From IMG/VR virus record IMGVR_UViG_3300000904_000003, positions 1 to 37,967 of that record: a stretch of 37,967 bases of DNA; one strand, 5' to 3'. Of this stretch, positions 1-37,967 are shown one piece after another. The DNA is from a virus. The position numbers and the translations under genes are program-made. The notes beneath the pieces were generated by a model, which was not told the origin of the DNA, did no database searches, and saw only the letters and a list, made by a program, of their open reading frames with translations. How positions within the stretch are numbered: position 1 is the first letter of the stretch; every line of letters begins with the position of its first letter.

Positions 1-1
1 T

Positions 2-262
2 GCGGTAGGCCTCTGCCAGCGCATCGCCGCCGCCGTGCGGTACGGCTGCTGTGCTGGCGATCCGCTGACGTTCTCTGCTGGCGTGGCCGAACTGGACGGT
101 TCCGCCATGCACCCATCCACCATGCTGGAGTACGCCGACCGCGCCATGTATCAGGCGAAGCGTTCGGGCAAGGATCGCGTAACCCTGCATCGCCCAGCCT
201 TTCACCGCGCCGTGATCGACGGCGGACTCTTTCAGCGCATCACGCGCTATCTCTCCCTCTAA
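2..262 (+). CDS. GGDEF-domain protein (diguanylate cyclase), 3' end only
   Basis: The open frame runs in from the left edge, so only the last 86 codons are visible. The translation has the end of a GGDEF domain: a strand reading LTFSAGVAELDG, then a helix with ADRAMYQAKRSGKDRV, the usual AD-x-AMY-x-AK-x-SGK-x-RV signature. GGDEF proteins make cyclic di-GMP from two GTP. The GGDEF active-site loop and any sensor domain lie outside the window, so activity cannot be judged. A 25-bp gap separates it from the next gene. It may be cargo on the element or the edge of flanking host DNA; the window cannot decide. The family assignment is firm, the role is not. Confidence 0.85.
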   Translation, partial: AVGLCQRIAAAVRYGCCAGDPLTFSAGVAELDGSAMHPSTMLEYADRAMYQAKRSGKDRVTLHRPAFHRAVIDGGLFQRITRYLSL

Positions 263-287
263 CCCGCAACCCGAAAGGATCTCCAAT

Positions 288-500
288 ATGAACATTCACG
301 ACTATCCGGCGATGCGGCAATGCGCGATCAACCTTCTACCAGGAGAATCGTTCGTTGCTAAAAACTACAGCTATGCAACTGATGATATTCAGGCCGCATT
401 GGACCATCTCACCCATAGCTTTCCCGCGTTTAAATGGAGTGTCACCCGCAATGATGATGGCAACCATGTTGTTACTCGAATCGAGGCGAACCGTGGCTAA
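288..500 (+). CDS. Small hypothetical protein (70 aa)
   Basis: The ATG at 288 follows an AAAGGATCTCC leader with a Shine-Dalgarno-like AAAGGA about 10 bases upstream. The 70-residue product is soluble, with no membrane segment and no cysteine motif. It contains an amphipathic stretch around residues 30-45 (DDIQAALDHLTHSF) and ends in a basic tail. It overlaps the next gene by 8 bases, which suggests translational coupling. I do not recognise the family. It is the first of five tightly packed small genes on this strand, an arrangement typical of phage accessory regions. Confidence 0.65.
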   Translation: MNIHDYPAMRQCAINLLPGESFVAKNYSYATDDIQAALDHLTHSFPAFKWSVTRNDDGNHVVTRIEANRG

Positions 501-924
501 ATTCAAGGTCAAAGTAAAAATCAAAGCTGAGTACGAATACGAGGTCGACGTGGACACCAATACCGAAGCGCAGGCCGAAGACGGCGCAACCCGCGTATGG
601 CGCGAAAATATGCCCGAAGACTTCCAAGTCGAAAAGGGTTACGTCACAGCCTACGAAACGGAAGCCGAACAGCTCACCGCTATCTGTCCCGGTTGCCACG
701 TCGAACACGTCATCCCTCACGACGATCTGCGCGTCTGTCACTGCGGCCAGTTTGGACACAATCCCTACTACGAACCCTCTGTGCCCCTCAGCAAGCGCGC
801 CCCAATGCGCCCACACCTCATCGTTGACAATGTTTGCACTCCCGAGCCGTGGTGGTGGGACGATCACGATTACTGCGCCGCCTGCGGTGCAAAGATTGAA
901 CTGGAGGATAAGGCCCATGGCTGA
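493..924 (+). CDS. Zinc-ribbon-like hypothetical protein (143 aa)
   Basis: The frame is open further upstream, but the GTG at 493 is the likely start. It follows GAGGCGAACC and overlaps the previous stop, so the upstream extension would only shadow the preceding gene. The N-terminal 30 residues alternate hydrophobic and charged side chains (FKVKVKIKAEYEYEVDVD), as in a small beta-sheet domain. Cysteines at about 65 and 68 (CPGC), 82 and 84 (CHC), 115, and 128 and 131 (CAAC) could bind one or two zinc ions. Such proteins often touch nucleic acid, but the function is unknown. Its tail overlaps the next gene by 8 bases. Confidence 0.7.
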   Translation: MAKFKVKVKIKAEYEYEVDVDTNTEAQAEDGATRVWRENMPEDFQVEKGYVTAYETEAEQLTAICPGCHVEHVIPHDDLRVCHCGQFGHNPYYEPSVPLSKRAPMRPHLIVDNVCTPEPWWWDDHDYCAACGAKIELEDKAHG

Positions 925-1126
925 CATGATCGACGTTTCGCCCCAACCCACCTACCCGCGTGAATACCTCGGCGATGGTCTCTATGTCGAGTTCGACGGC
1001 TACCGGCTTCGTCTGTGGTGCGATCGCGGCGACCAAATCCACGAAGTCTACCTTGAAACCGGTGTGCTGGCCGCGTTCTTCCGCTATGTCGAAAAACTGA
1101 AGGGCGGTTCCGTTGCCAAAGGGTGA
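917..1126 (+). CDS. Small hypothetical protein (69 aa)
   Basis: The ATG at 917 lies behind GGAGGATAAGGCCC, a good Shine-Dalgarno, and inside the last codons of the preceding zinc-ribbon gene. The product is acidic at its N-terminus and rich in aromatic residues, with a probable small beta domain (GLYVEFDGYRLRLWCDRG) followed by a helix. No catalytic motif is visible. The tight overlap with both neighbours (8 and 14 bases) argues that it is a real gene in the operon. The family is not recognised. Confidence 0.65.
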   Translation: MADMIDVSPQPTYPREYLGDGLYVEFDGYRLRLWCDRGDQIHEVYLETGVLAAFFRYVEKLKGGSVAKG

Positions 1127-1451
1127 TTTCACTCTCGCCCAGGCTAACGATCTGGCCCGGTACTTCTTCGGGCCAGATTGGACGGCTATCCTCGATCCCT
1201 CGCCGGATGGGTTTTCTTGTGTTCTCAATTTCTCTCCCACCGGAAATGGAGGCAATGCCAAACGCGGGCGTTCGTGGCGCGAGGTCTTTCGCGCCGCTGG
1301 CGTCCAGCTCCCGCTCCGTCCGCAATACGTGGCTAAAGGAACCTCGGTCATGTTCGGGGAGACCGCGATCTGCACGGCGGTCAGTAACACCTCGGCGAAG
1401 CGGATCGCCGCCGCGCTCAACAATCACATCCCAGACAGAAGGGGGATCTAG
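1113..1451 (+). CDS. Hypothetical protein (112 aa), TTG start
   Basis: The most likely start is the TTG at 1113, placed just behind AGGGCGG and overlapping the previous gene by 14 bases. The frame then stays open to one base before the next ATG. The protein starts with a helix (DFTLAQANDLARYFFG), followed by a beta-rich region and a C-terminal amphipathic helix (SAKRIAAALNNH). It has no cysteine motif, signal peptide or membrane segment. The family is not recognised. A frame shifted by one base is also open for much of this stretch, but it has the amino-acid bias of a shadow frame and lacks a ribosome site. Confidence 0.6.
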   Translation: MPKGDFTLAQANDLARYFFGPDWTAILDPSPDGFSCVLNFSPTGNGGNAKRGRSWREVFRAAGVQLPLRPQYVAKGTSVMFGETAICTAVSNTSAKRIAAALNNHIPDRRGI

Positions 1452-1757
1452 ATGAATAACTCACCAGACATCACACCTGCAGAGTGGGACCGCATCCGCA
1501 AGTACATCGCGGACGGTCCCGCGCGTGTCCACCTTGACGAAAACGGCGTGGTTTTCTTCGACGGCGGCATGATGCATCCGCGTGCCTACCTTCAAATCAT
1601 GGAAGACGACGAACCCTTCGACGATGGGCCTATAGACATCCTCAAGCACGTAAGCAACGCGTCAGCTCCAGACGCGCTCATTGGCACGATGCCCGGTTCT
1701 CTGCGCGGAGTCGAATCGCTTCCTCGTTGGAAGCCTAAGCCACCTGACACCGAATGA
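1452..1757 (+). CDS. Acidic hypothetical protein (101 aa)
   Basis: The ATG at 1452 abuts the previous stop codon and follows AGAAGGGGGATCT, a strong ribosome site. The protein is acidic, with an N-terminal helix (TPAEWDRIRKYIADG) and a central beta hairpin (HLDENGVVFFDGG). No enzyme motif is seen. It is the last gene of the rightward cluster and converges on the leftward gene ending at 1787, leaving only 29 bases between them. A weak TGTAA-GGTTG-TTACA hairpin lies in that gap. The role is unknown. Confidence 0.65.
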   Translation: MNNSPDITPAEWDRIRKYIADGPARVHLDENGVVFFDGGMMHPRAYLQIMEDDEPFDDGPIDILKHVSNASAPDALIGTMPGSLRGVESLPRWKPKPPDTE

Positions 1758-1786
1758 TGCATGTGTAAGGTTGTTACATAAATCCC

Positions 1787-2119
1787 TCACCGCTTGCGCT
1801 GGGGGCTTTCTGCTGGCATCCACAGCTCTGGGTGTACCTTGGCGTCTGCGATGGCCTCCCGCAGGCCTTTATGCCTCGCCTCGTCGCGCTCCCACTCCAG
1901 CTCCTCGCGCAGCTTGGGCGGGGTGGCGTGGGCGAAGTGGGCCATCTCCCACCAGGTCACGCTGTACCAAACATCCTCCCCCTCCCACTGCACCCATATC
2001 CCGCTCTCGTAGATCGCCACCCGCATCCACCCTTGGTAGTGATGCGTCGGGCCGTCGACGGTGGTACGGAATTGGGCGCGGCACTCCTCGCCAGCGGGTA
2101 ATCGACTAGGTTCGCGCAT
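1787..2119 (-). CDS. Tryptophan-rich hypothetical protein (110 aa)
   Basis: This is the last gene of the leftward operon that starts at 6383. It has nine tryptophans in 110 residues, grouped in a beta-rich core (GIWVQWEGEDVWYSVTWWEM), followed by a charged helix (KLREELEWERDEARHKGLREA). The aromatic core suggests a compact SH3-like or OB-like fold, but that is inference. Only 2 bases separate its ATG from the end of the upstream gene, so it is probably co-translated. No family is recognised. Confidence 0.65.
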   Translation of the reverse strand: MREPSRLPAGEECRAQFRTTVDGPTHHYQGWMRVAIYESGIWVQWEGEDVWYSVTWWEMAHFAHATPPKLREELEWERDEARHKGLREAIADAKVHPELWMPAESPQRKR

Positions 2120-2121
2120 GA

Positions 2122-2349
2122 CTAGGTTTCTGGCTCCGTGTCCTCGAGGCCCATCTCGAACCGCGTTAGCTTATTCGCCTCGGCCAGTTGCGCTGCGATC
2201 TCTGCAAGCATAAGCAACTGCCCCATCTGGGTGTCTGCCGCTCGTTGTGCTAAAACGCTGACGATCTCGGACGGCCACGCATCTTTGCCCAATTCGCCAA
2301 TGTCTTTGTGCGCTTTGCTCGCCCACTTCCGAATCTCTTCTGCAGTCAT
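2122..2349 (-). CDS. Helical hypothetical protein (75 aa)
   Basis: The product is almost entirely alpha-helical, with repeated leucine and alanine heptads (MGQLLMLAEIAAQLAEANKL) that could form a short coiled coil, and an acidic tail. Its ATG lies in a TAGATGA string, where the TAG is out of frame with the gene upstream as sequenced. The upstream gene instead reads through it for 179 bases. Abutting genes are the rule in this operon, so this one is probably genuine. The function is unknown. Confidence 0.6.
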   Translation of the reverse strand: MTAEEIRKWASKAHKDIGELGKDAWPSEIVSVLAQRAADTQMGQLLMLAEIAAQLAEANKLTRFEMGLEDTEPET

Positions 2350-2578
2350 CTAGTTTGGGCTCTGGAATGCCTGTAATCACTGCCGCCGCACCCATGAGAT
2401 AGCTGTGATATTCCAAAATCTTCTCTGGGATCGCGGGAATTTCAGAAACTCGAATGCGCTGAGTGCGGTCGGGGGGAAGTCCCACTGCGAACGTAACGTT
2501 ATAGCCAGTCTTGCCAAGTGAGGCCATAAGACGGGCGCGGTGAAGTGCTTTCTTCATCTGCTTTGAAGGCTGTTTCAC
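2171..2578 (-). CDS. Hypothetical protein (135 aa), possibly 3'-extended by a frameshift
   Basis: The chosen start is the GTG at 2578, which forms a GTGA overlap with the stop of the upstream gene and follows GAGGTGAAACTACC. The first 75 residues look like a genuine protein: a basic N-terminus (KQMKKALHRARLMASLGKTG), then a beta-rich stretch. The last 58 or so codons lie over the next gene and have the arginine- and serine-rich composition of a shadow frame. A one-base change in the CCCAAA run just before 2352 would stop the protein at a TAG directly abutting the next ATG. I suspect an indel or a sequencing error there. The function is unknown. Confidence 0.5.
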   Translation of the reverse strand: MKQPSKQMKKALHRARLMASLGKTGYNVTFAVGLPPDRTQRIRVSEIPAIPEKILEYHSYLMGAAAVITGIPEPKLDDCRRDSEVGEQSAQRHWRIGQRCVAVRDRQRFSTTSGRHPDGAVAYACRDRSATGRGE

Positions 2579-2745
2579 GGTAGTTTCACCTCTTCGAGCG
2601 TCATGGGCATATTGCATTTATTGCAGAATGGCATCTCGCGACACTCTTCTGCAGGGCGACTTTCTACACAGCCACAACCGACGCATTTGAGCTTGAACGT
2701 GGCTTTCTGTTGTCTTGGCTTTAGCAGTAAAAATTGCTTAGTCAT
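2575..2745 (-). CDS. Small zinc-ribbon protein (56 aa)
   Basis: The ATG at 2745 sits inside the end of the HNH gene (8-base overlap). The frame is open further upstream, but that part shadows the HNH gene. The 56-residue product has C21-x2-C24-x-C26 and C41-x2-C44, with a further Cys at 35, a compact zinc-ribbon layout. Its N-terminus is basic and hydrophobic (MTKQFLLLKPRQQK). Small phage zinc ribbons often bind nucleic acid or modify host machinery; the role here is not known. Its TGA overlaps the next GTG. Confidence 0.65.
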   Translation of the reverse strand: MTKQFLLLKPRQQKATFKLKCVGCGCVESRPAEECREMPFCNKCNMPMTLEEVKLP

Positions 2746-3073
2746 CGAATAACTCCAGTGTTTGTTTCTCAGCTCGTCGCCGGCGTTGCCGGCTGCGCAG
2801 CCGGTGCGCCAGGTCATAGCGGTTGTGGTGGAGCTGGCACGCCGCCAGCAGGTTTTCGTCTCTGCAGTCGCTTGGGTCATGGTTCAAATGCGCGACGGTC
2901 AGCACCACGATAACGCCAGTGAAGGGATGCCGCGAACCATGCATGGCGGTGCAGCGTTCGCCGTCCTCCGTCTTCATCTCGCAGCGGTAGGCCGCTCGCT
3001 CAAACCGGATACGGTCACTAATCGCTGGCCAATCCTTTGGGTATTTGGATTTGTTTTCCTTCAGAATCGGCAT
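2738..3073 (-). CDS. HNH endonuclease-like protein
   Basis: This 111-residue protein has the layout of a phage HNH nuclease: C31 and C41 as the first zinc ligands, VAHLNHDPSDC at 60-70 supplying the beta-beta-alpha active site (H62, H65, D66), a conserved ENLLAAC with N74, and C79 with H82-H83 as the remaining ligands. HNH enzymes cut DNA with one metal ion. Free-standing ones serve as homing enzymes, packaging partners or host-DNA nucleases. It sits in the ATPase operon far from the terminase, so a recombination or homing role is more likely than packaging. The basic C-terminal RSRQRRRR tract could contact DNA. Confidence 0.8.
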   Translation of the reverse strand: MPILKENKSKYPKDWPAISDRIRFERAAYRCEMKTEDGERCTAMHGSRHPFTGVIVVLTVAHLNHDPSDCRDENLLAACQLHHNRYDLAHRLRSRQRRRRAEKQTLELFDD

Positions 3074-3082
3074 TTTGATCGC

Positions 3083-3538
3083 TCATTTGAAAAACTCATT
3101 GCACGCGCCGCAGAATCTCTCCCGCGCATCGTTGGGATTGTGGCTCACTCGGCTGCACTTTGGACAGGTGAAGGTCTGGGTATTAGTCGCCGCCGCCAGC
3201 AGCTCAGCGGTATGTGGATCTACCTTGCGGATCATCGCCTGGGCCTCTTTATAAAACTCCCGCTGGCACTCTTCTTTGAAGCAATACGCAAACTGCGCTG
3301 TCGCCCATCCGGTCTTTTGCGTGAGCGGATCTCCGCAATGTCCGCATGCAATGAGGCGAATGACGTTGGCTTTATTCCACAGCAAAAGAGCGAGTCGGAC
3401 AGCCTGGTCTGGTGAGAAGACGATATGGCCTACGCCATCGGCATCGGGCTTTAGATCCGGGTGATTAATAACAACGTTCTGGCCGTCCGCAGTCAACGCG
3501 ACGATTAGCTCTCCCCTGGCTGGCGTCTGTTTGCTCAT
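3083..3538 (-). CDS. Double zinc-finger hypothetical protein (151 aa)
   Basis: This protein has an N-terminal beta-rich domain (LIVALTADGQNVVINHP), a first cysteine group (CGHCGDP, then FCxxEC-like YCFKEEC at about 99-105) and a C-terminal zinc ribbon (CPKC ... FCGAC). The layout suggests two zinc modules. Its ATG overlaps the stop of the upstream gene in an ATGA quartet, so translation is coupled. It precedes the HNH gene by 9 bases. The exact function is unknown. Nucleic-acid binding is inferred only from the ribbons. Confidence 0.65.
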   Translation of the reverse strand: MSKQTPARGELIVALTADGQNVVINHPDLKPDADGVGHIVFSPDQAVRLALLLWNKANVIRLIACGHCGDPLTQKTGWATAQFAYCFKEECQREFYKEAQAMIRKVDPHTAELLAAATNTQTFTCPKCSRVSHNPNDARERFCGACNEFFK

Positions 3539-4191
3539 TTTCCAAACATCTTTCTGGCGTTGTCTTCGCCGGTCTGTCCCATGCGGTCGCGCTCGAACTC
3601 CTCCCGCGATTCGCCTTCGGGAAAGGTTTGGTTCATATAGGCCTCATCCGGCGTAGGCACTTCATTGAGCACGTCCACCGTGGTGAAGACATTTTGCCGT
3701 ATCGGCGCGGCCAGGTCGATCCGCAGTATCACGTGGGCCCGCTCGTCGTTCTTCGGCCCTGTAAAGCCATTGCCGGCGCAGTCGATACACTTCCCATCGA
3801 TCGCGCCGGCCTCGATGGCGTCGGCAAGCTGCCGCAGCCCTGTCGGAAGGTTCCTATCCATCGCCGTCTGGATCTCGTCGGGCGTGAAGACAACCGTTGT
3901 GGGAAGCATCGGACGCCTCATCGGAAAACTTACTATGTCGAGCACGGCGTTTGTAATCCCGCGCTCGATGCGCTTCATATTATCGACCTCTGCCAGTACT
4001 GCCCGTATCTCGGACAGCTCACAAAGCAGTTGAATGGCGTACTGATTCGACACCACAAACACGACTTCGCCCTGCGCCCAGGCCTCGGCCACCATGCGAT
4101 GCGTCTCCGGTCGTATCAAATGCGACGCGGGGGTCTGTGTAGCCACTGCGGACGCTGCCGCCAGCCGTTCTTCGTGCGTAAACTCTCTCAT
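3535..4191 (-). CDS. Hypothetical protein (218 aa)
   Basis: The ATG follows GGAGTGAGGTGAAACG, a strong ribosome site. The protein is mostly helical at its N-terminus (residues 5-90). It then has a beta/helix region with one CxxC (CIDCAGNGF), preceded by a helical segment (LRQLADAIEAGAIDGK) that resembles the short CxxCxGxGxxG knuckles of DnaJ-like proteins, although only one copy is present. The C-terminus is acidic and probably disordered. No nuclease or ATPase motif is visible. As the largest companion of the ATPase in this operon it could be a partner protein, but that is only inference. Confidence 0.6.
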   Translation of the reverse strand: MREFTHEERLAAASAVATQTPASHLIRPETHRMVAEAWAQGEVVFVVSNQYAIQLLCELSEIRAVLAEVDNMKRIERGITNAVLDIVSFPMRRPMLPTTVVFTPDEIQTAMDRNLPTGLRQLADAIEAGAIDGKCIDCAGNGFTGPKNDERAHVILRIDLAAPIRQNVFTTVDVLNEVPTPDEAYMNQTFPEGESREEFERDRMGQTGEDNARKMFGK

Positions 4192-4208
4192 CGTTTCACC
4201 TCACTCCG

Positions 4209-4358
4209 TTAGTGCCACCGTGCCAATTCCCAGCCGATCCGAAGACAGCCAAGATATAAATTCCAGCAAGCGAAAGGGCCGCGCTCCAATCGCCATCCCC
4301 GATCACGTGGACGGGCCTTCTTTATCAGAAGAAACTTCCTTCCTAACTTGATCTTCAC
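4209..4358 (-). CDS. Basic microprotein (49 aa), GTG start
   Basis: This short frame fills what would otherwise be a 170-bp gap. The GTG at 4358 begins two bases after the upstream TAG and follows GAGGTAGAC, a strong Shine-Dalgarno. The product starts very basic (KIKLGRKFLLIKKARPRDRG) and ends in an aromatic segment (CWNLYLGCLRIGWE). The pattern of W, Y and G is not what random reading gives. No function is known. Ribosome site, operon position and composition support it, but no homologue can be checked here. Confidence 0.5.
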   Translation of the reverse strand: MKIKLGRKFLLIKKARPRDRGWRLERGPFACWNLYLGCLRIGWELARWH

Positions 4359-4360
4359 GT

Positions 4361-4609
4361 CTACCTCAGCCAAAGACACTCATAGTGTGGATTCTGATAA
4401 AACCTCGTGTCGATGGCGGCCATGATCTTCCCGCTCACCGCATGCTTGCCGATGCTCCATATCCATTGGTCGTTTGCAGCATCGCAATAGTCAGTACCAT
4501 CTTCGTAAACGTCCAGAACAAATAGGCCAGCTCCAATGGAGTGGCCTATTTTGTTCACATCGATGCACTCGCCCAAATCCAGCTTCTCGCGCATTCGTAG
4601 GTTCTTCAT
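4361..4609 (-). CDS. Hypothetical protein (82 aa)
   Basis: The ATG overlaps the upstream TGA (ATGA), so the gene is translationally coupled. The product has a predicted beta-rich core (HSIGAGLFVLDVYEDGTDYCD) and an aromatic-rich C-terminus (FYQNPHYECLWLR). The residue mix is that of a small soluble domain, without recognised catalytic residues. The family is unknown. Confidence 0.6.
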   Translation of the reverse strand: MKNLRMREKLDLGECIDVNKIGHSIGAGLFVLDVYEDGTDYCDAANDQWIWSIGKHAVSGKIMAAIDTRFYQNPHYECLWLR

Positions 4610-4821
4610 TGTTCAACTCCCTCACATCCTGCTTCTTTCAACACCCAGCGCAACGCTCTGCGCCACGCTACAGCTTCCAGCTCGTTGAGTTGCGGCTTTG
4701 GCATTTCGCCTTTTTCATCTCGCAGGTTACGCCTGAGTACCAGGTAATCTTGAAGTTGGTTCTCCGCAGTGGAAAGCATGTTGCGGATTTTGGCTTCCAG
4801 TTCAGGGGTCAAGTGCTTCAC
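4606..4821 (-). CDS. Helical hypothetical protein (71 aa), GTG start
   Basis: The GTG at 4821 overlaps the TGA of the gene before it (GTGA) and its own stop overlaps the next ATG. The protein is almost wholly helical, with a central charged coiled-coil-like stretch (AENQLQDYLVLRRNLRDEKG) and a tryptophan-containing C-terminal helix. No motif gives a function. Confidence 0.6.
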   Translation of the reverse strand: MKHLTPELEAKIRNMLSTAENQLQDYLVLRRNLRDEKGEMPKPQLNELEAVAWRRALRWVLKEAGCEGVEQ

Positions 4822-4982
4822 TTCTCGACCTCCACATTCTCGTGGGGCAGTTCTTCCACAGCAAACGTGACGTAAGCGTTCGTGTCGGTCATCGCGCGAA
4901 GCACGAAGTTAGACGGCAACGAATTAAGCCATTCTTCACCGGCTTTGCAACTATTGAATGCCTTTACCGTAAATCTCGCCAT
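4818..4982 (-). CDS. Microprotein (54 aa) coupled to the ATPase gene
   Basis: The ATG follows the ATPase stop without a gap (TAAATG) and its own TGA forms a GTGA overlap with the next gene, so it is locked into the operon. The 54-residue product starts with a beta strand (MARFTVKAFN), has a Cys and a helical segment, and ends acidic (ELPHENVEVEK). No family is recognised. The stop/start stitching on both sides and the absence of any other explanation for these 165 bases support it. Confidence 0.6.
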   Translation of the reverse strand: MARFTVKAFNSCKAGEEWLNSLPSNFVLRAMTDTNAYVTFAVEELPHENVEVEK

Positions 4983-6383
4983 TTACTTTTTCTCCTCTAC
5001 TTCCACGTCCTCGCCCGAAGCGTTGCCGTCTTCCATCACCACGCTGACGTTGCCGCCCGTCTCCACGCGCTCGATGAGCACCTGGTACTTGTTCGCCTTG
5101 GCCAGCTCGTCGACGAGCTGCAGGCTGTCGTCGTCCAACAGGCTGCCATCGCGGACACACAACACCCGCAGCTTCGGATTAGCGGCCATGCCGATGGCCA
5201 TGCTCACGCGGATCTGCGCGGCGTCGGACGCCTGGCTGAGTGGGAAGCCGTCGTAAACGACCTCGCCGTTTGCAATCGAAAGTTTCTCGATGGGCATCTT
5301 CGCCCGCGCGATCGCGGCCTCGCGCTCGGTATCGCGCTCCTTCATGCGCTTGTCGATCACGTCCCAGGCCTCGTCCGCTGCCTTGAGATCTGTTTCGAGC
5401 TGGCGATAGTTCGCGGCGCGCTGGATGGCCGCGTTGGTCTCGTTCGCTTGGGTCAGCTCGGCCGCCACCTCGGCGGTGTCGATCTCCACGCCGATCACGA
5501 CCGCACCGGCTCGCGCCAGAGCCTCCGCGCCGGCGTTCACGCACGCCTCGGCTTCCTCGTCGAGGACGCTGGCCTGCCGGCGCAGCTCGGCGGCCTGAGT
5601 ACGACGCTGGCTGGCCTGCGCGGCGTGTGTCTCCGCATCTCGCGCCAAATCCGCTTTCTTCCTGCGCTGCTCAGCAACCCCGCTGTTGTGCTGGGACGCG
5701 TTCTGCAGCTTCAGGGTTATAGCGGCCACGTCGATCGCTTGTGCCGGCAAGCCCTGCGCGGGAGCGGACATCGCAGCCACCCGGTTCTTCAGCGACTCGG
5801 CCACTCGGCCAGCATCGCGCCTGGCGTCATAGTCGGTCTTCTGCTCGGCCTCCATCGCGTCGATGTCCACGTCGAACTTCACCAGGCCGCGCAGCTCCTC
5901 CACCTGGTCGTCGGGGTCTTTGCGCTTGAACGCCACCGGGTCGAAGCTGATTTTGCCCAGCAACTTGTCCAGCAGGATCTGCGGGCTGGGAAAGGCCTCG
6001 CCGCGCTTGCCGGTGACGGTGAGCTTGGATAGGTAGGTTTTCCCGTCCGTGCTCTTCTCCTCGTCGACTACGGTGAAATGCCGCGTCACGATGAAATCGC
6101 CGATATCGACCTTCACGCTGCCGGTGCGCTGCCCCTTGCGGATCGGGTAGCGCGGCACGCTCGACGTGCCGGTGAACGCCCAGGCGACCGAATCCAGCAC
6201 GGAGCTTTTGCCCTGGCCGTTCTTGCCGGCGACGACGACCATATTGTGTTTGGGCTTGATGTGCGCGAGCTTCACGCGCTTGATGTTTTCGATGCGCATC
6301 TCAAGGATGTGCATGTTGTCGCTGCTGGCTTCTACGATCGCATCGATCTGCGCGTTGCGTTCTTCCTTGGGAACTCGGGCCAT
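4983..6383 (-). CDS. SMC/RecF-like coiled-coil ATPase
   Basis: The ATG at 6383 has an ideal AAGGAG seven bases upstream. A TTG 18 bases earlier would start inside that site and is rejected. Of 466 residues, 53-61 form Walker A (GKNGQGKSS) after an IENIKRVKLAHI strand typical of RecF/SbcC/SMC heads. A charged, alanine-rich coiled coil fills about 180-360. The C-terminal head has LSQASDAAQIRVSMA in place of the LSGGE signature and RVLCVRDGSLLDDDS in place of Walker B, with no obvious catalytic glutamate. Such phage ATPases are thought to act on DNA ends or recombination intermediates. No SbcD-like nuclease is next to it; HNH is the only nuclease of the operon. Confidence 0.8.
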   Translation of the reverse strand: MARVPKEERNAQIDAIVEASSDNMHILEMRIENIKRVKLAHIKPKHNMVVVAGKNGQGKSSVLDSVAWAFTGTSSVPRYPIRKGQRTGSVKVDIGDFIVTRHFTVVDEEKSTDGKTYLSKLTVTGKRGEAFPSPQILLDKLLGKISFDPVAFKRKDPDDQVEELRGLVKFDVDIDAMEAEQKTDYDARRDAGRVAESLKNRVAAMSAPAQGLPAQAIDVAAITLKLQNASQHNSGVAEQRRKKADLARDAETHAAQASQRRTQAAELRRQASVLDEEAEACVNAGAEALARAGAVVIGVEIDTAEVAAELTQANETNAAIQRAANYRQLETDLKAADEAWDVIDKRMKERDTEREAAIARAKMPIEKLSIANGEVVYDGFPLSQASDAAQIRVSMAIGMAANPKLRVLCVRDGSLLDDDSLQLVDELAKANKYQVLIERVETGGNVSVVMEDGNASGEDVEVEEKK

Positions 6384-6402
6384 GGTGTTGCTCCTTTGCA
6401 AT

Positions 6403-6441
6403 CTCTATACCGTACCAAGACAATATAGGGACGGTACAGAG
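6403..6441. promoter_or_regulatory. Inverted-repeat operator over the promoter
   Basis: Two 11-bp arms, CTCTATACCGT (6403-6413) and ACGGTACAGAG (6431-6441), are inverted copies with one mismatch. One lies over the expected transcription start, the other in the -35/-10 spacer. A dimer bound to both would block polymerase. The core TACCGTA (6408-6414) and ACGGTA (6431-6436) match the sites in front of parA at 34860-34912. The regulator is not identified; candidates are the RHH proteins at 33838 and 35578 and the DNA-binding candidate at 34152. Confidence 0.6.
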
Positions 6442-6448
6442 ATGTCAA
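6420..6448 (-). promoter_or_regulatory. Sigma70-type promoter of the ATPase operon
   Basis: On the - strand a perfect -35 TTGACA (6448-6443) is followed, after exactly 17 bases, by TATTGT (6425-6420) as the -10. Transcription would start near 6413, giving a leader of about 30 bases that contains the AAGGAG ribosome site of the ATPase gene. It lies directly behind the last fibre gene with no terminator between, so late transcripts may also read through. Confidence 0.75.
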
Positions 6449-6452
6449 AGGA

Positions 6453-7775
6453 TTAGTTATCGCACATCCATGCGAGATTGCCTCCCGCGCCAGTGGCTAC
6501 GCTAAACGTAAGAGTCACCGACCCATTTGCATAGACCGTGTTCGTTAGAAGGCTCATGGCTGTAACTCCCGAAGCATTCATCCCCGTAATGGTGCAAGCG
6601 GCTGATGCTGTAGGGACAAAACCCGTGACCACGATTACGGTGGACGTGGCGGATATAAGCGCGACCGTGCCGTGAAAGTGGCCCAGGCTGTTGAGGGTGG
6701 CGGTGGAACTGCACGGAGACGCCACCGTGCAGATGGGGGAGCCGGCAATCGATCCGCTCGTGGCGGAGAGCGCACCTGCAACGGCAAACGCTCCGGTATG
6801 CGTCCAGGCTCCGGTGCCGCTGTTGGAGGTGATCGCTGTAATCCCGGATGCGAATCCCCCTGTGATTGTGAGCGCCAGCGTTCCTGTGCTGAAGGCGTCA
6901 TTTGCAAAACCGATGGTGTATCCCGACCCGGAGTTGGCGGTATATACGATTCGATTGTTCAGGGCGGCCCCGGAATTGATATAGGCAACCGAGGGTTGCG
7001 TCGAGGCGTTTCCAGTGAAGATTTGCACGCTGTTCTGCGTCGTCACGTTGACGGGCGCGGAGTTCGGTCCAGTGGCGATGAAGTTCCCGTTTGCAGTGAT
7101 ATTCCCTGTAGTCGTATACGAGGCGGAGCTGAGCGCCGCAGCGAAGGCGCAGGCAGAGGCGGCGTGCGTGCAGGTGAAGTAATTCTTGACGGTCCCACTA
7201 CTCGAAGCGCCTAGAACTTGGAAGTCGCCCTGAGTCGTGGAGTTCGCGCCATAAGAAAAAATCCTCCCCATGCCATTGAAATAGTCCAGCACAGACGCGT
7301 TAATCTGGTTGTTGGCCAGGGCCGCAGTGGCGATGTATTGCAGGGCGGCGATCGGCTTGCTCACGACAACTTCCGTTCCGTTCTCCGCCATCGAGGAGGC
7401 CGCGCACGTCCCCGCTGTCGTACCGACCATCTGGATCTGGCCTGCGGTTCCCACCGGGCACCCGCCCGGGCCGCTTCCCCCGCCCGTGGTGATGAGCGCC
7501 CCGGTAGCGTCGAGGCTGATTGGCACGAACGTACCGTCCGGCTTCATTCCATACACCGCCGCTTTGTACATGCCTGAGGGTGGCTGCGTACTGGTGCTGT
7601 TGCCGGATCCGATTGCGATCAGCAGCTCGTTGGCCGCGTCTAGGGAGATCGGTTGAAACGTTCCGTTCGGCAACGGGGCGTAGAAAGCATATTTGTAGAT
7701 GCCGGAAGGTGGATTCTGCGCAATTGCGGAGACGCCGAATATGAGCCAAAGCAGGGAGGGCGCAAAGCGTTTCAT
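6453..7775 (-). CDS. Fibre-like virion protein with signal-peptide-like N-terminus (440 aa)
   Basis: The last gene of the late operon. The N-terminus has a basic start, a hydrophobic core (LLWLIFGVSA) and an AIAQ cleavage-like site at about 17-20, like an exported protein. Two 32-residue repeats follow (about 22-53 and 65-96), each of the form PPSG-x-YK ... GTF-x-PISLDA. The remainder is a low-complexity, Gly/Ala/Ser/Thr/Asn-rich beta structure (NITANGNFIATGPNSAPV), typical of phage fibres and trimeric appendages, with eight cysteines. Likely role: receptor-binding fibre or exported surface protein. No S74 chaperone, lectin or hydrolase motif is seen. Confidence 0.65.
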   Translation of the reverse strand: MKRFAPSLLWLIFGVSAIAQNPPSGIYKYAFYAPLPNGTFQPISLDAANELLIAIGSGNSTSTQPPSGMYKAAVYGMKPDGTFVPISLDATGALITTGGGSGPGGCPVGTAGQIQMVGTTAGTCAASSMAENGTEVVVSKPIAALQYIATAALANNQINASVLDYFNGMGRIFSYGANSTTQGDFQVLGASSSGTVKNYFTCTHAASACAFAAALSSASYTTTGNITANGNFIATGPNSAPVNVTTQNSVQIFTGNASTQPSVAYINSGAALNNRIVYTANSGSGYTIGFANDAFSTGTLALTITGGFASGITAITSNSGTGAWTHTGAFAVAGALSATSGSIAGSPICTVASPCSSTATLNSLGHFHGTVALISATSTVIVVTGFVPTASAACTITGMNASGVTAMSLLTNTVYANGSVTLTFSVATGAGGNLAWMCDN

Positions 7776-7788
7776 GGGAGGGCCTTTC

Positions 7789-9222
7789 TTAGGGGTGAGT
7801 AACGAGACAGTTTACGGAGGTCATGGAGGTGACCGCCGTGGGGGACGGATTGAAGAGCTGCATTTGAAATTGTGTCGTGGTGATCGTGCCGCCGATATTG
7901 GCCGGGATCGAGACCCCTCCGACCACTCCAGTCGACATGCAGCCCGTCACAACGTAGTTGGTATCTGGCTCGGCCACCGGCATCGTCAGCGTGGCCACGC
8001 AATCGTTATTGGCCGGGCTCAAGCATCCGGTTCCCGTAGCGATCTGCATGCCTGCTCCAGGAGTCATCGCTGTCGTGACCTGCAGGGCTTTGACGGAAAT
8101 CGGGAATGGAATGGATACGGCTTTAGCTCCGGGAGATCCGCTTTGCGAGAGGGTATAGGTCGTTGTGGGATTGGCCCCCGCACCTAATACGTCCGTCCAG
8201 ATCCATTGATCGGTGGCTGAGAACGTTCCATTCCAGAAACTTCCCCCAACGGCCAGGGTCGACGAGTTGAAGTTGGCAGAAGAAGTTGCTGCGCCTAAAG
8301 CTCCCGCTCCAATTCCAGATGCACCGGATTCCACTCCAGATCCAAAGACTGTATTCGCGCTGACGAATGGGAAAGAGGTGTTGTTGAGAAAGGATATGTT
8401 CGCGCCTGGAGGGCCGAATATGGTCAGGGTTGGATTAGCGTTGGTTCCAGGATTCTGGAAAGACTGCATGCTAAAAGTTACAGGTGTCGATCCAGTTCCA
8501 TTCCATACATTCGCAGTGAAATTGAGCGCGGGAGAACTTACGTTCGCGCTGGATGTTGCGAGAGTGAGGGAAGCAAGGCTCTGTGTTTGCGAAAAAAAGT
8601 TGGCCAAGTCGTGCAATGCGATGTCTGTGACGGTTGGCCCGTTGGTCTGCACTCCTCCCGTTCCGGAGGCCACAACATTGCCCGCCGCCAGAGATGTGTT
8701 TGTGATGGTCGCGGTGGATACCGACGTTGGGGTGATGTTTGCCAGCCCCACGTTCACTGTCGAATTGCTCGTCGGATTCGTCACGCTGACGGTGACGCCC
8801 TGGGTGCCATTGCCGGATACGCTGGTCACGCCTGCGGCCACGGGCGGTACTAGTGTGCACCCTCCCGCCGCGCAGGTGTAATTCGCTGCCGGCATTACGC
8901 GCTGGTCGAAGATCATCGTATTCGTACAGGCGCTCGTCAGGCCCGCGATCGTATCGCTCGGGTTTGCGCCAGGCAGGATGTCGACCAGCGTTGCGGTCGC
9001 GTAGGCGCAGGCCGTCGTGATGGTCTTCTGAATCGTGGTCAGCGTGGTATTTCCCATGTTGACGTAAAACACCGTATTGGCCTGTTGGGTCTTGAACGGC
9101 GCAATCGTCTGCTGGGAAAAGGCTGTGGAGCAAAGGCTCCATAGTGCCGCCGATACGCAGAGGATGCCAAACCACGTGTAGGCGTCGCTCGGGATACTAT
9201 TCAGTTTCTTTCTCAACTCCAT
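7789..9222 (-). CDS. Fibre-like virion protein with N-terminal hydrophobic segment (477 aa)
   Basis: The ATG has GGAGG six bases upstream. Residues 17-36 (FGILCVSAALWSLCSTAFS) look like a signal peptide or membrane anchor, followed by a Gln-rich junction. The body has repetitive beta-strand composition (SVSGNGTQGVTVSVTNPT) and ends in a C-terminal domain with paired cysteines, including CLSPANNDC and a Cys close to the C-terminus. The gene overlaps the previous fibre gene by 10 bases and precedes the third by 13. It is probably a tail fibre or surface adhesin of the particle. The export signal is unusual for a virion protein. Confidence 0.65.
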   Translation of the reverse strand: MELRKKLNSIPSDAYTWFGILCVSAALWSLCSTAFSQQTIAPFKTQQANTVFYVNMGNTTLTTIQKTITTACAYATATLVDILPGANPSDTIAGLTSACTNTMIFDQRVMPAANYTCAAGGCTLVPPVAAGVTSVSGNGTQGVTVSVTNPTSNSTVNVGLANITPTSVSTATITNTSLAAGNVVASGTGGVQTNGPTVTDIALHDLANFFSQTQSLASLTLATSSANVSSPALNFTANVWNGTGSTPVTFSMQSFQNPGTNANPTLTIFGPPGANISFLNNTSFPFVSANTVFGSGVESGASGIGAGALGAATSSANFNSSTLAVGGSFWNGTFSATDQWIWTDVLGAGANPTTTYTLSQSGSPGAKAVSIPFPISVKALQVTTAMTPGAGMQIATGTGCLSPANNDCVATLTMPVAEPDTNYVVTGCMSTGVVGGVSIPANIGGTITTTQFQMQLFNPSPTAVTSMTSVNCLVTHP

Positions 9223-9986
9223 GTCGCTCCTCCAAAGGGGTAGTAGTTACCGTCTTCATCCAACATCCAGGCCTGCGCGGTTGCCCCGCCCGGCACCGGA
9301 TTCACCTCGGGCGGGTTTTTGAAGTTGACCGGCCAACTCATCGTCCAGCCTCCGGCTCCGTTCTGCTTTACCAGGGTTAGGATCGGTGTTCCTGGGGTGA
9401 AGTTCTGCGCAGTCGAGCTCACACTCTGGTTCAACGTCAGGCTCTGCCCATTTCCATTCGCGCCGTTGAACTCCGCGACGCCGCCCACGATCGGCACGAT
9501 CACCAGGCCGCCGAAGCTGAAAGAGCCGGTCACGATTAGGTTGCCGTCGATCGTGATCGAGCCGTCGATCGTCTGCAGGGCTTGCGACGGTGGGTTGGTG
9601 AGGACCGGGATTCCGTTGGGCGATGACGGAGGCGACGGGTAGATCTGCGGCGCGTTGCTCAGGTCGATGGTCTGCGCGCCGACGAACTGATACGCCCCGC
9701 ACTGCAGGATGTTTCCGTCGCCGTCCAGCAGCGTGATGGCGTAGTAGGTGCCGGCGGGGAAGATCACGTCGTTTCCCCACAGCTTGATGCTTAGGCCGCT
9801 GCCGAGGTCGTAAAAATCTTCAGGACCTGGCTGTGACACATTCGAGGTTCCTTTGATGCAGGGCAGCGTCAGGCCAAACCCGCACAGCGCGATTCGCAGC
9901 ACTGCAGGGCTTGCCGTGGTTCCGGCCGCGACGCCGCTCACATCCTGCAGGGTCGCGGTTAACGTGATCTGGGGAGTTAGTGGCAT
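9213..9986 (-). CDS. Fibre-like virion protein (257 aa)
   Basis: The N-terminal 100 residues form a likely beta-sandwich attachment domain (ITLTATLQDVSGVAAGT), followed by a proline-rich linker (YPSPPSSPNGIPVLTNPP) and a repeat-like region with alternating small strands (GSITIDGNLIVTGSFSFGG). The C-terminus has aromatic residues (WMLDEDGNYYPFGGATWS). Unlike the next two genes it has no hydrophobic leader. That suggests it is the particle-anchored part of the fibre assembly, but this is inference. No clear Shine-Dalgarno precedes the ATG at 9986. Confidence 0.6.
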   Translation of the reverse strand: MPLTPQITLTATLQDVSGVAAGTTASPAVLRIALCGFGLTLPCIKGTSNVSQPGPEDFYDLGSGLSIKLWGNDVIFPAGTYYAITLLDGDGNILQCGAYQFVGAQTIDLSNAPQIYPSPPSSPNGIPVLTNPPSQALQTIDGSITIDGNLIVTGSFSFGGLVIVPIVGGVAEFNGANGNGQSLTLNQSVSSTAQNFTPGTPILTLVKQNGAGGWTMSWPVNFKNPPEVNPVPGGATAQAWMLDEDGNYYPFGGATWS

Positions 9987-9996
9987 AGGGGGAGGG

Positions 9997-10443
9997 TTAC
10001 TCGAAGAACATCGTAAGCCCCATCGTCACGCGACTGGGGTGGTTTTGTTTGTCGCTGATGATGTTGTCCTTGAACCACTGCCGCATCGGCCTGTCAAGAA
10101 ACAACCAGTAAAAGCAAGGGCGCTCTTTCTCACACAACGTATCTTCCAGCGTCTTGCCTTCGCCGAAGTCGGAACTGCTATGGCCAAAGTAGATATCGTC
10201 CACGTCATGCAGCAACCTCTGGTAGATACGGGTGTTGTGGTCGATGCGTATCAGTTCGTTCGGCTCGTTAGCCCGGAACTCATCTGCGGTCCCGATCACG
10301 TCCATCCACTCGCCCCATCCCGCACGCACGCGATTACGCAGGCAGTAGCAGATGGCTTTCATCTGCTCGAGGCTCCCCCGCGGCCCGGCCTCGAACGCGG
10401 CGTAGCGTACCAGCATCACGCGGTCCACATCTTTCTGTGTCAT
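9997..10443 (-). CDS. SleB-like cell-wall hydrolase (candidate endolysin)
   Basis: The N-terminus reads VRYAAFEAGPRGSLEQMKAI and continues into CLRNRVRAGW, which resembles the SleB/hydrolase-2 pattern (A-x-x-x-x-AEA-x-G-x-x-x-G-Q-x-AVA-x-V-x-x-NRV) with E18 at the position of the catalytic glutamate. The C-terminal VTMGLTMFFE resembles the family's closing (I/V)G-x-H-x-F strand. SleB-type enzymes cleave peptidoglycan glycan chains. There is no signal peptide or membrane segment, so release would need a holin, which was not found. It directly precedes the fibre genes and overlaps its upstream neighbour by ATGA. A virion-associated muralytic role is the alternative. Confidence 0.5.
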   Translation of the reverse strand: MTQKDVDRVMLVRYAAFEAGPRGSLEQMKAICYCLRNRVRAGWGEWMDVIGTADEFRANEPNELIRIDHNTRIYQRLLHDVDDIYFGHSSSDFGEGKTLEDTLCEKERPCFYWLFLDRPMRQWFKDNIISDKQNHPSRVTMGLTMFFE

Positions 10444-10679
10444 CGGCGGCGTCCTCTCAGTTGGCAGCGGTGAGGCCAGGCGCGATCGATGTTGACCGCG
10501 TGGCGATTCTTATCCCGGTACGACGCAAAGCACCGCGCGCACATTCTGAATTCCTCTACCTTCCAGCCGTCAGCTCCGGTGTCGCGGTACGAGGTTTGTA
10601 CATGCGTCGAGCGGCGCGGGCAGCACACGCAGGTTTTATCCAGTCCGTACACTCCTCGGCATGGGAAACGCGGCGTCAC
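10440..10679 (-). CDS. Small zinc-binding hypothetical protein (79 aa), GTG start
   Basis: The GTG at 10679 overlaps the upstream TGA (GTGA) and the gene's own TGA overlaps the next ATG. The frame is open further upstream but that part shadows the neighbour. Four cysteines in CVCCPR and CARCF, separated by about 29 residues, form a plausible zinc site. The C-terminus is basic (RCQLRGRRR). No family is recognised. Confidence 0.6.
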   Translation of the reverse strand: MTPRFPCRGVYGLDKTCVCCPRRSTHVQTSYRDTGADGWKVEEFRMCARCFASYRDKNRHAVNIDRAWPHRCQLRGRRR

Positions 10680-10900
10680 GCCAGATGCACCTTCTGTTTC
10701 TGGTTCTCGACGATGAACTGCTTTGTCAGATGGGCCTTGTGACTCTCCCATCCGCTCTCGAATCCGGCGTTGAACATCTTCCTCGCAGCATCCGTCTGAA
10801 CGTCGCTCATGGCGGCCTCGCGGAACTTCGGCAACACCTGGCTGCGCCAAAGCTCATCGCACATTTTGCTTCGGAACTTCTCGTCGTTCTCCATATCCAT
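10676..10900 (-). CDS. Helical hypothetical protein (74 aa)
   Basis: The ATG at 10900 follows AAAGGTGAACTG. A longer frame upstream is open but overlaps the previous gene and lacks a ribosome site. The product is helical and charged (MENDEKFRSKMCDELWRSQV), with a central AARKMFNAGFESGWESHK segment. That segment resembles the A-x-x-x-F-x-x-G-(W/F)-x-x-x short helices found in many small phage proteins. The role is unknown. Confidence 0.6.
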   Translation of the reverse strand: MDMENDEKFRSKMCDELWRSQVLPKFREAAMSDVQTDAARKMFNAGFESGWESHKAHLTKQFIVENQKQKVHLA

Positions 10901-10904
10901 CAGT

Positions 10905-11060
10905 TCACCTTTTTGCGTGTAAGCGTCGAGCTGCCTCGCGCAAAACTTCTTCGTTGTATTGCCAGCCTTCTTTCTTGGCTTCGTCCGCAAACATGATCAA
11001 GGTATTCGCTATGATCTCGTCGGAAGATGTCTTCAACTCGTCGTTTGTGTTCGTTGCCAT
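10905..11060 (-). CDS. Helical microprotein (51 aa)
   Basis: The ATG at 11060 forms a TGATG overlap with the stop of the gene before it, after GGTGAAC. The 51-residue product is helical, with an acidic first half and a basic second half (KKEGWQYNEEVLREAARRLH). The stop lies 4 bases before the next ATG. The longer frame in the same phase only shadows the upstream gene. The function is unknown. Confidence 0.6.
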   Translation of the reverse strand: MATNTNDELKTSSDEIIANTLIMFADEAKKEGWQYNEEVLREAARRLHAKR

Positions 11061-12130
11061 CAGTTCACCGTCTCTCCGTTGCGCCACATGTAGAGCTGCT
11101 GCAAATACCACTCCGCCGCCGGACCAGTGCTCAACGGAAACGCCCGATGTGCCTCTGCCTCGGTGATCACCCCCGCTCGAATCATCGTCATCAGCGCCGT
11201 TCGCCAGCCCACGTACTTCGCCGAAGTCGGCACACCGAACTCGTCGAAGCCCATGATCATCCACTCGGTGCCCAGCGGGGCCTGCAGGGTGCCTACTCTC
11301 AGGAACTCCGGCACTTCTGCCTCGTATGCCTCGCGCTCCATCAGCATCCCGCTCGCGGTCTGGATCATGTCGCCGGCCAGGTGAAAGCTCTTGTCGGCCT
11401 CCGCGTTGTACTTCGCCTTGCGCAGCCGCTTGGCCTTCACGAGCTCGCCCTCGGCTGCCTGCGTCATCTCGCCGGCCTTCACCTGGGCATAGTCGTGTTG
11501 CATGGCGGTCTGGCCGTTCCACATCGGGTTGCGGATCACCAGCGGCAGCACACCGCTCTTTCCGTTGGCGCTCATCTTCACGATGCGGTCGTCTTTCAGG
11601 AGTACGCGATCCTTGCTCCCCAGCGCCCCGCACAGCCGCTCGTAGAACTGCCAGGGGCTCAGGACCTCGCCGCGCCTCATCTCTTCGTTTTCGCGGCCTT
11701 CCCAGCGTTCCTGTCCCTTCCACTTGTTGCGCTCCTGCTCGGCCGCCAGCAGCTCGTGGATCCGCCAGCGCATCTCCAGCTCCTGCTCGGGCGTCTTGGC
11801 GTCCTCGATCTCCATCTGCATCCGCTCCATCGCCTCCTGCACGCGCGGGTGGCGGCCCAGCTCGTTCATCTGCCGGGTTGCCTTCTCTTCCTTGTGCCAG
11901 TCGGCGAAGCTCGGAGCATCACCCACCGCGACGCCATCGATGCCCATGCCCAGCGCGAGGCCCAGCCCGTCCAGCGCCTGCTCATCACTCGCGCGGGTAT
12001 CGGCGACGTAGCGGCCTCCGTCAATCTCCTCCGCCGCCTTGCGGATCTCCGCCTCGGCCGGGTGAGCCTTCGGCGCGCTCTGGTGGCGGCGCGCAATGTG
12101 GAGTGCTGCGCTCTGTGGTTTGTTGCTCAT
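11060..12130 (-). CDS. Hypothetical phage protein (356 aa)
   Basis: The ATG at 12130 overlaps the Acb2 stop (ATGA). The N-terminal 100 residues are basic and Ala-rich, and residues 75-150 form a charged helix with many Glu/Arg pairs (QEAMERMQMEIEDAKTPEQE). The second half is a mixed domain (SPWQFYERLCGALGSKDRV ... GFDEFGVPTSAKYVGWRTAL). I see no catalytic motif. Its place between the large internal-virion candidates and the lysin suggests a minor virion or assembly protein. The family is not recognised. Confidence 0.6.
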   Translation of the reverse strand: MSNKPQSAALHIARRHQSAPKAHPAEAEIRKAAEEIDGGRYVADTRASDEQALDGLGLALGMGIDGVAVGDAPSFADWHKEEKATRQMNELGRHPRVQEAMERMQMEIEDAKTPEQELEMRWRIHELLAAEQERNKWKGQERWEGRENEEMRRGEVLSPWQFYERLCGALGSKDRVLLKDDRIVKMSANGKSGVLPLVIRNPMWNGQTAMQHDYAQVKAGEMTQAAEGELVKAKRLRKAKYNAEADKSFHLAGDMIQTASGMLMEREAYEAEVPEFLRVGTLQAPLGTEWMIMGFDEFGVPTSAKYVGWRTALMTMIRAGVITEAEAHRAFPLSTGPAAEWYLQQLYMWRNGETVN

Positions 12131-12348
12131 TGGTCTGCCTCCGGGTTGCACGCGATCGCCAGATTCATCGCCATCACGGTCTCGCGCAGATGACGCATTG
12201 CCGCTGTCTTGTCCGCGCAGTCCGGCACGCTCTTATCGAACAGCTCCGCGAGTTCCTTGGCCGAGTTGCGCAGGTCGAAGTACTTGGCAAGTCGCGTCGG
12301 CGTCGGCGTGTGATATTGAAACCAGTTGTCGATGTCTTCCTGTCTCAT
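12127..12348 (-). CDS. acb2: Acb2/Tad1-like anti-CBASS nucleotide sponge
   Basis: The 73-residue protein fits the Acb2 (T4 Vs.4) family closely in length and pattern: FQYHTPTPTRLAKYFDLRN near the N-terminus (aromatic-H-x-P, then K22-Y23 and R27), LAELFDKSVPDCADKTAAM in the middle, and LRETVMAMNLAIACN at the end, matching the family's L-x-x-A-x-M-x-x-N-x-x-I-A ending. Acb2 forms hexamers that bind cyclic di- and trinucleotides and so block CBASS effectors. Relatives also bind Thoeris-type signals. It overlaps both neighbours by ATGA and would be made with the virion proteins. The family call is from pattern memory; the ligand range is unknown. Confidence 0.75.
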   Translation of the reverse strand: MRQEDIDNWFQYHTPTPTRLAKYFDLRNSAKELAELFDKSVPDCADKTAAMRHLRETVMAMNLAIACNPEADQ

Positions 12349-14576
12349 TGCTGGCCTTCTTTCTTCTCTTCCTGTTGTGGTTGGTTCTCCTGAATCATCG
12401 CAGATGAGATCAGCGCCGCCGCCGTCTTTGGCGTGACGTTGTTACGCACGGCATAATCCAGCAGCTTGCCCACGCGCGGACTAGTCGCCGCCATCTGCAA
12501 CATCCACCTCTCAGCCTTCGCGCCGGCATAGGCTCCCGCGACCGCGCCCTCGTAGCCGCCGATCTGGTGGCCGAGATACGCACCCGCGAACCCTCCCACC
12601 TTGCCATGCATGACGTTGTGCAGCACGCTCATGCTCATGCCCTTCAGCCCTGCTGCTGCCTTCGGGGTGTTCAGGATGTTCGAGATCCTGGTCATGCCCT
12701 CCATGCCGTCCTTGCCGATGACGTTTTCCATGCGGGTGATGCCGTAACGCTTGATGAGCTGCTGCATCCCGTTCTGCATCCGGACTCCGCTCAGCACGCG
12801 GCCACCTTCAACCTGCGAGGCGTACCGGTCGTTGACGTTGGCGGCGTGGTTAATCACGTCATTCAGGCTGTCCAGTACCTTCGAGCGGTTCCACAGCTTC
12901 GTGGCCTGCTGGCGATCGCCCTGCGAGATCCCCGGCGTGTTGTCGATGAGATTGTCGATTTGCTTTTCATAATCGAACTTCGCGGTGAAGTCGCCGCGTG
13001 CGCCGGCTGATGCTCTCGCCCGGTTCAGAGTGTTGAACGTTCCATTCGTAGCCTGGTCGAACTTCTGATAGATCGGTCTCGCCGCATTTTGGAGCTGATC
13101 GGCGGCATCGCCGAAGTGACTCACGCCCTCGGCGGCGGCATTCGACTGGATCTCTGGGAAGTGTGGCAGGGTGCTTGTATAGCTGTGGTACATGTCCATC
13201 TGTTCCTGCAGGTCGTCGCGGGCTTCGGTGAAGCCGTTGATTTGTCCGGGGGTCGCGCCTTCGGGCGGATGGTCGACCAGATCGTTCAACTGGCTTAGTT
13301 TTGCCTGCGCGGCCTCGGGGCCAGCTGCGACGAGATCCCCGCCGCCTGTCACCTTCGTACTTCCTGTTTCTTCACCTGGTTTGAGGTCGGTGAGGTACTG
13401 AAGGATTGGCTCTTTGTGGGTCGGGCCTTGGAACGGCTCCCGATCGTCGACGGGCGGCAACGGCTCATCGTCGCCATATTTGAACGCGCCTTCGTTGTAT
13501 GGCTCCGTCTTCGCGGCAGTGCCTGATCCCTTTCCGGGCGCGTACTCGGTGCCGATCTGCTTGGTGCGCGGCGTAGAGCCTGCCGGCGTCTCCTCGGAGA
13601 TCGCGCCCGTTCCCTTGATGGTGAAGGGATACGGCTGGGCGTCCTCCGGAGCTGGAAGCAGCCGCGCCGGGTCGGTGATCTGGTTTGCCACCCTGCGGCC
13701 CTGGTTGGCCTCCTCCAGTCCTTCGCGGGTTGCGCGCTGGGCGAGATTACGGAAGATGCGCGGCGCTGCTGCCTGCTGTTTCGCGCCCTCCTTGGGCACC
13801 TCGCTGATCTTCACGTCGCCGCGTGGCCCTGTTCCGGGTCGCTGTGAGGCAAGCGTCTGCACGTCCTCGCCGGCGATGTTCTCGAGCGCGGGTGCGGTGC
13901 GCTCTCCAAAGGCTCCCAGCGCCCCTAAGCCACCCTCCACCGCGCCTCCTGTCACTCCAGTAACCGCGCCGCTCTCCAGGGCGGTCGGAACGTCCGCGCC
14001 GTGCGCCGTCGCTTGCGCGGTCCCCACGCCCATCGTCCTCAATCCGGTCTGCAATGCCTCTTGAATACGCGGGTACTTCTCCAGCGTCTTCAACAACGGG
14101 GTAAGGTGGGCAAACTTCTCTGCCACCGTCATGCCCTTGACCGCTTCATCTCCCAGCGCAAACTCCGCGATATTCTCCAGTCCGTATCCCGTCTTTCCCG
14201 CGATCGTGTCGGGGATCGGCGCGGCGGCGGCGGCGTGAATCTTCTTCGCCGTCTCGGGTGCCAGGTCAAGGGCATCGCTTCCGCTCATCGGATGAAACAG
14301 CTTTCCGAGGTTGGAGATGGTCTCCGCGCCGCCCTTTTTCACGGCTTGCCAAGCCTCCCCCGCCTCCTTCGGAAGTTCGTTCGTCAAGCTGTCTTTCAGG
14401 TTGTCGCCGAGTGAGGGCGTGGCTGCGGGTGCGCCGGTGGGTGCGGAACTTGGCGCAGCTCCCACCGGCGCGCCGAGGCCTGCCAATGGATCTGCGCTCC
14501 CGCTGCTCGGTGCGGGAGTGGGTGGAGCGCCTACCGGCATCCCGAGGCCTGCGAGTGGATCTGCAGCGGCGCTCAA
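12345..14576 (-). CDS. Large internal-virion / DNA-ejection candidate (743 aa), TTG start
   Basis: The frame opens with a TTG that overlaps the upstream TGA (TTGA), after GGTGGTG. The N-terminus has two copies of an ADPLAGLG-x-PVGA unit within 45 residues, in a Pro/Ala-rich disordered lead. The middle carries glycine-rich stretches (GAVTGVTGGAVEGGLGALGA) that could insert in membranes. The C-terminal third is helical, ending with another glycine-rich hydrophobic patch (GGFAGAYLGHQIGG) and an acidic, Gln-rich tail. Size, position and membrane-active patches resemble podovirus ejection proteins (T7 gp16, P22 gp16), but no lytic transglycosylase motif is seen. Confidence 0.6.
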   Translation of the reverse strand: MSAAADPLAGLGMPVGAPPTPAPSSGSADPLAGLGAPVGAAPSSAPTGAPAATPSLGDNLKDSLTNELPKEAGEAWQAVKKGGAETISNLGKLFHPMSGSDALDLAPETAKKIHAAAAAPIPDTIAGKTGYGLENIAEFALGDEAVKGMTVAEKFAHLTPLLKTLEKYPRIQEALQTGLRTMGVGTAQATAHGADVPTALESGAVTGVTGGAVEGGLGALGAFGERTAPALENIAGEDVQTLASQRPGTGPRGDVKISEVPKEGAKQQAAAPRIFRNLAQRATREGLEEANQGRRVANQITDPARLLPAPEDAQPYPFTIKGTGAISEETPAGSTPRTKQIGTEYAPGKGSGTAAKTEPYNEGAFKYGDDEPLPPVDDREPFQGPTHKEPILQYLTDLKPGEETGSTKVTGGGDLVAAGPEAAQAKLSQLNDLVDHPPEGATPGQINGFTEARDDLQEQMDMYHSYTSTLPHFPEIQSNAAAEGVSHFGDAADQLQNAARPIYQKFDQATNGTFNTLNRARASAGARGDFTAKFDYEKQIDNLIDNTPGISQGDRQQATKLWNRSKVLDSLNDVINHAANVNDRYASQVEGGRVLSGVRMQNGMQQLIKRYGITRMENVIGKDGMEGMTRISNILNTPKAAAGLKGMSMSVLHNVMHGKVGGFAGAYLGHQIGGYEGAVAGAYAGAKAERWMLQMAATSPRVGKLLDYAVRNNVTPKTAAALISSAMIQENQPQQEEKKEGQQ

Positions 14577-16546
14577 GGATGCACCACCAGGCCGGGAATG
14601 TTTTTCGGCACTGAGCTAGTGGGAACGTCCTTCCAGGTCGGGGAACCGGGTGCCCAGATGCGGCTCATGCCCGACACCGGCGGTGGTGTGCCAGTGGGGA
14701 GGGTGGGTGGCTGGCCTGGCTGCGTCTGCTGCTGGGTCGGCTGTTGGGTCGCCTGCGGTTGGTGCCACTGTTGCAGATAGCGATTGTCGCCGATGATCTC
14801 TTTTTTGCGGTTGGCCAGCAGAGGACGCAGCGAGTCGTTCGCGACACCTTGAATCTGATCAGCGGTGAATCCCTTATCGAAGAGGTCCTGTGCCTGCCTT
14901 AGCTTCGCGTCGGACGTTCCGCTGCCCGTTCCACCGCCCTGCAGGATCTTCGCCACTTGGTCTGCAACCTCGGTTACGGTCGTATAGTAGGCCGCGACTT
15001 GTCGGTTGCCGCTGGCCAGCTTTGCCCATTGCGCCTTTTCGTTGAGCGGCGGAAAGCTAGTCGCGCGCGGCATCGCATTGGACTGTTGCACCAGCGTCGC
15101 CAGGTTGCCGCTCTTGTCGTCGCGCCCGGTAAGGCTGTTGAGGTAGTTCATCGTGTTGTACGTCTGGGGATTCGTGGCGAACTTGTAATCTCCCATCGCC
15201 TTAGCCGGGTCGAACGGTTTTCCATACTTCTGCTCGGAGTAAGCATTGGCAGCGGCCAGCGTAGCGTCATAGCTCTTCGACCGCTTGCTGAGGTTGGACG
15301 GATCGATCTGACCTTCCACCATCTGTTGCGCATTGCTTTGAATCGTCTGCTGGTCGCTGGCCTGGTTGAGTTGTTTTGCTTCTGCGCTGTCCTTGGCAGC
15401 TGCGGAGTAGGCCTGGGTGGTGCGCGCCTTGTTCTCTGCGATCTCACTCGGCACCTTCGTTGCGTCTGCGGTGGCTTTGCCTGCATCGGCCTTCGCCTTG
15501 TCGGTCTCCGCCGCCTTCTGCGCGATGTTCGCCTGGTCCAGCTTGAACTTCTGCGCCGCGTTGCCGGCTGCCGTCTCGTAGTCGTCTACCTCTCCAGCGG
15601 TCAGGGGTTCGCTGCTCTTGTGCTCAGCGTACTGGCCTGTCGTGCTGTCGAAGGTGTGGAAGACAGTGCCAGCCGGCTCGATCGTCTTGCGATATCCATC
15701 CGGCATTTTAAAGACGCGGATCCCGGCTGAAGTGCCGTCCGGGTTGTAGTGCGGAAGGATCTCGATCTGATGAGTTTGAATCATGCTCTTCATCACATTC
15801 GGATCCACCTTCAGGATCTTGTCGATGTCGTTGGGGTTGGCGGCGGTGCCCAGCAGCGATGCGCCATCCACCTTCATCAACCTGTCTTCCTGCCCCTGCG
15901 CGAACGTCACATCGTGTTCGGTCGCCTCGTGCTTCATCGCGGTCAGGTGCCACGACTGCTCTGCGGCATCCATGCGCAACTTCTGATAGTTGGCGTTGGC
16001 GAGGATCTGTTTCTGCAGCGCGGGTGTCTGCGCGGCCGCATCTTTCGATTGCTGCTGGCCCTGGTCGAACCCGGCCGCCGCTGCAGCTCCGGGGTTGCGT
16101 CCCTTTCCCGCCGCGAATCCCTTGGCCGCCCCGCCGACGAGTCCCGCGCCGATCCGCACCCACTGCTGGCCACGGCTCATCGTCTGTTGCTTCACGTACT
16201 GATTGCCCTGGGAGTCGGTGCCGATCTCCGGCTTGGTCTTGCCCACCAGCGCATCAGCGATTGAATCCACGACGCCCAGAATCCCCGGAGCCTTCTGCGA
16301 GGTCACAACTACCGGCTGGGTCGCTGTGGGCGGCGGCGGTGGTGCTGTGGAACCCGGCGCAGTGCCCCCAGGCGATGCCGGTGGCGTCGCGGTGGGGGAT
16401 TCGGGCGACTGAGGGCCAGCGTGCGGCTGTGAGGCCGCTGGAGCTGCTGGCGGAGGCGTTGCCGCCGCGTCCCAACCGCCTGCCGTGGCTGCTCCCGCCG
16501 ATGCCATCTGGTCTGCTGCCTGCGCTCCTGTAGTCGTTCCGCCCAT
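14573..16546 (-). CDS. Internal-virion candidate (657 aa)
   Basis: The ATG follows GGGAGAGACT. Residues 1-85 are Pro/Ala/Gly-rich and disordered, followed by a glycine-rich hydrophobic patch (IGAGLVGGAAKGFAAG) and a long helical region with Ala/Gln/Lys heptads (about 300-440, AQKAAETDKAKADAGKATAD), which reads as a coiled coil. The C-terminus is Gln/Pro-rich. This mix is typical of podovirus internal core or ejection proteins (compare T7 gp15). No enzyme motif is visible. It overlaps the following gene by four bases. Confidence 0.6.
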   Translation of the reverse strand: MGGTTTGAQAADQMASAGAATAGGWDAAATPPPAAPAASQPHAGPQSPESPTATPPASPGGTAPGSTAPPPPPTATQPVVVTSQKAPGILGVVDSIADALVGKTKPEIGTDSQGNQYVKQQTMSRGQQWVRIGAGLVGGAAKGFAAGKGRNPGAAAAAGFDQGQQQSKDAAAQTPALQKQILANANYQKLRMDAAEQSWHLTAMKHEATEHDVTFAQGQEDRLMKVDGASLLGTAANPNDIDKILKVDPNVMKSMIQTHQIEILPHYNPDGTSAGIRVFKMPDGYRKTIEPAGTVFHTFDSTTGQYAEHKSSEPLTAGEVDDYETAAGNAAQKFKLDQANIAQKAAETDKAKADAGKATADATKVPSEIAENKARTTQAYSAAAKDSAEAKQLNQASDQQTIQSNAQQMVEGQIDPSNLSKRSKSYDATLAAANAYSEQKYGKPFDPAKAMGDYKFATNPQTYNTMNYLNSLTGRDDKSGNLATLVQQSNAMPRATSFPPLNEKAQWAKLASGNRQVAAYYTTVTEVADQVAKILQGGGTGSGTSDAKLRQAQDLFDKGFTADQIQGVANDSLRPLLANRKKEIIGDNRYLQQWHQPQATQQPTQQQTQPGQPPTLPTGTPPPVSGMSRIWAPGSPTWKDVPTSSVPKNIPGLVVHP

Positions 16547-16555
16547 AGTCTCTCC

Positions 16556-17173
16556 CTATCCCCACTTGTTAATGCTTGCGCCGCCTGCCATGCCTGCCGC
16601 GCTTCCAACGGCTCCAATCGTCGCATTCAGCCAGCTATCGTCTTCGCTGGCGATCTGGCCGGCGGTGGTTCCGGCCGCCGATCCGGAGCTGGTCTCGTTC
16701 GATTCGTAGCCCAATGGGTTCTCGCCGGCGGCGATCGACTCCAGTCCGGCACCCGCGTTCTGCCATTCGCTGTAACCCTGGCCGTAGTTGGCGGAGTTAA
16801 TCTCGTTCTCCTGCTGCGATTCCTCCTGGGCGGCGCTGGTGGCGATATTGCCCTGGACTGCCGACTGCGCTCCGGTCGGCAGCGGGTTGGTGCCCCCGCC
16901 CTCCGAGGCTTCGCTCTCGCCCACCGCACGCGCCGCGTTGCCGTAGTTTTCGGCGGTGCCCTCTTCGGCCTGCGCGTTGAGCTCCGCATCCTCTTCATCG
17001 CTGAAGCCCTTCTGTCCGGGGCCTTTCGCGTAGATCGATTGAAACTGCGACACCAGCGGCGCAAAGATGGCCTGCTGATTGGCGTACTGCTCTGACGTCA
17101 ACTGCGAGGCCTGCTGATAGGCCGCGAGCTGAGCATCGCCCAATTGAGTTTGCTGCGAAGTTGGACCCGACAT
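16556..17173 (-). CDS. Internal-virion candidate (205 aa)
   Basis: The ATG follows AGGAGACGCCG. The protein is rich in Gln, Ala, Glu, Ser and Gly, helical in its first 70 residues (LAAYQQASQLTSEQYANQQA), then acidic and flexible. It ends in a glycine/alanine patch (IGAVGSAAGMAGGASINKWG) like those of the two larger proteins downstream. Together the three look like an ejection set (compare T7 gp14-gp16 or P22 gp7/gp20/gp16). That is inference from size, order and composition. Confidence 0.55.
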   Translation of the reverse strand: MSGPTSQQTQLGDAQLAAYQQASQLTSEQYANQQAIFAPLVSQFQSIYAKGPGQKGFSDEEDAELNAQAEEGTAENYGNAARAVGESEASEGGGTNPLPTGAQSAVQGNIATSAAQEESQQENEINSANYGQGYSEWQNAGAGLESIAAGENPLGYESNETSSGSAAGTTAGQIASEDDSWLNATIGAVGSAAGMAGGASINKWG

Positions 17174-17182
17174 CGGCGTCTC

Positions 17183-17446
17183 CTATTTCTTCTTCATCAT
17201 CATGGAATAGCCGGCATGGCCGCCGATGGCGTCGTGTCCCCTGGCTTCGCGTTTGCCGCCGTTGCCCGCGTGGTCTTTGTGCTTCGCTGCGATCTTTTTC
17301 ATGTTCTTCGCAAACTGCGCTTTCTTCGCCATCTTTCCGCCCTCCTTGAGGCCTGCCGCAATCTTCTTCGTGGTCGCTTTTCCAAACGATCCTTTGGTGC
17401 CTTCGGCCTTCATCTTTGCGTCCGCTTTGCCGATCCATCCTGCCAT
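17183..17446 (-). CDS. Very basic small protein (87 aa)
   Basis: The ATG has GGAGG upstream. The product has about 23 lysines and arginines in 87 residues, few acids, and Gly/Ala/His-rich segments (KATTKKIAAGLKEGGKMAKK), ending in MMMKKK. Such histone-like composition suggests binding to DNA inside the particle or during packaging. The gene lies between the GNAT-fold protein and the internal-virion set. No family is recognised. Confidence 0.6.
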   Translation of the reverse strand: MAGWIGKADAKMKAEGTKGSFGKATTKKIAAGLKEGGKMAKKAQFAKNMKKIAAKHKDHAGNGGKREARGHDAIGGHAGYSMMMKKK

Positions 17447-17457
17447 CGCATCCTCCT

Positions 17458-17937
17458 CTATGAAGCCTGCTTTACCTCAAACCCGGGTTCGTCCAGCCTG
17501 TACAACTCGCGTATCCCGTCCTTCACAAACCCCAGCCTCTTTTCCGCGAACAAAACCAGGCTCTCGTTTTTGCTCACGAAATACAAGGCCCTGAAACCGT
17601 TCATGGGCAACGCCTCTTTCAGCCACGCGAAGCCCGCTTCCATGCCTTTCATCACTCTCGCCTTCGAGACCGTGCCCCACTCTCGATCGAACTGTAGGGT
17701 GATCTCGATCTCGCTCCCCAGGTGGCGGATCGACTTGACGAAAAACAGGATGCCTATCCCGTCTTCGAACACATAGCTGTTGACCTGGTCATTCTGCTCG
17801 ATCCAGTAGTCCGGATATTGCATCTCCCATTTATGATCCGGGTCCATCCCGTTCCATAGCCGCGCCGTGGGGTTATCGTCCGAAGTGGCGGGACGAAATG
17901 TGTAACCGTCGAACCTGTACACCGGAAGATTTGCCAT
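17458..17937 (-). CDS. GNAT-fold protein, possible T7 gp13-like internal virion protein
   Basis: The ATG follows GAGGTACGGCC. The 159-residue protein has the GNAT layout: an N-terminal FRPATSDD segment, a central beta sheet (GIGILFFVKSIRHLGSEIEI), a helix (ARVMKGMEAGFAWLKEAL) and the C-terminal ALYFVSKNESLVLFAEKRLGF, matching the usual motif B, where a partner residue is followed by A-x-x-x-Y-x-x-x-GF. The acetyl-CoA P-loop (Q/R-x-x-G-x-G/A) is not evident, so it may not be an active acetyltransferase. T7 gp13 and relatives are annotated as acetyltransferases and occupy the same place after the tail-tube genes. Confidence 0.65.
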   Translation of the reverse strand: MANLPVYRFDGYTFRPATSDDNPTARLWNGMDPDHKWEMQYPDYWIEQNDQVNSYVFEDGIGILFFVKSIRHLGSEIEITLQFDREWGTVSKARVMKGMEAGFAWLKEALPMNGFRALYFVSKNESLVLFAEKRLGFVKDGIRELYRLDEPGFEVKQAS

Positions 17938-17954
17938 GGCCGTACCTCGTTCTT

Positions 17955-20900
17955 CTACTTCGCGCTTGCAACCTGTTCTTCCCGCTCGTCGTGCTCTCTC
18001 GCGTAAATGCCCCAGTCCAGCAGCTCATCCGCGACCGTTTGTGTCCCATAGTCGAACTTCGTCAACAGAGAATCGCTCAGGGTATTAATTCCGCTCTGCT
18101 TCAGGACGTACCTGTCGCTGAAGACGCTCTCGCTCTTCGGCGTTCGCGCCGGATCGTTGCTCTTGTCGTCGAGCTTCAGCGCGCGGTATGGCCGCTTCGT
18201 GCTGGGCTTGATCTCACCCAACAGCACGCTGATGATCGGGCGTTTCCCCACCGGCATCGACTTTGTGCTGACATGCACGGTCTCGGCATATTGGCCCGTC
18301 GTGCAAAGCTGGTTGACGCCTTTGACATCCCAGCTCGGGTATCCCACCCCGTTGTCGCTATACACCTCGCCGCTGTCGTCGCGGCATAGGATGGGGCCCG
18401 GCGTTCCTGCAGGAGGCCCGATCAGCAGTTGGGTCTGGCCTGGCGAGGTCTCCACTGCCTGCACGGCACTGGTGCCGCCGACGATGGATCTGTGCGGGTG
18501 CCACATCAGCCCACTCTCGGGCGGCGACACAGAGGACATGCGGAACCATCCCACCGCGCCATCTGCCACGTACAGCGCGTTTTCGTCCGTGCTCTCGTCG
18601 TTCCAACTCAGATAGGCCGTCGCGGATGTGTAGAGTTTTGCATTGATTCCGCCCGTCGTCACCTTGCGCAGCTGGTCGCCGATGGGGAAGCCGATCTCCG
18701 TATACCCGGTGTTGGGGTTAAACGGATATTGGATCGCGATCGAACTGAGCTTCAGATTCACCTCGAGCACAAACATCGTCGTGCCCTGCAGGGTCACGCA
18801 GTTGTATCCACCCACATTCACATTGTTGTAGTAGCTGGTCGCATAGAACGGATCGCTCGTCGTTCCACTGCCCAGGATGATCTGAATTCCGGAGCTGGTG
18901 AACACGATCAACCCTCCGTCCTGCACCGTCACCGGCACGATGTCGTACACCATGCCCAGGAGCGGGATCTCGTTCAGTGGAGGCTGGGTGGTGTTGCCGT
19001 TGGCTGAGAGCGTGTCCGGACCTCCCGAGTAGCGCACCAGATTGCCGTCTGCCCACCACACCCTTTGAAATGCAAAGCACATCGGCAGGCTGGTGGGCGT
19101 CGGCGGGCTGTTGGTGCCGTTGATCGGAGCTGGGATCGTCGCATTCAGGGCGGCAAGCCCAAGGATCGACGTGTCAGCTACTCCGGCCTCTCCGTAGCTG
19201 AAAGAGTTGGTCAGTCCATCGGCCGGGATCTGGTCCTCGAGCACCAGGATCGGCTCTCCCTGCGCCGTGCGCCAGATCCACACCTGGTCGATCTGCGTAT
19301 CGGAGAACATTCCGGCCGAGGTCGCCGTGACCATGAGCGTGGGATTGAGGACCGCCGGCGTCGTGCCCAGGACGCCTCCGTAGACGATCGCCACCGGAGC
19401 GGCGGTGCTCAGGCTTCCATCGACGCCATGCAGGCTGTAGGAGTACTGCAGCGTCTGGTAGGTCAGCGCCACACCAGATCCTCCGGTCGAGATGCATATC
19501 CACGTCAGGCCGCCATCGGTGACGGAAGCGCCCAGCGTTGTGCCCCACGTCGGCTCAGTGGTGCCGCTGGTTCCGCCTGCGCCATTGAAGAGCCACTGCA
19601 GGTTGTTGTTCGTGTCGATCACGCAGGAACCGGTCACGCCGGCATTCGAGGCGTCGGCCTGCCACACGCCTGGTTGCCCAAGGTTGTACCAGGTCAGACC
19701 TCCATCCTTGGTGACCGCATTTGCGCCTCCCGGCGTCGAAACTCCGGTCGCCACTGGAGACAGCGGCGTGCTGTCCCAATATCCCGGCGTCGTGCTTACG
19801 TCTCCGCCGCACTGCAGCTCGTAGAACCATCCCGGTGGCACGGAGAAATTGAATCCTATTTGTCCGTTGCTATCGCTTCCGGCCTTGTCGGTCGCCGTAA
19901 ACGTCGTACCCCATGTGTTGTTGGTGGGAGGGTTGGTGGGACCGATCAGCAGCTTAAACCAGGCTATTTTGCTGCCGTCTATGATATTTCCGAATCCACT
20001 ATGCAGTGCGACGTTCGCGCTCGTGTTCTGATAGATCCCGCCAAAGGTGTTTGCGAGCGGCGTGGGGGTTCCCGTCAGGCTGTTCGCCACCAGTTGCGCC
20101 GCTGCCGGCGCGACGGTCCACTGGGGATAGACTGGGCCGCTGCGGTTGGTTCCCGTAATCGAGGCTACGACTTCGATGTTGCCGTTCGAATCGAGGATGC
20201 TGGTGTACTGCGGGAAGGCCGTGTTGGGCTGCCAGAATCGGCCCGACACCGGTGTTAGCGTCGGGGGGACCAGTGGCGCGGTCAACTGTGTATTCTGGAC
20301 CGCTGGCCCGTAGCACTTCCATTGCTGGCCGCTGTCTGCGATCACATTCAGGCGCGTCGTCACGAACGTTGGCGAGCTGCCTCCGGTGGTCCCGTTCCCA
20401 GTCGTCGCGGATCCGGTATCCGGTGTGTAGTCCTGAACGGTCCCGCTGGTGAAGTTCACTTGGAAGATGCCCAGCGTGGTGCTCAGTACCTTGCTCACCA
20501 CCAGCGTACGTCCGTTCAGCTCCGTATCCGTGGTGAGTCCGGAGAACGTCATTTCGACGCCCACCAGATTCGCGAATTTGAGAGGGACCTGAGCGGGGTT
20601 GACGTACACCAGGTGTTGCCATGACGCCCCGCTGCCGGATACCGCCGTGGCCACGATCGGCACCGTGATGCCTCCCAGCGCCATGAAGAGGGTGCCTGGC
20701 TCCGCGCCCTGATTGATCAGCGTTCCCGGCGTCACGATCTTGTTTGCCTGCCAGCCTCCGGGGAAGAGCCATTTCTTTTGATCCACTCCGTTGCCCACGT
20801 AGAACTGCGCGTTGGGTAAGCCCAGCATCCGGTTCGCGCCGGCTCCTGCGCTCTTGGTGAAGAGCGCGGTCTTTTGTCCCGGCGTCGCGTCGTAGAGCGT

Positions 20901-21242
20901 TCCATCCACTCCGTCGTACAGCACGCGAATCGCTTCCACACTGTTGCGCAGCGTCTTCCATGGGTAGTAGCTCACGCACCCCGGAAAGGTCTCCCCATTG
21001 AAGACGATCGAGCCGGGCGCGCGCTTGTCGGTCAGGTCCACGCTGATCTCGCGGTTGGTGCCATCCAGCATCGAATCGAAGCGGCTACCGGAGTAGAACT
21101 TCGCAGCGAGGTAGGGCACGGCAGCATCCCGGTACGGGCTGCGCTGGGTCCATAGCCCGGTCATCTGGCGGGCACCCATGCTCAGAGCGGCGTACTTCGT
21201 CGGGTTGCTTACGGCCCCGGCTGCTGGTATCGGTCCTGCCAT
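17955..21242 (-). CDS. Tail-tube / nozzle candidate (1095 aa)
   Basis: The largest gene of the window. The N-terminal 120 residues (ALSMGARQMTGLWTQRSPYR, then DSMLDGTNREISVDLTDKR) resemble the start of podovirus tail nozzle or stabilisation proteins, which begin with a conserved helix and a beta domain. The rest is a long beta-rich protein with repeated segments such as WVDGGLTW-like KDGGLTWYNLG, TDGGLTWICI and SGQQWKCYG, hinting at duplicated beta domains. The final 150 residues contain a separate domain with Asp/Lys-rich loops. It follows the 235-residue candidate adaptor at 21243 by zero bases. Likely counterpart: T7 gp12. No hydrolase motif is seen. Confidence 0.6.
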   Translation of the reverse strand: MAGPIPAAGAVSNPTKYAALSMGARQMTGLWTQRSPYRDAAVPYLAAKFYSGSRFDSMLDGTNREISVDLTDKRAPGSIVFNGETFPGCVSYYPWKTLRNSVEAIRVLYDGVDGTLYDATPGQKTALFTKSAGAGANRMLGLPNAQFYVGNGVDQKKWLFPGGWQANKIVTPGTLINQGAEPGTLFMALGGITVPIVATAVSGSGASWQHLVYVNPAQVPLKFANLVGVEMTFSGLTTDTELNGRTLVVSKVLSTTLGIFQVNFTSGTVQDYTPDTGSATTGNGTTGGSSPTFVTTRLNVIADSGQQWKCYGPAVQNTQLTAPLVPPTLTPVSGRFWQPNTAFPQYTSILDSNGNIEVVASITGTNRSGPVYPQWTVAPAAAQLVANSLTGTPTPLANTFGGIYQNTSANVALHSGFGNIIDGSKIAWFKLLIGPTNPPTNNTWGTTFTATDKAGSDSNGQIGFNFSVPPGWFYELQCGGDVSTTPGYWDSTPLSPVATGVSTPGGANAVTKDGGLTWYNLGQPGVWQADASNAGVTGSCVIDTNNNLQWLFNGAGGTSGTTEPTWGTTLGASVTDGGLTWICISTGGSGVALTYQTLQYSYSLHGVDGSLSTAAPVAIVYGGVLGTTPAVLNPTLMVTATSAGMFSDTQIDQVWIWRTAQGEPILVLEDQIPADGLTNSFSYGEAGVADTSILGLAALNATIPAPINGTNSPPTPTSLPMCFAFQRVWWADGNLVRYSGGPDTLSANGNTTQPPLNEIPLLGMVYDIVPVTVQDGGLIVFTSSGIQIILGSGTTSDPFYATSYYNNVNVGGYNCVTLQGTTMFVLEVNLKLSSIAIQYPFNPNTGYTEIGFPIGDQLRKVTTGGINAKLYTSATAYLSWNDESTDENALYVADGAVGWFRMSSVSPPESGLMWHPHRSIVGGTSAVQAVETSPGQTQLLIGPPAGTPGPILCRDDSGEVYSDNGVGYPSWDVKGVNQLCTTGQYAETVHVSTKSMPVGKRPIISVLLGEIKPSTKRPYRALKLDDKSNDPARTPKSESVFSDRYVLKQSGINTLSDSLLTKFDYGTQTVADELLDWGIYAREHDEREEQVASAK

Positions 21243-21950
21243 CTATCGCGCCCTTCCCCCGCCGCCGCTCTTGGCCATGTCCTGGCTGCGCTGCACCGTG
21301 CGCGTCGTATTCATAAACTGGTTGTAGAACATGTCTTTCGCTTGGGCATCGAGGCCGTCCTGGGTGGCGAGACACTGTGCGATCCACTCCGAACGCCAGA
21401 TAGAGAAGCGTGAGTCGTTCACCAGTAGAGCGCCCTCGCTCAGCATGCCCTTATTGAATAAGTAACCGAAGTAGTCGCTTAATGGTGTGAACGTTTGGGC
21501 GGGGCTTGTGATCAGCGGCGCGGCATTCTGGATATCGAGGAATGCGGTGTAGTCTCCATCGGGCACAGAGTTAACGCGGAAAGTGATGTTGCCCTGGTTG
21601 TCGTCGTACTGCGGCGCGATCAGCGTGGGCGTCCTCTGAAAGCTCACCTTGGCCAGCGCGGTCGATCCGTTCAATTCGAGGATGTCGCCGCTGGAGTCGG
21701 ACAGCCATTGCGTCTCGATAAATCCCATCCCCGGCACGGATTGGACGTAGTCGGTGCCTCCCGCCGTGGTGATGGGGAAGCTGAAATTAGTGCGGTTCTG
21801 CCGCCAGCAGAAAGGCGCTCCCAGCATCGTGCCCAGCACACTGTTCGCCATGGTCACGCCGGGTTCCATGTTGTTTACGTTCAGGCGCTGGTTATCGATC
21901 AGCGACTGCACATAGGTCATCGAGGCCTGAATGCTTAGCGTGATGCCCAT
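21243..21950 (-). CDS. Tail adaptor / tail-tube A candidate (235 aa)
   Basis: The ATG at 21950 forms a TGATG overlap with the previous stop after GGGTGGAAC. A GTG nine bases upstream is less likely. The N-terminal helix (TYVQSLIDNQRLNVNNMEPG) is followed by a beta domain (FSFPITTAGGTDYVQSVPGM) and a C-terminal helical segment (AQCLATQDGLDAQAKDMFYN). Size and position directly before the 1095-residue gene match the adaptor or tail tubular A protein of podoviruses (T7 gp11, 196 aa). The sequence motif is not diagnostic. Confidence 0.55.
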   Translation of the reverse strand: MGITLSIQASMTYVQSLIDNQRLNVNNMEPGVTMANSVLGTMLGAPFCWRQNRTNFSFPITTAGGTDYVQSVPGMGFIETQWLSDSSGDILELNGSTALAKVSFQRTPTLIAPQYDDNQGNITFRVNSVPDGDYTAFLDIQNAAPLITSPAQTFTPLSDYFGYLFNKGMLSEGALLVNDSRFSIWRSEWIAQCLATQDGLDAQAKDMFYNQFMNTTRTVQRSQDMAKSGGGGRAR

Positions 21951-22957
21951 CAGTTCCACCCATACGGGTTATCTGCCGTGCGTGGCACATTCGAGCCCCA
22001 CCTCGGCTCGACGACGCTTGACGCCGGCAGTAGCGCGTACACGTTCAGCTCGCGGTCGCCCTGCTTCATGGGTTCTTTCATCCATGCAGGCTCGCCGGTC
22101 TGGGGATTTCGTTCCGTCAGGACCTCGCCGCGCTTTACATCGTTCGGATTTGGGCTGTTCAGCAGACACTGCGCTTGCAGGCCGCGAAAGAAAAACCGGC
22201 TAAAGCTGTCGGGGATCGGATTGAGAAGCTGTTGCATGGTGGCGAAGCGCGGCGGGTCGATCTGGTAGTAGGGGCGGATCTCGAGCGTCGGCCCCGCGGC
22301 TGATGGCAGCCGGTCGATGCGGAAGCCCTGGGAGGTGGGGCTTACGCACGTCCACGTCACACTGCCGTCTTCCACCGTCTCCCCCTCTTCCGCGCCTGCA
22401 GCCAGTTCCGGAGCGGTGCTTCCGGTGGTGCCGAATCCAGTGACGATCAGGATGTTTCCGTTCACATCCCGCATATTGAGGATGGGGTTCTGGCCGCCGG
22501 GTGCGTTCGCGCCCAGTAGCGGATAGATGGTTTTGCCTGCGCCCGGCCAGACCGCGATATGCAGCTCGTTGTTGTACATCCAGCACAAGTTTTCCGGCCA
22601 CCACCGGCTCACGTTGGTACGGCTCAGACCCCGCCGCCACTTGATGTTGGACATCGTCGGCGGGATGTAGGTGTTGTTTACGTCGATCACGTCACCGTCT
22701 TCGCCCCAGCCGATCGGCCCGGCCACCTGGGCGAGCTGGGGATAGTCCTGCTGGAAGCTGTTGGTGTAGAACGGTGCGGCATAGGCCCGATTCCACTTCT
22801 GGTTGTAGCGTTCGCAGACGATATCCGCCATCACTTCGTTCGCGCACTCCAGCGCAAGCTGGTCGCCATAGCCGCTGGGGCCTCCCCTGGGATCGGGGAT
22901 TCCCTTGGCGGCGATGACATTGAAGACGTTGCTCAGCTTGATGGTGGAGTTACCCAC
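21950..22957 (-). CDS. Head-tail structural candidate (335 aa), GTG start
   Basis: The GTG at 22957 is three bases after the preceding TAA. The N-terminus (KLSNVFNVIAAKGIPDPRGG) and the following helix contain a conserved-looking YGDQLALECANEVMADIV segment. The centre holds beta strands with a Gly/Thr/Glu-rich loop (EEGETVEDGSVTWTCVSPTS) that echoes the DGGLTW units of the 1095-residue protein. Position between the capsid region and the tail-tube genes suggests a connector or neck protein. The family is not recognised. Confidence 0.55.
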   Translation of the reverse strand: MGNSTIKLSNVFNVIAAKGIPDPRGGPSGYGDQLALECANEVMADIVCERYNQKWNRAYAAPFYTNSFQQDYPQLAQVAGPIGWGEDGDVIDVNNTYIPPTMSNIKWRRGLSRTNVSRWWPENLCWMYNNELHIAVWPGAGKTIYPLLGANAPGGQNPILNMRDVNGNILIVTGFGTTGSTAPELAAGAEEGETVEDGSVTWTCVSPTSQGFRIDRLPSAAGPTLEIRPYYQIDPPRFATMQQLLNPIPDSFSRFFFRGLQAQCLLNSPNPNDVKRGEVLTERNPQTGEPAWMKEPMKQGDRELNVYALLPASSVVEPRWGSNVPRTADNPYGWN

Positions 22958-22960
22958 GTC

Positions 22961-23188
22961 TTAGACCTCGTCGCCTTCGTCCGCTTTGCGATCGAGATCC
23001 ACGTGGATACCGTGTGTCCGCAACTTGGCGATAAGAGTGGCGAGATCCTTTCGAACCTCGGCCAGCTTCTTCTTATACGGGTCAGGTGTGGCGCTCTTGT
23101 CCGGATCTGGGTGGACCTGGTGTGTCGTCGTCGTCTCTTTTCCTGCAGATCCGCGCGCTGATGTTGCTTTTGTCTGCTTCGCCATCAT
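22961..23188 (-). CDS. Small charged hypothetical protein (75 aa)
   Basis: The gene begins with two ATGs in tandem behind AAAGGAGGC, and either could be used. The N-terminal half is Lys/Thr-rich and disordered (KQTKATSARGSAGKETTTTH); the second half is a charged helix (YKKKLAEVRKDLATLIAKLR) ending acidic. It could be a small virion or assembly protein. No family is recognised. Confidence 0.55.
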   Translation of the reverse strand: MMAKQTKATSARGSAGKETTTTHQVHPDPDKSATPDPYKKKLAEVRKDLATLIAKLRTHGIHVDLDRKADEGDEV

Positions 23189-23196
23189 GCCTCCTT

Positions 23197-23841
23197 TTAG
23201 GCTTCGTACATCACAGTTGCCGAACGCAGTTGCGCGCTCGGGATGGCTGCGCTGGCCGCGATGGTCACGCCCAGCACAGCCGCCGCAGTCAGATTAACAG
23301 CCGCCGATACTGCGATATTCGTATCGAGGTAGGTTACGGCGACGGCGGCGGCGACGGTGCCGATGTTCGCGTCCACCCTTCCATGCGATTCAATGGTCGC
23401 GGTCGCCCCAAGCGTCACCACCGTCAGTTCGAATTCGAAGTGAACGGGAAGGTTGGCGCTGGCTGCGGTGTTGGTTGCCGCCGTGGTGATGGTGCAGAGC
23501 GTCACACCGCCCAGCGTCAGCGCAAAGCTGATTGTCGCCACGTTCGCCGCCGTGGTCGAGTAGATCAGAACTCCCTTCACTCGGAGCTTGCGTCCGGTGA
23601 CGTTCAACGCTCCGGAGCCAAAGGTAAATGCCAGGAGACCTTGCGCTGTCGTGATTGCCGTGGCAACTGGCTGCGCGGGCAGCACGAGGGGCGCTCCCAT
23701 TGCAGCCATCAGCTTGCGGCCGTTGGCGCTTCCGCTCGAATACATTACTCCATTGGTCTGGTCGAGCACGATGGCTTGCTGGTCGAAGGAGTTTACTCCT
23801 CTGGCACTCGGTGGTCCGTAGGTTACGCGATCTGCACCCAT
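23197..23841 (-). CDS. Decoration-like or head structural protein (214 aa)
   Basis: The ATG follows GAAGGAAACA. The protein is a beta-rich, Ala/Thr/Val-rich sequence with a regular strand pattern (ALNVTGRKLRVKGVLIYSTT; HFEFELTVVTLGATATIES) and almost no charged helix. The composition is that of a jelly-roll or beta-sandwich capsid decoration protein. It resembles in style the 209-residue protein encoded at 31777. Its place two genes after the capsid gene fits. No signal peptide or catalytic motif is present. Confidence 0.55.
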   Translation of the reverse strand: MGADRVTYGPPSARGVNSFDQQAIVLDQTNGVMYSSGSANGRKLMAAMGAPLVLPAQPVATAITTAQGLLAFTFGSGALNVTGRKLRVKGVLIYSTTAANVATISFALTLGGVTLCTITTAATNTAASANLPVHFEFELTVVTLGATATIESHGRVDANIGTVAAAVAVTYLDTNIAVSAAVNLTAAAVLGVTIAASAAIPSAQLRSATVMYEA

Positions 23842-23922
23842 TGTTTCCTTCTCTCTGCCCCGCTCGCGCGGCGCGAATCATATACGAAATAAACATCAAA
23901 CCATGTCGAAAAACCGGAAAGT

Positions 23923-24594
23923 TTATCCTGCAGGCTGCGGATAGAAGTCGCTCGGCCGACGCCGAAATACCGGCATCCCTTTGTGGTCCTTTACCTCGAA
24001 GGTGTTGCCGCAATCCATCGTGCTCGAGTACTCGTCCGACTTCGACTCCTCGCTCTTCTCCAGCAACACTTCGAAGGCTTCGGTATCCGCTTGCCACTTC
24101 GCGACGCGCTTTTTGGCCTGGGCTTCGGTCTCCATCTTGCGAGTTCGGAAGTCGGTCTGCGGCTCGGGATTCCGGTCATAGGGATGCGGGCTGAAGACGG
24201 CCAGACGGCAGATCGCGCAGTGAATCAGGACAGTGAAGCCGTCCATCATCCGAATCTTCTTCAGCGTGGTGTCGCCCTTGCCCTTGTAGATGTTCTTGGG
24301 GCTGGCTCCCTGTTTGTGGGCGCATTTCCTCGAAATCTGCCAGCGTCCGCGCATCTTGCTGGCGAGTTCACTCTGACGCTGGGCGTTCTGACTGGACTTG
24401 GATTTCTCCTGCGCCTCGAACTTTTCGATCTCGCGCTGGGCGAGCTTCATGTTCATCTGCGCCGTCTTGAGCTGGACCTCTTCAAGCTGCTGCTGCATCG
24501 TTTTTTCTGCCATACCATCCTCCTCGATCGGTGCGGAAGACACGCTCCGCAGAGCACCGTTGTCCACAACGCTTTTTGTTGATTTTCTAGCCAT
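23923..24594 (-). CDS. Coiled-coil and cysteine protein next to the capsid gene (223 aa)
   Basis: The ATG lies 11 bases after a tandem pair of 11-bp repeats that each contain AAGG. Residues 28-85 form a Gln/Glu/Lys-rich coiled coil (QQLEEVQLKTAQMNMKLAQR). The C-terminal half holds Cys/His groups (CAHK, then HCAIC, then DCGNTF) that may bind zinc, and ends in a proline-rich tail. A scaffold-like or head-assembly role is possible. No family is recognised. Confidence 0.55.
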   Translation of the reverse strand: MARKSTKSVVDNGALRSVSSAPIEEDGMAEKTMQQQLEEVQLKTAQMNMKLAQREIEKFEAQEKSKSSQNAQRQSELASKMRGRWQISRKCAHKQGASPKNIYKGKGDTTLKKIRMMDGFTVLIHCAICRLAVFSPHPYDRNPEPQTDFRTRKMETEAQAKKRVAKWQADTEAFEVLLEKSEESKSDEYSSTMDCGNTFEVKDHKGMPVFRRRPSDFYPQPAG

Positions 24595-24616
24595 ATTTAA
24601 GCCTTATTTAAGCCTT
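24595..24616. repeat. Tandem 11-bp repeat in front of the 223-aa gene
   Basis: Two abutting copies of ATTTAAGCCTT (24595-24605 and 24606-24616); on the coding strand this is AAGGCTTAAAT twice, directly before the ATG. Each copy carries an AAGG that can act as a ribosome site. Whether the duplication tunes translation is not known. Confidence 0.55.
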
Positions 24617-24624
24617 CACCTTCA

Positions 24625-24652
24625 CCCCGGATCCTCCACTGGCCATCCGGGG
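24625..24652. terminator. Stem-loop after the capsid gene
   Basis: CCCCGGAT (24625-24632) and ATCCGGGG (24645-24652) form an 8-bp GC-rich stem with a 12-base loop in the 82-bp gap behind the capsid stop. There is no T run on the - strand, so it is more likely a partial terminator or an mRNA-stabilising hairpin behind a strongly expressed gene than a full stop. Confidence 0.4.
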
Positions 24653-24676
24653 CTGCCGCTGGGCATTGGTTTAGGT

Positions 24677-25939
24677 TTATGTCGTCATCGGAACGGCGAT
24701 CGCGATCCGCATGCGGCTGGTTACGTCGGGCGGTGGCCCGATGCCAAGCACACAGTTGTATCCTGTCCCGGCCTGGATGAGCTGGTTGGCGTCATAGGCG
24801 GTACGGGCTGTGAACTTCTCAGCCCACAGATCGAGATTCTGCCATTTGTGGCCGGGCTTGGTCAGTTTTCCGTGAGGAAACTGAATGAACACCATGCCAT
24901 CCATGCCCGCGAGATAGGTGCTGATCCCGGTCTCGCCGGAACCTTGCCAGTTTGCGGTCTGGGTCTGGTTGGTGCTCTTTCTCCAATGGCAGCCGAACAG
25001 CTCGAGCGTCCTTACCGGAGCCTCGCCGTCGTCACCGTCCAACGGTTCGAGCTTCAGTTGGCCCGCGTCGGTGTGCTTCCAGATATCGACGATGGAGTTG
25101 TTGGAGTTGTCGATCATCATGTCCGAGACGAAGAAGGGATGAATGCTCCCGTTGTAGAATCCATCCTTCATCTGCGGCACCTCGGCACCTTCGAGCGAAC
25201 CCGGCATCTGCTCGATGATGTTTTTGGTGAACGCATACGGAGCCGTGGTCGCGTCCTGGAGGGACGTTCGCGTATCCATCGTGCGCAGAAAATCCATCTG
25301 GAACATGATCAGATCGTCGATCGTCAGCGCGAGCTGGTAGGCCATGATGCGCCTGTTCTCGACCAGATCGTCCGAGATCGAAGTCAGTGCAGCGAAGTCG
25401 GAGATGGTGTTGAAGTTCGCCCATTGCCCGACGACGATGTCCTTGAAGTTGACGTTGATCTGCTCCGGTGGCCCAGGCGTGCCCTCGGTCTGCTCGGTGG
25501 TGTCCGGCCCCAGCGGAATCGACATGAAGTTGCGCCAGGTCTGTCCGCTCTTCTCGGGCAGATCCATGTGGGTACACATCAGCAGCTTGTTCGTTTTGGC
25601 GTACAGCCACTGCATGAAGACGCGGTTGTAATAGACCGTCAGGCGCGCCTGCGGCATGTTGGCGGAGGTCTGGGCGGCTGCCGTTGCTCCGCCTTCGGCC
25701 ACCACGGGCGCGTGCGATGCCTGGGCTGCCATCGCCATCGCCGTGGATCCGGTCGCCATCAGCGCCGCCGCACATGCGATCAGCAGCTGCAGGAAAGGCC
25801 ACAGAATGTATTTAAACAAAAATGCAGCGATCCCGTCCTGAATCCCGGTTCGCACGCCTATTGGGCGGAACTGCCTGCTCGTTCCGCTCACCCATTGCTT
25901 CTTTCGCTTCCACATCCGGTACGTCATTGTCTGACGCAT
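24677..25939 (-). CDS. Major capsid protein, N4-gp56-like
   Basis: Residues from about 95 on match the N4-gp56 capsid pattern (HK97 fold): TVYYNRVFMQWLYAKTNKLL, a KSGQTWRNFMSIPLGPDTTE loop with an LTEG-like EQTEGTPGPPE, then VGQWANFNTISDFAALTSIS and a helix ending in TIDDLI. The full frame is 420 residues. GAGGGAGCGCAAC before the ATG at 25939 supports that start, yet it adds a basic N-terminus and a strongly hydrophobic stretch (AAFLFKYILWPFLQLLIACA, about 38-57) not expected in a coat protein. A start at the ATG at 25759 would give a usual 360 residues but has a poor ribosome site. The extension may be a cleaved delta-like domain. Confidence 0.8.
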   Translation of the reverse strand: MRQTMTYRMWKRKKQWVSGTSRQFRPIGVRTGIQDGIAAFLFKYILWPFLQLLIACAAALMATGSTAMAMAAQASHAPVVAEGGATAAAQTSANMPQARLTVYYNRVFMQWLYAKTNKLLMCTHMDLPEKSGQTWRNFMSIPLGPDTTEQTEGTPGPPEQINVNFKDIVVGQWANFNTISDFAALTSISDDLVENRRIMAYQLALTIDDLIMFQMDFLRTMDTRTSLQDATTAPYAFTKNIIEQMPGSLEGAEVPQMKDGFYNGSIHPFFVSDMMIDNSNNSIVDIWKHTDAGQLKLEPLDGDDGEAPVRTLELFGCHWRKSTNQTQTANWQGSGETGISTYLAGMDGMVFIQFPHGKLTKPGHKWQNLDLWAEKFTARTAYDANQLIQAGTGYNCVLGIGPPPDVTSRMRIAIAVPMTT

Positions 25940-25956
25940 GTTGCGCTCCCTCAGCG

Positions 25957-26778
25957 TCAGGCCGTAGCCTTCGCTGCCGGGTAGTAGAACTCACAGGCGT
26001 CTGCATAGTCCTTGTCACCGCTGCGAATTAACGCCTCGGCTTTGGTTAGGCTCATCCTGTCGATCTGCTCCCGTGTGTATTTGAGTGTCGTCCTTGTCTG
26101 GACGCTCTGGGGGGCGCGGAAGTTGGTGCTCCGCGTTCCTGTCCCACTGCGTCCGCCTCGGCTCGTCTCGACACGCTGGACCTGATTCTCGTCAGGAAAC
26201 GCTGTGACGTTCGGTACTACTTCACCGGGGTCTTCCACTAAATCCCCGGCTTCCAACATCTGGTGAAAGCATTGCGTCATCATCTCTTTCGAGATGAGGG
26301 CGACATCGCCATTCACCAGCTTTCCCAACTGGGTCGCCAACAGCAATCGATTCGGCCTGCAGTTGTAAAAATCTTGGGTCTCGCTCGCCCACTCGTCGGC
26401 CCGCGTCTTGAAGGCATCCATCGCCATCTGGCGAAGGTCCATGCCGGTGGCGTCCTGAACCAACCTAGTTACTGCGTCTGCTGATTTAGCCGGGTTCTGC
26501 AGGTCTGTCGTTGCCTGCATGGTCTCGTCGGCGGTCATACGCTTGCGGGGTGCGATGGGAGAGGGGGTCGCGGTGCTCTGCGGAGGAGCTTCGGCGCGTC
26601 GTGCCAGGGCACGCTGCGCGTGCATGTTGTTCAAGCCGATCTTGTCGTACACTTCCTCTTCGGTTTTTCCGTAGTAGTAGATCGGGTTGGTGCCGTCTTC
26701 CATATCCAGTACGCGGCAGAAAGTGCCCGGCTCGATCGGCTTACCGTTTGGGCGCGTTGTGACCCATTCCATCTTCAT
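25957..26778 (-). CDS. Scaffold-protein candidate (273 aa)
   Basis: The ATG overlaps the upstream TGA. The protein has a small N-terminal beta domain (GTFCRVLDMEDGTNPIYYYG), then a Pro/Ala-rich linker, a long helical middle (TMQATTDLQNPAKSADAVTR) and a basic, helical C-terminus (TREQIDRMSLTKAEALIRSG). A helical, flexible protein directly before the coat gene is the usual place of the internal scaffold. No protease or helicase motif is seen. Assignment is from position and composition only. Confidence 0.5.
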   Translation of the reverse strand: MKMEWVTTRPNGKPIEPGTFCRVLDMEDGTNPIYYYGKTEEEVYDKIGLNNMHAQRALARRAEAPPQSTATPSPIAPRKRMTADETMQATTDLQNPAKSADAVTRLVQDATGMDLRQMAMDAFKTRADEWASETQDFYNCRPNRLLLATQLGKLVNGDVALISKEMMTQCFHQMLEAGDLVEDPGEVVPNVTAFPDENQVQRVETSRGGRSGTGTRSTNFRAPQSVQTRTTLKYTREQIDRMSLTKAEALIRSGDKDYADACEFYYPAAKATA

Positions 26779-27176
26779 TGCTCGTTCTCCAGCTCTGCGA
26801 GTTCTGCTTTCACAACCACTTCCAGCTCCGCTACGGCGCGACGCAATATCTTCACATACGCCCAGGCGTTTGCGACTTCATCCCGGTTGGTCAGTGGGTC
26901 GTCTTCACTCAGAGTAATAGCACGTTTCTGATGAAAATGAATAGCTTTTTGGGCGATGCGGAGGTACAACTTCTGTCCCGGCATCTCCCAGAACTCCTTC
27001 AGGTCCAGCCGTTCCGGCCGTGTCAGTTCGCGTTCTGGATCGTCGTAGGCTCTGCGCTCCGCCGGCGCAGGCCTCGGCTTCGTCTCCGCGTCGCGTCCGT
27101 CGCGCACAGCGGCCAGCTCTGGGGTCAGAGGCTCGCCGCGCAAAAACTTCTCGTGTGCAGTTGGATCAAACGTCAT
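26775..27176 (-). CDS. Helical hypothetical protein (133 aa)
   Basis: The ATG at 27176 has GGAGG nine bases before it; an ATG 39 bases upstream only reads through the small upstream gene. The protein is charged, with a Pro/Ala/Arg-rich first third and two long helices (about 60-130), ending in VVVKAELAELENEQ. It may assist head assembly. No family is recognised. It overlaps the next gene by four bases. Confidence 0.55.
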   Translation of the reverse strand: MTFDPTAHEKFLRGEPLTPELAAVRDGRDAETKPRPAPAERRAYDDPERELTRPERLDLKEFWEMPGQKLYLRIAQKAIHFHQKRAITLSEDDPLTNRDEVANAWAYVKILRRAVAELEVVVKAELAELENEQ

Positions 27177-27252
27177 CGCCACTGTCCTCCGGTAACGCCG
27201 GCTGCCCAGCTTCAAGCTTCATCGGCTTTTCCTTCACCACTGGATGAATCAT
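27166..27252 (-). CDS. Microprotein between portal and helical protein (28 aa)
   Basis: A 28-codon frame starts at an ATG that overlaps the portal stop (ATGA) and ends 11 bases inside the next gene, filling a gap that is otherwise empty. The sequence is mixed and charged (VVKEKPMKLEAGQP), with an acidic tail. It could be a real microprotein or only a coupling leader that carries ribosomes to the next start. Confidence 0.4.
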   Translation of the reverse strand: MIHPVVKEKPMKLEAGQPALPEDSGDDV

Positions 27253-29477
27253 GCTCCGCCCCCCGGTACGCCATTCGCCAGCTCTCCCATATCCGTGTTG
27301 CGCTCTAAGCGGCCTTCGGCTTCCTCGAACTCCTGCGGACCTTCCAGCCGTTCCGCAGCCTTGTCCGCAGCGGCCTTGACCACGGCCAGCTGCGTATCGG
27401 CTTGCCCCTTGGCGTCGATGGCCTGCAGCTTGTTTTTTCCGCGTAGTGCTTCGATCGCCGCCGCGCTCTGGGTTCTCTGCGCAGCCGGGTTCGTCGCCTG
27501 TACCTGCTGCATCTCCTCCGGCGTCAGGTCCACGATGATGTCTTCCGCGCCCTGCAGCTCGCTCACGCGCATGAAGATCTTCTCAATTGACGAGAAGTTG
27601 ATCGTCTTTCCCTTCTGGTGCATAAATTCCATCAGTTGCGGCTGTTGCAGCAGCTGCAGCAGGAAGGGAATCAGTTGCTGGATCGAGGCCTTCGCCGCCA
27701 GCTTCTGGCCCGCGAGGATCTTGATGTTGAACTCCGCGTTGACCAACTTCTCCGGGTCGATCTTGCTGATGATCGCGTCGGCGTATTTCTTGCTGAGGAT
27801 TCTGCGGATCTCGGCGATCGGCATCTTCGTCTGCACGATCCACCACAGAAAGCGGTACCACCGCACCATCACGCCTTCGACGTTGGAGATTGGTTCGGAA
27901 AGAACTTCGTCCGCCTTGTTGCCCAACCGGTTTACGCCAGTGGCTGTCTTCAGCGCCGTCGCCCCAGGTCCGGGATTCCCCTGGGCTGTCGTGCTGTTGG
28001 CGCCTACCAGGTCCTCGCCGCCGCGATTCGCGATGTCGCTGAAGATCTGCATATTCGCGGGGTGAATCTCCGGGCGCTGGATGTACTGATAGGCCTTTCC
28101 TACATCGCCGCCCTTTGCACTCACGCCCCACAAAGTGCCCAGCCCCATAACCACATTCTGCGTCGGTTCGTTGCCGCCTTCGCTGTCATACAGCAGCGGC
28201 GGATCTCCCCAATAGCCGAGGAGTTGGAGCATTTTATTTAAAATTCCTTGGGACATGCGCTGATCGCCGCCGTTCAGCCGGCCGACGCCCATTCCGTAGC
28301 CGCTATTCTCGATGTCCCACCAGTTCGCAGCGACTCCCAGCGCGAACTCCTGCAGATCGTGCGCCCCTTTACGGATCGTCTTCCTTCGCCCCTGGTAGCA
28401 CAGCACCTCGATGATGTTCTCTTTGGTGGAGTACTTCAGGCGCATCAGCGGCCGCAGAGTCGGATCCGCGTTGGTCTGCTCGTGCTCGCCCGCCGCGTGG
28501 AAGACGACGGATGAGTTCGAATTCATGCTCTCGGAGGTAGTCGACGCCGGCGGTGCATCGCCCAACGGGTTCTCGAAAAAGAATTGCTTCAGATCCGCGT
28601 CGGAGGGAATGTCCTTGTAGCAGTTCATTCCGCGCAGCTGCTGCAGGTCCTGCAGCGTCAGGTAATCGACATCGATCTTTCCCTGCGCGCTCAGGTCCGG
28701 CCGATTCGGCGTGCGCCATCCGGGGTCGTAGAGCGTGGTTCCCAGCTTGCGGTACTCGAAATAGGGATAGGTCTCCGTCACGGTCTGGGGTACCGCTTCA
28801 AACTGGTCACTCTCCCAGGTGTTCACGATCGCCGGAGGCCCGACCGGCATCGGGATAGTCTGGGGCTGCTTCTTTCGTTTGCGCGTCGTGTATTTGCGGT
28901 CTCGCTCTTCGTACCCCATATCGGCGAGCCCGGTGCCCTGCAGCACTTGGCAGTTGATGAGCAGCCCCATGTTGTATTCAAAGTCGGCGCGTTCGCTCAG
29001 CGTGCTGAAGATCTCGGTGATGGCGTCGACGTAGAGCTGCTGGTCCTCATCATCGGCCAGCGGCCCCCGCGGCTCCAACAGAAACGGCGTCTGGTCGGCA
29101 AAGATGCCTCGTTTGATCTGTGTGGCCACGGTCTGCGAGTTCTTCGCCACATTGAACCGCGAGATCCGCGCCACCCCGCCGTTGGCTCCGATCCCGCCGC
29201 GATCGAAGTTTGGGCTTTGCTTCAGATAATCCGCAAGCTGCCACTCCGCAAGCCAGGCGTTCTCATCGAGCCATCCCGCCCACGCCTGGTAGTTCTGCCA
29301 CACCAGCGTCGCCGCTGCGTCGTCGTCGAAGACGGTCTCTGTCGCGCCGTCTTCGCCCAGCTCGGCCTGCGACTGCGCGATGCGCGGCGTCATCTCGTTT
29401 CCAAGCGGCATACCATCGCCACCTGGCCGCGCTGCTACATCGTCACCCTCACGCGGTATATCCAGTTCTTCAGCCAT
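27249..29477 (-). CDS. Portal protein
   Basis: The 742-residue product has the layout of podovirus portals of about 700-750 residues (P22 gp1 type). A disordered N-terminus is followed by a helical segment with aromatic residues (TLVWQNYQAWAGWLDENAWL) and KNSQTVATQIKRGIFA. Then come beta-rich wing segments and a long C-terminal helix (QAIDAKGQADTQLAVVKAAA) as in the barrel. GDPPLLYDSEGG, HPANMQIF and WIVQTKMPIAEIRRILSKKY fit the crown and clip region. The portal ring sits at one capsid vertex and passes DNA. It directly follows the terminase gene, apart from one small zinc gene. Confidence 0.75.
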   Translation of the reverse strand: MAEELDIPREGDDVAARPGGDGMPLGNEMTPRIAQSQAELGEDGATETVFDDDAAATLVWQNYQAWAGWLDENAWLAEWQLADYLKQSPNFDRGGIGANGGVARISRFNVAKNSQTVATQIKRGIFADQTPFLLEPRGPLADDEDQQLYVDAITEIFSTLSERADFEYNMGLLINCQVLQGTGLADMGYEERDRKYTTRKRKKQPQTIPMPVGPPAIVNTWESDQFEAVPQTVTETYPYFEYRKLGTTLYDPGWRTPNRPDLSAQGKIDVDYLTLQDLQQLRGMNCYKDIPSDADLKQFFFENPLGDAPPASTTSESMNSNSSVVFHAAGEHEQTNADPTLRPLMRLKYSTKENIIEVLCYQGRRKTIRKGAHDLQEFALGVAANWWDIENSGYGMGVGRLNGGDQRMSQGILNKMLQLLGYWGDPPLLYDSEGGNEPTQNVVMGLGTLWGVSAKGGDVGKAYQYIQRPEIHPANMQIFSDIANRGGEDLVGANSTTAQGNPGPGATALKTATGVNRLGNKADEVLSEPISNVEGVMVRWYRFLWWIVQTKMPIAEIRRILSKKYADAIISKIDPEKLVNAEFNIKILAGQKLAAKASIQQLIPFLLQLLQQPQLMEFMHQKGKTINFSSIEKIFMRVSELQGAEDIIVDLTPEEMQQVQATNPAAQRTQSAAAIEALRGKNKLQAIDAKGQADTQLAVVKAAADKAAERLEGPQEFEEAEGRLERNTDMGELANGVPGGGA

Positions 29478-29675
29478 CTCAGCTCTCTCCTCGCGCGGCC
29501 ATTAGCATTTGGTGGCAATAGTGATCGTGATCGCAATACACACATCGTCCGTTCCCACCTAGTTCCCAAGTGAGGCATGGCCCCATCATGTCCGTCCGTC
29601 GCACACAAACGCACCAATGAGCTGCCACGCGAGGGGTACTTGTCGTGTCGCACAGCTTCAGTTCTTCAGCCATCT
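29463..29675. repeat. 17-bp direct repeats bordering the small zinc gene
   Basis: CAGTTCTTCAGCCATCT occurs at 29463-29479 and at 29659-29675, 196 bp apart. Both copies cover the start codon and first codons (MAEEL) of the portal gene and of the 64-residue gene. Recombination between them would delete one copy plus the small gene and keep the portal start intact. Confidence 0.7.
29479..29673 (-). CDS. Small cysteine-rich protein (64 aa) between terminase and portal
   Basis: The ATG at 29673 has GGAGG five bases upstream and overlaps the terminase stop by 8 bases. Cysteines in CVCVRR, GPC, RCVYC and a final HYCHQM give a plausible zinc knuckle. The 17-bp segment around its start recurs exactly at the portal start (29463-29479), so the gene lies between two direct repeats and could have been inserted or deleted as a cassette. 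The role is unknown. Confidence 0.6.
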   Translation of the reverse strand: MAEELKLCDTTSTPRVAAHWCVCVRRTDMMGPCLTWELGGNGRCVYCDHDHYCHQMLMAARGES

Positions 29676-31366
29676 AAACCTCCAGGCATTGGTGGAAGGA
29701 AGCTATGTGTCGTCGTCTTCTGCATGGCCTGCAGGTGCGCCATCACCTTCCGCTTCTGAACTTCCTTGTCCACGATCGGCGTCCCTTGCAGGTTCAGCAG
29801 CCAGTTGATAGTGGCATCGTCCTGCCGGCTGCGCTGGTATTCGATCTCATCGTCCTCCAGTGAGGCGCGCATCTGTGACATTGGCACTAGGTTCCCCAGT
29901 GTCGATACACACTCGATGATGCCGTTCTCTTCGATCAGGCCGAAATGGACAAACTGCTTTTTGCACTCGGCCCCCTTGGTCATGCTCCGCGAGAAGATCA
30001 TCCGTCCCACCTTCAGCACCGGCTCCATCTGTTTGATCGAGTCGTTACGCAGATTTTCGTTGTCCTCCCAGTAGCTCCACTGGATGCGCAGGCTGACGTT
30101 GCGCCGTGCGGCCTCGTTGCGTACATGCGGCGTGAAGCCGTCACAGCCAGGCGTATTCAGAATCATCATGCCATCGGCCTGCAGCTCCTTGTGAATCCTC
30201 ACCATCCTCTCGGCCTGGTGGCTGGGCGTGCCGCCGATCTGCCAGCAGTCGATCACGTACACCTTGCCGTCGAGGATCCGCGCCGCCGCACCTTCCAGAT
30301 ACTTGCTCGTCGCCGGCTTGCTGCCGTGGGGCAACCGCCAGCACACAAACGTCTCCCCGCCATAGGGCGGGATGCGTTCGATGTTGGCCTCGCAGGTTCC
30401 GTACAGCTTGTCGTCGAATATCGAAGTGTGGCCACCCTGCGGATCGTTCTGCTGCTGGCACATGAACGTCTCGTAGTTTTCGATGAACATCGAGCGCAGC
30501 CGCTTATATTGCATGCCGGGCAGATCCGAAAAGGGCAAAATCACTTCGTCTTCGGGCGGGAACTCTCCCGGCAAAAGCCGCGAACCGTCTTTGCGCTGGA
30601 TGGAATGGCGAATGAGTACATCCCACTCTTCGGGGTCCATGTCGTTGAGCCGGACACCGTACAGGTCGAAGGGATGGTATCGGGTGCCTACGAGGTACAG
30701 ATAGCCACCCGGCACCAGCGTGTTTTTGTTGGTGTCGAACGTCTCGATGACACCTTGCCGTGCGTCTTGAGTGGCGCGGATGCCGCTGTTCTTGGTGGCC
30801 ACCATGTCATCACAGTTGAGTAGCCACGGATGCCATCCGGACTGTTCGGTCTGCGGCGACGTGTAGGCGATCGTGTCGTCCAGTAGATCCATGTTGTGCG
30901 AAGGAGTATTCCACGTATCGTCAAAGCCGAACGGTTGTTTATTGACCACCAGCTCGGGGAAACAGAGCTGAAAACGGGTGGGTTTCGCGTACTTTGGGCA
31001 ATAGAAGTAGTTCCCGATGCCCTTCGAGATCTTCTTTGCGAGTGGCTGTGTGGCCGTCTGATTGAGCAGCGTGATTTCTTTTGGAAACGCCGTGATCCAC
31101 TGCACCTTATCCACACGGTTCCATGTGGTTTTGTAGGTGAAGCGGGGATCGAAGTGCATCAGCTTTTTTTTCGGGCGCTGCTCCTCGATCGAGAGCAGCG
31201 GATTCTTCCTGCCGTAGAGTTCGGCGACGGGCTGGTGGAGGACCGGGTGGAAGTCCCAGCCCAACATCCTGCCTGCGAAGAATGGGTCGGTAATGAAGCG
31301 ATGCCGCAAATCGTCGCGATAAGCGGCATCCTGGACGATGCGTTCGTGATCGTCTGGCTCGATCAT
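29666..31366 (-). CDS. Terminase large subunit
   Basis: This 566-residue protein has the order of a phage packaging motor. FDPRFTYKTT (72-81) stands for the usual PRG-x-x-KST Walker A-like loop. WLLNCDDMV (181-189) is the Walker B, with paired Asp 186-187. VGTRYHPFDLYG (226-237) is a coupling motif of the GTR-x-x-x-x-D-x-YG type, and FMCQQQNDP (301-309) is the common QxxNDP element. A nuclease half begins near 337. The expected first nuclease Asp is not obvious, since VCWRLPHG is found where an A-x-D-P-type strand would be expected, although VIDCW and CDGF supply later acids. The enzyme cuts and pumps DNA through the portal. Confidence 0.8.
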   Translation of the reverse strand: MIEPDDHERIVQDAAYRDDLRHRFITDPFFAGRMLGWDFHPVLHQPVAELYGRKNPLLSIEEQRPKKKLMHFDPRFTYKTTWNRVDKVQWITAFPKEITLLNQTATQPLAKKISKGIGNYFYCPKYAKPTRFQLCFPELVVNKQPFGFDDTWNTPSHNMDLLDDTIAYTSPQTEQSGWHPWLLNCDDMVATKNSGIRATQDARQGVIETFDTNKNTLVPGGYLYLVGTRYHPFDLYGVRLNDMDPEEWDVLIRHSIQRKDGSRLLPGEFPPEDEVILPFSDLPGMQYKRLRSMFIENYETFMCQQQNDPQGGHTSIFDDKLYGTCEANIERIPPYGGETFVCWRLPHGSKPATSKYLEGAAARILDGKVYVIDCWQIGGTPSHQAERMVRIHKELQADGMMILNTPGCDGFTPHVRNEAARRNVSLRIQWSYWEDNENLRNDSIKQMEPVLKVGRMIFSRSMTKGAECKKQFVHFGLIEENGIIECVSTLGNLVPMSQMRASLEDDEIEYQRSRQDDATINWLLNLQGTPIVDKEVQKRKVMAHLQAMQKTTTHSFLPPMPGGLDG

Positions 31367-31369
31367 TAC

Positions 31370-31675
31370 TTACATCCCCGGTGGTGGCGCTGCTGCTGCA
31401 TCCGGTGCCGCACCGCCGGGTGCTGCCCCCGCATCCGGTGCGGCTGCTGCGTCAGGCGGGGGTTCATTCATGCCCATTTGTTCCCCTGCGTGTTGGCCGG
31501 CTTCGTCGGCGGTCATACTGACAGCGGTGTTTTTCCGCTCCGGTTCGCTATCTGTGTCGCCCCGCTTCTTTTTGTACACCTGGTGATGAACATAGTGGCC
31601 GTCTTCTGTTTCTTCGATCGTGTGCTTATGAAGATGTTTTCTCTTCGGCTTGTCTTCTTTTTTCTCTTCCGCCAT
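31370..31675 (-). CDS. Small acidic/alanine-rich protein before terminase (101 aa)
   Basis: The ATG at 31675 follows AGGAGAGGGACG; a longer frame upstream runs into the non-coding gap and is rejected. The N-terminal half is highly charged with His/Lys clusters (KEDKPKRKHLHKHTIEE); the C-terminal half is Ala/Pro/Asp-rich and disordered. Its place directly before the large terminase is where the small subunit often lies, but the sequence has no recognisable DNA-binding helix-turn-helix, so the small-subunit role is only a possibility. Confidence 0.5.
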   Translation of the reverse strand: MAEEKKEDKPKRKHLHKHTIEETEDGHYVHHQVYKKKRGDTDSEPERKNTAVSMTADEAGQHAGEQMGMNEPPPDAAAAPDAGAAPGGAAPDAAAAPPPGM

Positions 31676-31725
31676 CGTCCCTCTCCTGAAGGTGCTGGCG
31701 GGGATTATCCCCCCGCCCTCTGGAA

Positions 31726-31742
31726 ACATGCTTTAAGCATGT
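31726..31742. promoter_or_regulatory. Perfect 17-bp palindrome in the gap before the terminase genes
   Basis: ACATGCTT, one T, then AAGCATGT (31726-31742), in the 101-bp gap between the decoration-like gene and the 101-residue gene. There is no T run, so it is not a simple terminator; it is a possible protein-binding site or processing hairpin. The rest of the gap holds no further signal that I recognise. Confidence 0.4.
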
Positions 31743-31776
31743 GGGTCCCGGCTTTACGGCCCGCGCAGTGATAGGT

Positions 31777-32406
31777 CTAGCCGACGCTGAACTTCTGGAT
31801 ATTCACCGTCGTCAGCGCTCCGCCCGTGGCTCCGCTCGAAGCGAAGGTGAGGACGAAGCTCGGTAGGTTCGCCATGGTCGGGGGATTCGCGGAGGGGTTG
31901 CCCTGGTTGAGGAATCCGGTTGGGAAGTTCGAAAGGGTCACTGCCGCCACGATGATTTTGTTGACGTAGAAATCGATCTTTCCGACCAGTGCGCCACTCA
32001 CTGAATCTAAGATGAGCCCCGCATGTGCCCACCATGCTGCGATCGCGGTGTTCTGTGTGATTGCGCCGCTCGAACCTAGAAGGACATTGCTGGCGATCGT
32101 CTCGCTGGTGCCCTCGTAGAGGTCGATGGTGACAGTTCCCGCCGCCCTGGTCTGGATGTAGCCGGAGGCGTAGAGGTCGAAGACGGTCTGCTCGATCTGG
32201 GTGGCGGGCGGGATCGTGATTGTAAGGGGAACGGCTGCATTCGGCGCGCTGGGTGCAATCGTCTGGGTGGCCGCTCCCAGGGTGAACTGCACCGGCAATA
32301 CGCCGGCCAGCGTCTGGGTCTGGGTCGCCTGCTGGTTAAGAGGAATCTGGTTTGCTACGCTGGCGGCTCCCGAGTTCGGGCCATAGGGACGGTCGGACAA
32401 AGCCAT
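31777..32406 (-). CDS. Decoration-like structural protein (209 aa)
   Basis: The ATG has AAGGAGAG five bases upstream, one of the best ribosome sites in the window, so the protein may be made in quantity. The sequence is beta-rich with few charged residues (VPLTITIPPATQIEQTVFDL; AGTVTIDLYEGTSETIASNV), like a jelly-roll decoration or fibre-head domain. It resembles in composition the protein encoded at 23197. It is placed before the terminase rather than after the capsid, which is unusual for a decoration protein. The identity remains uncertain. Confidence 0.5.
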   Translation of the reverse strand: MALSDRPYGPNSGAASVANQIPLNQQATQTQTLAGVLPVQFTLGAATQTIAPSAPNAAVPLTITIPPATQIEQTVFDLYASGYIQTRAAGTVTIDLYEGTSETIASNVLLGSSGAITQNTAIAAWWAHAGLILDSVSGALVGKIDFYVNKIIVAAVTLSNFPTGFLNQGNPSANPPTMANLPSFVLTFASSGATGGALTTVNIQKFSVG

Positions 32407-32480
32407 ACTTGCTCTCCTTAGGACGATGCATTTTGTTGCGCATTCTGGGCAAGTCTACTCTTGACAGCGTTTTCGTCCAA

Positions 32481-32678
32481 TCAAATCGTTTTTTTGGGCA
32501 TTCTTCGCAGAGCCTTGCGGTTGACGATGGCGGTTACGCCATCCTCGAAGCGGATCTGCACGTCGCAGATCGTGTTTCTCACGCCAATGATCTCGCACCG
32601 CTGTCCCTTGCGGCCTTCCACGCGATCCCAGGTGAGGACGTGGGGGAAGGGTTCGGCGTCAACTGGTAGGGGTTTCAT
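32481..32678 (-). CDS. Small SH3-like hypothetical protein (65 aa)
   Basis: The ATG at 32678 follows GGAGGTCAAGG, inside the end of the gene before it. The product reads as one small beta barrel: TWDRVEGRKGQRCEIIG, then VQIRFEDGVTAIVNRKALRR, where a KGQRC strand and an (F/V)EDG turn recall small KOW/SH3-like phage proteins. It is basic at the C-terminus (MPKKTI). A nucleic-acid-binding role is possible but not shown. Confidence 0.6.
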   Translation of the reverse strand: MKPLPVDAEPFPHVLTWDRVEGRKGQRCEIIGVRNTICDVQIRFEDGVTAIVNRKALRRMPKKTI

Positions 32679-32859
32679 CCTTGACCTCCAGCTCGCGCAC
32701 ATCCCCTATAAGTCGTAGAAGCTCACCCGTCGTCGTCGTCACATCGTTGGCCACGTCGACGAACTCCTGCACGTCGTCGCTTCGTACATAGGCGATCAAG
32801 ATGTCCACCAGCGCCATCTGCTGGCTCCTGGTCAATCGCAAAACCACATTAACACTCAT
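32659..32859 (-). CDS. Small helical hypothetical protein (66 aa)
   Basis: The ATG at 32859 follows GAGGTGAGAG and overlaps the end of the previous gene by 11 bases; its own end overlaps the next gene by 20. Residues 8-28 (RLTRSQQMALVDILIAYVRS) and 30-55 form two helices. The protein may be a small regulator or structural helper. No family is recognised. Confidence 0.55.
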   Translation of the reverse strand: MSVNVVLRLTRSQQMALVDILIAYVRSDDVQEFVDVANDVTTTTGELLRLIGDVRELEVKDETPTS

Positions 32860-33025
32860 CTCTCACCTCTGCCTCTTCTACGCGCTCATCTTCGAAACAA
32901 AACATGGTATTGCCTCCATCAGTGTGTCTAACGAGGAGTTGCGCGGGCTCTTCGCAAAATGGCGGCAGTATCCATTCCTCGGCTGGACGCCCGCAGTGCT
33001 TACATGGTCCTGATCTCAGGTTCAT
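32849..33025 (-). CDS. Zinc-binding microprotein (58 aa)
   Basis: This frame fills the 160-bp space between two clear genes. Its ATG overlaps the upstream stop (ATGA) and its stop lies inside the next start region. The product has C8-x2-C11 (PCKHCGRP), C24, C43 and C58, giving a plausible zinc knuckle, and an acidic C-terminus (CFEDERVEEAEVRDEC). Coupling on both sides and the CxxC motif support a real gene. Confidence 0.6.
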   Translation of the reverse strand: MNLRSGPCKHCGRPAEEWILPPFCEEPAQLLVRHTDGGNTMFCFEDERVEEAEVRDEC

Positions 33026-33351
33026 CTATTTTTCCAGAATTCCGCGAATGCTTCGGGTGAGGGTATACGACCGCTGGCTTTCCATTCCTCGTAGGCCTCG
33101 GGATAGAGAAGGTCGGGGCGCTTGCGCTCCATGTTGCGAAACCGCTTGTACGCCTCGCGCTCTTCTGGGGTGCTAGGCCTGCGGCAGTAGCGGCATTCTT
33201 TTTTGTCGACGATGGCGGTGAGCTGGTTGCGCCGCAGTTTGCTATGTTCCTTGCTGCATGTGATCGCACCGCGCATGATGCGATCTTTCGGTACTTCCCC
33301 GCCGCAGATGATGCAAAGCGTTTTCACGTCATCGTAAGTTTTGCGTGACAT
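33022..33351 (-). CDS. Zinc-ribbon protein (109 aa)
   Basis: Cysteines C13-x2-C16 (CIICGG), C32 with H36 (TCSKEHS), and C53-x2-C56 (CRYCRRP) form one and a half zinc modules in the first 60 residues, followed by a charged helix rich in Arg, Glu and aromatic residues (EEREAYKRFRNMERKRPDLL). The first group, with its RGAITCSKEHSKLRR, resembles DNA- or RNA-binding ribbons found near phage recombination genes. It overlaps the RusA gene by 23 bases. The function is unknown. Confidence 0.65.
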   Translation of the reverse strand: MSRKTYDDVKTLCIICGGEVPKDRIMRGAITCSKEHSKLRRNQLTAIVDKKECRYCRRPSTPEEREAYKRFRNMERKRPDLLYPEAYEEWKASGRIPSPEAFAEFWKNR

Positions 33352-33820
33352 TTTTTCCCTCTCTCTTTCGGAAGTCCTGCATGCGCTCGGCCAGGGTGCG
33401 CCGTTTCTGGCATACGGAAGCGCAGATAATCGTGCGCGGATTCTCTCTATCGCTGTCCTCTACTTCGAGGTGCCAGGTTCTCACGCGGGCGTCGGAGTGG
33501 ATCACTCCCGCGTAGACCAGGCTGTCGGCGATGCACTTCCAGTAGTTATCTCCGTCTCCCCGATTGCCTTGTCCTAAAAATACGGTCGCCGTCAGCGCGT
33601 AGCGGATCTTGTTTTTTTCTGTCGTCGTGAACGGCGCTAGAGATTGTCCGCGCGCAAGGATCGCAACCATATCTCGGAAGGCCTTCGCTTCGGGGGTGAG
33701 CGCAAAGCTAAGCCTGGGGCCGTTACTTGTGCGCAGAGTGATCGGTTTTTTGTAATGGTTAACAGATGGCCCACAGAACGGAATCTCTAATATGATGGAT
33801 TTGACACATCCCTTTTTCAT
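33329..33820 (-). CDS. rusA: RusA-family Holliday-junction resolvase
   Basis: The pattern PFCGPSVNHYKKP near the N-terminus, then RGDGDNYWKCIADSLVYAGV and IHSDARVRTW, matches RusA: paired acids D89 and D91 in the D-x-DN-x-x-K element, K95, D99 and D110. RusA dimers cut four-way junctions and help resolve branched phage DNA before packaging. Possible starts are the ATGs at 33820 and 33826. I chose 33820 because it lies six bases behind a TATTAT element and would be read from a leaderless transcript. It opens the long late operon, next to zinc-ribbon genes. Confidence 0.8.
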   Translation of the reverse strand: MKKGCVKSIILEIPFCGPSVNHYKKPITLRTSNGPRLSFALTPEAKAFRDMVAILARGQSLAPFTTTEKNKIRYALTATVFLGQGNRGDGDNYWKCIADSLVYAGVIHSDARVRTWHLEVEDSDRENPRTIICASVCQKRRTLAERMQDFRKREGKNVTQNLR

Positions 33821-33838
33821 GCCCATATAATACAGGTA
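33801..33838. promoter_or_regulatory. Divergent promoter sharing one symmetric -10
   Basis: On the + strand TTGACA (33801-33806) and TATAAT (33826-33831, spacer 19) end six bases before the ATG at 33838. On the - strand TATTAT (33832-33827) ends six bases before the ATG of rusA at 33820, but no good -35 is seen. The two -10s overlap in ATATAATA. Both transcripts would start at or near the start codon, so both could be leaderless. Neither gene has a Shine-Dalgarno. Confidence 0.5.
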
Positions 33839-34155
33839 TGACAACGAGGAAAAAAGTTAAAAGGAAAAAAATGGCAAAGGCCGGTAGACCGAAAAGGGTA
33901 GGCCCTGAATATATTGAGCTTGGGTTGAGAGCAACAAAGTCAGAGTACGACTTGATACAGGCGGCGACAGCTAGGAACGCTCTGCGGCGTCACGTCATTC
34001 CATCGCGCAATAACTTCTGTCTTCGTGCAGCCTTGGTTGCTGCGAAGAAAGAATTTGGCATCCCGGAAGATGTTCTCGAAATTGGATGGCAAAGATGGAT
34101 TGCTGAATCGGCAAAGCATAGCGGCAACCTGGAAGACGACGATCTGGACGACTAG
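33838..34155 (+). CDS. Ribbon-helix-helix candidate regulator (105 aa)
   Basis: The protein has a very basic N-terminus (KKVKRKKMAKAGRPKR), then IELGLRATKSEYDLIQAATA and, after a turn, NNFCLRAALVAAKKEFG. The strand, helix, turn and helix order is that of a MetJ/Arc/CopG-type ribbon-helix-helix. The tail is acidic (GNLEDDDLDD). It is divergent from the late operon, has a leaderless-type start like phage repressors such as lambda cI, and is therefore a good candidate for the switch regulator. Its DNA site is not established. It ends four bases into the opposite-strand gene at 34152. Confidence 0.55.
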   Translation: MTTRKKVKRKKMAKAGRPKRVGPEYIELGLRATKSEYDLIQAATARNALRRHVIPSRNNFCLRAALVAAKKEFGIPEDVLEIGWQRWIAESAKHSGNLEDDDLDD

Positions 34156-34715
34156 GGCGCTCTGTTGGTCTCCAGCTCTTGCAGTTCGGCAAACATGCGC
34201 CTCACGTCTTCCGCCTCTTCGTTGACCGTCTTCGTGCGGATCGGTTCATACTTTTCTGCGAAGGCCTCCAGGTCGTCGTCGAGAATCCGCGCTAGCAGGT
34301 ACAGCGTGTTGACCAGATCCTCCAACGTCTCAAACTTGATCTTCAGGTGTCCGCGCGTCAGTCGCAGCGAGTCCGGCAGTCCTGCCAGGCTCACGGGCGA
34401 CGTGTCGCGTCGTACCATCTGGCGGACCGCTCGGCGGGGTGGGCTGTTCTTCTCAGCTCTTAGTCTCCGCATCAAGGTAGTTACGTCGTCGGTCTCCTGC
34501 ACCTTGTCCAGAAACGCCAACATGCCCTCGCGCTCGGCCAGGTAGCTGCCGTTGATCTTCAAGGTGGGCACGATCTCCAGCAACCTCGACGCCGCGCCTT
34601 GCTGGATCTGGAACAACGCCTCCAGTTCCTTGCGGGTGTAGTGGGATCGCACCGAGTCGGCCACCGAACGCCGGATCTCGTGCAACCGTGGCAGCCATGT
34701 GATCGGTCGCGCCAT
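34152..34715 (-). CDS. Conserved DNA-binding candidate (187 aa)
   Basis: The N-terminus (PRLHEIRRSVADSVRSHY) is followed by TRKELEALFQIQQGAASRLL, a likely helix-turn-helix, and then SYLAEREGMLAFLDKVQE. The remainder is helical with a charged C-terminus. I recall similar proteins as conserved hypotheticals in Acidobacteriota genomes, but this is from memory. It points away from parA and shares the 215-bp upstream region with it, which holds direct and inverted repeats. It may regulate partition or the prophage state. A start at the ATG at 34715 is assumed; no strong ribosome site is seen. Confidence 0.6.
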   Translation of the reverse strand: MARPITWLPRLHEIRRSVADSVRSHYTRKELEALFQIQQGAASRLLEIVPTLKINGSYLAEREGMLAFLDKVQETDDVTTLMRRLRAEKNSPPRRAVRQMVRRDTSPVSLAGLPDSLRLTRGHLKIKFETLEDLVNTLYLLARILDDDLEAFAEKYEPIRTKTVNEEAEDVRRMFAELQELETNRAP

Positions 34716-34814
34716 CGTCGAAACCCCTTCCCTTCCCTAAGCCTGCGATCCTTCCACGTGGCGGGGGATTAGTACAAGCCCTTCCCATAACCCATCCTAG
34801 CCCTGTTTTGGCTG

Positions 34815-34845
34815 TGTGTATTACATGTGTATTACACAATGTAAT
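34815..34845. repeat. Tandem 11-bp repeats with a TGTAAT palindrome
   Basis: TGTGTATTACA is present twice end to end (34815-34825, 34826-34836), and the second copy continues as ATTACA-CAA-TGTAAT (34831-34845), an inverted repeat. This lies in the divergent region between the DNA-binding candidate and parA, and is a plausible operator for one of the neighbouring regulators. Confidence 0.6.
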
Positions 34846-34859
34846 CTGCGTGTAGAGGT

Positions 34860-34923
34860 TACGGTAAGCTCTACGGTAGAACCACTGTATGCACTACCGT
34901 AAGCTCTACCGTGCGTCATACAG
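34860..34923. promoter_or_regulatory. Partition operator / centromere candidate
   Basis: Four half-sites lie in two pairs: TACGGTA at 34860-34866 and 34872-34878, and TACCGTA at 34895-34901 with TACCGT at 34907-34912. Within each pair the spacing is 12 bp and the pairs point toward each other. A second repeat, CTGTATG (34885-34891) and CATACAG (34917-34923), brackets the right pair. The TACAGT at 34919-34924 could be the parA -10, six bases before the ATG. The array is a natural site for the RHH protein encoded at 35578, for autoregulation and/or as parS. Confidence 0.6.
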
Positions 34924-34930
34924 TAGTCTC

Positions 34931-35668
34931 ATGCCAATCATCGTTGCAATTGCAAACCAGAAGGGTGGTTGCGGGAAGACCACAACCACAATGAACCTCG
35001 CGGGCGGCCTCTCGCGGGCGAAGTATTCCGTCCTGGTCGTCGACGCCGATCCGCAAGCCAGTGCGACCATGTGGAGCCTCGCACGTGGGCAGGGAAGCCT
35101 ACCGTTTGAAGTCACCCCAGCTCGACAACTCAAGTGGCGTTTCTCGGCGCTGGCGATGGCCGAGGAAGATCTCGTGCTGGTCGACTGCCCTCCGGGGTTC
35201 ACCGAACAGGACGACGCCGCTAAGTTCACGCGGGCGGTGCTGCATGGGGCCGACGCCATCCTGGTCCCGCTCCGTCCGTCGACGCTCGACTTCTCGGCGG
35301 CGTCTGGGTTCGTGCGCATCCTCGCGCGGGAGAAGCTGCCCGAGGCCCGCGTGGCCGTGCTCATCAACGCCCGTAAGAATACGGTTCTCGGTCGTCAGTC
35401 CCAGGACACGGCGGCGGTCCTATTCGCTCCGATCGCCGGGGCCGTCATCCTCCAAGCCACCATCGGCGATCGCGCTCCCATCACGGAAGTGTCGGGGTCT
35501 GGTGAAACCATCTTCGACTACGCTCCCCGCCATGCAGCGGCCCAGGAGTACGTCGCACTAACCAAGGAGATTCTGACATGGCTAAGCAGCGCGCCCCAAT
35601 CCTCATCCACGCTCTCGACGACGCCCACGTTGACCTTATCCCCATCCGCGACCGGCGAGAGCCTGTAG
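34931..35668 (+). CDS. parA: ParA partition ATPase
   Basis: The ATG at 34931 begins PIIVAIANQKGGCGKTTTT, with the deviant Walker A (K11-GGCGKT-T18). DADPQASAT and DLVLVDCPPG follow as the A' and B motifs, and LVPLRPSTLDF is the usual ParA segment. A start at 34889 would add 14 residues across the operator and is rejected. There is no N-terminal helix-turn-helix, so it is the short type found with small RHH partners. ParA segregates low-copy plasmids, which fits the RepA and iterons nearby. Its last 30 codons (Ser/Thr-rich) overlap the next gene and may be dispensable. Confidence 0.9.
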   Translation: MPIIVAIANQKGGCGKTTTTMNLAGGLSRAKYSVLVVDADPQASATMWSLARGQGSLPFEVTPARQLKWRFSALAMAEEDLVLVDCPPGFTEQDDAAKFTRAVLHGADAILVPLRPSTLDFSAASGFVRILAREKLPEARVAVLINARKNTVLGRQSQDTAAVLFAPIAGAVILQATIGDRAPITEVSGSGETIFDYAPRHAAAQEYVALTKEILTWLSSAPQSSSTLSTTPTLTLSPSATGESL

Positions 35669-35967
35669 AGGCTCCTATCCAGCTTCCGCCTCCGTTTGAT
35701 GCAGTGCGCAATCTGCCTGCGGTCGATCCCGGTAAATCGTTTCGGAATTTTACGTCGCCGGTGGAGGCATCGAACGAGAACATTCTTAAGGGGTTTGCAT
35801 CTCTTCGCCCAGAAGGGAAGCGTGAGCGGATGGTGCCCTATCCAATCCGGCTACCTGCAGCGCAGATCGCCGAGCTGGAGCGCCTGAGGGCCGACCGGGG
35901 CATCATCCCTGCGGAGTTCATTCGCGACGCCGTGGCAAGCTGCCTGGCGTTGTTGCTGAAGGGCTAA
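35578..35967 (+). CDS. RHH centromere-binding candidate (ParB/ParG role)
   Basis: The ATG has AAGGAGA seven bases upstream, inside the parA gene (91-base overlap). Residues 86-127 contain VPYPIRLPAAQIAELERLRA followed by GIIPAEFIRDAVASCLALLL, a strand and two helices like ribbon-helix-helix proteins. The first 80 residues are flexible and rich in Pro, Asp and Arg, like the mobile N-termini of ParG-type proteins. The gene lies directly behind parA, the usual position of the partner that binds the centromere and represses the operon. The final residues are hydrophobic. Confidence 0.65.
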   Translation: MAKQRAPILIHALDDAHVDLIPIRDRREPVEAPIQLPPPFDAVRNLPAVDPGKSFRNFTSPVEASNENILKGFASLRPEGKRERMVPYPIRLPAAQIAELERLRADRGIIPAEFIRDAVASCLALLLKG

Positions 35968-35972
35968 AAATG

Positions 35973-35995
35973 GGGCGCTGATAATCTCAGCGCCC
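35973..35995. terminator. Bidirectional terminator between par operon and repA
   Basis: GGGCGCTGA (35973-35981) and TCAGCGCCC (35987-35995) form a 9-bp stem with the loop TAATC. On the + strand TAATTT follows, and on the - strand the stem is followed by CATTTTT, so it can end both the par transcript and repA. Confidence 0.8.
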
Positions 35996-36010
35996 TAATT
36001 TGCCTGGGTT

Positions 36011-36059
36011 CTCTCCGTGAGGAGAGTTCGTTCGGAACGAGCAGGGTGCGGCTCGTTCC
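36011..36059. terminator. Two further hairpins behind repA
   Basis: CTCTCC-GTGA-GGAGAG (36011-36026) and GGAACGAGC ... GCTCGTTCC (36034-36042, 36051-36059; 8-base loop) lie between the repA stop and the main terminator. Neither has a T run, so they may back up termination or stabilise mRNA ends. Confidence 0.5.
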
Positions 36060-36068
36060 TGATGTCGT

Positions 36069-37079
36069 TTAGACCTGGTCAACCTTGACGCGCGGCGCAA
36101 TGGCCGGCTTGCTGACGTAGATCTCGATGCCTCCACCCTTCGATGGGTAGCCAACCTTGAGATTTGGGTGTGCGAGCTTCACCTTCAGCATCGCGGCCTT
36201 AATTTTTTTCTTGAGATCGTGTAGATCTCCGTAGTCGCAGCCGAGCTGCTGGCCCAACATCCTCCAGGTGAGAAGGTGTTTCGTTTTATTGCGCTGCTTG
36301 AGGTTCGCGCCGATGTAGTTACAAAGCATGTACAGGTCTAGCGCCAGCGGAGACTTCCGCAGCATCCCCACAGCCCGCATGTCGCATGGCACGACGCTTT
36401 CCATGATCGCGGCGAAGAAGTCCCGGCTAAGGTCGATGTAGCTACCCCACAACACCGCCTGCTTTGGGTCTTTCTCGTTCCACCGGAGATGAATCTTTGA
36501 GGCTACCCGGTACGATTCGCTGTCGTCGGCGAGGATTGTTTTTCCGTCGATGATCTCTCGCGTGTGCGTATAAAAATCGATGTGCGATGAGAACAGGCGT
36601 TGTGCCTGTTCTTTGATTCGTGTCGGCACCCCGCGCTTGCCTCTGCCTGATGGCTTTTCGAGATCTAGCTTCTCGATAAACTCGGTCATGCAATGGCCGA
36701 GATGGAGTCGGCGGATTCCGGTCCTCTTGGCCTCAGTGACGGCCCAGATGAGGATCAGGCGGGGCATGATGCCATAGGGGTAGCCCATCGAGCGGTCTGT
36801 CTGCTCGTCCCAGCCAGGCTGGATGCGGAGGGTGTACTTTCCGTTTTTTCGTCGCCAAATGGGTACGTCGCCGGGGTCGGTATGGGGCAACGTGCATTGG
36901 ATGAGGAAGCGGGCGAGGTAGGCGGGATCGCCGAGCGGATCTTCCTTGATCTCGACGGCTTGTTCGACGATTTTTAAAGCCGCCTTTGATGCCTCTTTAG
37001 CGGCTTCAGTGGCCTTTATTCGTTCAATTAGGCCCGATGATTCTGCGATCTCTGCTAGGGAATTGGGGATTTCGTTCAT
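36069..37079 (-). CDS. repA: Plasmid replication initiator RepA
   Basis: The 336-residue protein matches the plasmid RepA family (RepA_C type). It has ARFLIQCTLPHTDPGDVPIW, then GKYTLRIQPGWDEQ, GYPYGIMPRLILIWAVTEAK, a basic region GRGKRGVPTRIKEQAQRLFS and a helical C-terminus. An N-terminal alanine-rich helix (ATEAAKEASKAALKIVEQAV) precedes it. Such initiators bind iterons and recruit host replication proteins. It lies downstream of the iteron array, and a palindrome just before its ATG may serve autoregulation. No strong Shine-Dalgarno is seen. The element carries no polymerase or primase. Confidence 0.85.
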   Translation of the reverse strand: MNEIPNSLAEIAESSGLIERIKATEAAKEASKAALKIVEQAVEIKEDPLGDPAYLARFLIQCTLPHTDPGDVPIWRRKNGKYTLRIQPGWDEQTDRSMGYPYGIMPRLILIWAVTEAKRTGIRRLHLGHCMTEFIEKLDLEKPSGRGKRGVPTRIKEQAQRLFSSHIDFYTHTREIIDGKTILADDSESYRVASKIHLRWNEKDPKQAVLWGSYIDLSRDFFAAIMESVVPCDMRAVGMLRKSPLALDLYMLCNYIGANLKQRNKTKHLLTWRMLGQQLGCDYGDLHDLKKKIKAAMLKVKLAHPNLKVGYPSKGGGIEIYVSKPAIAPRVKVDQV

Positions 37080-37087
37080 GAGTTCAG

Positions 37088-37105
37088 TTCATAAGTCCTT
37101 ATGAA
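37088..37105. promoter_or_regulatory. Inverted repeat in front of repA
   Basis: TTCATAA-GTCC-TTATGAA (37088-37105) is a 7-bp inverted repeat beginning eight bases before the repA start codon. Rep proteins of iteron plasmids commonly bind such an inverted repeat as dimers to repress their own gene. A TGGACA-like -35 lies further upstream, but the -10 is not convincing. Confidence 0.6.
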
Positions 37106-37194
37106 TAGCCACGTTACATCTTTTTTTTACTTTGTCCATAATTCTTTTTAATTTCATATCCCCAAAAGCGTACATAGGGCGAACAGTATTCCAC

Positions 37195-37563
37195 GGGTGC
37201 AACGGTACCCCCCTCCCCAACGATCTCTGCGAGTGGAGCGATGATTCGCATTGTTTTGCATGTTTGGGTATTCGCTTTTTCTGTGCCTTGAAATTTTTTA
37301 CGAATATTTTCCCACCGGGCGATGTGGATCTATAAAGTTTTCCGGGCTGCATCGGTCCCCCCCCCCTAAAGCGAATAAAAAGGGAACTAATTTATAGGGC
37401 TGCATCGGTCCCCCCCCCCATCATAAAACCCTTTACTAGAGAGACTATTTACATCATTTGTCTATTTTACGTCTTCGCTTTTTAATCTCCTGTGCATGTA
37501 TTTTCAAGAAGTTTTTAGATGGCTGCATCGGTCCCCCCTAACAGGGCTGCATCGGTCCCCCCC
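37195..37563. repeat. Iteron array of the plasmid origin
   Basis: Four copies of GGGCTGCATCGGT followed by a C run occur at 37344-37366 (C10), 37397-37419 (C10), 37521-37538 (first G replaced by T, C6) and 37544-37563 (C7). A degenerate copy (GGGTGCAACGGTACCCCCC) lies at 37195-37213. All point the same way and lie upstream of repA. Start-to-start distances are 149, 53, 123 and 24 bp, so they are not evenly phased. This is the candidate oriV. Between 37214 and 37343 I see only AT-rich DNA. Confidence 0.75.
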
Positions 37564-37569
37564 TAAGAC

Positions 37570-37609
37570 CATATAGTTAAGGCATGTAGTTAAGTACCAT
37601 GTAGTAGTA
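37570..37609. repeat. Three short direct repeats beside the iterons
   Basis: CATATAGTTAAG (37570-37581), CATGTAGTTAAG (37583-37594) and CATGTAGTAGTA (37598-37609) are near-copies. They may be auxiliary origin sites. No function is shown. Confidence 0.4.
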
Positions 37610-37967
37610 ACGGCTCGAATCCGGTGGAAAATGTGCAAAAGCCGATCCCGGCCCACGGCACACCCATCCAGAGGCCTACACCTATTTACCAACCCTTTCC
37701 CTCCATACAATCCATCAATCTATTGGAGCATGCTTCCACAGCGTATGTGCTTGCCTGTGTCTAGGCATTGTGAGGCTCCCTAGCACCCTCTAAAAGACCT
37801 GGGAGAACGCGTGTGGGATCACTGATATAGATAGGTAGTAAAACACTGTATTGCAACAACATACAAAACAATGAATCAAGTACATCATCAAATAAAGAAC
37901 AAAGAAAATAGACAAACAACGATGAAAACATTAGCCTAAACGAAAATTCACAAATGACCCCTTGTTA
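37610..37967. other. Non-coding origin flank, AT-rich at the right end
   Basis: No convincing gene was found from 37610 to the end of the window. A 9-mer TGTGCAAAA at 37632-37640 is one mismatch from the DnaA-box pattern TGTGNATAA. From about 37801 the + strand becomes very A-rich, which would suit an easily melted origin element or simply an untranscribed end. The window stops inside this stretch. Confidence 0.4.

Follow-up and report, generated by a model that had tools for sequence, protein, structure and literature searches.

In the window analysed here, a virus record of 37,967 bp (G000 where a handle is needed), a small regulator gene and rusA diverge from a common start region, and the conserved feature of that region, judged from the sequences, is a dyad of the form CATnCC...GGnATG centred on a -10 element that can be read on either strand. 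The explanation that we favour, and to which we give about an even chance, is a bidirectional promoter overlaid by an operator, the operator probably being bound by the divergently encoded regulator with repression of the regulator gene, of rusA and the late genes, and of an ATPase operon. This suggests that one small switch serves several gene sets in a family of phage-plasmids. The features of the region are as follows.

33801..33806, plus strand: -35 element TTGACA of the regulator promoter, followed by a 19-nt spacer, read from the sequence
33815..33820, no strand: TTTCAT block within the spacer, six of six columns invariant across seven records
33818..33840, no strand: imperfect 23-bp dyad CATGCCCATATAATACAGGTATG, candidate operator, centred on the -10 and ending in the two ATGs
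33826..33831, plus strand: -10 element TATAAT toward the regulator, TA(T/C)AAT in seven of seven records
33827..33832, minus strand: -10-like TATTAT for the rusA/late gene direction (TATTGT in two of seven records)
33838..34155, plus strand: small basic regulator candidate of 105 amino acids, with its ATG at the predicted +1, RHH/TacA1-like at low confidence
33859..33873, plus strand: internal AAAAGGA and in-frame ATG 33871, a possible second, SD-led start
33329..33820, minus strand: rusA (type A), with its ATG at the predicted minus-strand +1 and no SD
6453..33820, minus strand: late gene array headed by rusA, with matches to terminase, head-tail adaptor/portal and major head proteins

A sequence-only reading of the same DNA had claimed that TATAAT on the plus strand and TATTAT on the minus strand (33832-33827) overlap and that each ends six bases from its ATG (33838 and 33820, respectively), and direct reading confirmed this. 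TATAAT occurs a single time in the 38-kb window with both strands counted, and the composite CAT-N6-ATAATA-N5-ATG was likewise found once in the window and in none of 100 dinucleotide shuffles. Symmetry by itself is cheap, since the minus-strand TATTAT amounts to TATAAT plus one A. According to excerpts of the published work on bidirectional promoters, the optimal step from a -10 to the transcription start is seven bases (PMC12825309), and such a step from each -10 puts the predicted starts on the A's of both ATGs (33838 on plus, 33820 on minus), 18 bp apart. The same excerpts give distances of 7-25 bp between opposite-strand starts, with 18 as the commonest value (PMC12825309, PMC10268837), and describe as the signature of these promoters a reciprocal coincidence of -7T and -11A together with a T at -18 (PMC10268837). 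The corresponding plus-strand bases are present in the window as T at 33831, A at 33827 and T at 33820. The symmetric shared -10 of the sequence-only reading, with a predicted start distance equal to the commonest published layout, thus stood, and it is kept in all seven related records.

No SD match of at least 3 nt to AAGGAGGT was found at 3-12 nt before ATG 33838 or ATG 33820, and the AGGT that directly adjoins ATG 33838 is too close to act as a ribosome site. That neither gene has a ribosome site was accordingly correct for both first ATGs, but not for the regulator's in-frame ATG 33871 with its AAGGA; the description of the plus-strand gene as simply lacking a ribosome site was rejected on account of this internal AAGGA-N5-ATG.

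Six related records of 32-41 kb from IMG/VR (G001-G006) were obtained by protein similarity searches, and their regulators are 46-68% identical to that of the window. Two loci (L002, L008) were first found with a DNA pattern fixing the -35, the -10, AGG and ATG; the conservation count is not owed to this pattern, because the regulator protein alone recovered all six contigs, and G004 and G006 depart from its TATAAT. Four of seven stretches (L003, L005, L006, L007) were excluded because the gene they carry is unrelated and just its promoter sequence is similar, and the loci up to L051, besides cuts of the window itself (L012, L016, L037), were repeat cuts of the six contigs, which were counted once each. 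The phage collection gave no match by DNA or by regulator protein, the genome contigs no relatives by regulator or neighbour alignments, and the viral contigs no match to the rusA protein. The window itself had no Rfam match and no tRNA.

All seven records keep TTGACA-N19-TA(T/C)AAT and an ATG exactly at the plus-strand +1, and all seven keep ATGAAA at the minus-strand +1, six bases past the -10. TTGACAC is invariant throughout, and none of the seven spacer bases between it and TTTCAT forms an invariant column. In four of the seven records the ATG of the TTTCAT block is not the start of rusA, so that rusA coding does not account for the conservation there.

The dyad has 8 of 11 symmetric arm pairs in the window and 8-10 of 11 across the seven records, and at least 8 of 11 are reached at 65 of 37,945 window positions. 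In the numbering of the regulator promoter its CC occupies -16/-15 and its GG -3/-2, with 11 bp between them. The sequence-only reading had done without an operator. It overlooked the symmetry that makes each ATG one arm of a dyad, and with it the return of the dyad core at a second promoter, which points to an operator. The features of this second site are the following.

6411..6433, no strand: dyad core repeated (CGTCCCTATATTGTCTTGGTACG on the minus strand), with the ATPase operon -10 at its centre
6420..6448, minus strand: sigma-70-like promoter TTGACA-N17-TATTGT of the ATPase operon, 10 of 12 matches
4983..6383, minus strand: SMC/RecF-like AAA ATPase, with an AAGGAG-led start downstream of +1

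A matrix built from the seven regulator sites was run in full, without its -10 columns, and without the outer CAT/ATG as well. The ATPase site at 6411-6433 ranked second of 37,945 window positions with the full matrix or without the -10 columns; when the outer CAT/ATG was dropped too, 6411 ranked seventh and 33818 itself second. In the reciprocal comparison, a matrix made from the ATPase sites placed 33818 second. The ATPase promoter is also the only other one in the window by a pattern of one-mismatch TTGACA, 15-20 nt and a -10-like element. The ATPase gene is present in all seven records and is preceded in all seven by CC-N11-GG in the same register on the -10. The copy in G001, found by a pattern search of that record, is a perfect palindrome with 11-bp arms, and the G001 ATPase has its own AAGGAG-led start downstream of that promoter. 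By eye, the triplet at the predicted ATPase +1 is ACG in five of the seven records and ATG in G001 and G003; as the ATPase gene starts downstream and not on these triplets, symmetric arms persist here without serving as a gene start. In G001 and G003 (L029 932-954, L035 1450-1472) a stop follows one codon after this ATG, which gives the predicted mRNA a minimal ORF at its 5' end, one that is not the ATPase.

The ATPase copies score 35.8, 25.2, 20.1, 13.0, 13.0 and 12.9 with the full matrix (12.9 in the window), that of G002 not exceeding the reporting score of 8, and their dyads are imperfect, with 5-11 of 11 symmetric pairs. In the unrelated contig L003 a chance match reached 10.3, close to the window's 12.9, so the argument for an operator rests on position and recurrence and not on one score. 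A third matrix match at 37564 (8.1), near the repeats before repA, was taken as chance; in the compared stretches of the relatives nothing corresponding to it scored above 8. Among 19 distant ATPase relatives (L052-L070, some of them shortened) no site was found in the stretches covered, the best scores being 5.9 with the regulator matrix and 5.4 with the ATPase matrix.

From these arrangements we infer that both directions are active promoters. A sigma-70-type promoter, TTGACA-N19-TATAAT, would fire rightward into the small basic regulator gene, with translation probably starting on its AUG, and polymerase could bind the same near-symmetric -10 in reverse, which would send transcription from a start 18 bp distant into rusA and the late genes. 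The regulator most likely binds the CC/GG dyad over the shared -10, and when bound would repress three units at once: the regulator gene itself, transcription toward rusA and the late genes, and the ATPase operon. Operators that cover a -10 usually serve repression; we propose repression here as well, in preference to activation.

The regulator is the natural candidate for the binder because it is small, basic, adjacent and carries a weak TacA1/DUF1778 signal, though another factor may be what recognises the CC/GG. Four of the seven regulators matched the TacA1 profile at E values up to 1 (best 0.0047), the window regulator not being among them, and the latter had no Pfam family match either. 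A profile search against PDB gave a DUF1778 chain at E 0.13 and a CopG chain at E 0.18, in a ranking where ribosomal proteins come first (E 0.094) and fourth (0.25). Two structure models were poor (mean pLDDT 62.7 and 64.8), and the latter shows four helices, among them 34-51 and 62-73, and no strand. A PDB fold search with the regulator returned nothing at E 0.001, and searches of NCBIfam and PHROGs with all seven regulators gave no credible family. We therefore refer to the regulator as a ribbon-helix-helix candidate. As regards a toxin-antitoxin system of the TacA type, no acetyltransferase family was found among ten window proteins scanned, and the next gene on the far side of the regulator (34152-34715) had no family match.

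Where the regulator starts was judged from the stretch between its two ATGs, which measures 33, 36 or 45 nt in the seven records and is always open, in frame and rich in lysine and arginine. Differences within it, by codon position, number 0, 8 and 8 among G000-G002 and 4, 8 and 14 among G004-G006, so that third positions are favoured in the second group and not clearly in the first. The N-terminal extension thus looks translated. As the +1 ATG is kept in all seven records and the extension varies only by whole codons, a leaderless regulator mRNA is plausible, with translation starting on the +1 AUG; in all seven the -10 lies six bases before the conserved start and there is no SD. The first ATG is favoured, and the second is a possible extra start. 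The most serious alternative, still an unlikely one in our judgement, is that the regulator is an ordinary leadered gene, transcribed from about 33838 and translated at ATG 33871, with the upstream ATG as just a part of the operator. An AAGGA does lie 5 nt upstream of ATG 33871 in the window, an AAGG is found there in five of the seven records, and mRNAs with a 5'-AUG plus an SD are known from E. coli according to an excerpt of PMC4965119. This arrangement is at odds with the absence of the SD from G004 and G006, with extensions that are in frame at all three lengths, and with the third-position preference in one of the two groups. The internal ATG as the sole true start was rejected, the SD being lost in two of seven records with the frame of the extension kept.

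On the opposite side, the gene that had been called rusA does match RusA (PF05866, 25.3 bits against a cut-off of 22.8), and to speak of a 27-kb late operon was reasonable in so far as a minus-strand array with structural genes runs from 33820 to 6453; that it forms a single transcript is only presumed. The rusA genes are of two types. Type A (G000, G002, G006) starts exactly at the minus-strand +1 without an SD. In type B (G001, G003, G004, G005) the minus-strand +1 ATG is out of frame in G003, G004 and G005 and is cut off by a stop in G001, and the rusA starts were placed 54, 53, 68 and 67 nt further on, respectively. A stop just upstream forces this start in G001 and G004; in G003 and G005 it was chosen by homology in a frame that is open further upstream, G003 offering a possible alternative start at 11 nt and G005 two, at 13 and 31 nt. 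Type-B rusA is preceded by an SD match of 4 nt at spacing 12 in G001 and at spacing 8 in G005; in G003 and G004 the match is just 3 nt. A leaderless rusA, predicted in three of seven records only, was rejected as a conserved feature. The same applies to the earlier notion of two leaderless genes: for the regulator it is plausible, in that the ATG is kept in all seven records, though with an SD-led internal start in five, and for rusA it fails outside the three type-A records, so that two leaderless genes, as judged from these comparisons, are not what is conserved.

With the assumed rusA starts, the type-B +1 ATG opens a leader frame of 15-31 codons. In G003 and G004 the stop of this frame and the ATG of rusA share an exact ATGA; in G001 the stop comes 6 nt short of that ATG, and in G005 the frame continues beyond it. 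At least two exact ATGA overlaps among four were seen in about 3% of shuffles. A more far-reaching version of our reading would pack the operator, the two -10s, the two transcription starts and the two start codons into one 23-bp element, the ATGs being operator arms, with the opposite AUG still translated leaderless where rusA has been replaced (the leader ORFs being ATGA-coupled to the new rusA) and the second operator copy tying in the ATPase operon. We hold this version only tentatively and think it unlikely as a whole, having slightly lowered our estimate of it because the rusA start was set by homology only in two of the four type-B records.

Types A and B of rusA are about 40% identical and have been exchanged behind the same promoter (window 33329-33820; L001, L002, L008, L020, L021, L023). 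Type-B records also keep an apparent relic of the type-A N terminus, as seen for instance in G004 MKLHGVKSIILE compared with G006 MKFQSVKSIILE.

Perhaps only the rightward promoter works, the minus-strand TATTAT being a by-product of symmetry, rusA and the late genes being transcribed from another promoter and the dyad still serving as operator; this we regard as unlikely. The perfect TTGACA/TATAAT is on the plus strand only, no minus-strand -35 was seen by eye, and phage late promoters need not resemble sigma-70 sites. Yet the minus-strand ATGAAA is kept at +1 in all seven records even where it does not start rusA, and the SD-less type-A rusA of the window has no starts before its conserved domain other than 33844, 33826 and 33820. 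Moreover, no other sigma-70-like promoter was found in 16001-34500 at the scan thresholds; the scan listed none at all in this interval because its spacer range was 16-18 nt and the plus-strand promoter has 19.

Quite unlikely, in our view, is the mechanism put forward by the sequence-only reading itself, namely a pair of leaderless genes with promoters in competition for polymerase at a single -10, this competition being the switch, with no operator. The exact six-base distances, the conservation of both +1 ATGs in seven of seven records and the lack of an SD at either agree with it, and the ATGA overlaps in two of four type-B records hint at translation of the +1 AUG in those records as well. 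It is opposed by the three-of-seven count for rusA starts at the minus-strand +1, by the reappearance of the dyad core at the ATPase promoter, where the gene begins downstream of +1, and by the missing -35 of the minus direction. In all five bidirectional promoters for which the excerpt of PMC12825309 reports tests, basal activity was too low for polymerase competition, which leaves competition unsupported as the main switch. Finally, a MerR-type activated promoter with a coincidental dyad, which the 19-nt spacer kept in all seven records and the action of SoxR at a bidirectional promoter (excerpt of PMC12825309) might recall, is very improbable, given that the dyad lies on the -10 and not in the spacer, that the ATPase promoter of the window has a 17-nt spacer, and that no MerR family was found among ten proteins scanned, several of which had no family match at all.

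The preferred reading, a bidirectional promoter under an operator, has precedents in part. The promoters with a shared symmetric -10 described by Warman et al. (PMC12825309, PMC10268837) have, in the excerpts, the same 18-bp distance, the same -7T/-11A and the T at -18; starts were mapped there and are predicted here, and in the present case both predicted +1s are ATGs inside a dyad whose core recurs elsewhere. At the E. coli acrA/acrR bidirectional promoter the autorepressor AcrR represses both directions (excerpt of PMC12825309); as here, the regulator gene lies on one side and the target operon on the other, but that regulator is of the TetR family and chromosomal, and the likeness is one of gene layout, not of site geometry. 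In the cI/cro region of the phage-plasmid PY54, RACE mapping gave leaderless mRNAs for both genes, according to an excerpt of PMC4488713. This is likewise a divergent regulator region on a plasmid prophage, but leaderlessness is only predicted here, and the OR3 operator and cro promoter of PY54 are up to 40 bp apart, whereas in the present region a single -10 serves both sides, with the rusA/late gene set as partner. Compared with the E. coli mRNAs that have a 5'-terminal AUG and a later SD start (excerpt of PMC4965119), the regulator mRNA would carry a second, SD-led AUG 33 nt later, with the differences that both AUGs share one frame and that the SD is missing in two of seven records.

Small RHH repressors act at back-to-back phage promoters in the immI region of P22 (Arc/Mnt), where the operator position appears to differ from the one proposed here; the present regulator is no more than a candidate for that family. 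Bidirectional promoters, divergent leaderless phage regulators as in PY54, and 5'-AUG mRNAs with a later SD are each already known singly. Searches of open-licence papers listed no case of these three fused into one 23-bp element with a core recurring at another promoter, a negative that carries little weight. According to an excerpt of PMC12825309, symmetric -10s shared by two directions are common and their control has hardly been studied, and the worked examples in the excerpts are from E. coli and Salmonella (PMC12825309, PMC10268837). The present region offers a compact, conserved case in uncultivated phage-plasmids in which promoter, start codons and probable operator coincide, and its natural variants (two rusA types, presence or absence of the internal ribosome site, TATAAT or TACAAT) make the roles of symmetry, leaderless start and operator separable.

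We class the record as a phage-plasmid because RepA_C and ParA are found beside phage structural genes with terminase, head-tail adaptor/portal and head matches. In parA (34931-35668, plus strand) the conserved start (MPIIxAIANQKGG) is at 34931 and not at the first in-frame ATG, 34889. A -10-like TACAGT stands exactly six bases before 34931 in the window, and by eye parA lacks a preceding SD in all seven records, which makes it another gene that may be leaderless. Repeated motifs of the TACGGTAGAG/CTCTACCGTA type before parA (34830-34925), found also in several relatives, are a candidate partition operator or centromere. The small protein encoded after ParA (35578-35967, plus strand) has a sub-threshold RHH_1 match (E 0.011) and is a probable partition partner. 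Upstream of repA, at about 37340-37570 on the minus strand, several repeats of the ggggggaccgatgcagcc type resemble the iterons of plasmid origins. RepA itself (36069-37079, minus strand) has its first-ranked plasmid match in Granulicella tundricola, a member of the Acidobacteriota, with 40% identity over 88%, which provides one hint as to the host.
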